Shown: positions 1-64,000 of the stretch, in pieces
Layout: each line of letters starts with the position of its first letter
Position numbering within the stretch: position 1 is the stretch's first letter
Source of the DNA: Acanthosoma haemorrhoidale
Lineage: Eukaryota; Arthropoda; Insecta; Hemiptera; Acanthosomatidae
Assembly (NCBI GenBank): GCA_930367205.1
Contig: OV884009.1
Span: 124,442,639-124,506,638, forward strand
Direction: 5' to 3'
DNA: 64,000 nucleotides
Position numbers and translations under genes: made by a program
Notes under the pieces: generated by a model
Seen by the model: the letters and a program-made list of their open reading frames with translations, nothing else
Database searches by the model: none
Told to the model about the DNA's origin: nothing

Positions 1-860
1 CAGAATCTTAATGGAAAACTAAAACTTCTTATGAACTATTCCCTCCAAGTTGTTTATGGGATCCTGACAGACACTATGCTGAATAAAAATGACTATTTCC
101 TACCTTACCTGCCTAAAAGTCATCATACATTCGCAATCTTCTCAAACTTAAATCCTCTATCCATTTTTACAACTCAAGTTCCCACTTATCGGACCTCTAC
201 AGCCCTTTCTCCACTTACAATACAGATCTGCTTCTTTTGACTACTCCTTCATTCTCATATGTGCCTACAACTACTGGAACTGTACCTCCATCTATCATGC
301 TTCGTACCTCCCAGTTTTCGAATCCCGTCTTTATCAATTTCTTCTTTCCTCTCAATCCACCTCTATCTAACTAATTCGATTGTTACACCAATATCAATAA
401 CATTTCATCTTAATGTTTAATTTGTTGTTTGTTTTGAATTAATACTTTTTTTTCAATTGTTTTGCACATGCAGAAGTTGAAACCTCTTATCTCAAAAGCT
501 TGTATTTTTAAATTTATTTATCAAGGTACTTTTTTAAAATGCAATTATATGTAATCTTAATTTTATTAGCTACCTCTTCCAGACTGTTTATTTCCATATT
601 TGTATATATTTTTGCTTTTCATCTGGGACTTTTATCCTACAACAAAGTTCATTTTTTTCATTTCATATACTTTGCCATCCATTACTATAAATTTATAATA
701 TATTCTGGGGATTTGGGTGCCGATTGGAAGAGGTATCATTTAAGTCTGTGATATAATAACAGGTTTTAGCCTCAGTATTTATTTATTATATTATTTATAT
801 TTATTTATCAGTGAGGGCTTTTATCCATATTTATTTATGATGGGTGGTTTATGGGACATA
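1..860. other. AT-rich stretch, no supported gene
   Basis: No open frame here is long or recognisable. The first 350 bases are less AT-rich than the rest. Read on the plus strand they vaguely recall the endonuclease part of a decayed non-LTR retrotransposon (a stretch with Pro-Thr-Tyr followed by Ser-Pro-Leu-Thr-Ile), but this is too weak to call. The remainder is simple AT-rich DNA. Confidence 0.4.
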
Positions 861-1075
861 TTTACAGATATGATATTTTTGTCTATCCACAGTGTGTTTC
901 TTTTTATTGCCCTGAGTGCTTCCAACAATAAATTGTCATACTCGGGGGCTAAAATAAAGATTACAAAGAAATACTTGATACATATTTCAACAAGCTAAAA
1001 TATCAAATAAGATAACTAAAATTATAATATTATACATAAAATTGGATTAAAACAAATTACACATGAATTGTAATT
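860..1075 (+). repeat. Left arm of a diverged long inverted repeat
   Basis: This segment reads as a diverged reverse complement of 2405-2640. Shared landmarks in order are a CTATCCACAGTGTG-like block, CCTGAGTGCTT, CAACAATAAATTGT, the GGGGCTAAAATAAAGATTAC block, ATACTTGATACATAT and GATAACTAAAATTAT. By eye about four fifths of bases agree. The arms enclose about 1.3 kb. They could be terminal inverted repeats of an old DNA transposon or two opposed copies of one interspersed repeat. Confidence 0.6.
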
Positions 1076-2404
1076 AAACTATACTAGAATTGTTAAAATA
1101 TAACTGTGAACGCGGATAAATTAGCTGTGAGATCACCAATATTCAATTTTAGGTCAGAATTAGAACGAACGAGTTTTCAAGTTATTTCTCTGATAGAGAA
1201 CCAACAGTGGACTGTAATATCAAATAACGATGACAAATACTGAAATCGAGTAAAACATAACAACAAATTATATTAATAATAAATAATTTTAGATTCGATA
1301 AATTCCAAGCTTACCACCAACAAAAGAATCCCGTCGCCGCTGACCCGTCTCTCTGTAAGGGAAAAGGGGTGGTTTTCGGGATCGGATAGATCGAAATTGA
1401 AAGGAAAATTTTAGGCATCAATCCCCTTTTACCTGTCCGACGATCGGTCCAGCCTTGGGCATGAGTTTCTGGCCTAATGAATGGTTTCTGACTGTTTTCC
1501 TTGATTTCAGGCGAAGGATACAACAAACTGCTGTACCATGTATCTGTTATGACTACCATCAGATTAAAACCGATAACTTAGGATTCGACAAATTAATCTC
1601 ATAAGTTAATCTCGGCACTAAACAAATTTGGATGCTACTACAACGAACCTACGATCCAAAGTGACCTGTCTCGACAAAACCCCAACAGTCTCCAATCCGC
1701 GAGGTCGTCCCTGCTGTATCTCCTAGGTAGCAGCAGCAATAGCCAACGAAACAATTTTCTTTTTGAACATAAAGTTTTCTGTTATTAAATTTTAGATTGG
1801 CTCAAACAATAGCCTAAAACTAAAATTGAACTGACGTTTGATCTCATCGTTTCTATTACCTCTTTCTTGATCTTTTTTTTGTTTTAATTCTCACAAACGT
1901 TAACTTTGATTTAATTTTTTAATGCTTCCTCACAGAGCTGCTTTACATCAATCTCCATAGTCCATTTCATGCAGTGGTTGAAATTTTCTATAACTTCTTC
2001 ATGTTTCACTGTAGCAGTAGTGAATGTTTTCTTCATCTTCATTTCATTTTTTTTGAACACCCTGGGCGATTTCCTTATCTGCTTTGAAGCTCTTCTTATC
2101 TGTTCTTTGCTTCCTTCAATCCACTTGGTCACAATTTCTTTGCACAGTTGCAGTATGATTTTTTTTTTTATTTTAATGAGAAATCATTTACCTATTGAAA
2201 TAATAGACAGAAGTTTCTTCAGAAACTGGTGCATAAATGCCAATTTTTTCTGTATGTCTTTTCAAATCTCTGATGGTGATCTTACCAACATTTTATTTTT
2301 GAGCTAGTTTTGTCACCCTCTGCCATCTGATCTGAAAAGAGGATCCTTACTTATCCATTTCCTGAGAATCTCACTTCATTCTACATCTCTCCTGTTCTTA
2401 GAGA
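1076..2404. other. Interval between inverted arms; weak coding remnants only
   Basis: The stretch 1310-1560 is richer in G and C than its surroundings and is open on the minus strand, but it resembles no family I know. The stretch 1911-2340 on the minus strand encodes a Lys/Glu-rich peptide with a reading frame broken upstream. Its charge pattern fits decayed transposase or coiled-coil sequence, without a recognisable motif. No function is assigned. Confidence 0.3.
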
Positions 2405-2640
2405 TAAAAAAATATTTATAAATAATTTATTTTAATTTAATTTTATGTACAGTATAATAATTTTAGTTATCTTATATGATATTTTAGTACATTAGCATAT
2501 GTATCAAGTATTTATTGTATATTGTAATCTCTGTTTTAGCCTCTGAGAATAACAATTTATTGTTAAAAGTGCTCAGGACAAATAAAATAATAACATTGTG
2601 GGTAGAAAAAAATATATAAAAAATAAATGCCTATAGATAA
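2405..2640 (-). repeat. Right arm of a diverged long inverted repeat
   Basis: Reverse-complement partner of 860-1075. The similarity fades just inside 2405 and just outside about 2640, so the arms are roughly 200-235 bp long. No clear target-site duplication is visible outside the arms. Confidence 0.6.
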
Positions 2641-2815
2641 TATAACAAAGCTTCATAACTTTCCCCTCGAACTATTTTGCTGTTAGTATATTATATCTTG
2701 TGATAAAAAGGCTAAAGTTACAGTATAGCAAAAATAATCTGAATATTTCTTAACAAAGTTAATACATGTGAACCTATTTTTTAAGTTAGTATATCATTTT
2801 TTACTTTTGTTTCAG

Positions 2816-2952
2816 TGGAATGAATTACTTGGAGAAACCAAAATCCTCCATTCAAATTTGACCAAAGTTATGACAAGCTGTTCACAGTGTAAATATTGGC
2901 ACAATGAAGAATCCATGAAAGATATTCCATCAATTTCTTCTGTCTCAGAAAT
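2816..2952 (+). CDS. Probable internal exon of an unidentified host gene
   Basis: A pyrimidine-rich tract ending TTTCAG at 2815 is followed by 137 bases open in one frame and then by a consensus donor, GTAAGT, at 2953-2958. In that frame the exon encodes about 45 residues beginning with Trp-Asn-Glu-Leu-Leu-Gly. It includes a Cys-Ser-Gln-Cys-Lys-Tyr-Trp-His segment that could bind metal, then a Ser-rich tail. Composition and codon use are less AT-biased than the flanks. I do not recognise the protein. A reading that started at the upstream ATG (2768) would run through the intron tract. This is the best host-gene candidate in the window; the rest of the gene would lie outside or in exons I could not detect. 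Confidence 0.5.
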
Positions 2953-2959
2953 GTAAGTA

Positions 2960-4800
2960 TTTTTATGTGGTACTTATTGATTATTGACCCTCCAACTTAA
3001 AGGTCTCTTTTATCACTTTACCTTCAGCGATCAAATATTCTACTTTTCTTTGATTTTAAGGAAACATAAGAAAATGGTTCTGCCGGCCTCCCCCCACTAC
3101 CTTTCTTTCAAATGCTGACATAGTATGACTATTACAGATAAAACCTTAGGCAAGTCAAGCCAGCTATCTTAGAAACGTTTGTTACTGTGTTGTTACGTTA
3201 GAAAATGTAGTGAGTGAATAAGAGTTCTTAACCCACAATTTTTTGAGCTACTGGGAAAATTTGCTGACAAAGGAGTCAAAATATGGGTTTAATGATTCAT
3301 AGTAATCTGAATGAAACATCTAAATTAAGAAGTTTGAGTATTTCATTTTTATTAGTCGGTTTTTTTGTATTTTCATTGGAGATAGACCTCCAAGCGTTAA
3401 AAAGCTGCCTAATAACTAAAATGGAGAGTCTATTAAAATGTAAAATAAGTTAATACAGATGAACACAAGTCATACTTTCAAAGTAAATCTACTAATAGAC
3501 ATCTACTGAACCAAATTATTCAATGTTTATGCTGCTAGTTGTACCTTAATAATGAAAAATAAATCTGATTATTTAACTTTTTAATGATCAGGGCCAGATG
3601 CTTGATTGTAATCAGGGTTTTAAAAACCCTACAGTTCATTACTCACCTGAAAGAGTTGTAGGTAATTAACAAGGTAACCATTATTCACTGCTTCGAGCAA
3701 AATTGACAGAGTGAAAACTGTAACTGAACTGAGGATTACTTGTGCAAAATAAACATGGTAGTTCATCATCTCTTTTAATAGTTCTGAAAATCATATTCAG
3801 CTTTATTTTAACTAAGGTTGATTCAAAAACAGGATCAAAGAAACCTTGAGAAGTACAATAGATGATTGCATTGCGATTCGTTGCAAAATAAATGGTTATT
3901 ATACCAAACAGGAGAGACATAAGTGATTAATGGTCTCTAAGTCGTCTCTAAAAGAATTTGCATTGGTAGTGGGGAAGGTATTCCCACCCCAATCACCGAT
4001 TTTCCCTCTAGTATTCTCAGCCAGCCGAAAACTTGTTATAAATTTTATAGTTACATGGTTTTATTTTCACTAATATGTAACAGCCTACTCACTTTTAATA
4101 ATAGTGATTCCAAATATAATGAACTAGCAAAATTACCTGATGTTGTCCAGGATAGTTTATTCAAATTTTTCTGTTTCTTCATTGTAACTTTTCAGTGTGT
4201 AGAGCTAAAGCTTTCGTCTGTTCTGTGCTTAAAATAAAAAGTGTGCTCCTATTTGTGCCAATTAATCACCGTGCATACTAAATTTTATTAGTATGGAAAT
4301 TGAAAAATATGACTTTTCCTGGATAATCTTTTGATACTTTTTCTTTTTTTGTGTAGTGTCTTGATTTTAAATTGTTTTTAAAAATGTAAGAGCTAAAATG
4401 AGACTTTATTTTAACAAAAATAAAACTACCTATGTATATTATATAAAATTACCAAATTTATAAATTCACAGATGGACAGAGACCATTTCGGAAGAGGTGT
4501 CACACTAGTGTTACGTAATATTACTAAACACCACTATTGTCCAATCCCTCAGCTCTTATCTTATGATCTAAAAATGATTCCCAAATTAAATTCCAAAAAT
4601 GGTCAACTGTAAACAACTTAGCACTGCTGCCAAAATAAGGAAAGTGGAAAACATTTAGTTGATTTTGCCTCCAAAAATTAAATTCAAATCCAAGCACCTC
4701 ATGAACCAACCTACTACCCAAGTAGTAGTAGACATAAACCTAGTGTCCTATTTATAGGGCTGACGAAATCATACAGCCAGTTCTCCTGTTGGAATTCTAT
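2960..4800. other. AT-rich stretch, nothing recognised
   Basis: Low-complexity AT-rich DNA, probably intronic if the exon at 2816-2952 is real. A short hairpin (CAGGGTTTT/AAAACCCT) lies near 3614. I see no RNA gene, repeat or coding signal. Confidence 0.5.
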
Positions 4801-5350
4801 TTTTGTTCAGATCCCAACCCCACACCATTTGATCTTTAGGATAAACTGTTATAACCACATTACAAAACCAAATTATTATTTTCAGTTCAATATAGCAAAC
4901 CCCAAATTCAAAATACCCCAAATGTTAAACAATGATTTAGAAATAAATCTGATTTTTAAACATAAATACTCTATTGATAAGGGAATTAACCATCTTAGTA
5001 ACACAATAAATCAAGCTGTTAAGGCGTCCCTATAAAAATGGCCAAAATATTATATAAGAAAAATATTTTAAATATAATAAATTTTAAAAATTACTTACAC
5101 ATAAACGTTTCCAACAAAAAAACAGACCATCAATTATGAAAAGAATCATTAAAAATATTACTAAAAATCTACAGAAAAAAAAAATTACTTATGTTTTAAA
5201 AGCTAAGTTAAATATGGTATCTGATAATTTTGAAAATCCCCATTAAGCCACACTAAATCTTACAAATTTATTTAATCTCAATCAACTTTCAATCTCAACA
5301 TTTTCAAATGCTTCTCCAAAAGAAATAGGTAAAATTATTAAAAGCCTGTG
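4800..5350 (+). pseudogene. Decayed non-LTR retrotransposon fragment (endonuclease-RT junction)
   Basis: Plus-strand translations, with several stops and frame changes, resemble the linker between endonuclease and reverse transcriptase of jockey-type elements. The stretch 4829-5035 ends with the pattern Ile-Asp-Lys-Gly-Ile-x-x-Leu-x-x-Thr-Ile-x-x-Ala-x-Lys-Ala-Ser, like the end of the endonuclease domain. The stretch near 5305-5350 contains Ser-Pro-Lys-Glu-Ile-Gly-Lys-Ile-Ile-Lys-Ser-Leu, like the start of the RT. Both cues are short, so this is a family-level suggestion. Confidence 0.4.
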
Positions 5351-6262
5351 ATATTCTTTTTTTTATTTAAATATTTATATTAAATATATTTGCTATGTCT
5401 TTAAGTTCTCTTAAAAAAATGTAAATCATGTAGTATATAATTAGGATCAGATAGATGATCAGGATTATTATTTTGTCATCAAGGTATCATAATTAAATTA
5501 ATGTGATTTTCATTCCATTGCTAATATTAATGTATTTTTATTTTCAGGTCGAATTCAACATACAACTAATGTAATTTAATATTTTATTTTACTGTTACTT
5601 AATTATTTCCATTGTATTTCTATTTTGTGATATTAGGTTGTTTCTTTTCAGATAATGAATAAAATATAATATGAATTATTCCAAAATTGTAGTTGACAAG
5701 AGAAATTCTCATAATTGTAATTTAGTTAATTTATGTTCAACTCAAAATAATACTTATTCCATGATGATGTATCTGAAGAGAAATAACCTATTAATAACAG
5801 CATTAAACAATCAATCAATTTTGTTCATATTATTGGTCTATTATTTAATAATACTAACAACAATTTGATAAATCAAAATAATTGGTAAACCAATTTACAC
5901 GATATTTTCAATATTTATTTTTCTGGTACGAAATTCACTAGCAACTTTTAGTTTGAATTTTGATTTATTTATTTATTTTTTAATAATATATATAAGTTAT
6001 GATTGATATGTTACTACTGTATTTTGTATCTTATGACCCACTAAACTAGTCTAGTTTTGAAAGGTTTAACAGCTACTTGCAATGTGCAGTAGAACCTTAA
6101 TATGTTAAATAGAAAACTGAAGTTATTTTGTTATTGATTTCTTTTACTTTTAGAGTTTCATCTTCTTTAGGTTCTTATCAATAAATTAAAAAAATGATTG
6201 ACATCTTGGAAAGTATAGGTTCTTATACCTTGTGTTATTTTATATATATATATAAAAGTTAC
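5351..6262. other. AT-rich stretch ending in a TA microsatellite
   Basis: No coding signal is seen. A short (TA)n tract at about 6241-6254 abuts the gypsy-1 LTR. The TA-rich DNA is the probable insertion target. Confidence 0.5.
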
Positions 6263-6443
6263 AATTAACTCGGCTAGACTCGTAAAAAGGGGAATAGGTT
6301 GAATTGAATAGACTGACGGTTAGAATAAGAATGAGCTTTATTTACAATATGCGATCTATATATAGCTTTGCTAATCTGTGAGGGGATTAACTGGAGAGAC
6401 TTCCATTCCGTTTATCTTCTCATAGCGGTCTCTCCAGTTAATT
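6263..6443 (-). repeat. gypsy-1 3' LTR (about 181 bp)
   Basis: On the minus strand it starts AATTAACTGGAG, directly after a purine tract (GGAGGGGGG, on the plus strand as C-rich 6444-6453), and ends GAGTTAATT. It therefore has short inverted ends as errantivirus-like LTRs do. It holds a TATA-like stretch and an AATAAA about 20 bases further on, as expected for a short U3-R-U5. A 15-bp inverted repeat (6386-6400 with 6428-6442) could fold into a hairpin near its 5' end. Confidence 0.65.
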
Positions 6444-6712
6444 CCCCCCCTCCAGTTTCTTATACATAAGAACTTTCTTCCAACTGTAACTGACCAGGTT
6501 ACTTCCTCACAGGTCTGACATTTTACAAAAAAAACATTGAAAGCGCCGTACAACTAAATATATTGTTGGGCGGTGCCTACCCTGGTAACTGACCAGATTA
6601 CCTTGCTACAGGTCAACAAAATACAATCACGTCTTTTGTCTATATAGGAGTAATATAATACTATAATAACATAGGCTTTCAGGGCCACAAGGCCTTTGGC
6701 CGTTTTGTAATC
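6444..6712 (-). other. gypsy-1 untranslated spacer between pol and 3' LTR
   Basis: About 270 bases follow the integrase stop, with no envelope gene. Two direct copies of a GTAACTGACCAGRTTAC-type block followed by ACAGGTC occur around 6486-6515 and 6585-6613, roughly 98 bases apart. The polypurine tract abuts the LTR. Confidence 0.5.
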
Positions 6713-7696
6713 TCAGGTGTAAGGGAATTCATTTTTATTATTTACATTTATCATGGTATAGATATGCATAATTGTGCTATCTAGAGCACCGTGGTGTGTC
6801 GGACGGAGCGCCGCCCCCCGTCGTGACACCGGCGGTGGTATTCGTAGTTCTTCCACATGAATGGTGCGCGATCGGAAGGGGTGGTTCGCATCTCGGATAG
6901 TGTAGAGACTGTGCTCCCTGATCGCCACAACCACATACGGCCCCTCATACCGCGCGTCTCCCTTCTTCCGGGCCGTCCTCAACCGGCGATATACCGTGGT
7001 TCCCAGCGCGATCGAGCCCGCGTTAACTATCCCGGGTCGGATGTTGGCTTTATCTACACAAGTCTGCTTTTCCTTAATTACTCGCTCGCGGACGCTTTCC
7101 CACATCGCCCGGCGTTCCCTGCGAGTCTCCCCTAACTGTCTCCATAACTCTAGGTTGTACGACGCCGTCAGCAGGCCCCCTCGATCGCGCCGTCTTTGTC
7201 CGAACACTATCTCAATCGGTGACAATCCCGTTGCTGCGTGTATTGTGTGGTTATATGCCACTGCGGCCCGTAGCATCGCCGCATAAGAGTCAAGTTGTCG
7301 GCCAAGTTTGAATAGACGGAGATGCTCTGCCACGGGGGGTTGTCGATCGTATTTCGCCCTCTGGTATGTTTCACATTGTGCGATGACTTCTCTGACCGTC
7401 CGCCCCATATTTACCCAGAAGTATAGCAGTTTCAATGCACGGATTGTCTCCTCTATCCCCCGATGATTGGTCTTGCCGGTGTGGTGGTCTTTTACTAATC
7501 TACCCTGCACCTCTACTTCGGTGACCATTTCCACTTGCCTGAGACACCTAACCAAAGTGTAACCCATCCTTACGCGCTCCTGCCTCCACAAGTGTTTGAC
7601 CTTATCGACCAGTAGACGATTTCCGATAAAGATGTGGCAAACCTGTCCTGGTCTTGTGCACTCTTTAATGGCCCGCTCTAACTCGATGTTGTCCAC
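6713..7696 (-). pseudogene. gypsy-1 integrase remnant lacking the catalytic core
   Basis: 327 residues. Residues 1-70 are the tether and the DNA-binding region. The zinc-binding N-terminal domain follows (His in the Gly-Lys-Thr-Asn-His-Arg-Gly motif, then the Cys-Glu-Thr-Tyr-Gln region near residue 107). Family integrases should next have a core of some 130 residues carrying D, D and E. Here the sequence jumps from Val-Ala-Glu-His-Leu (about residue 127) straight to Arg-Leu-Phe-Lys-Leu-Gly and the post-core Tyr-Asn-His-Thr-Ile-His-Ala motif, then the C-terminal strand domain. The frame is kept across the jump, so an in-frame deletion, perhaps at a His-Leu-Arg microhomology, removed all catalytic residues. 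The product could bind but not integrate DNA. Confidence 0.75.
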
Positions 7697-8582
7697 GGTG
7701 GCTTCTGCCTTAATAATTTCTGCGGACAGTCCCGCGTACCCGCTCGCCCTTGTCTCGACCCCCGGGTCCTGTTTGTATCTGAGTATTATCTGTCTCCGTT
7801 TGTCATTGATTATATCATCGATCTCGGGCAGGTCTGTAGGTCGTTCGGACGGGGTTTCTAATTGTCCTTGGTCCCTTTGGATTAAGGGAATCTCCGGCCC
7901 ACTCTCAAATGTAACGTACCGCGAAAGGCTCTCCCTGAGCTCCGTCTTCCTCTAATGCGTTTACCACTAATTCTCTCGAAAGCCAGTCTGCGACTGCATT
8001 CTCGACCCCTTTCTTATGCACTATCTTCCCCACGAATACATGGTATTTCCGGCCCCGTTCCGTGAATCCCTGGAACAGCCGCTCCAGTTCCTCCTCCCCT
8101 ATGGTCACATGGGTTTTGATGGTTAGCGTTGTTAACCCTGCGTACGTCGACGTTCGTGTGTCTGTCCCCGCGGCTTGCCTTGACTTAAGGATTACCTGCC
8201 ATTTCTTTTCGTTGATGCTTTCGTCTACTTCTGGCAGTTCGCTTGATCGTTCTCCTGGGGATATTTCCCCTCGAGACTCTCCCCGGACTAGCGGAATCTC
8301 CGGCCCCGTTTCGGCCCACTCCCGCAGGTATCTTACCGCGAAGGGTTTGGCCGGCGGCGTACCCTGTTCTCCCGCATGGCTCTGCACTAGAGGGATTTCC
8401 GGGCCGTTTTCCGCCCAATACCGCAGGTAGCGCACCGCGAACGGTTCTTCTTGTGGGGGCTCGTCTTCTATCGCATTTATCACGATATCCCGCGATAGCC
8501 AGTCCGCTACTGCGTTCTCGCTACCCCTTTTATGGGTCACGTGGAACGTATAGGCTGCGAGGCGCTCTTTCCATCGTGCCAC
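7697..8582 (-). pseudogene. gypsy-1 duplicated RNase H tail / integrase-linker modules
   Basis: The open stretch 8582-7905 starts inside an RNase H C-terminus (Ala-Arg-Trp-Lys-Glu-Arg ... Asn-Ala-Val-Ala-Asp-Trp-Leu-Ser-Arg). It runs through an acidic linker, then repeats Glu-Asn-Ala-Val-Ala-Asp-Trp-Leu-Ser-Arg about 180 residues later. A normal gypsy polyprotein has this signature once, at the end of RNase H. A third linker version lies in 7904-7700, leading into the integrase remnant. The linker 8024-8233 is nearly identical to 8764-8967. This is a rearranged pol, not a functional protein. Confidence 0.7.
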
Positions 8583-8967
8583 CCTCGCCCATTCCCTTCC
8601 AGAAGTACATCCTTCTCAGTGCACGTGTGGTCTCCTCTACCCCCCGGTGGTTCGTCTTCCCGACGTGGTGGTCCTGGACTAGCCGTCTTTGGGTTGTCTC
8701 GTCCGTAACGGTTTCGACTTGGCGTAGGCAAAGGCTCTTAATCTTTTCCGCCAGTATTCTATTCCCCACGAATACATGGTATTTCCGGCCCCGTTCCGTG
8801 AATCCCTGGAACAGCCGCTCCAGTTCCTCCTCCCCTATGATCACATGGGTTTTGATGGTTAGCGTTGTTAACCCTGCGTACGTCGACGTTCGTGTGTCTG
8901 TGCCCGCGGCTGGCCTTGACTTAAGGATTACCTGCCATTTCTTTTCGTTGATGCTTTCGTCTACTTC
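8530..8967 (-). pseudogene. gypsy-1 extra integrase N-terminal module
   Basis: Minus-strand reading from 8967 gives a linker, then 8844-8537 gives the integrase tether and zinc-binding N-terminus (Gly-Lys-Thr-Asn-His-Arg-Gly and Arg-Met-Tyr-Phe-Trp). The reading then breaks and returns to RNase H sequence at about 8580. It is a second copy of the module that also sits in 6713-7696. The upstream junction at about 8967, where RNase H stops at Leu-Lys-Glu-Ser-Ser and linker begins, is one of the recombination points. Confidence 0.65.
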
Positions 8968-9286
8968 TCGCGGACGATTCTTTCAACGTGCCTAGATAGG
9001 TTAATGGCTTATGATTGGTACTCAGGTCGAACCTCCTTCCGTATATATACGGCCGGAAGTATTCCACCCCCCAGACTACTGCGAGTAGTTCCCTCTCGAT
9101 GGCACTGTACCTCCTCTCGGCTGGGTTTAATTGTCTTCCCGCGAAGGCGATGGGTTTCCCCCCCCCTCGAACATCTGGGACAAGACTGCTCCTATGGCCG
9201 ACTCGCTTGCGTCCGTGGTGACTCTGAATGTCCTCTTGAAGTCTGGGAACGCCAGCAATGGTCGCGTCGTCAGTATCTTGCGACAT
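8968..9286 (-). pseudogene. gypsy-1 RNase H fragment
   Basis: The readable part includes Pro-Ile-Ala-Phe-Ala-Gly-Arg-Gln-Leu, Tyr-Ser-Ala-Ile-Glu-Arg-Glu-Leu-Leu-Ala-Val-Val-Trp and a Thr-Asn-His-Lys-Pro-Leu motif. These are hallmarks of Ty3/gypsy RNase H. The first 35 residues of the open frame are out of frame with the family, so the Thr-Asp-Ala start motif is not readable in this frame. The domain is cut at about 8967 before its own end. Confidence 0.7.
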
Positions 9287-9315
9287 TTGGCGATGCTTGT
9301 CACTTGCGCGGGGCC

Positions 9316-9916
9316 TTATTGAAAACGCTTGCCCTTCTTTAATAGCTCAGTGATCGGGCTGATTATTCCGGTGATCCCGGGTATGAATTTCCGGTAGTAG
9401 TTTACCATGCCCAGAAATCTTCGAGCTCCTCGCACGTTCTGGGGTAACGGCGCGTCCCGTATAGCTTTTACTCGGTCTGGGTCCGGCCTTACTCCTTCCT
9501 TTGATACCACATGGTCCTAGGAATTTTATCACCTTCTGCCCGAACTGGGATTTCTCGGGTGACAACTTAAGCCCGAATTCCCGTATCCTATCGAAAACCT
9601 CTCTTAGATGTTCCTTGTGCCTCTCCTCCGATTCACTGAAGACTATTAAGTCGTCCATGTATATTTGCGAGAAGTTCTCCCCCAGCCCCCTCTGCAGCTC
9701 GTCCATTAATCGTTGGAAGGTCAGCGGTGCCCCTTTTAGTCCGAAGGGCATCCGAACGAATTCAAAGTGCCCTCGTTCTCATGAGAATGCTGTCTTTTCT
9801 ATGTCTTCCTCCGCCATTCGGACTTGGTGGTACCCGCTTTTCAGGTCCAGGGTGCTGAATACTGTGGCCCCGATAGTCTGTCAAGTATGTCGTCTATTCG
9901 AGGTAGTGGGTACCTC
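9316..9916 (-). pseudogene. gypsy-1 reverse transcriptase, palm and connection
   Basis: The frame 9751-9347 starts at Met-Pro-Phe-Gly-Leu-Lys and holds the catalytic Tyr-Met-Asp-Asp motif about 30 residues on. It then loses homology after Phe-Leu-Gly because of a frameshift near 9530. The downstream part continues in another frame (9510-9316) with Gly-Val-Arg-Pro-Asp-Pro and the Phe-Leu-Gly-Met-Val-Asn-Tyr-Tyr-Arg-Lys-Phe-Ile-Pro connection motif. The finger region 9916-9752 is readable only in pieces. Confidence 0.75.
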
Positions 9917-10690
9917 TCATCCTGGGTTACCTCGTTCAACTTGCGATAGTCTACCACTACTTATATTTCGGTATTTCGCCGGCCCTCCGTTTTCGCCACT
10001 CGACCGTTTTTCCACCACCCACAGTGGGCTATTGAAGGGTGATTTACTCTCCCTAATTATACCTTGGGCCTGGAGGTCCGCCAATTGTTCCCGGATAACC
10101 TCGCGCATCGCTTGCGGGTATCTCCTGTCCTTCACATATACCGGTGTGTTCGTCCTTAAGTTAATCCTGTGCACCGTTCGTCCAGTGGTCGGCAGAATTT
10201 CCCCCTCCCGAAAGAATAGGTCGTGATTTTCCTCGAGGATCTGGCTCAACCAATCCCTGGCAAAACGAGCCGCCCCTACCCGGATCCCTTTTCCCTTGCG
10301 CCCCCCCTTAACCGTGTACGCCCCTCCCCCTAACGCGAAGTTCCATGCGTCCTCGTCACATCTTAATCTCAACCACGCTACCCTCAGAGTGTCGCACCCC
10401 ACGATTATGTCGTAGTCTGCACCGACTTCCCTCATAATGTGCATCCTCATCGTGACTTCTTTCTTCGCCAGTCCCTTTAACCCTACTTCCGTCTGACACC
10501 GTCCGCTGACCGTAGCTACTATGCACTTGCACCGTCTCCGATTTGCCCACACCCCTAACTCTTCCGCCCCCCGTTTGCTGATTAACGAGTGTGTGCTCCC
10601 AGTGTCGATCAGAAATTTTAAATTCGTCCCCCTCCACCTCGCCACAGGCAACCTGTTATCCTTAACCCATACGATGTTGTTCACCCGCAT
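9917..10690 (-). pseudogene. gypsy-1 aspartic protease and start of reverse transcriptase
   Basis: 257 residues. A Leu-Ile-Asp-Thr-Gly-Ser-Thr protease active site lies near residues 28-34, and the flap-distal Ile-Val-Gly-Cys-Asp-Thr-Leu near residue 96. The RT start follows: Val-Lys-Asp-Arg-Arg-Tyr-Pro-Gln, then Gly-Ile-Ile-Arg-Glu-Ser-Lys-Ser-Pro-Phe-Asn-Ser-Pro-Leu-Trp-Val-Val. The frame leaves homology after Ala-Lys-Tyr-Arg because of a frameshift at about 9965. Protease and RT are in one frame, as in gypsy pol. Confidence 0.75.
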
Positions 10691-10758
10691 CGTCTCTCCT
10701 TCCCTTCGGTTGCCCCGCCCATCGTCGTACCCTCAATCGCTTTTCCCCCGGCCCCGTA

Positions 10759-11244
10759 CTACTTCCACACCTGACGGCCCTCCCTTCCACTTACCTCGCG
10801 TTCGTCCCTGGCCGGGCCGCTGCGCTCGGACGGTTCGCTCTCCTCCTCTGATGATCCGTCGGTGGTGGACTGCCTGTCGCTCCACCGGTTCGTCTCCCTG
10901 GTGTTCCACCGCTGGCAGTTGATCTCCATCGGTTCCGGTCGGAATCCCCTTCTATTGCCTCTGTTGTTGCGCCTAGGGCAATCTCTGGCCATGTGCCCTT
11001 GTCTCCCGCATTCAAAGCATTTCGTCTGAACCCATTGGGCTGCCACGTGCCCCGGTCGATTGCATTCAAAGCACCTTCCCTCCTGCTTCTTCCTCCTCTC
11101 GTCCTGTCCTCTACCTGTCCGCCTTTCCATACCCCGGCCGAATCCAGTTTGTCTTGGCGGGCTCCTTCTGTAAGTCACTCTCTTCCAGCTTACATCTCTT
11201 TCATATCCTGTGACTTCCTCTTCTCGGGCACTAATGTCCACCAT
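10759..11244 (-). pseudogene. gypsy-1 Gag nucleocapsid region (two zinc knuckles)
   Basis: 161 residues rich in Arg. There are two Cys knuckles. The first, starting Cys-Phe-Glu-Cys-Asn, lacks the usual last Cys (Trp in the Ala-Gln-Trp position). The second is a full Cys-x2-Cys-x4-His-x4-Cys (Cys-Phe-Glu-Cys-Gly-Arg-Gln-Gly-His). A Ser/Glu-rich tail follows. Nucleocapsid binds the genomic RNA. It is separated from the capsid frame by a frameshift between 11244 and 11291. Confidence 0.7.
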
Positions 11245-11290
11245 CTCCTGGGCACATTCCAGGAATGTTTGTAAGGATGATTGTACGCTG

Positions 11291-11833
11291 CTAAGATACC
11301 TTGCTAAGATACTGCATACGTCCGTTTGTCTGGTGGGGTTTCTTCGTCTCCAGGAACATCTTGAATATATCCTCTTCCGGTGTCCATCTACCCCCTCCGA
11401 ATCCCTTCTTTAATCGTTCTTTTACAGTACTCCACGGGGTCTCTTCGTCCGCTTGAATCATATTCAAGATGCTCCTCTTCACCCTACACACGAATGCTGC
11501 TCTCAGTGACTCCGCGTCTCCTTCGGTGATCAGGTCTTCCACTCTCTTTCCTTCGATCTGTGTCATCAGCCTGTCGCCTCCTTTCAGGAAGTGGTTTAGC
11601 TCTCCGGTTTCTCCTGCAAATCTCTCCAGATCGGAGATCGCTTTGCTTACGTCTTGAGCCGTTATTGCCTGGATTTTCATCCAGGCCATCGTATTGGCAT
11701 GAGCGGCTGCCATAGTTAATTGGGGAAGCTGCGGTATCTCAGCTGCTGCGTTGAGCACCGCTGGTCTGAGTACTCCCTCCGGCATTCCCGTAAAATAAGA
11801 GAACAACAAAGAGAAACGAGAACACGATAACAC
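11291..11833 (-). pseudogene. gypsy-1 Gag capsid region
   Basis: 180 residues. The likely start is the internal Met of Met-Pro-Glu-Gly-Val-Leu-Arg-Pro, because the upstream residues run into the leader. It contains Asp-Leu-Glu-Arg-Phe-Ala-Gly-Glu-Thr-Gly-Glu-Leu-Asn-His-Phe-Leu and Thr-Pro-Trp-Ser-Thr-Val-Lys-Glu-Arg-Leu-Lys-Lys-Gly-Phe-Gly. Both are shared with the gypsy-2 Gag (Lys-Leu-Asn-His-Phe-Leu-Lys and Gly-Gly-Arg-Trp-Ala-Pro-Glu-Glu-Asp), so the two elements belong to one lineage. It would form the virus-like shell. Confidence 0.7.
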
Positions 11834-11891
11834 TCCCGATACTTGAGACCACTAATTGCTCAGGTCTAGGTGACCGTATCTCAAGTAATGT

Positions 11892-11909
11892 TCCCGGGTT
11901 TCGGCACCA
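11892..11909 (-). promoter_or_regulatory. gypsy-1 primer-binding site, complementary to tRNA-Phe
   Basis: On the minus strand it reads TGGTGCCGAAACCCGGGA, complementary to a tRNA 3' end TCCCGGGTTTCGGCA plus CCA. That is the T-arm and acceptor end of insect tRNA-Phe as I remember it. It lies directly inside the 5' LTR and would prime minus-strand DNA synthesis. gypsy-2 has the identical site. Confidence 0.8.
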
Positions 11910-12094
11910 CTTAACTAGACTCGGATAGAAAGAGTGAAAAAAAGGTGGGGTTTAAATGAATGCTACGCAAGTGAACTGATAACTAACTAGCTTTATTTTC
12001 CTCTCGTCTATATATACATATCTGAGTGGGATTAACCCCACTCTGATCTACTGTTTATTATGCCAAGTCCTAATACTCTTAAGGCTTAGATAAC
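11910..12094 (-). repeat. gypsy-1 5' LTR (outer end approximate)
   Basis: The inner end is fixed by the primer site. On the minus strand it ends GAGTCTAGTTAAG. TATATATA followed by AATAAA gives the same promoter/poly(A) layout as the 3' LTR, and a GAGTGGG/CCCACTC hairpin sits where the 3' LTR has its own hairpin. Overall identity to the 3' LTR is low. The outer end, at about GTTATC, is inferred from length. Confidence 0.45.
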
Positions 12095-12108
12095 ATATAT
12101 ATATATAT

Positions 12109-12318
12109 CTGTACCTCGGAGGGATACAACACTTAAGGTATTAACGGGTGATCTTCAAAAATGTTTGCCGTCACCCCTTATAACAAATTGCATAAGCTTT
12201 TACAAGAGAAAACTTTGGACGTTGAATTACACCCTTTTTGATTCTTCTGATTCGTCAGTCCATTGTATTATGTGGGACGAATCCAAAGGAGCTCGTGTTG
12301 TATCCCTCCGAGGTACAG
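12109..12318. mobile_element. MITE with 24-bp terminal inverted repeats
   Basis: The 24 bases at 12109-12132 (beginning CTGTACCTCGGAGGGATACA) are perfectly inverted at 12295-12318. Both ends are embedded in (TA)n, so a TA target duplication is likely but cannot be delimited. The 210-bp element has no coding capacity. It sits against the outer end of the gypsy-1 5' LTR. The superfamily is not determinable from the ends alone; TA targeting would suit Tc1/mariner-like or piggyBac-like transposases. Confidence 0.75.
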
Positions 12319-12679
12319 ATATATATATATATATATATAATGGTTCTTAGGGACGACAGAAATCAATTTAAACAAGGTTGTGTTGCTCTGTAAAACTAAG
12401 TTTATTTTCTTTTAATTGTTAATTAGTTTACGGGTTTACAAATAAAATCTAAATTCATACCTGTAAAACAAAGAAACGACATTCAATGTTTATTCTCCTG
12501 TCGATTCTGTTTGTTTTATAATAACAAATAATTAAAGTCAAAGCTTATGTTTAGCTTTTCACTGCTTGCCTATCACTCACGTAACCTCCCTGCTGATAAC
12601 GCTAGTATCATTCTCTTCAACGCCTACATTATCTATGTTGGCGTGGCGCGCTATTCAAATTAAATAAATACATTTTCTT

Positions 12680-12721
<42 letters not shown>
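12319..12721. other. AT-rich spacer with TA microsatellites
   Basis: A (TA)n run follows the MITE, and a longer one occupies about 12682-12721, directly against the gypsy-2 LTR. Nothing coding is seen. Confidence 0.6.
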
Positions 12722-12722
<1 letters not shown>

Positions 12723-12901
12723 CTTATGTGTATCGGACCGTGAAACGTAAAAAAAAAGAATAAGTTGGGAACGAAATAACACTCTTGAAGACTGGGAAAG
12801 AACTGCTTTATTCAAATTATAATCCTCTATATATATGTTTACACTGTTTATCAAGGTAGTTTGGAATTAGTGGCTATACTCCCGTAAGTCACATCTTAAC
12901 T
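12722..12901 (-). repeat. gypsy-2 3' LTR (180 bp)
   Basis: Nearly identical to 17036-17216. It has minus-strand start AGTTAAGATGTG and end ATACACATAAGT. The purine tract CTGGCAGGGGGGG (minus strand, 12902-12914) precedes it and would prime plus-strand synthesis. Confidence 0.85.
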
Positions 12902-13189
12902 CCCCCCCTGCCAGTTTACGAACATCCTCGTAAACTCAAAAAGAAAAGAAAACAAACAAAAGAATTGTACATCATTGGTTAAAAAACAATAAAATAAACA
13001 AAATTACAGCGTACTCTATATACATAACTAACCTAATCTAGAATTTCACATAATACACAAAGAATAACTAGGGTAATTTACCCCAAAACTCTATATACAA
13101 AAAATAAAAGATATATTGCTCTGCTCTAGAAAAACGTACCATAACATGATGGTAATAAAATACACTCTTATGGTCTGGCTTCTCCCACT

Positions 13190-13732
13190 GGAAATTTAAG
13201 TTGCTCAATATGTACAATTCTCCGTTTCCTGGGTTCAGCCAGACTCTGAACGGTGACAATATTGTGTTTCCTAATCGTAATCACTTTGAACGGGCCCTCA
13301 TACCTCAGAACTTCCTTCGCACTATTTCCTTTTTAGTGCCGCCAACGTCTCATTGATCCCCCGGTGGTTCGTCTTCCCTTAATGGTATGCGCTCGTTACG
13401 TCCGTTTGCTGCTCCTGATCACGAATGGTCTCTACCATATAGCGGCATCGTATGAATGTTCTGTCTATCCCTATCTTCTCATACCTCCACAAGTTACGTA
13501 ACTTGTCCCACACCGTCGCGTTTCCCATATACAGATGATTGGTTACTCCAGGTTTAGAGGCGTCTTTTAGCGCTTTACAGATTTGCTCTTCTTGCACTCC
13601 AGGTTGTGACCAAATGGTGATGATAGAATGTTTTTCATATTTGGAGAACTCCATTTTTACGAGCCCCGTCATCCTTGTCTTCCAGATGACCTGTCGAGAT
13701 TTGTTGTTGACTATTTCATCTATCTCCTCCAT
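13190..13732 (-). pseudogene. gypsy-2 integrase remnant with core deletion
   Basis: 13732-13379 encodes the tether and integrase N-terminus. Continuing past that frame's end, the zinc-binding motif Gly-Lys-Thr-Asn-His-Arg-Gly-Ile-Asn-Glu-Thr-Leu-Ala is readable at about 13378-13340. Immediately afterwards (about 13330) the sequence becomes the C-terminal domain (Leu-Arg-Tyr-Glu-Gly-Pro-Phe-Lys-Val, then Arg-Ile-Val-His-Ile-Glu-Gln-Leu). All of the D,D,E core and flanking region, several hundred bases, is missing. The junction differs from that in gypsy-1. Confidence 0.7.
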
Positions 13733-14298
13733 CTCTCATTTTCCGACTCATCATCCGAGGGATCCTCATTGTTTTGGAGTTCAGGTCCGCGCTCTCCTTC
13801 CCCGTCTGGTGTCCATTCCCGCCCGAACCTTTGTAAATTCCCCGACGCTTCTCCTACCTCCGTTTTGATCATGTTTACTTGTAAAGCACGAGATAGCCAG
13901 TCAGCGACAACGTTATCTTTTCCTGGTTTGTACACCACTTCCAGGTGGTACTGACTTAGAATCTCCTTCCATCGCGTGACTCGAGCCGAGGACTCCTTCA
14001 GATTATCCACCCACAGCAGAGGACGATGATCAGTATGTACTTTAAACCGCCGTCCAAATACATATGGCCTAAAGTGTTGCACTGCCCATACAATTCCTAG
14101 CAGTTCGTGTTCGAGTGCACTGTAACGAGATTCCGCATCAGTAAGCCTCCTGCTCGCGTATGCCACGGGTCTTTCTCCCTTCTCGCTTTCCTGTGATAAG
14201 ACCGCCCCCAGTGCATATTCGCTGGCATCCGTGGTGATCGAAAATGTCTTAGCAAAGTCTGGGAATGCGAGGACTGGTTCCGTTTGCAGCCTCATCAT
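13720..14298 (-). pseudogene. gypsy-2 RNase H
   Basis: 192 residues, open throughout. It contains Thr-Asp-Ala-Ser-Glu-Tyr-Ala-Leu-Gly-Ala-Val-Leu (first catalytic Asp), Glu-His-Glu-Leu-Leu-Gly-Ile-Val-Trp-Ala-Val (catalytic Glu), Thr-Asp-His-Arg-Pro-Leu (Asp) and the terminal Asp-Asn-Val-Val-Ala-Asp-Trp-Leu-Ser-Arg. This is a complete-looking Ty3/gypsy RNase H, which degrades template RNA. The acidic tail (Asp-Pro-Ser-Asp-Asp-Glu-Ser-Glu) is the linker to integrase. Confidence 0.8.
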
Positions 14299-14304
14299 AC
14301 ATTT

Positions 14305-15280
14305 CTATATATTCGTTTCAATCTCTGGCGTGATCCGAACTGTGCATCCCTTCCTCAAGAGTTCGTTGAGAGGGACCAGATTTGCGGCCATCTCCGGTAT
14401 GAATCTGCGGTAATAATTTAAAGTCCCTAACAACCTCCGGATCCCCTTTACATCACTCGGCATTACCATTTTCCCAATCGCTTCGACTTTCTTTCCATCT
14501 GGCCTTACCCCTTCTGCCGAAATCACATGTCCAAGAAAAGCAATCTGCCTTTGCCCCAGTGTCGACTTTTCTTGTGATAGTTTCAATCCAAACTGGCGTA
14601 TCCTGTTGAAGGCTTGACGCAAGTCCTCTATATGACTCGATTCTGACTTGCTAAATACCAGGAGATCATCCATATAAACTTGACACATGTTTTCGCCAAG
14701 AATTCATCCATCAATCTTTGAAATGTGATGGGCGCATTTTTTAATCCGAATGGCATACGGGTAAACTGGTAATGCCCCCTTTCAAAAGTAAACGCCGTTT
14801 TGGCCTGGTCTCTGGGATGCATACGGATCTGGTGATATCCGGACTTTAAATCGAGCATACTAAATATTGATGCTCCTCCCAGCCAATCCAAAATATCTTC
14901 CAATCTCGGACTGGGGTATTTTTCATCACTTGTGTTTTCGTTTAAGTTTCGAAAATTAACCACTACCCTATATCGTTCCTTTTTTTTCCCTTCGACCGGC
15001 TTCTTCTTAACAGCCCACAATGGGCTATTAAAGGGCGATTCACGATAACCCCTTGCCGCTTCAACTCCTCGCGAATGTGTCCTCTTAACGCTTGGGGGTA
15101 CCTCCGCTCCTTTACATAGGTGACCTTATCCGACTTCAAATAGATCTCGTAAAGAGTTTCCCCCGTCGCGCTCAACGGATCACCTTCGCGGAAAAAAATG
15201 TCTCCAAATTCATCTCTTGCCCTTTTTCTCCAGTCTACCCCCTTAGTGATTACTCCCACACGCCTAACGCTTTCCGTCAC
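14305..15280 (-). pseudogene. gypsy-2 reverse transcriptase
   Basis: Three overlapping frames: 15280-14963 (N-terminus, Val-Lys-Glu-Arg-Arg-Tyr-Pro-Gln), 15020-14628 (fingers and palm, [10 protein letters not shown] with catalytic Asp, and Met-Pro-Phe-Gly-Leu-Lys-Asn-Ala-Pro) and 14688-14305 (Tyr-Met-Asp-Asp catalytic box, Phe-Leu-Gly-His-Val-Ile, and Leu-Asn-Tyr-Tyr-Arg-Arg-Phe-Ile-Pro). Two frameshifts, near 15000 and 14690, break it. Key residues are otherwise present. Confidence 0.8.
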
Positions 15281-15429
15281 ATCTTGCGTCGTCCGCTACC
15301 TCTTTTTCCCAATCCGAATTACCCACTGGCCCCCTGAGCTACGAATTTGTATCCCTAGTGTGTTAAATAGATCGCATCCCAAAATTCCCCCGTACTCCCG
15401 CGGCATGTTTTCCACAACGTGCAGTGTCA

Positions 15430-15651
15430 TCACCTCCCCCCCTGCTTTCCCGACTTATCTAGGGCTATATCGATTTCCCCGTCTATAGTACAGGGCCCAC
15501 TCAAAGTGACCACTTTACATTGACATGGCTTAACCTGTGGTTTACACTTCGCTTTAAATAATACATCCAATTTATTCCTACTCACTAGCGTACAGGAACT
15601 CCCCGTATCCACTAAACATTTCCACCCTTTACAGAATTCTATAATAGGCAA
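15430..15651 (-). pseudogene. gypsy-2 aspartic protease
   Basis: Contains Cys-Leu-Val-Asp-Thr-Gly-Ser-Ser, the retropepsin active-site triad, at residues 12-19. It is followed by Val-Thr-Leu-Ser-Gly-Pro and Ile-Asp-Ile-Ala-Leu-Asp. The 73-residue frame covers the first two thirds of the domain, and the rest is out of frame between 15430 and 15280. It would cleave the Gag-Pol polyprotein. Confidence 0.75.
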
Positions 15652-15711
15652 CCTGTCCCACTTCTATACAACACTATTCACAAAAAGGTTGCCCCTCCCT
15701 TCACACAATTC

Positions 15712-16137
15712 TCATTCTTTACTCACCTGCTCTGTTCTCCGCTGCTTGTTTCTCCTTCCTGAGGTTCCTCTGCCCCCGGATTCGCTGTCCTCCGTCTCCG
15801 ATCCTGATGCCTCCGAAAATCTGGCCGATTCTGATGAAATCCTGCTTCTTCGCCACACTCTTTGAGCATTGATCTCCATAGGCTCGCCTCGGTCGTGCTC
15901 CCTGCGCCGTATATATGGGCATTGTCTGGCCATATGTCCCTCATTGTGACATTCGAAGCATCTTGTACGGGGGCACTGGGCTACCAAGTGCCCCGTCTTG
16001 CCACACTCATGGCACTTCCTTTCCTCTCTTCTCCCAATCTTCCTCTCCACAACTTGCCTTCTTTCTGTCTCTTCTCCCAAACTCTCCCTCTCTTCTTCTT
16101 CCCAGATCCTGTCTCCCTTTATTCCTTCCTGCCTCAT
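15712..16137 (-). pseudogene. gypsy-2 Gag nucleocapsid region
   Basis: 141 residues, highly charged. It has two complete knuckles of the form Cys-x2-Cys-x4-His-x4-Cys in tandem (Cys-His-Glu-Cys-Gly-Lys-Thr-Gly-His and Cys-Phe-Glu-Cys-His-Asn-Glu-Gly-His), then a Ser/Glu-rich tail. The same arrangement as gypsy-1, with both knuckles intact. Confidence 0.75.
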
Positions 16138-16349
16138 TTCTCCGATACACCACTCTACTTCATCCTGGTTCTATCTCTTCTCTCTTCCTCGTCCTGGGCA
16201 CTCGCGTCTACCATTTCCTGTGCACATTCCATAAATTATTTTTCTCTAGGTAGGCCATCCTTTCTCCCCGTATCCCTAGCTAACTGTACTTTCAGAACCG
16301 TGGTCATAAATATCATTCACGCTTCTACCGTACTTGTGTCCATTACTTC

Positions 16350-16932
16350 TCACAATTTCTCATTTATCTTATTCAGCTTCGCGAGAAGGCCTGCGGCGTA
16401 CTGGCCATTTGGTTTTTTCAATTCCCGGAACATTTGCAGCATATCCTCTTCTGGGGCCCATCGCCCCCCTCCATAGGCCTTTTTAAGTCTTTCCTTGATC
16501 ACCTGCCACGTAGTATCTTCGTCTGCTTGAATCAAATTCAATACACTTCTTCTCACCCGACAAGCCAGGGCCACCCGTAACCTTTTGGCATCCGACTCCT
16601 CTAGCAGGTCCGCTGCAACCTGGGCCTGAATGCTACTCATAATTCCGTCCCCGCCTTTGAGGAAATGGTTTAGTTTGCCTATCGCCATTAAATTTCTCTA
16701 GATCTGATATCTCTCTTCTTATGTCCTGGGCGTTCGCCTTCTTTAATTTCATTCTTTCTAAGTCGTTGGTCTCCTGTGCTATCCTATTCGCTTCCTGAGC
16801 CGCCAAGTCCGCCCGCGCCATTGCCAAAGTTGTCGATGGTAATGGTGGGATTCCGTGATTTACCTGTTCCGGCTGTTGGGACTCCAGAGTCAGCGTCGCT
16901 GGTCTAAGGACACTTTGTCCTTGTTCATTCAT
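16350..16932 (-). pseudogene. gypsy-2 Gag capsid region
   Basis: Starts at Met-Asn-Glu-Gln-Gly-Gln-Ser-Val-Leu-Arg-Pro, homologous to the start of the gypsy-1 Gag. It runs through an Ala-rich helix, Ile-Ser-Asp-Leu-Glu-Lys-Phe and, after a frameshift near 16690-16670, Lys-Leu-Asn-His-Phe-Leu-Lys-Gly-Gly-Asp and Arg-Leu-Lys-Lys-Ala-Tyr-Gly-Gly-Gly-Arg-Trp. Another break separates it from the nucleocapsid region (16349-16138). Confidence 0.7.
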
Positions 16933-17018
16933 GATTTACTCGACATAAGAAAAACAAAATTCACAGAATCACGAAGTTAAGAAAAAAAATTATTCTCACT
17001 TGAAATTGTTAAAACAGT

Positions 17019-17036
17019 TCCCGGGTTTCGGCACCA
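17019..17036 (-). promoter_or_regulatory. gypsy-2 primer-binding site, tRNA-Phe
   Basis: Minus strand TGGTGCCGAAACCCGGGA, identical over all 18 bases to the gypsy-1 site and directly adjacent to the 5' LTR. It supports assignment of both to one lineage even though the LTRs differ. Confidence 0.8.
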
Positions 17037-17216
17037 CTTATGTGTATCAGACCGTGAAACGTAAAAAAAAAAAAGAATAAGTTGGGAACAAAATAACACT
17101 CTTGAAGACTGGGAAAGGACTGCTTTATTCAAATTATAATCCTCTATATGTATTTACAATGTTTATCAAGGTAGTTTGGAATTAGTGGCTATACTCCCGT
17201 AAGTCACATCTTAACT
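17036..17216 (-). repeat. gypsy-2 5' LTR (181 bp)
   Basis: Matches the 3' LTR with a few substitutions and small length changes in an A-run and a TA-run. It is followed on the plus strand by TATATATATA. The last base of the plus-strand boundary (17216) is set by comparison with the other LTR. Confidence 0.85.
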
Positions 17217-17396
17217 TATATATATATTTGAAACATTCTTGATAAAGTGTTAAAATACTAAATTCAACCAGACTTCCCCCCCCCAATTGTCTATGGCTTC
17301 CATAAATTTAAGTTTTTTAAAAATAAAGTTAGTGTTATCAATTTTAATTTTGACAACATATAACTCTTTCAAGCTAAAATTCTATAATACAATTTA

Positions 17397-17657
17397 TATT
17401 GAAACTTCTTTATTGTGATAAAATTATAATCTGCCTTATTGGGCAATAAGTAATTGTGATAAATGTTCTCATTCATTCCATATTTACAATTTTCATTCAC
17501 TCCCTCATTCATACAGTATCTACAAACAGCCCAGAGACTTCCCAAATCCACACGGTTGTCACCTCCCTCACATGCGAAAGATGAAGCGGAGTCTTGGGAA
17601 GTCCCCCACATCACTAAATACGAGCCAGTGGAGACCCACCAAGAGCACGAGAGCCAC
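17397..17657 (-). mobile_element. Jockey 3'-end fragment
   Basis: Reverse complement of the 3' untranslated region of the jockey at 58939-60785. It shares the GCGGAGTCTTGGGAAGTCC block, CTCTGGGCTGT, and the terminal hairpin-like CTGCCTTATTGGGCAATAAG. It is flanked by imperfect copies of TATAATNCAATWTA (17383-17396 and 17658-17671), a probable target-site duplication. It is a severely 5'-truncated insertion. Confidence 0.75.
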
Positions 17658-17671
17658 TATAATTCAATATA

Positions 17672-18609
17672 AAATACTCAACTAACTAAAGTAATATATA
17701 AATTATAAATCTGTTAAATAATGTAAAGATAACAAATTGATAAAAACAAATTTAAACTAATATTATAAAGAATTTAAGTACAGTAAGGAGTGTCGTTTCT
17801 ATTTTTGAATCAGATGAAGTATTGTACTCATGATTCTTTTCATTTTCTAAAAAAAAAGAAATTTCCACATTTTCTTTCTTCTAATCAAATTGTGAAATCA
17901 AATGTACAAAATGCTTTATTGTCATTTTTATTTATTGCAACATAATTGCAGTAGAGGAGTTCTATTCTATCTATAAATTTGAATGGGAAAACCAATCTTC
18001 TGGAGGTAAAGATAATTTTACTTATTAAGGGTGGGTTATCTGTATTAGTTGTCATAAAACAGATTGAAGATGTGTAGTAATGTTACTATTTGTATATAAA
18101 TAAAAAGTAATGCATTAATCAAAACTTTGATTATCCTGGTACCACAGAAATCTTGAATCAATATATTAATTATCGCTAATATTTTGATGTTATAAAGAGG
18201 CAAGAAAGAGTGATAAAACCTTTATTCAGTTACAACAGACTACAACTGTCCAATGTGGATCCAGTTACACAGTTTTCAATACTATTAGATATACGCCTTA
18301 CTAGCGTTTATTATAAAATGTGATAGTTATTTTTATTAATTTACAATTTGTAATCTAAATTGTAAAAACTAGATGTTTTGGAAAAAAATTGTAATGATGT
18401 GAGAACTTGATTTATTTGTATAGGTCATAAAAACTATTGGTTGGATACAATATTTATGCTAGTGATATATCAAGAAATAACTAATAGGTTAGGTATTATC
18501 AGAATCTCTAATTATATCTTCCTGTTTCTTAACTGGAATTGAACCATTCAATGAAACATTATTTATTTCCATTTCCCCATTACTCCACTAGTTACATTAT
18601 ATTACATAG
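17672..18609. other. AT-rich stretch, nothing recognised
   Basis: Simple AT-rich DNA without open frames of note, RNA genes or repeats that I can identify. Confidence 0.5.
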
Positions 18610-18755
18610 TTATGTAAATGCACAAAATTGTAAATTAAATGTTTTTTATTTATTTCTTTGTGGTATCTTTTAAAATATTTGAGGTTATGCATATTTTAGT
18701 TTTCAGTTTCATTCAATTGTTAAAAACAATTTTTTATAAGCTGTATCAACCTTAA
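18610..18755 (+). repeat. Diverged direct repeat, copy 1
   Basis: Resembles 19365-19532 in the same orientation. Shared blocks are TATGTAAAT, AAATTGTAAATTAAAT, TTTTTATTTAT, TTTGTG, and ATAAGCT(G/A)TATCA. Copies are about 760 bases apart. It could be an old tandem duplication or two copies of an interspersed repeat. Confidence 0.5.
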
Positions 18756-18890
18756 CCCTTCAACCGTGCAGCAGGGTTGAGTAGGACCAAGCCCTCCCCG
18801 TGTGCTAAGGCGAGGTCAAGATCATCATCACCTTCTGTGTGCAGGATTCTTGGCCCCTCGCCGTCACACTGCATTTTTTTGTACTTTGTT
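18756..18890. other. GC-rich island in AT-rich DNA
   Basis: About 120 bases, from TTCAACCGTGCAGC to CGCCGTCACACTGC, have roughly balanced base composition amid DNA that is mostly A and T. No long frame or tRNA-like fold is evident. It is possibly a short transposon remnant. Confidence 0.3.
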
Positions 18891-19364
18891 TGGATTCTTT
18901 GGAAATGTTTTGTATCTACATGTATTATTTATGAATTGAAGCTACTTTAATTCAATTTTTTAAACGTAATCATCCCATCACATTGATCATTAATAAAAAA
19001 CTAAATTGTATTACATTATTAATTTTTTGTTTATAATTAGTTTAATTTTTTGATAAATGAAAGTTCCCCCTGACCTTTCTTGTTCCCTGATACTGGGTAG
19101 GTTTAACTTTTTTTTTTTTACCCTATTATGACTGAAAAACAATATCTTATTTTAACTAAAAACTTTATTAGATAAATTTACAATAGGGGTGGTAAGTAAT
19201 TGCGATCTGAGAACACTTTCACACAATATAATAACAAGCACACACACCATAATTAAAGATTTTAATAATAACTTATATATTGGTTTATTTTTTTATTTAT
19301 CATTAGCATAAATATTGTATTCAACCAATGTGTTTTGTAATCTAGTCCAGGAATAGCCATTTTT

Positions 19365-19532
19365 TATGTAAATATACATTGAAATTGTAAATTAAATAGT
19401 TTTTATTTATCTTTTTGTGACATCTTTAAAAATACTTTTAAGGTATTTTTAAATTTAAGGTAATGTTTACTGTATTGTTCAATTAAATATACCTGTAAAA
19501 AATAAATCCTTGTAAGCTATATCATCCTTTAA
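19365..19532 (+). repeat. Diverged direct repeat, copy 2
   Basis: Second copy of the 18610-18755 repeat. It is better preserved at its 5' half (AAATTGTAAATTAAATAG) and at its end (GTAAGCTATATCATCC). Confidence 0.5.
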
Positions 19533-20079
19533 TTTTGTAAACTGTGTATAAAGTAACTCATCTCATTCATGTTTTTTGTATCAAATTTCACATAATTAAA
19601 ACCACTCCAAAGTTTCTAGAATAGGAACCAGAAATATGTTTTACATTTCTGAAATTAAGACTAGACTTTAGATTTCTGTTGCAACTGGAAATTTTAACCC
19701 TTATTTGCTTAGTAAGTAAATAATGCAATATCTATGAAAAGGACAGATCATTTTTACAGAGGTAAACTATTGCTGAGGCATGTTTCAAAAGAAATAACTA
19801 GTAAGTACAATATCAATAGTTCACAGTTACTTTTACAAGAAGTTTTTTTCTTGGTAGATAATTTATTTTCCTTGAATGTTAATAGTAATTTATGATTTAG
19901 AAAATTATAGGAAAGTGCTAGGCTAAGGAGCGATAGCCATGGGCTCACTACCAGCTCAACATTCCGAGGACATTACCTATAGATATTGTTATTTCAGATC
20001 ACAAATATTTCTCTGTTCTTCCAAACTTATACTCTGATGTAATTATTGACACAATATACTTAAACTTCATGGCAGGCTT

Positions 20080-20660
20080 GAGGGGAACTTTGAAGGTTTT
20101 AAACCCTTAATATTTGTAGTCTTGCAGTTGCAAATCTTACTGTACAACTCAGCAAGTACTAATTTGTGCAGAAACTGTTAGAAGACTTTCTGAAGTTAAT
20201 TTAAACCCTCAGAGACCAGCATCATGGCCATTATTGACTAGAAAACATCATAGAGCTTGTTTGGAATTTGGTAGGAAACACCTTATATGAACTGAAAAGG
20301 AATGGAGCAATGTGATATTTTCAGATGAGTCGCGCTTCTCTCTTTATACATCAGATGTATGAATGAAAGTTTTCTGAAGGCCTGGCGAGCAATACACTAA
20401 GTGTATGTCACTGGGAGAGTTCAATTTGGAGGTCTTTTAGTGATGGTGTGGGGTGGAATTTCTTTGAAGGCAAACACAGAGCTCCACGTGTTCGCAGGCC
20501 TTCCCTTAAAGTGGATTTGTATGCGAGGGAAATTATCCAGGAGTACACGTTATCCCTTTTGCACCATTTATTGGTGAAAATTCTATTTTCATGCAGGATG
20601 ATATTGCAGCATACTTGCTAAGAAGCACGCCTTGAAGACTTGAGGCTGGGATTCAAGCCA
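20080..20660 (+). pseudogene. Dead Tc1/mariner transposase
   Basis: Plus-strand translation, across many stops and shifts, shows the Tc1 order. First an Ala-x-Thr-Val-Arg-Arg-like helix-turn-helix tail with Leu-Asn-Pro-Gln-Arg-Pro. Then Trp-Ser-Asn-Val-Ile-Phe-Ser-Asp-Glu-Ser-Arg-Phe-Ser-Leu (first catalytic Asp). Next Arg-Pro-Gly-Glu-Gln-Tyr, a Val-Trp-Gly-Gly-Ile-Ser-like stretch, and Phe-Met-Gln-Asp-Asp (second Asp). The catalytic Glu region is not found, and there is no open frame. DDE transposases of this family cut and paste at TA. Terminal repeats were not located. Confidence 0.75.
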
Positions 20661-21222
20661 GAACAGGAATTATCTGGTGCTAAAACAATTTTTTTTTAAA
20701 TAATCAGAAATTGTTTTTTTTCATGATCAGAAATTTCTGTATAATTTTTTTAAATATTAATGGGGGTTTTCTTCATATTTTTAGCCCCCATCTCTGAAAA
20801 AGTTTAATATTAATTAGAAAAGAATTGAAAGCAGAAATAATTTTGAAGCAAATATTAGAATTTTTTAATTGTGCCACTTTTATACGAGTACAACATTTTT
20901 CACTTGAGTAGTATTATTGTATTTATTAAAAATCTTTTGCTTTGTTTAATATTATTTTTTTCCTTTTCTTTTTTCATGAATAAACAGCTTTAACAAAAAT
21001 TATGAAAATTCTGGTTTTTTAACACTCGCTGTCCCCTAAACCATTATATAATAATATAAATTATTAATAAACCATTAATTGAAAAAAATGAATAAGAACA
21101 TTTTTATAGGCAATGTTGTGTACTTTAATTTTGTATATGAAGTACTCTGCTAAAATCACTAGTTTGAGAGATATTTGATAAAATCCCAAAAAATTACCTT
21201 TAACCCCGCACCCTTGGGGACG
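20661..21222. other. AT-rich stretch, nothing recognised
   Basis: Homopolymer-rich AT DNA following the Tc1 remnant. It may contain the eroded 3' end of that element, but no terminal repeat is apparent. Confidence 0.4.
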
Positions 21223-21540
21223 TTTTATTATGTTCTACAGGACCCCCCCCCCCCCCAGTAACTGTACAAAAAATCAGAACTACATAATTTTTCGTTTGTT
21301 TCCTGGACAAATCTGGTAGTTCAGCAGTTGGGGATGAAGTTTGTTTGGCCTGTGGGTGGTGGCAACTCATTTGAAGACGAATTCTCAACTGGTGTCTTAG
21401 CCACTGGCTGTTACGCTAAGCTAAATGTCACCTCTTTAGACTATTATATTCGGGGATTTTTTAGTATGTTATACAGGACACTCCCCCAACAATTGTACCA
21501 AAAACAACTTATCGTACACGATTTTTTTTTTTTTAATCGT
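21223..21540 (+). repeat. Short direct duplication with a poly-C run
   Basis: 21223-21293 and 21457-21540 share TTTTAnTATGTT(C/A)TACAGGAC, a C-rich run, ACTGTACnAAAAA-like sequence and a closing T-rich stretch. One copy has 15 consecutive C. The units are about 235 bases apart. The family is unknown. Confidence 0.45.
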
Positions 21541-23730
21541 CATATTTTGGCTTTCTTATCAACTAGCAACTGAACATCTTCATGTTCAGCCCCAACCACA
21601 ACTTAACTTCCCAAAAAATTACCACAACTTTCAACTGGCACTTAAGACAATGAGGAGGACTGTATTATGGTTGAGTGTTACTGCGTAAGGAGTTGACTAT
21701 AGGAATTGGATGTTGGATAAGTTTTCATGGATATGGGGTAAAACTTGAGGTTTTATAACATCATAAATTGTAGGTACTTTGAGATCATTGTGAAGGAACG
21801 AGTTTGTGATGTAGAAAGGAGGGTTGACTATAGTTATGATATTTTTGACTGCTTAATTTTAATCTCACTCTTGAAAACAAAGTGCACATTTACAAACAAT
21901 TAATAAAACTGATTTGGACAAAAGTCCTGTGAGGTACAGCCAAACCTTCGAACATCCAACAAAACCAATCTAATGTCCTTAGAACTATAGCCAACGCTTC
22001 CTTTTAAAAAATGTTCTGTTATTTTTGTCCTCTTGATCTAGAGATTATTGAATATTTCATCTTATGGTATAGTGTAGCATTATAATTAAATTGAAATATT
22101 TTAAGTGATCTGTTACAAAATCAAATGTCTGGAAATAAATAAAATATATATGTATCAATTATACTAATATATTTGAATTATAAGGTATAATTAAGCTCGT
22201 GAATCATGAAATGATGTTAAGCAAAAAGGTTGAAACAAAACTACTTTGTGATGTTAGTATAAATTCACCCAGAAACAACAGAACTTCATTCATTGTTAAC
22301 GTTATCAACTAGTAAATGGTCAATAACTATAATCTATTTAATGTTTATATAATACTTATTCCTTTTTAAGAGTTAATAATATACAATAATGATCTTAATA
22401 ACTAAAATAAAACGTGGAACAATGTTTGACTTTATAATATAAACTGTTATTAAATACAATTTTCACTTTATAGATACTTTAAATATAAAAAGAATAACTA
22501 ATTTTTTGCTATGAAGAAACAAAGAATGATTATTGTATATTATAGAGGTGGCTAGGCATTTTATATCCTATTTTTTGTTATTCTTCTACATTTTTTTTTT
22601 CTTTGGAAAACCCATCTGGAACCTGTTGTAAAAACAAATATGAATTCATTTTCACTTTCAAATTATAAGTTTATGTTTTTTTTTTTAATGAAAGGCCAGT
22701 CTTTTCAGCTTTAAGTTGAAAAGGGTAAAGTCACCAACATCACTTTTAAATAAAAATACTGTTCGTTTTAGTTATCAAGGATAATTGTTAACTTCACTGT
22801 GTTAACAATATCTATCCATGTGTATTTAAGTATATTCTTAAGCTTTACTACTTTCCTCACCAATCAAGTGGCCTGTCAAGACATGACAGATATCCATCCT
22901 GAACTTGGGACAGTAGAGATGGTGTTGCTATGGTTCACTAGAGGCAGAAAACTATCAATAGTGTTTAATTTTTTTGCAAAATTTACCAAATTAAGGTTAT
23001 TTATTGCCTGAATAGAAGTGAGCAAAAAAAATTATTTATAATCAAAATTAAACTATTAGAGGTAAAAAAAAAAAATCAAGTCAAGTTGATAATCACACAA
23101 TTAAGGGTTTAGTTACATTTGCGAAAATGACTTTATTGAAATTTGTAATAATACTCTATAGCCCCAATAGATTATAACATTATTTACCAACGTATCTTTA
23201 ATATCACAGGAAAATATTTAAAATACACAGCTTTTTTGTCTTTCGACAACTGTTTCAACGACAAAAAAAAAATATTTCAAGGGTACAAATCACCTCTCAT
23301 CATCATTTATTTAATGATGGCATTGATCATTAAATGAGGAAAATATTTACTTATTAATTACATATGATTGATTAAACTGCTGGCTGTTTTTATTTTTAGA
23401 ATCTTTGGGGCATCAATCAAGACTTTCATGGAAAATATTACCCTTCTAAAAATAGAAACTAGGGCTACAAATAAATTATGAATACACTCATGAGAAAATT
23501 TTTAGTAATTGAAAATAATTATTGTCCCCTTAAGCCCCAAAAAATGGAATATGTATTGTTAGCATCTTAGGGGTGAGAATAGGTAACGAAGGGTTAACTG
23601 AGTGGAAAACCAAATTTATAGAGTTAGAGATGGTAATGTGGTTACCAATATATATCAGTTAGTGCTAGACAGAGAAGTAAGTAATTTCAGAACAGGATTC
23701 TCATGAAAGTGGTTTGACACATCATTCTAG
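21541..23730. other. AT-rich stretch, no supported gene
   Basis: No homology recognised. A short perfect-looking inverted repeat (ATTTAATGAT / ATCATTAAAT) lies near 23307-23335. A Leu/Phe-rich frame at 22799-23011 resembles a signal peptide followed by arbitrary sequence and has no splice or start context that I trust. Confidence 0.4.
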
Positions 23731-23892
23731 CAGCAGAGAAATCGTGAGCTACACAAAGACTTTGGACAGCTAACGGTGGATGAATTCATCCACCATAGAC
23801 ATCATATCCCATTAGATGAAATTCCTGATGTTCAACACAATATTCCCACCACCCTTCTGTCATTGATGGCAGCAGGTGGTAAAGCGAGTTAA
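23731..23892 (+). pseudogene. Non-LTR retrotransposon C-terminal fragment
   Basis: 54 codons ending in TAA. The pattern Leu-His-x-Asp-Phe-x-x-Leu-Thr-Val-x-Glu-Phe-Ile matches the conserved tail of jockey-type reverse transcriptases. Compare Leu-His-Asn-Asp-Leu-Asn-Ile-Pro-x-x-x-Glu-Leu-Ile near the end of the jockey protein at 60230-60260. The upstream part is not readable. Confidence 0.45.
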
Positions 23893-23929
23893 CTTAGTTT
23901 TAGGTTCCTCAGTTTGTAATCCAAAGGTG

Positions 23930-25180
23930 TGCCATATGACCTGGTCCCTTTGCCATTATAGTTTAATTTCTCAGCTGCCTGTTCTCTCATGATCTAATCC
24001 AAATTTCCAATAATATCCATAACCCATCATTTCCTCCTTAAACCATAACCTGCCCCAATCTGGATACCCTTACCCCGAAAACATTCTACCAGATCTTGAA
24101 ACCCTGGATTGGAATATTATTTTCTCCTGCTCCACAATTGACTCTATGTTGGACATTCTCCTTAATATTCTCAATTCCTATCCACTCCTAAAAACCACTA
24201 CCTTTTTTCACCGGCCTGCTCCATGGGTATGCCAGATTGGAGACTGGCTGAAGATGCTTTCGACACACAAGGCTTGTAGGTGCCTGTGCCTAAAAGGCAT
24301 TGAGGACTCTACTCTTCAACCATTATACTATCCCTCTCTTTCTATTGTTCTTCCAAACCCTTATTTAATGGCAATAATTTTCATCAATATCTATTGTCTA
24401 ATCCCAAATCCCTAATTTTCTTGAATAGTCCAAACTTCTCGATCCTTTCTAATCTGGTTTCTGTCCTGTTTACTCCACACAATCTGCACTAGTTAATTAC
24501 TAATGACAATCATGCTGCTATTGATCAACAAAAACTGACAGTCATAATTCTCCCAGATTTCTCTAGTTACCTTAGACCACTTAATCCTTTTTTCCAAGTC
24601 AAAATCATTTAACTTCTCCAATACCTCTATCCACTAGTTTCTATCCTCTTTCTCCAATTGTTCACAGGTAGTTTCTGTCCCTAATCTACCCCTATCTGCT
24701 TTCCAGCCAGCCAGGGATCAAGCATTTCCCCCTCAGATCCTTTGCCAATGTTCCTGTTTTAACTATTAATAACCATCCTATCACTTTCCTCTCCAGGATT
24801 AAACACCTAGGATATCCATTGACCAAACCCTCTATGAAACCAACATATCTCCCAAATTTCCCATCGGTCAATGTACCCTTAAACTATTCCATCACACTTG
24901 TCAACTCCTTGTATCTTCCCTCACTTTGACTGTGTGGTGTATAGGGGGCTCTCGGGAGAAAAATTGAAGCTAATAATTAATTGCTTTGTTAGATTTGTCT
25001 TTGGGGCTCATCGGCACTCCCTTGTCTCCCACCTCTAAGCCAAGTTACGATGGATTTTCCTCTCTTTCTGTGCACAATGTTTCCTCGTATCATTCCCTAC
25101 TTTTATATAAAATATCTACAGTTCAAATCCACAATCTACTCCTGGAACACAAGATCTGTCCTGGGGTACATGATGAATCT
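23930..25180 (+). pseudogene. Heavily decayed non-LTR reverse transcriptase
   Basis: Less AT-rich than the flanks and broken by many stops. Readable signs in order are Pro-Leu-Lys-Thr-Thr-Thr-Phe-x-x-Arg-Pro-Ala-Pro-Trp (endonuclease-RT linker) at about 24188-24230, the Ala-Ile-Asp-Gln-Gln-Lys-Leu-Thr-Val-Ile-Ile-Leu-type strand before palm motif A at about 24510-24560, and Gln-Val-Val-Ser-Val at about 24667. A Leu-Gly-Tyr-Pro-Leu-Thr-like stretch follows at about 24808. The catalytic Ala-Asp-Asp box is not recoverable. The clade is uncertain (CR1, L2 or jockey-like). Confidence 0.5.
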
Positions 25181-27509
25181 GAATAGGAGCTCTAAGAAGT
25201 GATCTGTCATTCAAGTGGTTCAAAATTAAGTTAAATAAAACAGATATTATTAACATATTAGTGAGCATTTCACTACTCTAGCTTATGTATCCAGGGAAAA
25301 ATAATTGCTTGACATTGTTTTTAGAAACAACTTTTCCTTGATTAGATAGGTAACCATACCTAATAGACTACTTAGAAAATATAACGACTTATATACACAT
25401 CTGTTGTTCTAGTAGCAGCTTCTGTCCGCTACCCACATTAAAAAGCAGACATTAGTGGTTATAAAAAAATAATGTACCAAACAGTAAATTGTTACTAGAT
25501 TATTATTTCCTTGCTATAAAACGGCATGTACTTTAGCAATTCTTCAACCAGCAGTTAGTAGAGGAGACTTACCTTTATTAGGGGAAAATAACTGACAATT
25601 TATTAATCAATTTCTTTTTTAAAATATAATTTGACTATTTTATTCTTATCTATGGCATAAAATAGTTTATAAAAACGTTTATTTTAATAAATAATAAATA
25701 CAATTCTTGAAACATTGTTCATAGTCAAATAATTATTACAATCTATTTTATAACTAAACACAATTTTTTTAAATTTCAAAATTATAATACCAAATTTTTG
25801 ATACCTTCTGTTCTTAACTTATGAAAACTTCAATATTAAACACAAACAATAAATGATAATTTTTGCAAGCTAGGAGAGTCTAGTAGAGCAGCCCTGTAAA
25901 GTCTTATGCATATTAATCCGGTCTGCAAGTATTTGTTCCTTATAGCCTAAAAAAAAAAAATTATTGGAATGATATTTGAAAATAAAATGACCAATAATCA
26001 CATGAAATACAATCCTGGTCAAAAGTATTGCAACAACTATAAATTTCTGTAAATTATAATGTAAGGCCATAGTTAGGTGTGGAATTAGATGTGAATAGAT
26101 CTATAATTGGGAATCAGCTTGGGTTGTTGAAAAAATAAGTCAATTTTCATCACATTAATTAGTAGACAACTTTAGTCATACTATGTATGTCTATAACAGA
26201 ACCTGTCAAGAAGAAGAGAATAATTGAATATTTACTTTTAGGTTTTTAGCATCATCGATAGTGATAATCAGGTTTATAAATCTATTAATTAGTTTAAACT
26301 AAATAAATAAGAAATAATTAAATAAAAATAGGAAACTAGAATACATAATATAGCTATAGTAAAGTATATTACAAGCTTATTGAAAAAGAAAAAGTATTAT
26401 CAGTGAATGGTATAGCAATAGATATGAAGCGAATTAGTGAGGAGTGGCTCTTGAATTAACAAAGAGAATAGAGGTGAACAATTAAATAACAGATGTGGAA
26501 AATTTATGTATGATCTCAACCTTATTAGTAAACTGAAAGTGAAGGGGTTAGAGATCAAACTTAATGGATATAAAGTGATGAGTAATCTGTCAGAGAGAGG
26601 TAGATAGATTCATAGATGACCCAAGGTAACTGAAAATAAACTTACATTGAAGGTAAAATTACAAAGTATAAGGGGGTTAAGCCACAAACAGGAACATGAG
26701 TTGTTAATTTATTAGTGATGTTAAGGGTTCTTGTGCATGATGATAAATGTAAATGACCATAACAAGTTATAGGGCATGTGATGGTAGCAAAGAGCTGAAG
26801 ACTAGTATAGGTGGTTACAAAACTGGGGATCAAAGCTGTTTTGGTGTCGTCACTTACTTGACTGATGTCATGTCTCAGTCATCGTTAGGAATCCTGGAGC
26901 GCTTCGGTTATCACCTTCCTTCCCTACTCAAACATAGTAAGGGAGGTCAGAGCTAGAGAAGAAAAAATTGAGGTGACACCCCACCCCAAGCGAAAAAAGA
27001 TTGTTTTTAGCTGAACACTTTCTGGTTGGTTGATGGTTCCCAATCAAAGATGACCTCGCTGAGTTGCCACTGAAATGGATGGCACAGTTGGTTGTAATGA
27101 AAATTTTGAGCTATCCTTTTTTCTAGAATCTGAAATTTGACTTGCAGCTCGACATTTATATCACTTTTAAGAATAGGTCAGGGTGTCACCAAATGGTAAG
27201 CAAAAAATGTGGATAGAGCTGGAAAATATTTGGTTTGGAATTCATTGACTGAGCTACTTCTCAAGATATTTACTTAGATGTAACTATCACAAATATTTCC
27301 ACATTCATGTATACTACATGCTGGCACCAGCCATCACTGCAAAACATTTTCTAAGGTATACTAGCTGCTTTCACAACCCTACTCTCTATGACCATCCACA
27401 TCTGTTGATTAATTGTTTCCCTTAGTATTAATCAACTATATACTATTTCATGGGCTCTCTCAGTAGAAAAAAAAATTGACTTGCATATATTTGAGTTACT
27501 TGCAAGTTT
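25181..27509. other. AT-rich stretch with one repeated segment
   Basis: Mostly anonymous AT-rich DNA. About 25823-26012 is related, in the same orientation, to 42893-43075 on the far side of the Polinton. On the minus strand each copy has a T-rich tract ending in AG followed by 30-odd open codons, so both could be exons, but the reading frame cannot be decided. Nothing else is recognised. Confidence 0.4.
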
Positions 27510-27515
27510 AATGTA

Positions 27516-27880
27516 ACTATTAGTAGTACATAAAGGCGGGTTGAGCATGAGTACGAAGGAGATGACCTTGAAGGGTGTCGTATCACGTTATCGTATGACC
27601 TTGTGGTCATTGACTGTCCTTACTAGGGCGAGGGGGTGTTGTCTTAGGACAAGGGGGGGGGTGTCCTTGAGAGGTGATATGAGGTGTTGAGTGTGTCAAG
27701 AACCGATAGATGGTAGATGTGGCAACTGCGCATTTGTAGATTTGTCAACAGCGCGGGGGGGGGGGGGGGGTTGTCCTCGTGATGTACAGGGGGGGTGTAT
27801 CCTTGTGACGCAATATGAGGTGTGGCCAGCTGATATCTTCTTTATCATTCTTAGTTCCGCCCAAGCCGCGGCTTTTTCTT
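27516..27880 (+). repeat. Polinton left terminal inverted repeat
   Basis: From ACTATTAGTAGTACATAAAG to about CCGCGGCTTTTTCTT. It matches the reverse complement of 41552-42665 apart from an insertion there. It contains G-runs (9 G ending at 27661; 16 G at 27755-27770) and short GTACAGGGGG/TCCTTGTGACG repeats, giving strong G/C strand asymmetry. Confidence 0.85.
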
Positions 27881-27974
27881 GGGGTCAGCTGTAGTATGGT
27901 AGTAATGTGGGTGGGGGGGGGGAAATGTGTCTTTAATCTCAGGGCGTCACTCTCGTTCTTTCAATTAGTTCAAG

Positions 27975-28325
27975 ATGTGTAAGCGAACAGGTTGGAGCCT
28001 GAGGTATGAGAATGATCGTCTGTCTACATTTGTTGGATGGTCTTCACCGGTGAGTGCCGTTAAGCTTGCATCAGCAGGATTTTATTATTTGAAAAAATCA
28101 GACCGAACAAGGTGTCCTTTTTGTGGAGTAATATTACACGAATGGTTGGTACATGATGACCCTTTTGTAGATCACAAGAAATGGGCTAAATATTGTCCGT
28201 TTATCGAGTACTTGGAACAACTAGAGAAGCTACCATTATTAATAATAGATGAAGTTGATACTAAAAAAGAACAGGAAAACTGCGTAAGAGGTTTAAACGT
28301 TTCATTCAAGAACTTTCGCATTTAA
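27975..28325 (+). CDS. BIR-domain protein (inhibitor-of-apoptosis type), Polinton-borne
   Basis: 116 residues, intact. One BIR domain spans about residues 12-80. It has Arg15, Thr18-Phe19 and Trp22 of the first helices, Leu31-Ala-x-Ala-Gly-Phe36-Tyr-Tyr, and zinc ligands Cys47-x2-Cys50-x16-His67-x6-Cys74, exactly the family spacing. It has Trp57 and the Asp61-Asp62-Pro63 turn that shapes the peptide groove. There is no RING finger, unlike cellular and baculovirus IAPs, so it cannot act as a ubiquitin ligase by itself. BIR domains bind caspases or IAP antagonists; a role in blocking host cell death is inferred. It begins about 95 bases inside the left terminal repeat and reads inward. The next 120 bases (A-rich) could encode a lost extension. 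Confidence 0.85.
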   Translation: MCKRTGWSLRYENDRLSTFVGWSSPVSAVKLASAGFYYLKKSDRTRCPFCGVILHEWLVHDDPFVDHKKWAKYCPFIEYLEQLEKLPLLIIDEVDTKKEQENCVRGLNVSFKNFRI

Positions 28326-28448
28326 AAAACCAAATAGTTTTATATGAAATAAAAAAAACGAGATAAATCAACTAGTGAAAAAAATAGAAAAACTTCATCT
28401 ATCCCCACTTCACTGTTAAATCTTTTAGTCTCGTTGAAGCCTAGCAAG

Positions 28449-28952
28449 ATGGAGGGTCCACGACGATTGGAACTAGTGACTGATTACCCCATCACTTGTA
28501 GTAAACTAGTCCGAGTCGGTCTTTGTGATTTTGTACCCACTGTCGCTGTCATCGACTAGATAACTACAGTGTATATGGATACAAAATAATGGAAATTCAT
28601 CGTCGACCAAGTTCCAAGGATGTTGCATCTTTTGCAAAGCAGGCCCAAGAAAGTGGAGGTCGAAGACCGAGTAGGATGTAAAATGTAAATTGCATATTTT
28701 CCAAGAGAGGGAGGAACAGGATCATGAAAATTGAACAGGTTGTTCTTTGTTTCATTCAAAATAAACGACTCACTGGACTTGATAACCAAGATGGCTGAAC
28801 TCTATAAGAAACATGAAGAAGGTGGAGAACCTGTGGAATCTACATCAATGGACTTTAATATTAATACTAATACCCTTTTTAATAATTTAAATGAACTCGA
28901 GAAAATGTGTAATAATACCCACATAAATTGTAATTTGAACTATATTCAATAA
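28449..28952 (+). pseudogene. Broken Polinton accessory gene of unknown function
   Basis: The first 36 codons are open and coding-like (Arg-Leu-Glu-Leu-Val-Thr-Asp-Tyr-Pro-Ile, then Val-Arg-Val-Gly-Leu-Cys-Asp-Phe). In-frame stops follow at 28557 and further on, with at least one frame change near 28715 where a Glu-Arg-Glu-Glu-Gln-Asp stretch continues in another frame. The last piece (28731-28952) is again open and acidic, with Met-Ala-Glu-Leu-Tyr-Lys-Lys-His. I believe this is a conserved protein in arthropod Polintons but cannot name a function. It follows the BIR gene on the same strand. Confidence 0.5.
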
Positions 28953-29134
28953 ATAATTGTTATGCCTATACATTTTTTTTATTATTATTATTATTGAACT
29001 TTTCCCTAAGTAAAAAGGAGAATAAAGGTAAATAAAAAAAAATATTTTAAAATTTGTATGGTTTATTTGAAATAAAACATGAATAAATTATAAATATAAT
29101 ATTACAATTAATAATTAATATATTCATTGAGGTG

Positions 29135-29311
29135 TTAGAGTCTTCGTTTCTGGATAAATTCCTCGTCCTCTCGCCAGTAGCGACATTGGTATGTGTAGTC
29201 GAAAAGGTACAAAAGTAATGATCGAGGTAAAACTCTCAATTCTTCAGTAGTTAAAGTTTCGATACCTTCCTCTCCTAAACGACGTATCGCCGACTCCATT
29301 CTATACGTCAT
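29135..29311 (-). CDS. Small hypothetical protein (58 aa), Polinton
   Basis: A short complete frame starting at ATG 29311, acidic and arginine-rich, with Leu-Thr-Thr-Glu-Glu-Leu-Arg-Val-Leu-Pro-Arg-Ser-Leu-Leu-Leu-Tyr-Leu in the middle and a charged end. Its start overlaps the end of the BIR-like frame upstream by about 10 bases in a different phase, as in compact viral gene pairs. No family recognised. It could equally be the frame-shifted end of the upstream gene. Confidence 0.4.
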   Translation of the reverse strand: MTYRMESAIRRLGEEGIETLTTEELRVLPRSLLLYLFDYTYQCRYWREDEEFIQKRRL

Positions 29312-29561
29312 ACTGATGCAGGTTTTTTACTAGGAGGTATTTATAAACTCTCCTCCTCCTCAAACCACAAACACTGAGGACTATTTTTTTTTTTTTATAG
29401 TACCTGAGAGGGTTGACTAATGATTTGCTGTCAAATACCAGTCCACAGTATACACACTTAACTCTATACTTGACTCCTCGAATAAATCCAGCATATGAAA
29501 GCAGATGATGAGGTGAGCCAATGTTTTTAAATGTTTGCCTTCTTATCTCTCCTTTTTTCAA
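29301..29561 (-). pseudogene. Degenerate BIR-like protein, Polinton
   Basis: 86 residues. Residues 7-41 follow the BIR pattern: Arg-x-Thr-Phe near 8-11, then Leu-Ser-Tyr-Ala-Gly-Phe26, then Val-Lys-Cys36-x2-Cys39-Gly. The Trp, His and last Cys that should follow are absent from this frame. A run of T at about 29385-29396 just beyond is a likely frameshift site, after which the sequence becomes Lys/Arg-rich. It is on the opposite strand to the intact BIR gene 1.2 kb away. The call rests on the first half only. Confidence 0.5.
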
Positions 29562-29614
29562 ATTTACAGCTTCAGAATTTTTTCCGACCCATGCAGCCAG
29601 ACGATGAGCTTAAT

Positions 29615-30031
29615 TTAATGAACAAACAAAGGGGAAGTGTTTAAATGAAAATGACATGTCATCTGGTCATTATCTAATTGTTTCAAGCCGAAATCATGAA
29701 GATCATAGACTGATTTATCAATGAGTTCTTCTATAAACTTGCACTTTTCCATTCCTTTTGCCCATAATATATCATAGTCTTCTGTAGCGTATATTAAGAA
29801 ATACTTCATATCTTCATATTGTACATCGCCATAGTCCCATTCTAATCCATGAATATGTTTTTTTACCCAAAGATTTGTTTTCGACTGACTCACTTCTTCG
29901 ACATCTTGAGGTGGTTCAAAAAACCAATGCCATGATGAATCATGGCTGATTGAGATGATGGATAGTTCTTTAACAATTAATAAGTTAGAAGCCGTGCAAT
30001 AGCCCTGAAAATCAATGACCGCCGAACGCAT
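29615..30031 (-). CDS. Conserved Polinton protein of unknown function
   Basis: 138 residues with an intact frame. It opens with Val-Ile-Asp-Phe-Gln-Gly-Tyr, then Ile-Val-Lys-Glu-Leu, then His-Trp-x-Phe-x-Pro-Pro, Gly-Leu-Glu-Trp-Asp-Tyr-Gly-Asp-Val, Tyr-Ala-Thr-Glu-Asp and a Cys-x-Phe-His-like end. I recall this motif series in many predicted arthropod proteins linked to Polintons. The Val-Ile-Asp start and conserved acidic residues would suit an RNase H-fold exonuclease, but this is inference. It lies just downstream of the capsid gene on the same strand. Confidence 0.6.
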   Translation of the reverse strand: MRSAVIDFQGYCTASNLLIVKELSIISISHDSSWHWFFEPPQDVEEVSQSKTNLWVKKHIHGLEWDYGDVQYEDMKYFLIYATEDYDILWAKGMEKCKFIEELIDKSVYDLHDFGLKQLDNDQMTCHFHLNTSPLFVH

Positions 30032-30106
30032 CTTATGGTTTACCGTCCTACGGTGAAGTGAGATTATTACACTCGATAGAATGGCTATATGTACACGTAG
30101 GCGGAA

Positions 30107-31351
30107 TCAGTACATTTTACGGACCAAACCCGTCCCCACTTTATATTCTACTATTTTATCATGAAGAATGAGACAGTATGCCTTGGTATTAGCAGGAAAG
30201 TTCTCACTCGCCTCTAGTTGAACGCGAATATCAATAATCGTACTCTTTATCGCGTCAGATTGTTTAGAAGAATCTATAACAACTATAGGTGCTAGGATCT
30301 CAAAATCGCATCGTGACAGCAGAGGTTGACAATGCCTATTGCCATAATAACTCGTTTGAAATTCTTTATACATTTCGTAGAGGAGAGCCACTTTTCCAAG
30401 CTCGAAATCTATATTCAAATCATCATAAGGATATTGCTCGCTATTCAGATAGAGTTTCAAAATTTTCAATTTGCAACTATCAAACTACCTGTTAATCTTT
30501 GCTAGCGTTTCTCATTCGATTTGTCTGGAATGCGATAATAACATACCGTGGCTTTTCTAAATTTTTCGATGCTTTTACAGTCCAGTTTTCTTGCTGTGAT
30601 GCAGGTAAATTAGGATATTCGTAAAGATCCCATGATCTGAATGGAATAGAGATGACCTTGTTTTTATCTATCATTTTTAACAACCTCAGCTGTTCTTGAT
30701 CAGAAACACGAACATGAGGCATTCTCCAAATCACTTTATCTAATTTTATTACAACATTATCGTCACCCTTTACGCAGTTCAAGTCAGTACTCGATCTGAT
30801 CAAAACGAGTTCTTGCTTAAGATTAATTAAAACTTTTTGATAGTCCTCACATATCCCTAAGAGAATATCCAGTGGCAAACACACTAAAAAAACCGTTTTT
30901 ATCTATTGAAAGAGTTTTGTCTGCACCCTGGGATAACCCATCCTGCATTTTCTAGACCTTTGACTTGATTAGGTGAAAATGACGCATGGCCTTTAAGCGT
31001 TGTAGTTATTCCTGGGTTTCTCACTCTATCAACTTCAATGCCATTCAATTCATATCTGATCTCATCAAAGAAAAACACAAACGCGTTATTAGTCAATTTT
31101 GAAGCAGTTCCAGCAGTACCATCCTTTTTTGAAATTCGTCCTTCTAGATAAACAAAACTTAATGAAGGAATCGTATAAACATCTTGTTGATGGATCGGTA
31201 TTCTGATTTCATCAGACTTGTTAAGGGTGTTCCCTGCATACGGTTGATGTGAATGATATTGAAATTGTGTAAGAGATTCTTCAAATTTTACGTCTGATGT
31301 AATATTTAGCATGTTATTAATTTTTTTCTTATTTTTAACCGAAAACCACAC
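30107..31351 (-). pseudogene. Polinton major capsid protein (double jelly-roll), frameshifted
   Basis: Three consecutive frames cover one protein: 31351-30899, 30884-30492 and 30469-30107. Family marks are Phe-Asp-Glu-Ile-Arg-Tyr-Glu-Leu-Asn-Gly-Ile-Glu in the first, Arg-Met-Pro-His-Val-Arg-Val-Ser-Asp and Phe-Arg-Ser-Trp-Asp-Leu-Tyr-Glu-Tyr-Pro in the second, and Leu-Tyr-Leu-Asn-Ser-Glu-Gln-Tyr-Pro-Tyr-Asp and Asn-Phe-Pro-Ala-Asn-Thr-Lys-Ala-Tyr in the third. Breaks at about 30890 (beside an A/T homopolymer) and about 30480 make it a pseudogene. Intact homologues form the pseudo-hexameric capsomers of the predicted Polinton virion. Confidence 0.85.
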
Positions 31352-31488
31352 TGTTTTAAAAAGTTAGCGTTTGCAGTTGTTAACGGTCTCGTCGATATAG
31401 GTTTACTAATTCTTAACTGGGTATGACACCTCCTTTTATAACGAGCTCCAACTCGCACACAACTCTCTCTGGTAAAATCAATCCCCAT
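31306..31488 (-). CDS. Small basic Polinton protein (possible core or minor capsid)
   Basis: 60 residues, very rich in Arg and Lys, with Cys-Val-Arg-Val-Gly-Ala-Arg-Tyr-Lys-Arg-Arg-Cys and a Leu-Thr-Thr-Ala-Asn-Ala-Asn-Phe-Leu-Lys-x-x-Gly-Phe end. It lies between the penton-like and capsid genes and overlaps each by a few bases to tens of bases in other frames. The position and charge suit a DNA-condensing or cement protein like the small basic proteins of adenoviruses. That role is inference. Confidence 0.5.
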   Translation of the reverse strand: MGIDFTRESCVRVGARYKRRCHTQLRISKPISTRPLTTANANFLKQCGFRLKIRKKLITC

Positions 31489-31987
31489 TCTTCTTCAAAT
31501 GTATTCTCAATGTAACAGTTTCTCCCCTAAAGTCAATAAGCTCGCCGTTCTGATCCACTAAGCGAACGGTAATATTGTCAACAGTCCTCACGTTAGTAGG
31601 AAAGTAAATGACAGGATTTGGGGTTTCTACTATTCTATATCCTTGTTCAACAGTCAGAAAGAATTGATGTATGCTATGATCTGGCTCCCCGTTTACGTAA
31701 GACCCTGATGCGATGTTACAATGTATCAAAATAGTGTTTACGGAAAGGATTTTTACAATTCCATCTGATTCAGTATAGCGGTTCACTGGATGTATCACAC
31801 GATTTGGACTATTAAAACCCAATAGTGGGCCAATGGAATGTGGCTTATCGGGAAAGTTGAAGTAAACCGGTTTAGTTGTTGTAAGTTCCACCTTTAAAGT
31901 ACTGTGATTTCCCCGCAGTACAAACCCAGCTCTCAGGTCTTGGTGTATAATTTCTTTGTAAAGAAAAGTATTTAGAGCTAGAATCAC
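31478..31987 (-). CDS. Polinton penton-like minor capsid protein
   Basis: 169 residues, uninterrupted. Conserved points are Ser-Ile-Gly-Pro-Leu-Leu-Gly-Phe-Asn-Ser, Ile-Leu-Ser-Val-Asn-Thr-Ile-Leu-Ile-His-Cys-Asn-Ile-x-x-Gly-Ser-Tyr-Val-Asn-Gly, and near the end Asn-Ile-Thr-Val-Arg-Leu-Val-Asp-Gln-Asn-Gly-Glu-Leu-Ile-Asp-Phe-Arg-Gly-Glu. The family has a single jelly-roll fold and is predicted to occupy the capsid vertices. The true protein may start upstream of this ATG, as the N-terminus looks short. Same strand and order as the capsid gene. Confidence 0.8.
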   Translation of the reverse strand: MILALNTFLYKEIIHQDLRAGFVLRGNHSTLKVELTTTKPVYFNFPDKPHSIGPLLGFNSPNRVIHPVNRYTESDGIVKILSVNTILIHCNIASGSYVNGEPDHSIHQFFLTVEQGYRIVETPNPVIYFPTNVRTVDNITVRLVDQNGELIDFRGETVTLRIHLKKNGD

Positions 31988-32024
31988 CTGTAAGCGCTAC
32001 TGTGTAGCTCGTGATTATGAATGA

Positions 32025-32372
32025 TCAAAATTTATGAGAAACGTCAGCTAAATACTTTAAGCAGAGATGTCCGCAAATCGGAGTATTCCACTTCTGATAA
32101 CGACGTCTGTTGTAAGTTATTTGTAAACCTTTAAAGTAATCAAGTAGCTGTAATGGTGGTTTCAAATTACCAAATGAATCAAAGTATTTCACAAGATTAT
32201 CTTTTTTTATACAACAAACCCAATGAGAACCAGGTTCTGAACTTGTATGCAAATTTACAATAGCTTTCTCATGCTTTTTTGGATATTTAGGGAGACTATC
32301 AATCATAAATACTCCACGAAAATTCTCAATATTCAAAACTTTAACTATATAATTTAATTTGAGATCGGTCAA
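32025..32372 (-). CDS. Polinton cysteine protease (adenain-type)
   Basis: 115 residues. The catalytic set is in place: His50-Trp51 in Gly-Ser-His-Trp, Asp65 in Tyr-Phe-Asp-Ser-Phe-Gly, Gln93 and Cys100 in Cys-Gly-His. The Gln and Cys are seven residues apart, as in adenovirus protease. The frame is open, though the end (Ser-His-Lys-Phe) is shorter than in relatives. It would mature capsid proteins. It may be the best-preserved structural-side enzyme in this element. Confidence 0.8.
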   Translation of the reverse strand: MTDLKLNYIVKVLNIENFRGVFMIDSLPKYPKKHEKAIVNLHTSSEPGSHWVCCIKKDNLVKYFDSFGNLKPPLQLLDYFKGLQITYNRRRYQKWNTPICGHLCLKYLADVSHKF

Positions 32373-32411
32373 CGGTTTATTCGGCAGTCATATTTTTCTC
32401 GGCCTTTTTTG

Positions 32412-32735
32412 TCAGTTTATAAACAGACCGTAACCATTCCTATATGGTTTCAAATAAAGTCCGTTACCAACTTTCTGACCTTCTATAGCTAAATTATGCC
32501 TCTTCTGCTCATCCAATTTTAGCTTGGCTTCTTTAGCCTCATTGATCGCTTTCACTACACTTGCAGCTCCTCCTACCAAAGAACCTACAGCGGAAAGTCC
32601 TGCCATCAAGGGTACAAGAAATTGGAGAAAGCCCCCTCCTTTGGCATCAGTAGAACTCTGGGTGGTAATGGTTTCATACAAGGTAATTAAACTGTCCAAA
32701 AAGGAGACAGAATATGGCCCATCTATTGAGGCCAT
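32412..32735 (-). CDS. Polinton minor virion protein with hydrophobic segment
   Basis: About 107 residues from the internal Met (Met-Ala-Ser-Ile-Asp-Gly). The longer upstream extension to 32855 runs into repeat DNA and is not trusted. A Gly/Ala-rich hydrophobic stretch (Phe-Leu-Val-Pro-Leu-Met-Ala-Gly-Leu ... Gly-Gly-Ala-Ala) precedes a Lys/Glu helix and a Gly-Leu-Tyr-Leu-Lys-Pro-Tyr end. This layout is common in arthropod Polintons beside the protease and recalls adenovirus membrane-active protein VI; function is inferred. Confidence 0.6.
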   Translation of the reverse strand: MASIDGPYSVSFLDSLITLYETITTQSSTDAKGGGFLQFLVPLMAGLSAVGSLVGGAASVVKAINEAKEAKLKLDEQKRHNLAIEGQKVGNGLYLKPYRNGYGLFIN

Positions 32736-32791
32736 AATAGAAGATGATGAAGAAGGAAAAGTGCGAACCTTCCTATCAAAACGATATATAT

Positions 32792-33543
32792 TGTTGTGAT
32801 ATTTTAAAATGATGATTTTTAATGGTGTTTGTTTAAATAATCTCGGAAAAAGCAAGCATTGAAGAACTTAATAACGATCCGTAGTTCATATCTACGAAAG
32901 TACGAACGTTTTATTGTCGTCATATTAATTATTAATATTTATAATAAAAATAATATCATAACTAATGTAAACATTTATTTTATAAACTACGTAAATTAAG
33001 CAAAGTATAAATATTCAAAACAACTGGCATTAAATAACGAGTTGAAAGTCAAGAAGGCAGCGGAGGGATGCAGATATAAATAAGCCGACATAGACCGAAA
33101 GGTCTCTCATTCGTTCATCAGAAAGCAGACAGAGGAGGACCCACGCTAGCGGCCTCGCAGTGCACGAGGTCTGACTTTCACTTTTCACCAGATGCGACAA
33201 CAAAGACGTCTGGAACCACGCGCGGCAGATTAGAACAAGTATGCTGATCCGAACCACACGAAGACATCAACACAAAGAACACTGGCCAGTATAATACGTA
33301 ATTTTAATCTTAACAGTAATTTTTAGTACGTACGTAATTTATTTGTATATCAATTTTTATATCTTAATGTGTGTAAATAAAAACAATATTCCTTTTGCCA
33401 GAAGTTTCCTATATAATTATTAACAGAACCCTGATATAACGTTAAAGTTATAAATATAAAGTTTTTTTTAAATTATATGAAAAATAGATAATTAAAATAT
33501 TAATTAATAAATAGCAAATAGCAAATATTAGAATAATATATAT
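32792..33543 (+). repeat. LTR-like direct repeat, copy A, inside the Polinton
   Basis: Begins TGTTGTGATATTTTAA and is similar over its full length, by eye about four fifths of bases, to 40690-41472 in the same orientation. It contains a TATA box (TATAAATA at 33075), a start-like TCATTCG some 35 bases on, and AATAAA at 33376. This is a U3-R-U5-like plan. It ends in a TA-rich stretch without a clear CA terminus. Probably a solo LTR or related non-autonomous element; not a Polinton gene. Confidence 0.6.
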
Positions 33544-33794
33544 GCGTTCACTGAGGAAGAATTAGCAAGCTATAGAGGTACAGTATATTTAAATATATAA
33601 TAAATATAGTATTTCTTTTAATTAGGTAAGTGATATTCTCGTTTTTAGGAGAGCTGAAATTTTAATACCTCGGAAAAAAGAAAAATGCATATGACATTAA
33701 ATTCGAATAGTTGATGCATTTTATTTAGGAGGTTTTTGATATTTTGTTATTATTTTGGTTTTGGCTTTGTATATTTTAGTGTTAAGGAGTAAAA

Positions 33795-34451
33795 ATGAAT
33801 AGTAAAAGCAGCGCAAATAATTATTTATGTGATCAATGTGGATTATTAGTAGCCAATAGAAGACACAGATGTAAATGGTTGCTTTTCTATTGTCAAGGCT
33901 GTGGGAAATTAATTAATAGAAAGTTTAATTTTGAACGTCATAAATTAACTTGTAAAGTTGCTAGTGGGATTAGTAGGAATGATACACCTAACGCGAGCAC
34001 AATGGAGATTCCTAATAAAAAAAGAGAATATAGTATGTTTTGCAGGCAGATGCGTGAGAAGGCGATTGCACAAGAAAACGGCATAATTAGAGCTTCGTTA
34101 GGAAATGCGGTTGAGGATATTTACATTCCTAACGATGATAAAAAATTATTAGATAACGAATTTTTAAACAATAAAAAAGAAGTTTTAGTAAATTTACTAA
34201 ATTGTTATGTTGACAAATGGAAAACTTTTAAAATAAATATAATGTTAGAATTCACATACATTAAGAAAAATGAAAATACTATTAGTGAAAGAACAGATTT
34301 TAATTTTAAATCGAAAGTTAGTACGATAGATGTTTCTATAAACCTCAAAAATTACATTGAAACAATTTTTGAAAAAAATTTAGAGGAACAGAAAAAAAAG
34401 TTCCGGTTGGATATATACCTCTGCAAACTATATCTGCCTACATTTAACTAA
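33795..34451 (+). pseudogene. Polinton DNA polymerase B, N-terminal zinc-finger part
   Basis: 218 residues from ATG. It starts with Cys-x2-Cys ... His and a second Cys-x2-Cys ... His-x4-Cys finger (Cys-Gln-Gly-Cys-Gly-Lys, His-Lys-Leu-Thr-Cys), as Polinton polymerases often do. A long region without motifs follows. It ends prematurely (Leu-Pro-Thr-Phe-Asn, stop); family sequence continues at once in another frame (Gly-Gly-Ser-Gln-Tyr-Ile-Glu-Leu-Pro), showing a frameshift at about 34420-34455. Confidence 0.75.
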
Positions 34452-35811
34452 ATATAAACCTTTTGGAGGATCTCAATATATTGAATTACCTAAAAAAATA
34501 CGGGACAAACGTTGTGTTATAAATGTAAGAAATAATAATAATGATTGCTTCCGTTAAGATATACTTAGTGATAATATTAGATCAAATGACTTTAATGCAT
34601 ACAAAAATATTCAAACTCCATATTCCTTTGATTCTATATCGTTCCTGACTCCAATTAAGGATATCAAACGATTTGAAAATTTAAATAATCTGTCTATAAA
34701 TGTTTATGGCTTAGATGAGAAAAATAATGTGTATCCGATTAGAATTAGTAAAAAGGAAAATTATGATAAAATGTTTGATTTATTGTTTTTACAAAATGGG
34801 GAAAATTTTCACTATTGCTTGATCACAAATCTTTCACGATTAGTAAGTTCTCAAATATCTTTGCACCAATGTGCATATAGCATCTGTCGTAGATGCCTGT
34901 CCGTATTTCCAAAGACGTATGTAAACAAGTATGGGAAAAATAAAATGGTGATGAGCGAAAGTGTGAACATGAATTATTTTGTCGTAATCATAAACCAATT
35001 CGATCTGATTTTCCAAAAGAAGATAAAATTGAATTTAAACATGTGGAATATACACAACCTATCCCAATTGTAGTTTATGCAGAGATTGAATCTCTTTTAA
35101 TACCAATTTCGGGGCCTGTTCCTAATCTATCAACATCTTGGAACAAAGCTGTAGTCTGACATGTTTGATTTGAAACCGTTTGTTTATACAGGGGAAAACT
35201 GTATGCTAGCGTTTTTAGAAAAACTCGAATCTATAGTTGTTGAAGCGGATAAAATATACGCTAATCCTCTTCCGATGGAAGAAATGAGGGAAAATAAAAT
35301 ATTTTATTCTGCTAAAGACTGCATATTATGTCCATACCCCTTAGACGGACTCGATCGTGTGCGTCATCACTGTCACTTAACAGGAAAATTTATTGGACCA
35401 GCACATAAAGCATGTAATTTAAGAGCAAGAAAGCCTGATTTTATACCTGTTTTTATGCACAACTTACAAGGCTATGATTCTCATTTTATAATCCCTTTCT
35501 TGGGCCGCTGTGAAAATGTTTGCGTAATTCCTAGTAATTCTGAAAAATATATAAGTTTCAGTATAAAATTTAAAGGATGTAGAACAAAAATACGATTTGT
35601 TGACTCGTTTAAATTTCTATCATCGAGTTTGGTTACATTAGTGAACAATTTACAAAATCAACCAAAATCAATTAATGAAATATTTCCAAATATGGCTAGT
35701 ATTATTAATGATGAAAACAAAATTAAATTACTTACAAGGAAAGGTGTATTTCCATACAATTATTTTAATTCATTTGAATGTCTAAATGAAACTCAACTAA
35801 CTACCTTCTAA
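34452..35811 (+). pseudogene. Polinton DNA polymerase B, middle region (exonuclease side)
   Basis: Readable pieces: Ile-Arg-Asp-Lys-Arg-Cys-Val-Ile-Asn-Val and Asn-Asp-Cys-Phe-Arg then a TAA at about 34556. The frame 34560-35073 has Ser-Ile-Asn-Val-Tyr-Gly-Leu-Asp and His-Tyr-Cys-Leu-Ile-Thr-Asn-Leu-Ser-Arg-Leu. The frame 35161-35811 has a His-His-Cys-His-Leu-Thr-Gly-x-Phe-x-Gly-x-Ala-His finger, Met-His-Asn-Leu-Gln-Gly-Tyr-Asp-Ser-His-Phe, and Phe-Val-Asp-Ser-Phe-Lys-Phe-Leu-Ser-Ser-Ser-Leu of the 3'-5' exonuclease. At least three stops or shifts break it. Confidence 0.75.
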
Positions 35812-35878
35812 AAAATAATTTTTTAATGAATTATCAAAAAAATCCATTAGCGATGTAGACTATGAGCATGCAAAAAGT

Positions 35879-37426
35879 GTGTGGGAAACGTTTAAAATCA
35901 AAACATTAAAAGATTATGTAGAATTATATGTAAAAACCGATGTAATTCTGTTGTGCGAAGTTTTTGAAACCTTCCGCCTTCTCTGTCAACAAATTTATCA
36001 ATTGGATCCTGCATGGTTTTTTACTTTACCTCAGTTATCTTGGAATGCAATGTTGAAATATACTCAAATAAAATTAGATGTAATAAAAGATATTGATATA
36101 GTACAGTTTTTTGAAAAGGGAATAAGGGGAGATATTTGCCAAGTCGTTTCCCGCTATGCCAAAGCTAACAATAAATATTTAAGTGAGTACGATTCTACTA
36201 AACCCAGTAATTATTCATTATATGTAGATGTTAACAATCTTTATGGTTATGCCATGAACCTTCCCCTGCCATATGCCGAATTTGAATGGACTGATGAAAA
36301 AGTAAATGTATTAGATCTGGAAAACAATTCAGAAACCGGTTATATGCTAGATTTTGATATTGAATACCCCGTAGAAGTTCATGATAATCATTCTTAACTA
36401 CCTTTTTTACCTGAAAAAAATAATCCACCTAATACAAAAACTGTTAAACTATTAACGACTTTGTTACCCAAAACACGTTATATAGCACATTATGTGAATT
36501 TAAAACAAGCTTTACAACTTGGAGTAAAAATTTCAAAAATTCACAGAGTATTAAAGTTTAAACAAAAGAATTGGTTGGCACCATACATAGAAATTAATTC
36601 AAAGATGAGGGCATCTGCAAAAAATACATTGGAGTCAGATTTTTACAAATTGATGAATAACAGTTGCTTTGGCAAATTTATGGAGAACGTGCGTAACAGA
36701 ATCGATTTCAAAATAGTAACCAATGAAAAATCATTATTTCGTCAAGTAAACAAACCAAATTTTAAAGGCAGGATTATATTTGCAGATAACGTAACAGCGG
36801 TCCAGTTGGAAAAAGACAGTATTATTTTTGATAAACCGTTGTATGTAGGATTCTCCGTGCTAGAATTGAGCAAAGTTTTGATGTATCATTACCACTATAA
36901 TGTTTTCTTGAAAAAATATGGTATAGAAAATGTTACCTTATGCTATACAGACACCGATTCATTTTTATACAATATTAGGACAGAAGATATGTATTCTGAT
37001 ATATCCGGAGAGTTACAAAAATATTTTGATACAAGCAATTTTCCTACTTCTCATTTCTGTTATTCTGCAAAAAACAAAAAAGTAGTTGGTCTGTTGAAAG
37101 ATGAAACCTTTGGAGATCCTATAGTGGAATTTGTCGGGTTGAGACCTAAAATGTATTCTTACATAACAAACAAAGATATAACGGTTAAAAAGTCAAAGGG
37201 AATAAAAAAATCAGCTGTTAACGATTTTACTTTTAACGATTACTTAAACACACTTAAAGAAAGTAAATGTGTATATTCTTCGTTTTATATAATTCAATCT
37301 AAAAAACATGACGTTCAAACCTCACTAATAAATAAAAAGTCATTGTGCTCATTTGATGACAAAAGGCATACATTAAGTGATGGAGTGCTAACACTCCCTT
37401 ATGGTCACTATAGCCTTGATGAATAA
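35879..37426 (+). pseudogene. Polinton DNA polymerase B, polymerase domain
   Basis: Two frames. 35879-36397 ends the exonuclease (Tyr-Val-Lys-Thr-Asp-Val-Ile-Leu-Leu) and carries palm motif A, Tyr-Val-Asp-Val-Asn-Asn-Leu-Tyr-Gly. After a break at about 36390-36460, 36461-37426 holds motif B (Leu-Met-Asn-Asn-Ser-Cys-Phe-Gly-Lys) and motif C (Tyr-Thr-Asp-Thr-Asp-Ser). The end includes Gly-Leu-Arg-Pro-Lys-Met-Tyr-Ser. Catalytic aspartates are all present although the gene is split. The intact enzyme would copy the linear element by protein priming. Confidence 0.85.
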
Positions 37427-37667
37427 AAAAACAACCGTTAAATTTAATTTGTATTGTAAATGAAAAAAGGATTTTAAATCAATTTAATGTCTAATTGTAG
37501 TATTATTATTAATTGCTTAGAATAAGCATAGGTTAAAAAGAACAACAATTTGTAAGTACTAGATTTATTTTTTAAATGTAGAGTAACAATAAATATAATG
37601 TATACAGTTTTTGTAAAAAAATAATAAATGTCTATTATAAGAGTAAGTGTTTGTTTCTTTCACAACA

Positions 37668-38593
37668 TTATGCAATATCCTTACTGTCAATCCAGCTACG
37701 TTCTTCTAATCCCAACCACTTTACATACAATTTATTTCCTTTTCTTTTTAAAACCTTTTCTACAAGGTATATATTTGGATATTTAACTTTTTGCAGCTCT
37801 TCTTCATAGAATGCACCACTAATCGGTTGTCCTTTCAGATCTTCCAGTAAATAAGTGTAAGGGTATGTCTTTTGAATCTTGACTATCTTAAAAATTTCAC
37901 TTGACCAATTTGAAAATATGGATTTTTGTTTAGATATTCTGACAAAATCATCTTCTTCAAATTTCTGCTTTCGTACTACTTTTGATATAGTCAATGAAGA
38001 ATAGACATTATTTTTCAAATATTTCTCTACTTTTTTATGGTGAGCATCAATTGGACTCATACCTATAGTCCTATGGAATGATGAATTATTCTCTTGTAAA
38101 ATTTGAGGTAGGACATCTAAAAATTTGTAATTTCCTTGCATGCTGAAGGCTTCCACATATTTCCTTTTAATGTTCTATTAAACCTTTCTACAATGGAAGC
38201 TTTCATATCAGAAAAAGTGGAATAATTATTAACAGAGTATTGTTTCATTAAAGATTTAAACTTGGAATTGTGAAATTCTTTTCCCTGATCACTTTGAATA
38301 TTTTTCGGAGTTTGTCTACTCGAACGAAGCACACTCTCCATTGCTTTAGTCACATTGTTTGCTGATTTAAGCTTTAGAGGCATGGCCCAAGCATATTTGG
38401 AAAAATAGTCGATAACTGTCAATAAATATTTGTACCCTTTGTTTTCTCGAGAATAAGGTATCATCTCTACTAGATCTATCTGCCACAAGTCATTTATTCC
38501 TTTCAAAACTGTCTTTCGCCTGGGGTATTTTTTGCGTGCTGGCTTATGTAATTCATTTACAACAGTTCTTTTTATGTTTGATAATGAATCCAT
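37668..38593 (-). pseudogene. Polinton integrase with chromodomain, frameshifted
   Basis: 38593-38117 contains the retroviral-type core: Trp-Gln-Ile-Asp40-Leu-Val, Ile-Gln-Ser-Asp102-Gln-Gly, and Ile-Val-Glu136-Arg-Phe-Asn-Arg. The overlapping frame 38156-37668 continues with His-Arg-Thr-Ile-Gly-Met-Ser-Pro and ends in a chromodomain (Tyr-Leu-Val-Glu-Lys-Val-Leu ... Tyr-Val-Lys-Trp-Leu-Gly ... Ser-Trp). One frameshift near 38150 separates them. No zinc-binding N-terminus is seen. The chromodomain would steer insertion to particular histone marks. Confidence 0.85.
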
Positions 38594-38799
38594 CTATAAC
38601 TTCTCTTTGAGTATTTTGTTAAGATAACCGAGTGTGAGCGCATCAGATTCCTTCTCAGGCTCACCTACGTTTGATATTCTCTTACCAAGAGAGTCAACCA
38701 ACTAAAGTTAAAGCAACGACCAATTCTTTGGTGACAACATCAATCCGAACTTGTTTATCGTCATGATTATACTGAAACTGATTATAAAAATATGTACAT

Positions 38800-39946
38800 T
38801 AATATACTATATTTTCTTCTCGCAGCTCTTCAATTATCGATTCTATTTAGTTTTGATGACCTTCATGCCCTGCATAACTTGAAGACATTAACAGCCTAAG
38901 ACGATCGACTAGTTCGTTTGGGTCGTTCCAATACTCATACAGAGGTTTATTGGCTCTCATAAGACCAGTTCCCCGTGAAGTTAGCCTCCTTAGTTCCCCA
39001 GGGAGAACGGAGTGAAGTTAGCCTGCTCGAAGCTGATGATGATGTGGAGGAAGGGGGGCGAGGTTTTAAAGTTTGTGGTGGAAATAACTTTGATATGATA
39101 TTTCTATATTTCTCAGACCTGTTTCAGAATACTCCCTGTTCCTCACTATAGCCTTTTTTATGAGCATTGGTTGAGAGTAAAATATTATTATAATTTTCCA
39201 AGTCTGACTCTCTGTAATCTTTAGGATTTTTTAAGTAGAGTAGCTCCAGCAATCCTGGTGTTCCTTTATAAACCACATCGTTAATAGACATATCTCACTG
39301 TTTGCGAAAAGCTGAACATCAGTCGAGTCACCGATGGCTAATCCCCCAGAAGGCATGACTCTAATGCCGCAACGAGTCATGTGTCTTATCACCTTTCAAC
39401 ATCTTATCCAAGTATTCTCTCTGTAGATTTCCAAATGCGGCGAGGTGCTCTTTAAATTCTGCTTCACCCTTTGGAGTTTGAGCATAATCTTTAAATTTTT
39501 CTGACAGTGGATCATCTGTCACATACTTGCCCTCATCTACTTCTGGTGATATGAACTCATGAACAGGAACCGTTAAGTGAGATAATGGCGTTTGCACAGT
39601 ACTAGTTTTTGTATCATCGGATGAAACTGATATAGCTCTTTTGTAGTGAGACATTGTTTTTGGCAATAATGTTGATTTCCTGTAAATACTAGTAGACTCG
39701 TATCTCGCTTTTATCAGGTGATTTGTCCCAAACATTAGTATCTCTCCTTTTTACTTTTCTTGGTGTCACTGCGGGGGTGGTCTGGTACAACTTTACTGAT
39801 TGTTTAATGTCTTCTAGTGGATGGAGCACGGGTGTAAAAAATTCTTGTCGACCTTTTTCCACATCCTGGAGAGTACGCTTCAATGACCGAAATTTGTTTT
39901 TCAAAATCTCACGAGTGACTTTTGGGTCCATGATTGTTAATGACAA
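38800..39946 (-). pseudogene. Conserved Polinton protein of unknown function, broken
   Basis: Pieces in order are 39946-39689 (Met-Asp-Pro then a charged coiled-coil-like start), 39735-39361 (acidic, with Lys-Phe-Lys-Asp-Tyr and Leu-Gln-Arg-Glu-Tyr-Leu-Asp-Lys-Met) and, after several stops, about 38945-38800 with Glu-Tyr-Trp-Asn-Asp-Pro-Asn-Glu-Leu-Val-Asp-Arg-Leu-Arg-Leu-Leu and Ile-Ile-Glu-Glu-Leu-Arg-Glu. I recognise that last motif as the conserved C-terminus of an arthropod Polinton protein. Its function is not known to me. It lies between ATPase and integrase. Confidence 0.65.
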
Positions 39947-40593
39947 TTACTACCACGACTGCTCTTTATATATATATCTACAATAAATGTAAACATTCCT
40001 TTTCGAAAATGTCCATTATTCAGCTCCCTACTCTTGTCAATTACAAGGTAATAAAAAGGCTCTTTCCAACATAATGAACACATCTCTTTAAAAAGTGTGA
40101 AACTTAAATCCGGAGTGCTTACATGCTCCTCGTAAATATGTTTCAAATTTAATTCATCTTGAGGAAATACTATTAAAAAGTTAATGTTACATCTGATAAG
40201 GTGTCTTGGGATACAAACATAACTTTGTGTTAAATAAAAACAATCAAGGTTCATATGGCGACCATAACTAAAGTATCATTTAATTACATCTTGATTTTCC
40301 ATAGTGACGTCATCGAATATACAGACCGAATTGGATTCAACTTCCTGAGGCTATTCATTTGCATCTTCAAATTCATATAATCCTATTTCAGGAACAAGAT
40401 TTATGACACCTTTTAAATACTGGTATTTAGGCTGATGTAATGTTTTTCCGAAAAGATAAACATTTTTAAATTTTAAACCATTTGGATTTGATACAAGTGC
40501 AATAATAATATTAGTCTTTCCACAACCGCTAGGTCCGCAAATTGATGCTCGAATGGTGTTCGGTAATAATGCACTGTCTCCCTTCTGAATCAA
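39937..40593 (-). pseudogene. Polinton genome-packaging ATPase (FtsK/HerA type), broken
   Basis: 40593-40351 carries the Walker A loop Gly20-Pro-Ser-Gly-Cys-Gly-Lys-Thr27. After a shift near 40345, Cys-Ile-Phe-Asp-Asp-Val (Walker B) is readable at about 40325-40308. An in-frame TGA precedes 40254-39937, which continues with Leu-Thr-Gln-Ser-Tyr and Arg-Cys-Asn-Ile-Asn-Phe. The true start is upstream, as 40593 is not an ATG. In relatives the enzyme pumps DNA into the capsid. Confidence 0.8.
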
Positions 40594-40640
40594 CTTTAAC
40601 TGGTGAAAAGTTGATAATGGAAAAACGTTGCTCTTGTTTG

Positions 40641-40689
40641 ACTAATTTCATTCTGAATACAAACGACAGCATTATGCTTCAGTATGTAT
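40641..40689 (+). repeat. Left arm of a 49-bp inverted repeat
   Basis: Pairs with 41466-41514 (reverse complement) with about four mismatches in 49. It contains, on the minus strand, an ATGAAATTAGT that could be a gene start leading toward the ATPase. The arms enclose repeat copy B. Confidence 0.75.
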
Positions 40690-41472
40690 TGTTATGATAT
40701 TTTAATGTTATGATTTTTGATAGTGTTTTTATTAATAAACTCAAAATTAGCGAGCGTTGACGCACGTAATAACGATCCGTGGTTCATGCCTATGAAAGTA
40801 TGAACGTTGTTATTGCCGTTATATTAACTATTAATATTTATAATAAAAATAATATCAATAATTAATATAAACATTTCATTTATAAACTTCAAAACAAGCA
40901 AAGTATAAATATCGGAGACAACTGGCATTGAATAAACTATTAAACTATCAATAAGGCAGCGGAGAGATGCGAGATATATATGAATGCCGAGAAGCACGCA
41001 GACTCTTTCATCAGGAACTGGTAGAGGAGGGACTCCAGCCCAGGTAGCGACCCACGCTACAGCCTCGTAGTGCACGAGGAGATCAGCCCTTTTCACTTTC
41101 AACCGCACGAGAACAAAGGACGTATTATACGAGAACATATTCCGGATCATGCGAGGCAGATTAGAGGAAGACAATCCGAATCACGCAATAGAAGACGACC
41201 ATCGAAGATATCAACACAAAGAAACACTGGCCAGTATAAATACGTAAATTTAGTTTTAACAGTGTTATTTATTACGTACGTATTTTATTTGTATATCAAT
41301 TTTTAAATCAATGTGTGTAAATAAAACCATTATTCCTTTTCCCAGAAGTTGCCTATAATTTTATTAACAGAACCTTGAGATAACGTAAAAGTTAAATATA
41401 AAGTTATAAATTATATGAAAAAATATATAATTAAAATATATATAAATAATAAATATTTGAATAATATATATA
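40690..41472 (+). repeat. LTR-like direct repeat, copy B
   Basis: Begins TGTTATGATATTTTAA; counterpart of 32792-33543. It keeps the GGCAGCGGAG(A/G)GATGC block, CCCACGCTA, GTGCACGAGG, ACACTGGCCAGTATA, and GTGTGTAAATAAAA (poly(A) signal). It sits at the apex of a 49-bp inverted repeat. Minus-strand frames across both copies are by-products of the repeat, not genes. Confidence 0.6.
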
Positions 41473-41514
41473 TTGAAGCATAATGCCGTCGTTTGCATTC
41501 AGAATGAAATTAGT
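41466..41514 (-). repeat. Right arm of a 49-bp inverted repeat
   Basis: Partner of 40641-40689. On the plus strand it contains ATGAAATTAGT, which opens a 25-codon frame running to the edge of the right terminal repeat, mirroring the ATG in the other arm. Confidence 0.75.
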
Positions 41515-41551
41515 ACAGTATGATTCGTTAAGCTCACAAAGGAACAGGTCT

Positions 41552-42665
41552 AGAAAAAGCCGCGGCTTGGGCGGGGTGTGATGACTAATAAGATATCAGC
41601 TGGCCACACCTCATATTGCGTCACAAGGATACACCCCCCTCTGTACGTCACAAGGACACACCCCCTGTACGTCACGAGGACACCCCCCCCCCCTGCGCTG
41701 TTGACAAATCTACAAATGCGCTGTTCGGGCCCTTAGGCAGTAAATAAGTTTTTATTAAACTTAATTTTTTTGTTTGAGAGGATTTTTTTTATGATCGTAA
41801 TTATTTTAAATTATAAATTTATTTTCTTTCCTTATCTGATTGTTTCGGCTGGAGACCATTAGTATGTAAATATTGTATACATCAACAGACAGAGGAAACA
41901 GTTCGAAGGATTATACAGCTCGAGGAAGTAAATAAACACGTCTTTGCGTATTAGAGGACAAAGCTTTAGGAGGCCTGAGCCTGTTTTAAGTCAGTGATGA
42001 AGATAACTCCATACCGGACGGTTCCCCTGCGAACACGAAGTCGCTGTTTCTACAACTGAACTTCTCGGCCTATCTGCCTTTATCTCTCCATGCACATCGC
42101 CGACCTGCGGTTGACTATCCGAAGATCACCGTCCTGCGGCTGCTATCCGAACATCCAGCGTATCGTGACTATAAACTTTTTCGTAATTTTTATACGTTAA
42201 TTATACTAACAATTATTTATACTAATATTCAGGCCTGGTTAAGTTGCTGATCAGTAATTTTTTTTTGTTTTGTTTTTTAATAAAATGAATTGTTATTTCT
42301 TTAATATTTTTGACTTTGTTTATTGTATATGCCTTATTGTTGGCAAGTTTGTGAGCTAGCCGACACAATCAAACCTCTAGCTTCTCAAGACGTAACCGGC
42401 GCAATTTTCTGGCGTTTGGGGACTTCTTAATTTTTAAGAGCCCTAGCGCAAACATGCGCAGTTGCCACATCTACCATCTATCGGTTCTTGACACACTCAA
42501 CACCTTATATCACCTCTCAAGGACGCCCCCCCTCGTCCTTAGACGACATCCCCTCGCCCTAGTAAGGATAATCAATGACCTCAAGGTCATAGGATAACGT
42601 GATACGACAACCTTCAAGGTCATCTCCTTCGTACTCGTGCTCAACCCGCCTTTATGTACTACTGT
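41552..42665 (-). repeat. Polinton right terminal inverted repeat, interrupted
   Basis: Mirrors the left repeat from AAAAAGCCGCGGCTTGGGCGG outward to CCCGCCTTTATGTACTACTGT. It is split at 41721/42455 by a 733-bp insertion. A short minisatellite of GTACGTCACAAGGACACACC-like units is longer here than in the left repeat. Confidence 0.85.
41722..42454. mobile_element. Probable solo LTR inside the Polinton terminal repeat
   Basis: Starts TGTTCGGGCC, ends GCGCAAACA, and is flanked by TGCGC on both sides (41717-41721, 42455-42459). Removing it and one TGCGC restores the sequence found in the left terminal repeat. TG...CA ends and a 5-bp duplication are LTR-retrotransposon marks. One oddity: CTGGCGTTTGGGGACTT near 42400 looks like a primer-binding region inside the insert, so it might instead be a truncated LTR element. 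No coding sequence. Confidence 0.7.
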
Positions 42666-42671
42666 AATGTA

Positions 42672-44139
42672 GTACTACTGTATAATGTAAGATTAATTTT
42701 GAATTCATAAAGACTAAGAAACATATTAACAGTTGAAGATGCAGTAACCTATAGCACTGGTCTTAAGTCAACAACTCTAACATTTGAGGAAACTGGAATT
42801 ATCATCTGTTCAAATTCATTTATTAATATTATTTACATATCAAAATTTATTTACATTAAATTGTTCTGCTATCTTACCTTTGTTGGAATTTAAGAAAACT
42901 TCAATATTAATTACAATCCATGAATGAAAATTTTTGCAAGATGGGAGATACTGGTAGAACTGCTTTGGAAATACTTATGGACAAAAATTCTGTCTGTGAG
43001 TATTTGTTTCTAATGCCCTGGAAAAAAAACAAAAATTGAATTTAAAAGAAAATACAAGTAATCAAATGAAATATATATACATACACAGTGTTTCATAAAC
43101 ATCATGCATATAAGTAAATGGCTTTATTTTATAAACTAAATTACATCATTCTTGTCATATTCTATTGTACAGACTTCGGCATATTGTTGTTTTTGTTTCT
43201 TATGCGTGGATCCATTTATGACTCTATTTACTAAATGCAGTTAAACAATCATTTATTTTATTTCATAATTATTTATTAACTTTTCTTAAAGATTACACTT
43301 TATTTTACATTGTCATTTTTTGTTTTTATGACATAATAGTTCTTTTGCCAGATATGAATTTGTCATCAGAACACTAATTAGAGGAGTTGTCTCAGGATAC
43401 AAGTGTTTCTAAAATATTTGAAGTAATTTGCAGTCCATGTTTTATATTAGGTTATATGTATACTAAATATAAAATATTGAGAAACTCAAATAGTCTTGGT
43501 ATGGTAAGTGAATAAGCATAAATAGACAATAAAAACGAAATATGAGTACAAACTAAGAGATCAAATTGCAAAAGATGCAGGAGTAGCATCAGGGATCTTC
43601 CCGATCCTTAGTCCTTCTTCATCATAACTAGGAAGGTCACAATTATGCTGGTGAATTGGGGATTCCCTGGGCTATAAATATATATATGTATATTTAACCT
43701 TAAATTCAGATTTCTTGATAGGATTCAATCCTTTTTTATTCATTTATCGTAATGAAGGGTAATCGCAAGGGTCTGCTAATGGGGGATGCCCAAAAAAATC
43801 CTAGGGTGAGGCGAGGTTGAGCCCGGGTAAACACAATATTTTAAGTATGGTAATTAAAACTATCAAATCATGTGTAATTGGACAATATCTTTGAATATTA
43901 TAATATTTAGAATAAATAATTTATAACGATTAATTAAAAAAATATATGGTAAAAATGTGAATCACCTTATATTTTGAATCAGGAGCTTCTATAATTAAGG
44001 TAGCTAATTTTTTTGCTATGATCAGGAAATCCTTAAGTTTGTAGGTTGAGTGATGTTCTAATGTTGGACTCCAAAAATCTGATCTGATATCATTAAGTTT
44101 TATACTAGAAAGATAAAAATAAATAAATCACAAAAAAAA
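42672..44139. other. AT-rich flank; contains the second copy of a repeated segment
   Basis: 42893-43075 resembles 25823-26012 (shared GAAAACTTCAATATTA, AATTTTTGCAAG and GAGTATTTGTTTCT-type blocks). No other signal is recognised in the rest. Confidence 0.4.
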
Positions 44140-44212
44140 TTATGCATGTACATGGAGTTATTTTTAGCTACAACCGATTTTTCTAATTTTTGCAGGGTGC
44201 TGATTTTGATGC
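44140..44212 (+). repeat. Inverted repeat, left arm
   Basis: Its reverse complement matches about 45424-45510: ATCAAAATCAGCACC, AAAATTAGAAAAATC, TAGCTnnAAATAACTC. A third, weaker copy lies at about 45650-45715. The arms are about 1.2 kb apart and may bound an old transposon or be scattered copies of a short repeat. Confidence 0.5.
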
Positions 44213-45423
44213 TTTGCTTAGTTTCTCGATTAGGGATTGAGATATTGTCAGTTATTATTGATTTTCTCAAAAATGGGATCAATGTCTTGGTTTTGAAATG
44301 TGCTGGTTTCGATTATTTAATTAGTTTTTTGATTGTGCATGTCATAATATGACATTTTAAACTATAACTAGTTTTTTCAATCTTGGGACGTATTTACAGG
44401 ATTTGCATGGTGGCGAATTTGTCCTTTCACTTATTTTTTCAAATTGGGAAAGGTTTTGGTGCTTGTTAAAAACTTTTCTTATTTATGCTTGTTTATCTTT
44501 TAGTTATTAAGTTATAGTGAATATCTTGTGTATGTGCTTGAAAGAAGAGTTGTACTCGCATGCTTGGGGAGAACCCCCTCTCTCGTGTACTTTCTTTTCT
44601 CTTTAGCCTCAGATACGGTACGAGTCTATTCTAGAACGTCTGGGAGAGAGCATCTCAGCATTAATGACCCTCCTTGCAATGACTCAGCTCAGTGGACCAC
44701 TTGATAGGTCAACTTTATCTTAGGAAATCAGTAGTCGGATGGACCAGTTTCTATCTCCAGGTAGGAAACAAAGCAAGCAACTGGTCAAGGATCTACAGAG
44801 GGAGATGAAGTTGAATATAATAGTATGTTATATACTATATACTTTGCTTCTTTGATCTTGCCAGTTAAGACATTAGATTTTAAGAGTTCATTTTATTTGG
44901 ACCCGTTGGTCATAGTTATAATTTTTTTTATAACTTGTCATTTTCATTATTTTTAATATTAGTTGTTCTCACCGAGTGGCTCATTAGATGATTCCCGCTA
45001 CATTGATAGGTGGCTTCCAGTTGGCAGACATGTCCTATCTTATCCGAAACAGCACCATAGCATAGCAGCCAGAGCTGAACAGCACACGGAGGGTGGTCAC
45101 ATCCAATTAATGAACTGTTTCTTGCCTGCTTACTTGACTTATCAATGGACCCACACTCTTGCCCACCAGCTACAGGTCATCAAATCAAAATAGATTGCGT
45201 TCTGAATTGTTTAAAAGATATGATTTATTATATTCAATGTTAGTCATGTGTAAATAACATTGATTGAGCTTTCGTATGTAGTATAAACTACGTTTATATA
45301 TAAGTGTATATTTGACAGTGCTGCTTATACTAATTAATATTTGCCAGTTTAATAACATATGAGGAATGATCAAAATTTTTATGATTACAGAATTTAACTA
45401 GTTTTTTTGTTTTTTTTTTCAAG
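44213..45423. other. Interval between inverted arms, unassigned open frames
   Basis: 44590-44830 and 44963-45193 are less AT-rich than their surroundings and follow acceptor-like TTCTCTTTAG and TTAATATTAG. The second is open for 76 codons with several His and a Trp/Tyr-rich centre. No family is recognised, and I do not treat them as genes. Confidence 0.3.
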
Positions 45424-45510
45424 AATCAAAATCAGCACCTTTCAATACTTTCCCAAAATTAGAAAAATCTGTAATAGCTCCAAATAACTCAATGCGCAGG
45501 CATGAGCAAA
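45424..45510 (-). repeat. Inverted repeat, right arm
   Basis: Reverse-complement partner of 44140-44212. Confidence 0.5.
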
Positions 45511-45715
45511 TGAAAAACTTACTAAACAATCAAAATTGATATCCAGATTGGAATAACCAAACTAAATATCTTGTTGCACATGGTCAACAACAGGAAAACT
45601 AGGTAAAGAATTGAAATTGCAACTCTTCGAAACCAATAAATCTATTCCAAGATTGGAAGAATCAGTAATAGCTAAGAATATCTCAATAGACATGTCCAAT
45701 AAGAAAAACTACGTA

Positions 45716-46675
45716 AAGAATGAAATTCGGCACTCATCCTAATATTTTATTTGCCAAATAAAAAGGTGTTTCGAATAATATACTATATATTTATATTAAA
45801 TTTTAAAGGTTTCAGTATATTTAATATTATGGAAACACCAAAATATACCTAATATAATAACTGCACCCATAATTAGCATTTTCTACAGTTCTAAGGAAGA
45901 CAACATTGTATAGTTATTTATTTTATACTCAATATAAAATGCAAAAAAGAAGAAACAAAAAAAAAGAAGATACATTCCTGCTTAAAGGTTGTAAGATTTT
46001 TCATGCTGTCTAGTGGGGTATTCCCAATCCTCCCCAGTCATTGAAAAGTTATGAAATTTGATAAAAACCATAAATGAAACACATAAAAATTTCAATTAAA
46101 AAAAATTAAAATACACTTAAAGTTTCATCTTAGCAAAGGTCTCAAGTTGTTTGATTTATAAAAGTTTTTAAATAGAAGTTGAAAAAGATCACTCTGAGAT
46201 TTAAATCAAATAATAAAACCTTTAAGTAAACACATTTGTTCACTTTTGTGAAAATATAATCATTTTATTAATCTAATTATTTTGCTAAGTATTCCTTTTT
46301 TACTTCTCTGACTTAAAACCGTAAAATTACTACAACACATATAATAAAAAATATCAAAGCACCAGAAAACCAGATTTTAAGCAGAAACTTTATAGTATTT
46401 TAGATAATGTAAAGAAACTTTCAAAACACAATAAGACCTTAATACAGGTAACTTAATATATGAAGCCATTTTCGTAACTGTGGGGAGTGAGTGCATTCTA
46501 TAATTTGAAACGGTGCTGCTTCCTTTCTTTATAATTAGAAATTTTCCTAGTAATCTTTACTCTCAGTTTCTTCATAGTTCACTACTCAATTTGTCAGGTA
46601 AACGGGTCAGAATACTGATTAAGTGCTAACAAAAAGTACACTTCTCTTTCTGTGTATGAAAAAAAGAAGAAACAT
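45716..46675. other. AT-rich stretch, nothing recognised
   Basis: No coding or repeat signal that I can support between the inverted repeats and the copia fragment. Confidence 0.5.
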
Positions 46676-46746
46676 TCAACACAACAGACCATTTACCATT
46701 GACAACAGCCCACCGAATTTACAAAATGTAAAATTACATTTTTGAT

Positions 46747-46946
46747 NNNNNNNNNNNNNNNNNNNNNNNNNNNNNNNNNNNNNNNNNNNNNNNNNNNNNN
46801 NNNNNNNNNNNNNNNNNNNNNNNNNNNNNNNNNNNNNNNNNNNNNNNNNNNNNNNNNNNNNNNNNNNNNNNNNNNNNNNNNNNNNNNNNNNNNNNNNNNN
46901 NNNNNNNNNNNNNNNNNNNNNNNNNNNNNNNNNNNNNNNNNNNNNN
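46747..46946. other. Assembly gap (200 N)
   Basis: Exactly 200 consecutive N, a conventional placeholder length, so the real distance is unknown. Frames drawn across it are meaningless. Confidence 0.99.
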
Positions 46947-47809
46947 GCCACAAACGATACGTCTCGAAGACTCCCAGATGTTTCTAGATCACTTGAGGCA
47001 ATAACGGATATATCCTCATCTTGTTGACAAACATTGCTGGTCACCTGACTTCTTCTGTTTTCATTCCAACGATTTTCATTGAAATTTCTCGATTGTTTTG
47101 AAAAATGTCTCTGCGGTGAAAAATTCTTATCATTCTTCCTGAAAGTATTATTTGACTTTTTAGGACAATTATATGACAAATGTCTACTATCACCACACTC
47201 ATAGCATTTCTTAATTTGACTAAATGCTTTGAATGATGTATCAGTTTCATCACTACCATTTTGTATGTGATTAATTTTTAGTTCAGCATCTAGTAATCGA
47301 GATTTAACAAAATCGAGAGTTAATTCGGTATCCATTGCTTCCAAAACAGTAACTACTTTTTCGTATTCGTTTGGGATTGTCAATAGTAGGTGACAAACGA
47401 GATCGTCTTGTTCGAGTTTAGAGCCCATTGACTCGAGGTCCCTCACGAGATTGTCAAATTTATTAAAATGTTCTTGTAGAGAAGTCGTACACTTTAAAAT
47501 TAAACGTTTTTTACGTACCAGTAGTTTTGATATAGCACTTTTTCTTTCAAAAATGTTGCTTAAAGCAGACATCATGTCGTTTGCCGTTCCACAACTTCTC
47601 ACGTATTCAATATGGCGATCGGTAATACAGTTGATAATAATGTTTTTGGCTTTCTTGTCCAATTCCTTGTTGCTGCTAGTGATTTTCACATCTTTATCCA
47701 GTACTGATTTTACACCTTTTTCATCTAATAACATTAACACTCTGAATTTCCAGTTGTGAAAATTATTGTCCGTCAACTGAGAATATGTTAACGTGTGTCC
47801 CGTAGCCAT
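46947..47809 (-). CDS. Copia Gag (partial at the gap)
   Basis: About 287 residues before the gap, open. It opens Met-Ala-Thr-Gly-His-Thr-Leu. The family pattern Phe-x-Asn-Trp-Lys-Phe-Arg-Val appears near residues 17-24. A Leu-x-x-His-Phe-Asn-Lys-Phe-Asp-x-Leu-Val-x-x-Leu segment appears near 111-126, and Leu-Leu-Leu-Thr-Ile-Pro-Asn-Glu-Tyr near 141-149. A zinc knuckle lies at Cys202-x2-Cys205-x4-His210-x4-Cys215, followed by an Asn/Arg-rich tail. Gag packages the RNA. In copia, Gag-Pol is normally one frame, and the gap falls where protease would begin. The start is 124 bases inside the LTR, a normal leader length. Confidence 0.8.
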
Positions 47810-47916
47810 GACTGTCTCTCACGTTAATTTTTCTTTTCCAACACAAAACACGTCACTATCCAAAAACAAACAACCGGTAAAATTCCCTTTACTCACACAA
47901 AGTACTTTTTGAACAT

Positions 47917-47932
47917 GACTGGGCCCATAACC
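47917..47932 (-). promoter_or_regulatory. Copia primer-binding site (initiator tRNA-Met half-molecule)
   Basis: Minus strand GGTTATGGGCCCAGTC, the internal initiator-Met tRNA complement used by Drosophila copia, directly next to the LTR end TTTCTACA. Confidence 0.85.
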
Positions 47933-48032
47933 TGTAGAAATATATTAGGATTACATAGATAAAACACAGACGCTAGGTTAACTCGTGTATTCCACCATAG
48001 TTGTTTTAGTTACAATGAGGCCATATGTTACA
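47933..48032 (-). repeat. Copia 5' LTR (outer end inferred)
   Basis: The inner end, TTTCTACA on the minus strand, is fixed by the primer site. The outer end is placed at TGTAACATATGG by the TG rule, giving 100 bp; with no second LTR in view, this could be wrong. Confidence 0.45.
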
Positions 48033-48779
48033 TATGTATATAATGATCTTGATGTAAGTACAAAGTAGAGGCCAATGCCACATCAATATTATTTTTTTAC
48101 AAAAATATATTATAACTGCTAGTGTGGAGTGGCAATGACGCATTCAAATCTGCAGCTAAATTAGAACCCTTTATTATAGGTGAAATTAGCATAATTGCCG
48201 GCGTGCATTGGCAAAGACGCCATCCTTTATATAGCTAAAGAATAAGGTTCAATATCGACAAAATAACCAATAATTGCTAGTGTGTGGTAGCAAAGACGCC
48301 CTACTATTTATAGCTGAAGAATAGGGTTTAATATCGAAAATATCACCAATAATTTCTAGTGTGTGTTGGAAAATACGCAATCCTATATATAGCTAAAGAA
48401 TAAGACTTCAATATCAACAATATCCCTAATAATTGCTAGTGTGTAGTAGCCAAGACGTCTGACTATATATAGCTAAAGAATAAGACTTCTATATCGTTAA
48501 ATTAACTAATATTTGCTAGTATGTGGTGGACAAGACGCATTCATATATGCAGCTAAATTAGAAGCCTTTATTATAGGTGAAATTAGCATAATTGCCAGCG
48601 TGCATTGGCAAAGACGCCATCCTATGTATAGCTAAAGAATAAGGTTCAATATTGACAAAATAACCAATAATTCCTAGTGTGTATTGGAAAATACGCAATC
48701 CTATATATAGCTAAAGAATTAGACTTCAATATTGACAATATCCTAAATAAATGCTAGTGTGTAGTGGCCAAGACGTCTA

Positions 48780-51700
48780 CCTATATATAGCTAAAAAATA
48801 AGATTTTAATATAGTAATATATATTATAACTGCTAGTGTAGAGGTGCAATGACGCATTTATATATGCAGCTAAATTAGAAGCCTTCATTATAGGTGAAAT
48901 TAGCATACTTGCCGGCGTGCATTGGCAAAGACGCCATCCTATATATAGCTAAAGAATAAGGTTCAATATCGACAAAATAACCAATAATTGCTAGTGTGTA
49001 TTGGAAAAGACGCATGCCTATATATAGCTAAAGAATAAGACTTCAATATCACCAATAATTGCTAGTGTGTAGTAGCCAAGACGTCTAGCTATATATAGGT
49101 ATAGAATAAAGGTAAATTCCGAATAAATCGCCAATAATTGGTAGTTTGTATTTGAAAAGACGCATGCTTATATATAGCTAAAGAATAAGGTTCAATATGG
49201 ACAATATCACCAATAATTGCTAGTGTGTTGTGGCAAAGACGTGTGCATATATATAGATAAAGAATAAGAATCAATATGGACAAAATCACCAATAATTGCT
49301 AGTGTGTGGTGGCCAAGACGCCCGCCTATATATAACTAAAAAATAAGATTTTAATGTAGTAATATATATTATAACTGCAAGTGTAGAGGTGCAATGACGC
49401 ATTCATATATGCAGCTAAATTAGAAGCCTTTATTATAAGTGCAATTAGCATAATTGCCGGCGTGCATTGGCAAAGACGCCATCCTATATATAGCTAAAGA
49501 ATAAGGTTCAATATCAACAAAATAACAAATAATTGTTAGTTTGTATTTAAAAATACGCAAGCCTATATATAGCTAAAGAATAAGACTTCAATATCGACAA
49601 TATCACCGATAATTGCTAGTGTGTTGTGGCAAAGACGTCTGCATATATATATAGCTAAACAATAAGGCTTTAATATAGTAATATATATTATAACTGCTAG
49701 TGTGTGGTGGCAAAGACGAATTCATATATATGCAGCTAAATTAGAAGCCTTCATTATAGGTGAAATTAGCATAATTGCCGGCGTGCATTGGCAATGACGC
49801 CATCCTATATATATAGCTAAAGAATAAGGTTCAATATCGACAAAATAACCAATAATTGCTAGTGTGCATTAACAAAGACGCCATCTTATATATAGCTACA
49901 GAATAAGGTTCAATATCGACCAAATCCCCAATAATTGCTAGTGTGTGGTGGCCAAGACGCCCGCCTATATATAGCTAAAAAATAAGACTTTAATATAGTA
50001 ATATATATTATTACTATTAGTGTGGAGTGGCATTGACGCATTCATATATGCAGCTAAATTAGAAGCCTTCAATATAGGTGAAATTAGCATAATTGCCGGC
50101 GTGCATTGGCAAAGACGCCATCCTATATATAGCTAAAGAATAAGGTCTAATATCAACAAAATAACAAATAATTGTTAGTGTGTATTGGAAAATACGCAAG
50201 CCTATATAAAGCTAAAGAATAAGAATTCAATATCGACAATATCACCTATAATTGCTAGTGTGTTGTGGCAAAGACGTCTGCATATATATATAGCTAAACA
50301 ATAAGGCTTTAATATAGTAATATATATTATAACTGCTAGTGTAGAGGTGCCATGACGCATTCATATATGCAGCTAAATTAGAAGCCTTCATTATAGGTGA
50401 AATTAGCATAATTGCCGGCGTGCATTGGCAAAGACGCCATCCTATATATATAGCTAAAGAATAAGGAATTAGAATACCAATAATTGCTAGTGTGTATTGG
50501 AAAATACGCAAGCCTATATATAGCTAAAGAATAAGACTTCAATATCGACAAAATCCCTAATAATTGCTAGTGTGTGGTGGCCAAGACGCCCGCCTATATA
50601 TAGCTAAAAAATAAGACTTTAATATAGTAATATATATTATAACTATTAGTGTGGAGTGGCATTGACGCATTCATTTATGCAGCTAAATAAGAAGCCTATG
50701 TTACAGGTAGAATTTACATAATTGCCGGCAAGCCTTGGCAAAGACACCATCCTATGTATAGCTAAAGAATAAGTCTTCATTATTGACAATATCACCAATA
50801 ATTGCTAGTGTGTTGTGGCAAAGACGTCTGCATATATATACCTAAAGAATAAGGCTTTAATATAGTAATATATATTATAATTGCTAATGTGGAGTGGCAA
50901 TTACGCATTTATCTATGCAGCTAAATTAGAAGACTTCATTAATGGTGACATTTTTATTTATTATTATTACTCTTTATTGGGCTATAATTAAAATCTGCCT
51001 TTTATGAGGCAATAAAAAGTTAAAAAAAACGCTCTCATTCATACCATATTTATAATTTATCATTCACTCGCTCAATAATACAATATTTACAGAAAGCCCA
51101 GAGACCTCCCAAAGCAACATGCGAAGAGAAAGCGGAGTCTTAAGAATTCACCCACGCTTCTTCGTCAGCCGCGTCACCGGATACTAGACAGTGGAAGCTG
51201 ATTAAAGGCCTAATAGTAAAATTAGCATAATTGCTGGCGGGCATTGGCAACGGCGCCATCCTATATATAGCTACAAAATAAGGTTCAATATCGACAAAAT
51301 AACCAATAATTGCTAGTGTGTATTGGAAAATACGCAAGCCTATATATAGCTAAAGAATAAGACTTCAATATCGACAATATCACCAATAATTGCTATTGTG
51401 ATGTGGCAAAGACGTCTGCATATATATAGCTAAAGAATAAGGCTTTAATATAGTAATACATATTATAACTGCTATTGTGGAGTGGCAATGACGTATTCAT
51501 ATATGCAGCTAAATAAAAAGTCTTTATTATAGGTGAAAATAGCATAATTGCAGGAGTGCATTGGCAAAGATGCCATCCTATATATAGCTAAAAAATAAGG
51601 TTCAATATTGACAAAATAACCAATAATTGCTAGTGTGTATTGAAAAATACGCAAGCCTATATATAGCTAAATAATAAGACTTCAATATCGACAAAATAAC

Positions 51701-52210
51701 CAATAATTGCTAGTGTGTATTGAAAATACGCCCACCTATATATTGCTAAAGAATAAGGCTTTAATATAGTAATACATATTATAACTGCTAGTGTGGAGTG
51801 GCAATGACGTATTCATATATGCAGCTAAATAAGAAGTCTTTATTATAGGTGAAAATAGCATAATTGCAGGAGTGCATTGGCAAAGATGCCATCCTATATA
51901 TAGCTAAAAAATAATGTTCAATGTCGACAAAATAACCAATAATTGCTATTGTGTGGTGGCAAAGACGAATTCATATTTGCAGCTAAATTAGAAGTCTTTA
52001 TTAGAAGTGAAATTAGCTTCATTGCCGGCGTGCATTGGCAAAGACAATCTCCTATATATAGGTTCAGAATAAAGTTAAATTTCGACAAAATAACCAATAA
52101 TTGCTAGTGTGTATTGGAAAATACGCAAGCCTATATATAGCTAAAGAATAAGACTTCAATATCGACAAAATCCCCAATAATTGCTAGTGTGTGGTGGCCA
52201 AGACGCCCAC
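48780..52210 (+). repeat. 3.43-kb large-scale duplication in the satellite, first copy
   Basis: Sequence from about 48.8 kb recurs 3430 bases downstream with near identity. For example, 49089-49292 equals 52519-52722 apart from rare changes, and 50242-50511 equals 53672-53941. The copy contains one jockey fragment. Its last third (51.36-52.2 kb) is rearranged by monomer gain and loss compared with the second copy. Confidence 0.85.
50950..51213 (-). mobile_element. Jockey 3' fragment inside the satellite (1)
   Basis: Reverse complement of the jockey 3' untranslated region: CTGCCTTTTATGAGGCAATA, CTCTGGGCT, GAGAAAGCGGAGTCTTAAGA, CAGCCGCGTCACCGGATACT. The A-tail side faces left and shows an ATT repeat. 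The flanking satellite phase is interrupted. Confidence 0.8.
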
Positions 52211-55200
52211 CTATATATAGCTAAAAAATAAGATTTTAATATAGTAATATATATTATAACTGCTAGTGTAGAGGTGCCATGACGCATTCATATATGCAGC
52301 TAAATTAGAAGCCTTCATTATAGGTGAAATTAGCATAATTGCCGGCGTGCATTGGCAAAGACGCCATCCTATATATAGCTAAAGAATAAGGTTCAATATC
52401 GACAAAATAACCAATAATTGCTAGTGTGTATTGGAAAAGACGCATGCCTATATATAGCTAAAGAATAAGACTTCAATATCACCAATAATTGCTAGTGTGT
52501 AGTAGCCAAGACGTCTAGCTATATATAGGTATAGAATAAAGGTAAATTCCGAATAAATCGCCAATAATTGGTAGTTTGTATTTGAAAAGACGCATGCTTA
52601 TATATAGCTAAAGAATAAGGTTCAATATGAACAATATCACCAATAATTGCTAGTGTGTTGTGGCAAAGACGTGTGCATATATATAGATAAAGAATAAGAA
52701 TCAATATGGACAAAATCACCAATAATTGCTAGTGTGTGGTGGCCAAGACGCCCGCCTATATATAACTAAAAAATAAGATTTTAATGTAGTAATATATATT
52801 ATAACTGCAAGTGTAGAGGTGCAATGACGCATTCATATATGCAGCTAAATTAGAAGCCTTTATTATAAGTGCAATTAGCATAATTGCCGGCGTGCATTGG
52901 CAAAGACGCCATCCTATATATAGCTAAAGAATAAGGTTCAATATCAACAAAATAACAAATAATTGTTAGTTTGTATTTAAAAATACGCAAGCCTATATAT
53001 AGCTAAAGAATAAGACTTCAATATTGACAATATCACCGATAATTGCTAGTGTGTTGTGGCAAAGACGTCTGCATATATATATAGCTAAACAATAAGGCTT
53101 TAATATAGTAATATATATTATAACTGCTAGTGTGTGGTGGCAAAGACGAATTCATATATATGCAGCTAAATTAGAAGCCTTCATTATAGGTGAAATTAGC
53201 ATAATTGCCGGCGTGCATTGGCAATGACGCCATCCTATATATATAGCTAAAGAATAAGGTTCAATATCGACAAAATAACCAATAATTGCTAGTGTGCATT
53301 AACAAAGACGCCATCTTATATATAGCTACAGAATAAGGTTCAATATCGACCAAATCCCCAATAATTGCTAGTGTGTGGTGGCCAAGACGCCCGCCTATAT
53401 ATAGCTAAAAAATAAGACTTTAATATAGTAATATATATTATTACTATTAGTGTGGAGTGGCATTGACGCATTCATATATGCAGCTAAATTAGAAGCCTTC
53501 AATATAGGTGAAATTAGCATAATTGCCGGCGTGCATTGGCAAAGACGCCATCCTATATATAGCTAAAGAATAAGGTCTAATATCAACAAAATAACAAATA
53601 ATTGTTAGTGTGTATTGGAAAATACGCAAGCCTATATAAAGCTAAAGAATAAGAATTCAATATCGACAATATCACCTATAATTGCTAGTGTGTTGTGGCA
53701 AAGACGTCTGCATATATATATAGCTAAACAATAAGGCTTTAATATAGTAATATATATTATAACTGCTAGTGTAGAGGTGCCATGACGCATTCATATATGC
53801 AGCTAAATTAGAAGCCTTCATTATAGGTGAAATTAGCATAATTGCCGGCGTGCATTGGCAAAGACGCCATCCTATATATATAGCTAAAGAATAAGGAATT
53901 AGAATACCAATAATTGCTAGTGTGTATTGGAAAATACGCAAGCCTATATATAGCTAAAGAATAAGACTTCAATATCGACAAAATCCCTAATAATTGCTAG
54001 TGTGTGGTGGCCAAGACGCCCGCCTATATATAGCTAAAAAATAAGACTTTAATATAGTAATATATATTATAACTATTAGTGTGGAGTGGCATTGACGCAT
54101 TCATTTATGCAGCTAAATAAGAAGCCTATGTTACAGGTAGAATTTACATAATTGCCGGCAAGCCTTGGCAAAGACACCATCCTATGTATAGCTAAAGAAT
54201 AAGTCTTCATTATTGACAATATCACCAATAATTGCTAGTGTGTTGTGGCAAAGACGTCTGCATATATATACCTAAAGAATAAGGCTTTAATATAGTAATA
54301 TATATTATAATTGCTAATGTGGAGTGGCAATTACGCATTTATCTATGCAGCTAAATTAGAAGACTTCATTAATGGTGACATTTTTATTTATTATTATTAC
54401 TCTTTCTTGGGCTATAATTAAAATCTGCCTTTTATGAGGCAATAAAAAGTTAAAATAAACGCTCTCATTCATACCATATTTATAATTTATCATTACTCGC
54501 TCAATAATACAATATTTACAGAAAGCCCAGAGACCTCCCAAAGCAACATGCGAAGAGAAAGCGGAGTCTTAAGAATTCACCCACGCTTCTTCGTCAGCCG
54601 CGTCACCGGATACTAGACAGTGGAAGCTGATTAAAGGCCTAATAGTAAAATTAGCATAATTGCTGGCGGGCATTGGCAACGGCGCCATCTTATATATAGC
54701 TACAAAATAAGGTTCAATATCGACAAAATAACCAATAATTGCTAGTGTGTATTGGAAAATACGCAAGCCTATATATAGCTAAAGAATAAGACTTCAATAT
54801 CGACAAAATAACCAATAATTGCTAGTGTGTATTGAAAATACGCCTACCTATATATTGCTAAAGAATAAGGCTTTAATATAGTAATACATATTATAACTGC
54901 TAGTGTGGAGTGGCAATGACGTATTCATATATGCAGCTAAATAAGAAGTCTTTATTATAGGTGAAAATAGCATAATTGCAGGAGTGCATTGGCAAAGATG
55001 CCATCCTATATATAGCTAAAAAATAATGTTCAATGTTAACAAAATAACCAATAATTGCTAGTGTGTATCGGAAAATACGCAAGCCTATGTATAGCTAAAA
55101 AATAAGACATCAATATCGTTAAATTCACCAATAATTGCTATTGTGTGGTGGCAAAGACGAATTCATATTTGCAGCTAAATTAGAAGTCTTTATTAGAAGT

Positions 55201-55740
55201 GAAATTAGCTTCATTGCCGGCGTGCATTGGCAAAGACAATCTCCTATATGTAGGTTCAGAATATAGTTAAATTTCGACAAAATAACCAATAATTGCTAGT
55301 GTGTATTGGAAAATACGCAAGCCTATATATAGCTAAAGAATAAGACTTCAATATCGACAAAATCCCCAATAATTGCTAGTGTGTGGTGGCCAAGACGCCC
55401 GCCTATATATAGCTAAAAAATAAGACTTTAATATAGTAATATATATGATAACTGCTAGTGTAGAGTTGCAATGACGCATTCATGTATGCAGCTAAATTAG
55501 AAGCCCTCATTATAGGTGAAATTAGCATAATTGCCGGCGTGCATTGGCAAAGACGCCATCCTATATATATAGCTAAAGAATAAGGTTCAATATCGACAAA
55601 ATAACCAATAATTGCTAGTGTGTATTGGAAAATACGCAAGCCTATATATAGCTAAAGAATAAGACTTCAATATCGACAAAATCCCTAATAATTGCTAGTG
55701 TGTGGTGGCCAAGACGCCCGCCTATATATAGCTAAAAAAT
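52211..55740 (+). repeat. Large-scale satellite duplication, second copy
   Basis: Partner of 48780-52210 at an offset of 3430 dropping to 3428, with almost no divergence across its first 2.5 kb. That implies recent unequal exchange or replication slippage at the kilobase scale. Confidence 0.85.
54380..54640 (-). mobile_element. Jockey 3' fragment inside the satellite (2)
   Basis: Same fragment, same breakpoints and same flanking satellite as 50950-51213, so it was copied by the 3.43-kb duplication and not by a new insertion. Confidence 0.8.
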
Positions 55741-55748
55741 AAGACTTT

Positions 55749-55970
55749 ACTGCCTTTTATGAGGCAATAAAAAATTAAGATAAACGCTCTCATTCATACC
55801 ATATTTGTAATTCATCATTCACTCCCTTAATCATACAATATTTACAGACAGCCCAGAGACCTCTCAAAGCAACATGCGAAGAGAAAGCAGAGTCTTAAGA
55901 ATTCACCCACGCTTCTTCGTCAGCCGCGTCACCGGATACTAGACAGTGGAAGCTGATTAAGAGCGTGAAG
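55749..55970 (-). mobile_element. Jockey 3' fragment inside the satellite (3)
   Basis: Same source and same end at the GGCCTAATAGTAAAATTAGC junction. The left side starts later (at ACTGCCTTTTATGAGG), and it keeps GAGCGTGAA absent from the first two, so it is a variant branch of the same captured fragment. Confidence 0.75.
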
Positions 55971-56497
55971 GCCTAATAGTAAAATTAGCATAATTCCTGG
56001 CGGGCATTGGCAACGGCGCCATCCTATATATAGCTAAAGAATAAGGTTCAATATCGCCAATAATTGCTAGTGTATATTGAAACATACGCATGCCTATATA
56101 TAGCTAATGAATAAGACTTTAATATAGTAATATATATTATAACTGCTAGTGTGGAGTGGCAATGACGCATTCATATATGCAGCTAAATTAGAAGCTTTTA
56201 TTATAAGTGAAATTAGTATAATTTCCGGCGTGCATTGGCAAAGACGCCATCCTATATATAGCTAAAGAATAAGGTTTAATATCAACAAAATAACCAATAA
56301 TTGCTTGTGTGTATTGGAAAATACGCAAGCCTATATATAGCTATAGAATAAGACTTAAATATCGACAATATCACCAATAATTGCTAGTGTGTAGTAGCCA
56401 AGACGTCTAGCTATATATAGGTATAGAATAAGAATTCAATATCGGTAAATTAACCAATAATTGCTAGTGTGTTGTGGCAAAGACGTCTGCATATATA

Positions 56498-56900
56498 TGT
56501 AAGTTTGAAACGATATGTCCGTTCCAAACTTGTTCTCTCTGATGCCGTTAGGAGTCGCAGGTTACATGGAGCTTCCTTGAGTCTACACCAGGGGAGATAC
56601 TATTGATGAGTGGAGCATTCATAACCTGCTCTGAATGTCTTCCACTCAGTCTACCTTTATGTTCTGTGAATGCTTTCATTATGTACGATTGTTAGTACGC
56701 GTAATGAATTATTATTACTTTCATAAATCCTGGCATTGAATTGATTCAGGTCAGTAAAATTCTCAAGTCAGTTAAACCCTTGAATGACATTATAAACAGT
56801 TGTTAATATTGTATTGTTATTTACAGTTGTAATACAAGCATCAATAGCAAGCCAGGCTAATTATTTATCAATCCCACAATTATTGATAAATAAACTTACA
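56498..56900 (+). repeat. gypsy-3 5' LTR (403 bp)
   Basis: TGTAAGTTTGAAACG ... AAATAAACTTACA, with imperfect inverted ends (TGTAAG/CTTACA). The primer-binding site downstream (AATCAATTCAATAAGAGGG) does not match a tRNA end that I can name. Confidence 0.95.
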
Positions 56901-56919
56901 AATCAATTCAATAAGAGGG

Positions 56920-57980
56920 ATGGCAGGAATCAAGGTAATTTTTCACTTCGCTACCGAGCCAGATTTGGACCCAAAGACGACCGTTGTGAAGGTCAAATCC
57001 ATCCAATATCCTTCAACAGACTCGATATTTTCTTTTGATGAGGATGATATACCGATCAAATTACACACAGAACTAGCCAAACTATCAATAATAAAGTCTG
57101 TCGTCCAATCTATGAATAAGAGAGGGAGAACGAGGAAGATTAACATTACTTTGAACATTGAACTCCAAAAGATCTACATCGATACAGAGGGTAATTTTGT
57201 TTTTAATGGAACTTATCGAGAAGAACTTACATTAGCTCCTCTTTTAAACATTTCCAACCAACCACAAATTTCTCCTTTGCCTAAAAATCCTACTCAAACT
57301 ATATTGAATAATGTGAAACTGATAACACAAAATATGGTACTAGAAAAATTTCAAAACAAAGGTCAGAATGCCAAATCATGGCTTTCCTTATTTAAATTAG
57401 AATGCCAACGACTTGACATAAGGGAGGATCAGTTTTCAGAAATTTTACGATTTTTTTTGGTAGGTTCCCCTTTAGATTGGTACGAGTCTATGTTAAAATC
57501 TGCAGTCAGGTCTGGGAATATTATGAGCATTCCTTCACTCAGACTTTCGGTGAGTCCACTTGGGGCGATATCAGTTACGCCTATTCCTTTCACTGGATAA
57601 ATGGCTCTTTTTTAGATTACGCGTTGAAAAAGAGAAACTTATTATTAAATATTGATAACAGTTTAAGTATAGAATCTCAAATAAATCTCATAATTATTGG
57701 TCTGCCAGAATATTTGCTCTCATATCTAAATAAAAGCGAAATCACAACGATTGAAATTTTATTGTCGAAATTGAGACAGTTTCAACCAGCAAATCATAAC
57801 AAAGATTTTCAAAATAAACACGAAAACAGGAGACACGTCAGTGCACCTTCACCCATTAATCATAGCAAAGAGTTTCAAAACAAATACGAAAACAAGAGAT
57901 ATGTCAATACACCTAATACCCGTTCTCAAAGTGAAAATAAGATAAGCTATAAACCAGTTGTTTCTCATTCGGAAAACTAG
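56920..57980 (+). pseudogene. gypsy-3 Gag, one frameshift
   Basis: 56920 starts Met-Ala-Gly-Ile-Lys. The capsid-like helix region is Asn-Ala-Lys-Ser-Trp-Leu-Ser-Leu-Phe-Lys-Leu-Glu-Cys and Gly-Ser-Pro-Leu-Asp-Trp-Tyr-Glu. Homology then shifts near 57490-57510 to the next frame (Tyr-Tyr-Glu-His-Ser-Phe-Thr-Gln-Thr-Phe-Gly), which ends at TAG 57978-57980. There are no zinc knuckles. Instead there are two imperfect repeats of Asn-His-x-Lys-x-Phe-Gln-Asn-Lys-x-Glu-Asn. A one-base loss explains the break. Confidence 0.75.
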
Positions 57981-58938
57981 CGACCATCCCACTTATTAAA
58001 ATAACCGTTTTAGCCGACAATAGAGAGGCAGTTGCTTTATATGATTCAGGAGAAAATGTCTCCTTAATTAATTCTCAGTTCTATTCACACATTAAGGAAA
58101 ATAATTTAACAAGTGGGATGTCAACGTTTGATACGCTGGGCGGAATTATTAATTCAAAGGGCACTGTATGGTTAAACTTAAAAATATTTAACGTTACAAG
58201 GAATTTTCCTTTTTTATTGGTGGAAAATGATTGTTTTTTGGCTGATTTGTTGTTGGGCTTGGATTGTATTAAATCTTTTAAACTATGCCAAAATCACAAT
58301 CTTGAAATTTCACAAAATAATGATGAAGATAATAAAAACCTTTCTGTGTTTCACAAAACTAAAAGTTTAGATTGTCTTGAATCTAAGCAAGATGTATTAG
58401 AAAACATACTTATCAAATTTAATAACGTTTTTGCAAAGGAAAAGTTTGATGTAGGAACAGTAAAAAATTTTGAAGCAAAGATCAAACTTACTGAAAATAG
58501 ATATATAGCTCGAAAACCATATAGATGCTCGATTCCAGATAAACTGGAAATTGAATCTCAGATAAAGAGTTTACTTATAGCAGGCTTAATTGAGGAATCA
58601 TATAGTCCATATGCTGCACCAGTAACCCTTGTTTATAAGAAAGATGAAAACAGAAAATCACGGTTATGTATTGATTATACAGGGTTAAATAATATTGTGG
58701 TGCCTGAAGGATACCCTTTTCCCAGGATAGAAAATTTAGTAGCCAAAGTAGAGAAATGTATTTATTTCTCGAAGCTAGATATTAATAGCGCTTTTTGGTC
58801 GATTTCGTTGAGAAAGAAAGATAGGTACAAAACAGCTTTTGTAACGCATCACGGTCACTGGCAATGGTGTTGCCTTCCGTTTGGCTTAAAATCAGCCCCA
58901 GCCATTTTTCAAAGGATTCTTTCTAATATACTCAGAAA
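57971..58938 (+). pseudogene. gypsy-3 Pol, protease and first half of reverse transcriptase
   Basis: The frame is -1 relative to Gag and opens before the Gag stop. Protease active site Tyr-Asp-Ser-Gly is at 58040-58051, and Leu-Leu-Gly-Leu-Asp at about 58250. RT fingers follow (Arg-Leu-Cys-Ile-Asp-Tyr), motif A Leu-Asp-Ile-Asn-Ser-Ala-Phe, and Leu-Pro-Phe-Gly-Leu-Lys-Ser-Ala-Pro. It is then cut by the jockey after 58938. By chance the frame continues into the jockey protein, giving one 759-codon chimeric open frame (58118-60397) whose first 274 codons are gypsy. Confidence 0.85.
58926..58938. repeat. Target-site duplication of the nested jockey, left copy
   Basis: ATATACTCAGAAA, repeated at 60786-60798. 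Confidence 0.9.
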
Positions 58939-60397
58939 GCCATACTCACAGGACAACTGTGGAAGATTTCCTCACTTCACCTATTCCTCTCTCTCACTTC
59001 CACCAAAAGCCGTTAATACCTCTGAGGTCAAATACCTTCTGAAAAACTTACCTTACCGAAAATCCCCTGGATATGATCTCCTTACTCCTCAAATTCTCAA
59101 ACAGCTTCCACCTAAAGCCATAATCTTTTTAACCTATATATACAATTGCATTATCCGATCGACGCACTTTCCTCTCCTCTGGAAACATTCCATTATTGTC
59201 CTATTCGCCAAACCCGGTAAACCACCCAATGAAGCCTCATCTTACCGTCCAATTAGCCTACTCCCTATCCTCTCAAAAATATTTGAGAAACTCCTACTAA
59301 AACGTCTACTTCCAATTGTTGAATCCAAAAACCTTTTTCCCACACACCAGTTTGGTTTCCGCCAACGACATTCCACTGCTCAACAAGGCCTTCGCGTTGT
59401 TGATCACATCTCCTCAGCCCTTGAAACCAAACAGTATTGCACTGCTGCCTTTCTCGATATAGCTCAAGCTTTTGACAGGGTTTGGCACGCAGGTTTGCTC
59501 TACAAGCTCAAAAGATATTTACCACAGACCCTTTTCCTAATCCTACAGTCCTACCTTTCAAACCGCTTCTTCCAAGTCCGCTGTGGTTTAGAATACTCTA
59601 ACTACTATCCCATAAGTGCAGGAGTTCCACAGGGCAGTGTCCTGGGCCCCATCCTCTATAACCTATACGCCGCTGATGTCCCCTCTACTCCCAATACCTT
59701 CTTGGCCACATTTGCAGATGACACTGCAGTCTTGTCATCCCACCCAGACCCCGACATAGCATCCCATAACCTTCAAAAACACCTTGACGAGATCGAGTAT
59801 TGGTGCAATCAATGGCGGATCAAAGTTAATGAAGCAAAATGCTCCCACATTACCTTCACCCTTTGTCGCAAGTCTTGTCCACTAGTTTATTTTAATTCTA
59901 TTCCTCTCCCTGTATCCGAGACAGCACGGTACTTAGGCTTCCATCTTGACAAACGACTGACCTGGAACCCACATACGAGACTAAAAAGACAAGAACTAAA
60001 CAGACGCTTTGGACAACTGTACAGACTACTTCAAAGGACATCCCATCTCTCAATAGAAAATAAACTACTAATCTACAAAGTTATACTTAAACCAATCTGG
60101 ACATACGGAATAGAGCTATGGGGGACAGCAAAAAAGTCGAACATCAAGCGTATCCAATCCTTTCAATCAAAAGTCCTGAGAACAATAGTAAATGCCCCTT
60201 ATTATGTCAGCAACAAAACCCTTCATAACGACCTTAACATACCCTACATTCTAGAACTCATCCCTTCCAAGTTTATGAAATTCCACAGTAGCCTTTCCAA
60301 CCACCCTAATCCTGTAGCACAGTCATTGCACTGCGCCACTCATCCCTATAATCCTCCTCGGAGACTGAAACGGCAGTGGCCTCGTGACCTGCTATAA
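58939..60397 (+). CDS. Jockey reverse transcriptase (N-terminally truncated)
   Basis: About 485 residues, open. It starts in the linker before the RT. Motifs: Lys-Ser-Pro-Gly-Tyr-Asp, Tyr-Arg-Pro-Ile-Ser-Leu-Leu-Pro, Phe-Leu-Asp-Ile-Ala-Gln-Ala-Phe-Asp-Arg-Val-Trp-His (first catalytic Asp), Gly-Val-Pro-Gln-Gly-Ser-Val-Leu-Gly-Pro, Phe-Ala-Asp-Asp at 59711-59722 and Tyr-Leu-Gly-Phe-His-Leu-Asp. The tail has Leu-His-Asn-Asp-Leu-Asn-Ile-Pro. Endonuclease and the Gag-like first frame are missing, so it cannot move. It is read in the same frame as the upstream gypsy Pol. Confidence 0.9.
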
Positions 60398-60698
60398 ACG
60401 CGTGACAGTGGGATTCCTGGCAATGGCCAGTTTCTCCAATCATGTCCTGAGCGTCTGTGGCTCTCGCGCTCTTGGTCAGCCTCCACTGGCTAGTATCCGG
60501 TGACGCGGCTGACGGAGGAGCGTGGGGGACTTCCCAAGACTCCGCTTTCTCTTCGCGGTGGATTTGGGGGGTCTCTGGGCTGTCTGTAAATATTGTATGA
60601 ATGAGCGAGTGAATGATGAACTGTAAATATGGTATGAATGAGATCATTTATCTTAATTACTTATTGCCTTATAAAAGGCAGATTGTAATTACAGCACA

Positions 60699-60785
<87 letters not shown>
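60398..60785 (+). other. Jockey 3' untranslated region, poly(A) and TA tail
   Basis: This untranslated region contains the GCGGCTGACGGAGGAGCGTG, CCGCTTTCTCTTCGC and TTATTGCCTTATAAAAGGCA blocks also seen in the captured fragments. The last block is a small hairpin just before the tail and may be recognised by the reverse transcriptase. Confidence 0.7.
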
Positions 60786-60790
<5 letters not shown>

Positions 60791-60798
60791 CTCAGAAA
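60786..60798. repeat. Target-site duplication of the nested jockey, right copy
   Basis: ATATACTCAGAAA, exact copy of 58926-58938; gypsy-3 pol resumes immediately after. Confidence 0.9.
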
Positions 60799-62821
60799 CG
60801 GTAATCTTGATAATTTTGCGATAAACTACAGCGACGATATATTAATTTTTTCTGAATCCTACGAAGATCATATTCAACATATAAAACAAACTTTGCAGGT
60901 TTTACAAAATCATAATTTGAAATTAAACTCGAATAAATGTAGCTTTGCGAAAAAAGAAATAGAATATTTAGGTCATCTAATCTCAATTAACACGATTAAA
61001 CCAATAAATGATAACTTGATAGCTATAAAAGAGTTTCCGCTTCCCCAAACAAAAAAACAAATTAGACAATTTTTGGGAAAAACAAATTTCTATGCTAAAT
61101 ATATTCCTAAGGCCTCCATAACTTTAGATCCTCTTCATAACCTTTTAAGGAAAAATGTACCTTTTGAATGGACGACGAAATGTCAAAATAGTTTTGATAC
61201 TATAAAAAATCACTTATGTAACAAACCAATACTAGCAATTTTTGATTTCAACAAGCCAGTTTATATTTTCACTGATGCAAGCATAGAAGGGGTTGGCGCG
61301 ATATTAAAACAGCCTCAAGAGAATGATATCTTAAAGCCTGTATTCTATTTTTCTAAGAAATTAACAATCTCTCAAAAAACCAAAAGAGCCATCTTTATTG
61401 AATGCTTGGCAGTCAAAGAAGCCATACTTTATTGGCAGTATTATTTGATTGGCAAGAAATTCACTATATTTACAGACCACAAACCTTTACATAGCTTCAA
61501 TATAAAAAATTGCAGTGATGTTGATCTTTTGCATATGTTAAATTACATATCTCAATTTGAATTTGAAATTATATATAATCCCGGTATAAATAACTCTGAG
61601 GCTGATTGTCTATCGAGAAATCCAGTGCTTTCAGAGAAATGTAATGAATGTGAATCAAAGATAAAAATAGTGAATCTCATTTCAATTAATGACATCTTGT
61701 CAGTTCAAAAACAATTAACTTGGGATAAATATTGCAGCAAAGAAAATGATATAATTTATAAAACCCTTAATAAAAAGAAAAAAATTTGGCTTCCTGAATC
61801 GTATGGTATATCTATTTTGAATAAATTGCATATTGATTACGGTCATATAGGTGTAAAACAAATGTCATTAATGATCGTACCCACCTTTTATTTCAAGAAT
61901 GCGTACAAACATATAAAAATGATTTGTAGAAGTTGCGAAACATGTATTAGAAACAAAATTAGGTTTGGAAATTTTAGAGCTCCTCTTTCTCAACTAGGTC
62001 CTGCCGAATGTCCATTGGAAATAATCTCGCTTGATACAATTGGTGGATTTTCTGGAAATAATTCTACACAAAAATATTTACATTTAATTGTTGATCACTT
62101 TACTCGCTTTGCATTCGTTTCTACATCAAAAACTCAAGTTGCAAGAGACTTTATCAGTTTAGTTAACACCATTGGAAAGAGAGGCAAAATTGGTACATTG
62201 TTGACAGACCAATACCCAGGTATAAATTCGAAAGTATTTAAAAATTATTTAAAAGGAAAAAATATACGGTTAGTATTTACTGCAGTTGATTGCGCATTTT
62301 CAAATGGACAGAATGAGCGTACCAATCAAACTCTAATCAATAGGATTAGATGCAAAACATATGAAAATAAAAATGTATCATGGGTCACAATTGCTAATCA
62401 ATGTGTGGACGAATATAATAATACAGTTCATAGTTCCACAGGCTTTTCTCCAAGTTATTTGCTATCAGGAACTGAAAATTCAATTTTACCAAAAGAATTA
62501 AATAAAAACAACATAGATAATATGGAAATAAATAGAAAATTAGCTTTTGAAAACTCCCAAAAACTACATAAGGAAAACAAATTTTATTATGATAATCGAA
62601 CAAAAGATGTCGATTATGAAGAGAACGACCTCGTTTATGTCAGGAGTGGCAATAGATTGAATAGGAAAAAATTAGACCCTATTCGTATGGGTCCCTATAA
62701 AATAACAAAAAAGATATCCAATAACATATTTGAAATTGATATCAGAAAGCAGAAGAAGGATATAAACATTTTTCATAGAAGTAAGCTAATTTCTTACCTT
62801 TCCTTTCCATTTTCTTCCTGA
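60799..62821 (+). pseudogene. gypsy-3 Pol, rest of RT, RNase H and integrase
   Basis: Open throughout. The catalytic Tyr-Ser-Asp-Asp box of RT is at 60827-60838, 29 bases after the jockey. Then come Phe-Leu-Gly-Lys-Thr-Asn-Phe-Tyr-Ala-Lys-Tyr-Ile-Pro and RNase H (Phe-Thr-Asp-Ala-Ser, Glu-Cys-Leu-Ala-Val, Thr-Asp-His-Lys-Pro-Leu). The integrase zinc domain follows (His-Ile-Asp-Tyr-Gly-His ... Cys-Arg-Ser-Cys-Glu-Thr-Cys), then the core: Ser-Leu-Asp-Thr-Ile-Gly, Leu-Thr-Asp-Gln-Tyr-Pro-Gly and Asn-Gly-Gln-Asn-Glu-Arg. All catalytic residues are present, so apart from the gag shift and the insertion this element was probably active recently. Confidence 0.85.
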
Positions 62822-62835
62822 AAGGGGGGGGGGGA
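62821..62835 (+). promoter_or_regulatory. gypsy-3 polypurine tract
   Basis: AAAGGGGGGGGGGGA directly before the 3' LTR and right at the pol stop codon; primer for plus-strand DNA. Confidence 0.8.
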
Positions 62836-63239
62836 TGTAAGTTTGAAACGATATGTCCGTTCCAAAATTGTTCTCTCTGATGCCGTTAGGAGTCGCAGGT
62901 TACATGGAGCTTCCTTGAGTCTACACCAGGGGAGATACTATTGATGAGTGGAGCATTCATAACCTGCTCTAAATGTGCTCCACTCAGTTCTACCTTTATG
63001 TTCTGTGAATGCTTTCATTATGTACGATTGTTAGTACTCGTAGTGAATTATTATTACTTTCATAAATCCTGGCATTGAATTGATTAAGGTCAGTAAAATT
63101 CTCAAGTCAGTCAAACCCTTGTATGACATTATAAACAGTTGTTAATATTGTATTGTTATTTACAGTTGTAATACAAGCATCAATAGCAAGCCAGGCTAAT
63201 TATTTATCAATCCCACAATTATTGATAAATAAACTTACA
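62836..63239 (+). repeat. gypsy-3 3' LTR (404 bp)
   Basis: Matches the 5' LTR with about ten differences including one extra T. The right flank is TATATATAGCTAAA of the satellite. Confidence 0.95.
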
Positions 63240-63752
63240 TATATATAGCTAAACAATAAGGCTTTAATATAGTAATATATATTATAACTGCTAGTGTGTG
63301 GTGGCAAAGACGAATTCATATATATGCAGCTAAATTAGAAGCCTTTATTATAAGTGAAATCAGCATAATTTCCGGCATGCATTGGCAAAGACGCTATCCT
63401 ATATATAGCTATAGAATAAGGTTTAATATAAAAAAAATAACCAATAATTGCTTGTGTGTATTGGAAAATACGCAAGCCTATATATAGCTAAAGAATAAGG
63501 TTTAATATCAACAAAATAACCAATAATTGCTTGTGTGTATTGGAAAATACGCAAGCCTATATATAGCTAAAGAATAAGACTTCAATATGGACAAAATCAC
63601 CTATAATTGCTAGTGTGTTGTGGCAAAGACGTCTGCATATATATAGCTAAAGAATAAGGCTTTAATATAGTAATATATATTATAACTGCTAATGTGGAGT
63701 GGCAATTACGCATTCATCTATGCAGCTAAATTAGAAGACTTCATTATTGGTG
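63240..63752 (+). repeat. Satellite array resuming after gypsy-3
   Basis: Same monomer types and order as in 48.1-56.5 kb (TATATATAGCTAAACAATAA, then the type with a GACGAATTC core, and so on). It joins in phase with the left flank once gypsy-3 is removed. Confidence 0.9.
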
Positions 63753-64000
63753 ACATTTTTTTTTATTATTATTACTCTTTATTGGGCTATAATTAAAATC
63801 TGCCTTTTATGAGGCAATAAAAAATTAAGATAAACGCTCTCATTCATACCATATTTATAATTCATCATTCACTCGCTCAATCATACAATATTTACAGACA
63901 GCCCAGAGACCTCCCAAAGCAACATGCGAAGAGAAAGCGGAGTCTTAAGAATTCACCCACGCTTCTTCGTCAGCCGCGTCACCGGATACTAGACAGTGGA
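63753..64000 (-). mobile_element. Jockey 3' fragment inside the satellite (4), runs off the window
   Basis: Same fragment and same left junction (GGTGACATTTTT then ATTATT) as at 50950 and 54380, confirming that the captured tail is a regular component of the array. Confidence 0.8.

What the first reader, a model, noticed from the sequence alone, without database searches (positions are those of the whole stretch)
27975..28325. Intact BIR (IAP-like) gene in a Polinton whose replication genes are broken
The BIR frame has every zinc ligand and fold residue in place (Cys47, Cys50, His67, Cys74 at exact family spacing), while polymerase, integrase, ATPase and major capsid genes all carry stops or shifts. 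That contrast suggests either chance, because the gene is short, or retention by selection, for instance host domestication of a small RING-less anti-apoptotic protein. Virus-borne BIR proteins are known from baculoviruses and other insect DNA viruses. A minimal single-BIR gene beside a Polinton terminal repeat is notable.
Basis: partly seen in the sequence, partly recalled or inferred. Interest (0 to 1): 0.8.

Follow-up and report, generated by a model that had tools for sequence, protein, structure and literature searches.

The report
Polinton-carried BIR genes, decaying copy here
A virus-like mobile element present many times in this genome carries its own small BIR gene (the domain of cell-death inhibitors), and sibling elements have a second BIR fused to another gene; the copy in this window looks like an ordinary decaying one rather than a gene that the host has adopted.

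Summary
The BIR frame at 27975-28325 is real (Pfam BIR 66.4 bits; four zinc ligands in place) and lies just inside the left terminal repeat of a 15.1-kb Polinton, 27522-42663. The contrast 'intact BIR, broken replication genes' is not special: 15 longer stop-to-stop frames occur in the same element, and simulated neutral decay leaves the BIR frame open in 0.21-0.59 of runs.

The window's own genome holds at least 150 BIR matches. In 84 of 150 a capsid-gene match lies downstream on the opposite strand (median 2.67 kb), against 0 in three control arrangements. The BIR is therefore a resident Polinton gene. Between sub-families dN/dS is 0.10-0.23; changes unique to one copy fit neutrality (29 silent, 92 replacement, 10 stop). 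Against this reading: the window copy has 0 private changes in its BIR core but 7 of 445 in the flank (p=0.051).

Unexpected: sibling elements carry a second, divergent BIR fused to another conserved Polinton gene, broken in this copy. Of 80 copies read, 21 end in a CGFC or CGCC cysteine tail, which this copy lacks. Domestication is not supported, though not excluded.

The parts
27522..27733 (+). left terminal inverted repeat, outer arm (weaker repeat similarity continues to about 27880)
   Evidence: 198 of 212 columns identical to the reverse complement of 42454-42663; 12 substitutions in 210 sites
27975..28325 (+). stand-alone BIR gene, 116 codons; BIR core residues 15-77; C-terminal end unlike the other copies read
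   Evidence: Pfam BIR 66.4 bits; 150 matches in own genome, itself included; close relatives P0001-P0003; Foldseek hits to XIAP/cIAP1 BIR3
28330..28955 (+). remains of a second plus-strand Polinton gene, open for 232 codons in sibling L109:85-780, broken here
   Evidence: sibling frame shares stretches with window pieces 28353-28556 and 28728-28949, compared by eye
29304..29609 (-). broken 3' part of the N-domain/BIR fusion gene; second BIR-like domain, zinc His position is Tyr here (read by eye)
   Evidence: tblastn to sibling L109 70.7% identity E=2.9e-36; Pfam BIR 14.6 bits here, below cut-off, 26.2 bits in the sibling
29618..30106 (-). N-terminal domain of the same fusion gene, function unknown, found beside the capsid gene in three Polinton families of this genome
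   Evidence: tblastn to L109-L111, L093-L098 and L101-L106
30107..31351 (-). major capsid protein, double jelly-roll, in three frame pieces
   Evidence: Pfam DJR-like_dom profile positions 2-56, 71-200, 213-316 in three pieces; 150 matches to the middle piece in own genome
31478..31996 (-). open 172-codon frame, probable penton (by position; not recognised by Pfam, NCBIfam or PDB searches)
32025..32387 (-). open 120-codon frame, probable adenovirus-type protease (motif recalled; no database hit, single-sequence model poor)
33786..37426 (+). DNA polymerase B region in five frame pieces
   Evidence: Pfam DNA_pol_B_2 in two pieces; none in 33795-34451 or 36398-37426; the other joins by eye
37668..38593 (-). 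integrase region in two overlapping frames
   Evidence: Pfam rve 56.9 bits in 38117-38593; second frame by eye
39937..40641 (-). probable packaging ATPase region (Walker A piece 40354-40641; rest by eye)
   Evidence: weak P-loop matches, all below cut-off
42454..42663 (-). right terminal inverted repeat; its inner part (about 41553-41732) is displaced by roughly 0.7 kb of other DNA

Best explanation
The BIR gene is a resident gene of a recently amplified Polinton (Maverick) family. In propagating elements selection keeps it, most likely because it blocks the infected cell's death or immune signalling: a single BIR without RING that binds N-terminal IAP-binding peptides of caspases or of their regulators, in some lineages perhaps held at membranes by a C-terminal cysteine (CaaX-like or -CC) tail. 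Sibling elements encode a second, divergent BIR as the C-terminal domain of another Polinton protein. Once inserted, copies decay neutrally; the window copy is such a fossil, whose BIR core is open mainly because it is short. Shown: presence, position, copy number, purifying selection between lineages, neutral proportions of copy-specific changes, second BIR in siblings. Inferred: caspase or immune target, lipid anchor, the state of this one copy.
For: Own-genome search: 150 BIR matches scored of 272 candidates. Fixed arrangement: 84 of 150 BIR places (window included) have a capsid-protein match 0-9 kb downstream on the opposite strand, median 2674 bp, against 0 for downstream same strand, upstream opposite and upstream same; 15 of 40 TIR places have a BIR within 900 bp inward on the same strand, against 0 in controls (from the capped lists). 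dN/dS between sub-families 0.10-0.23 in ten pairs at dS 0.55-1.74, partly saturated. Changes unique to one of 62 distinct close copies: 29 silent, 92 replacement, 10 stop (22/70/8%) against neutral 24/70/6%; changes shared by two or more: 24, 41, 3. P(open) for 116 codons at 3% decay 0.59 without and 0.21 with frameshifts at an assumed tenth of substitutions; decay from the TIR arms 3% per arm, 95% range 1.5-5%. BIR fold. Zinc ligands plus W at His+3, a type II feature (against PMC8917759, passages). Fusion: Pfam BIR 26.2, 27.9, 25.8, 26.0 bits in four of five sibling proteins tested, the fifth 15.1; dN/dS of its BIR part 0.17 (two pairs; a third not computable).
Against: No expression, binding or infection data. 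Window-private changes: 0 of 261 in the BIR core, 7 of 445 in the flank (Fisher p=0.051), while its terminal branch over gene plus flank is 0.039, longer than 63 of the other 79: a lean towards constraint in this copy. The residue before the zinc His is Asp, not the Glu/Gln of conserved type II BIRs. 29 of 80 copies read end in -HENS, -KENS, -QENS or -KENI without the cysteine tail, so the tail seems not needed for amplification. The copies read were the best scoring, hence biased to intact ones. With frameshifts the simulated chance of an open frame is only 0.21 (0.08 at 5% decay).
Confidence: 0.7

Rival explanations
1. The host has kept this particular BIR copy as a small anti-apoptotic gene while the rest of the Polinton decays.
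For: BIR core open with all ligands; 0 private changes in 261 core bases against 7 of 445 in the flank (Fisher p=0.051) although the terminal branch is long (0.039).
Against: 14 of 62 distinct copies, this one included, have no private core change; copy-specific changes overall fit neutrality; 15 longer frames of the element are open too; C-terminus found in no other copy read.
Confidence: 0.08
2. The BIR is a host IAP fragment that happened to lie at, or be picked up by, this one insertion.
For: BIR is a common animal domain (general knowledge).
Against: 84 of 150 BIR places share the capsid-gene arrangement and 15 of 40 TIR places have the BIR inside.
Confidence: 0.01
3. The gene belongs to the Polinton, but its BIR is not anti-apoptotic: it serves cell division (survivin-like) or virion assembly, as the fusion partner's place next to the capsid gene might suggest.
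For: A single BIR without RING is also the build of survivin (phmmer to survivin chains, best E 1.4e-10); the second BIR is fused to a gene next to the capsid gene.
Against: Better sequence matches are NAIP and cIAP1 BIRs; the best structure matches are mostly XIAP and cIAP1 BIR3 chains; most named viral matches are called IAPs.
Confidence: 0.2

Closest known systems
Baculovirus, entomopoxvirus, nudivirus and iridovirus IAP proteins
   Same: virus-carried BIR domain; 34 structure matches at E 1e-3 or better; a few listed ones are as short (82-101 aa)
   Different: most listed ones are over 150 aa; here a 103-116 aa gene in a 15-kb Polinton, with a second BIR fused to another gene in siblings
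cIAP1 BIR3 / XIAP BIR3
   Same: BIR fold, zinc ligands, W at His+3; TM-score about 0.5 by query length
   Different: 33-42% and 32-39% identity in the rows listed; no RING found; cysteine tail in 21 of 80 copies
Polinton/Maverick (polintovirus) elements, PMC4028283
   Same: polymerase B, integrase, double jelly-roll capsid protein, about 15 kb
   Different: the passages seen of that paper name no BIR gene and the word apoptosis does not occur in it; here a BIR gene, and a second one in siblings
Survivin (BIRC5)
   Same: single BIR, no RING
   Different: weaker match than NAIP/cIAP1; last predicted helix ends at residue 85 and the tail is of low confidence

Membership tests
BIR domain (Pfam PF00653) | profile score above curated cut-off | tested here: met
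   66.4 bits against 22.9; relatives P0001-P0003 61.8-71.1 bits
BIR domain (Pfam PF00653) | zinc ligands C-x2-C-x16-H-x6-C | tested here: met
   Cys47, Cys50, His67, Cys74
Type II (peptide-binding) BIR | W or H at His+3 | tested here: met
   Trp70 (rule from PMC8917759, passages)
Type II (peptide-binding) BIR | E or Q before the zinc His | tested here: not met
   Asp66, also acidic
Type II (peptide-binding) BIR | binds IAP-binding-motif peptides | not testable with these tools
   needs a binding assay
IAP protein (anti-apoptotic) | inhibits cell death | not testable with these tools
   no functional data
IAP E3 ligase | C-terminal RING | tested here: not met
   BIR is the only family above its cut-off in the Pfam scan
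Polinton/Maverick | polymerase B, integrase, double jelly-roll capsid protein | tested here: met
   Pfam DNA_pol_B_2, rve, DJR-like_dom above cut-off
Polinton/Maverick | adenovirus-type protease and penton | tested here: inconclusive
   open frames at the expected place, no database hit, poor model
Polinton/Maverick | terminal inverted repeats (recalled feature) | tested here: met
   212-column outer arm, 93%
Polinton/Maverick | 6-bp target duplication (recalled feature) | tested here: inconclusive
   AATGTA on both sides but 6 and 2 bases away from the ends; a 6-mer is shared by about 2% of random pairs of 12-mers of the window
Domesticated host gene | purifying selection after insertion | tested here: inconclusive
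   copies read fit neutrality; window core 0 of 261 against flank 7 of 445, p=0.051

The most novel reading that the evidence does not exclude
This Polinton family is a double-BIR virus. It carries a stand-alone BIR, in several lineages with a lipid-anchor-like cysteine tail, and a second BIR welded to a conserved Polinton gene next to the capsid gene; the second is shared with at least one other Polinton family of the same genome. Both are kept by selection as counter-defence against host cell death or immune signalling, which would mark Polintons as viruses that fight their host's defences.
Probability: 0.5. Interest if true: 0.75.

Novelty: new variant of a known kind. Interest (0 to 1): 0.52.

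Why it matters
Whether Polintons are transposons or real viruses is an open question; the argument so far rests on their capsid genes (PMC4028283, passages). A selected BIR gene, and a second one fused to a conserved gene, is a different kind of evidence: a transposon confined to the germ line should gain little from blocking cell death, an infecting virus much. This genome, with near-identical copies (nine share one BIR core), makes the idea testable by expression and binding assays.

Tried and rejected
Searches that gave nothing: viral contigs for the BIR alone and as alignment, for a capsid piece and for a polymerase piece. NCBIfam gave no BIR hit. My BIR profiles found no second BIR in the window's own frames of 20 codons or more; the broken fused one shows only weakly in Pfam and by comparison with siblings. 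Protease identity: PDB search and single-sequence model uninformative. An early reading, that three database relatives ending in -CC meant this copy had lost a family-wide tail, was softened: of 80 copies read, ends are HENS 17, shortened 16, CGFC 12, CGCC 9, KENS 7, QENS 3, KENI 2, SCCC 2, CGLL 2, NSRY 2 and eight singles, the window among them. A comparison with host IAP genes (own genome searched with P0014) did not complete. The host was not identified.

Literature: ten searches. In their listings, and in passages found in PMC11071296, PMC8363768, PMC8905726, PMC11071308, PMC4061559, PMC5803895, PMC4028283 and PMC8917759, I saw no Polinton with a BIR gene; no paper was read whole. The adintovirus paper of Starrett et al. 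2021 is not held, so prior mention there cannot be excluded. The protease motif, the prenylation signals and the Polinton repeat and duplication rules are recalled, not taken from a call.

Changed on re-checking: the chance of an open frame is given as 0.21-0.59 instead of 'about half', and the long terminal branch is now told; domestication therefore goes from 0.06 to 0.08 and the main reading from 0.72 to 0.70.

Full report
What is there. The window lies at G000:C6:124442639-124506638 of an 865.6-Mb genome in 72 contigs; the host was not identified. A Polinton spans 27522-42663: its outer terminal arms (27522-27733 and 42454-42663) are identical in 198 of 212 columns, with 12 substitutions in 210 sites; the inner part of the right arm is displaced by roughly 0.7 kb of other DNA. 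Inside the left arm, 27975-28325 on the plus strand encodes 116 residues with a Pfam BIR domain (66.4 bits, cut-off 22.9), ligands Cys47, Cys50, His67 and Cys74, and sequence similarity to NAIP, cIAP1 and XIAP BIRs. The AlphaFold model (mean pLDDT 69; residues 1-7 and 92-116 under 50) matches XIAP and cIAP1 BIR3 chains in the PDB (best E 3.4e-5, TM-score about 0.5 by query length) and insect-, crustacean- and mollusc-virus IAPs (best E 2.9e-6).

State of the other genes. The capsid protein is in three frame pieces that cover consecutive parts of one profile. The polymerase region is in five frames, two of them with a Pfam match; the integrase region is in two overlapping frames, one with a match; for the ATPase only a weak P-loop piece was recognised (the joins are read by eye). 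But the contrast is weak: of 18 stop-to-stop frames of 110 codons or more in the element, 15 (120, 125, 129, 136, 151, 154, 158, 163, 168, 171, 172, 192, 218, 221 and 342 codons) are longer than the BIR's 118. A simulation with the decay seen in the terminal arms (3% per arm; 95% range 1.5-5%) leaves 116 codons open in 0.59 of runs without frameshifts and in 0.21 if frameshifts come at an assumed tenth of the substitution rate; at 1.5% the figures are 0.76 and 0.44, at 5% 0.42 and 0.08.

Sibling copies. The own genome has 150 scored BIR matches out of 272 candidates, E up to 2.5e-35, 150 matches to a capsid piece out of 309 candidates and 50 terminal-repeat matches with 40 of 247 candidates scored. 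Eighty-four of 150 BIR places, the window's included, have a capsid match 0-9 kb downstream on the opposite strand (median 2674 bp; 69 of 84 between 2000 and 3300), and none of 150 has one in the three control arrangements; 15 of 40 terminal-repeat places have a BIR within 900 bp inward on the same strand, none in the controls. The lists are capped, so these are lower bounds. The BIR is thus a standing gene of this Polinton family, at the same place just inside the left repeat.

Selection. I read 79 sibling copies plus the window (taken from the higher-scoring matches, so biased to intact copies). Over codons 1-87, 66 of 80 have neither stop nor frameshift (two of the 14 others, L054 and L085, still read on to -CGCC, so their frameshift marks may be alignment faults). 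Between sub-families dN/dS is 0.10-0.23 in ten pairs at dS 0.55-1.74, partly saturated; for two closer pairs it is 0.34 (window against L024) and 0.29 (L015 against L024), from few changes. Among 71 close copies (62 distinct), changes unique to one copy are 29 silent, 92 replacement and 10 stop, 22/70/8%; the neutral expectation is 24/70/6% at a transition weight of 2. Changes shared by two or more copies are 24, 41 and 3. Selection thus acts while the element propagates and seems to cease after insertion.

The window copy. Every base of its 261-base core occurs in at least one other copy; its tail has 2 private changes in 90 and its 3' flank 7 in 445; core against flank gives Fisher p=0.051. 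Its terminal branch in a tree of gene plus flank is 0.039, longer than those of 63 of the other 79 copies; the sister is L015 with support 0.69. So the core looks quieter than its surroundings. Against making much of this: 14 of 62 distinct copies, the window among them, have no private core change. In the pooled siblings the rates are 131 of 16956 (core) and 385 of 27815 (flank), but 164 of the 385 come from two outliers, L021 and L082. I read this as no evidence for domestication, with one weak hint left open.

The tail. Three database relatives (90, 82 and 64% identical; contigs of 1.2-1.5 kb from one source) end in -CGCC, -CGCC and -FGCC; none of the other 23 BIR hits ends in -CC. In the genome, of 80 copies, 12 end -CGFC, 9 -CGCC, 2 -CGLL, 2 -SCCC, one -CRCC and one -YGCC; 29 end -HENS, -KENS, -QENS or -KENI; 16 are shortened; the rest are other ends, the window's among them. 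The CGxC, CGLL and -CC ends look like prenylation signals (recalled motif, untested); an anchored BIR is a hypothesis. Lineages without the tail have also multiplied.

A second BIR. A weak BIR-like scrap on the minus strand at 29304-29609 (14.6 bits, below cut-off) turned out to be the end of a gene that is open in siblings: a 234-248-residue protein made of a conserved N-domain of unknown function and a C-terminal BIR-like domain. Pfam gives 26.2 (L109), 27.9 (L111), 25.8 (L096) and 26.0 (L093) bits, all above the cut-off; a fifth sibling, L110, gives 15.1, its frame ending early. The PDB search gives NAIP at 1.7e-8 for the whole chain, from three weak stretches. The domain has C-x2-C and H-x6-C with 15 or 17 residues between instead of 16, and lacks the type II residues (read). 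The own genome holds 151 matches from 150 scored of 384 candidates; 32 are full length at 96% or more, 29 of them without a stop. In another family (capsid 58-59% identical) all six examined loci, L093-L098, match the fusion by my profile, two of which were also tested and passed in Pfam. Six loci of a third family (capsid 50-52%, L101-L106) match the N-domain, and no BIR was found there; L099, L100 and L107 gave no match, and L108 matches the N-domain only. dN/dS between L109 and L111 is 0.15 for the N-domain and 0.17 for the BIR-like part. In the window the gene is broken and the histidine position reads tyrosine.

How it probably works. A single BIR with zinc ligands, Trp at His+3 (type II feature; the Glu/Gln before His is Asp here; rule from PMC8917759, passages) and no RING would act by binding: masking IAP-binding peptides of caspases or of their antagonists, or immune adaptors, in the infected cell. 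That step is inferred. The fused BIR may tether its partner to the same pathway, or have lost peptide binding and serve structure.

Comparison with print. Virus-borne IAPs are well known (one search lists many). In ten literature searches and the passages seen I found no Polinton with a BIR gene, but the library lacks most subscription papers and the adintovirus paper of 2021. I file this as a new variant of a known kind: viral BIR proteins, in a carrier where I found none described, with a fusion I have not seen described.

Noticed in passing
G000 loci, e.g. C17:72826-73056, C25:55571-55801: Twenty of the 150 listed BIR matches cover only residues 33-109 (64-codon frame) with near-identical scores; in several (such as these two) a truncated capsid match with one TAG lies nearby: possibly an amplified defective derivative of the element.
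   Followed up: no
G000, contig C6 and the small contigs: 45 of 95 BIR places on the six large contigs lie on C6, which holds 15% of their length (p about 2e-13), and 55 of 150 lie on the other 66 contigs with 22 Mb in all: accumulation on a sex or low-recombination chromosome and in unplaced repeats is possible.
   Followed up: partly
48068-56418 and 63264-64000: Large satellite array with spacings in steps of about 79 bases and a longer period of about 3.43 kb.
   Followed up: no
33293-33456 and 41239-41400: Two 84%-identical stretches inside the Polinton, perhaps copies of a small mobile element inserted twice.
   Followed up: no
28330-28955; L109:85-780: A second plus-strand gene of about 210-230 codons between the BIR and the fusion gene is open in siblings L109 and L111, has no Pfam family above cut-off in L109 and is broken here.
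   Followed up: partly
6713-16697 and 46676-62821: Long retrotransposon-like frames (reverse transcriptase, integrase, CCHC gag by eye) on both sides of the Polinton.
   Followed up: no
L101-L106: A third Polinton family whose capsid piece is 50-52% identical; its N-domain gene ends without a BIR-like part (frames seen for L101, L102, L104), which may show the state before the fusion.
   Followed up: partly
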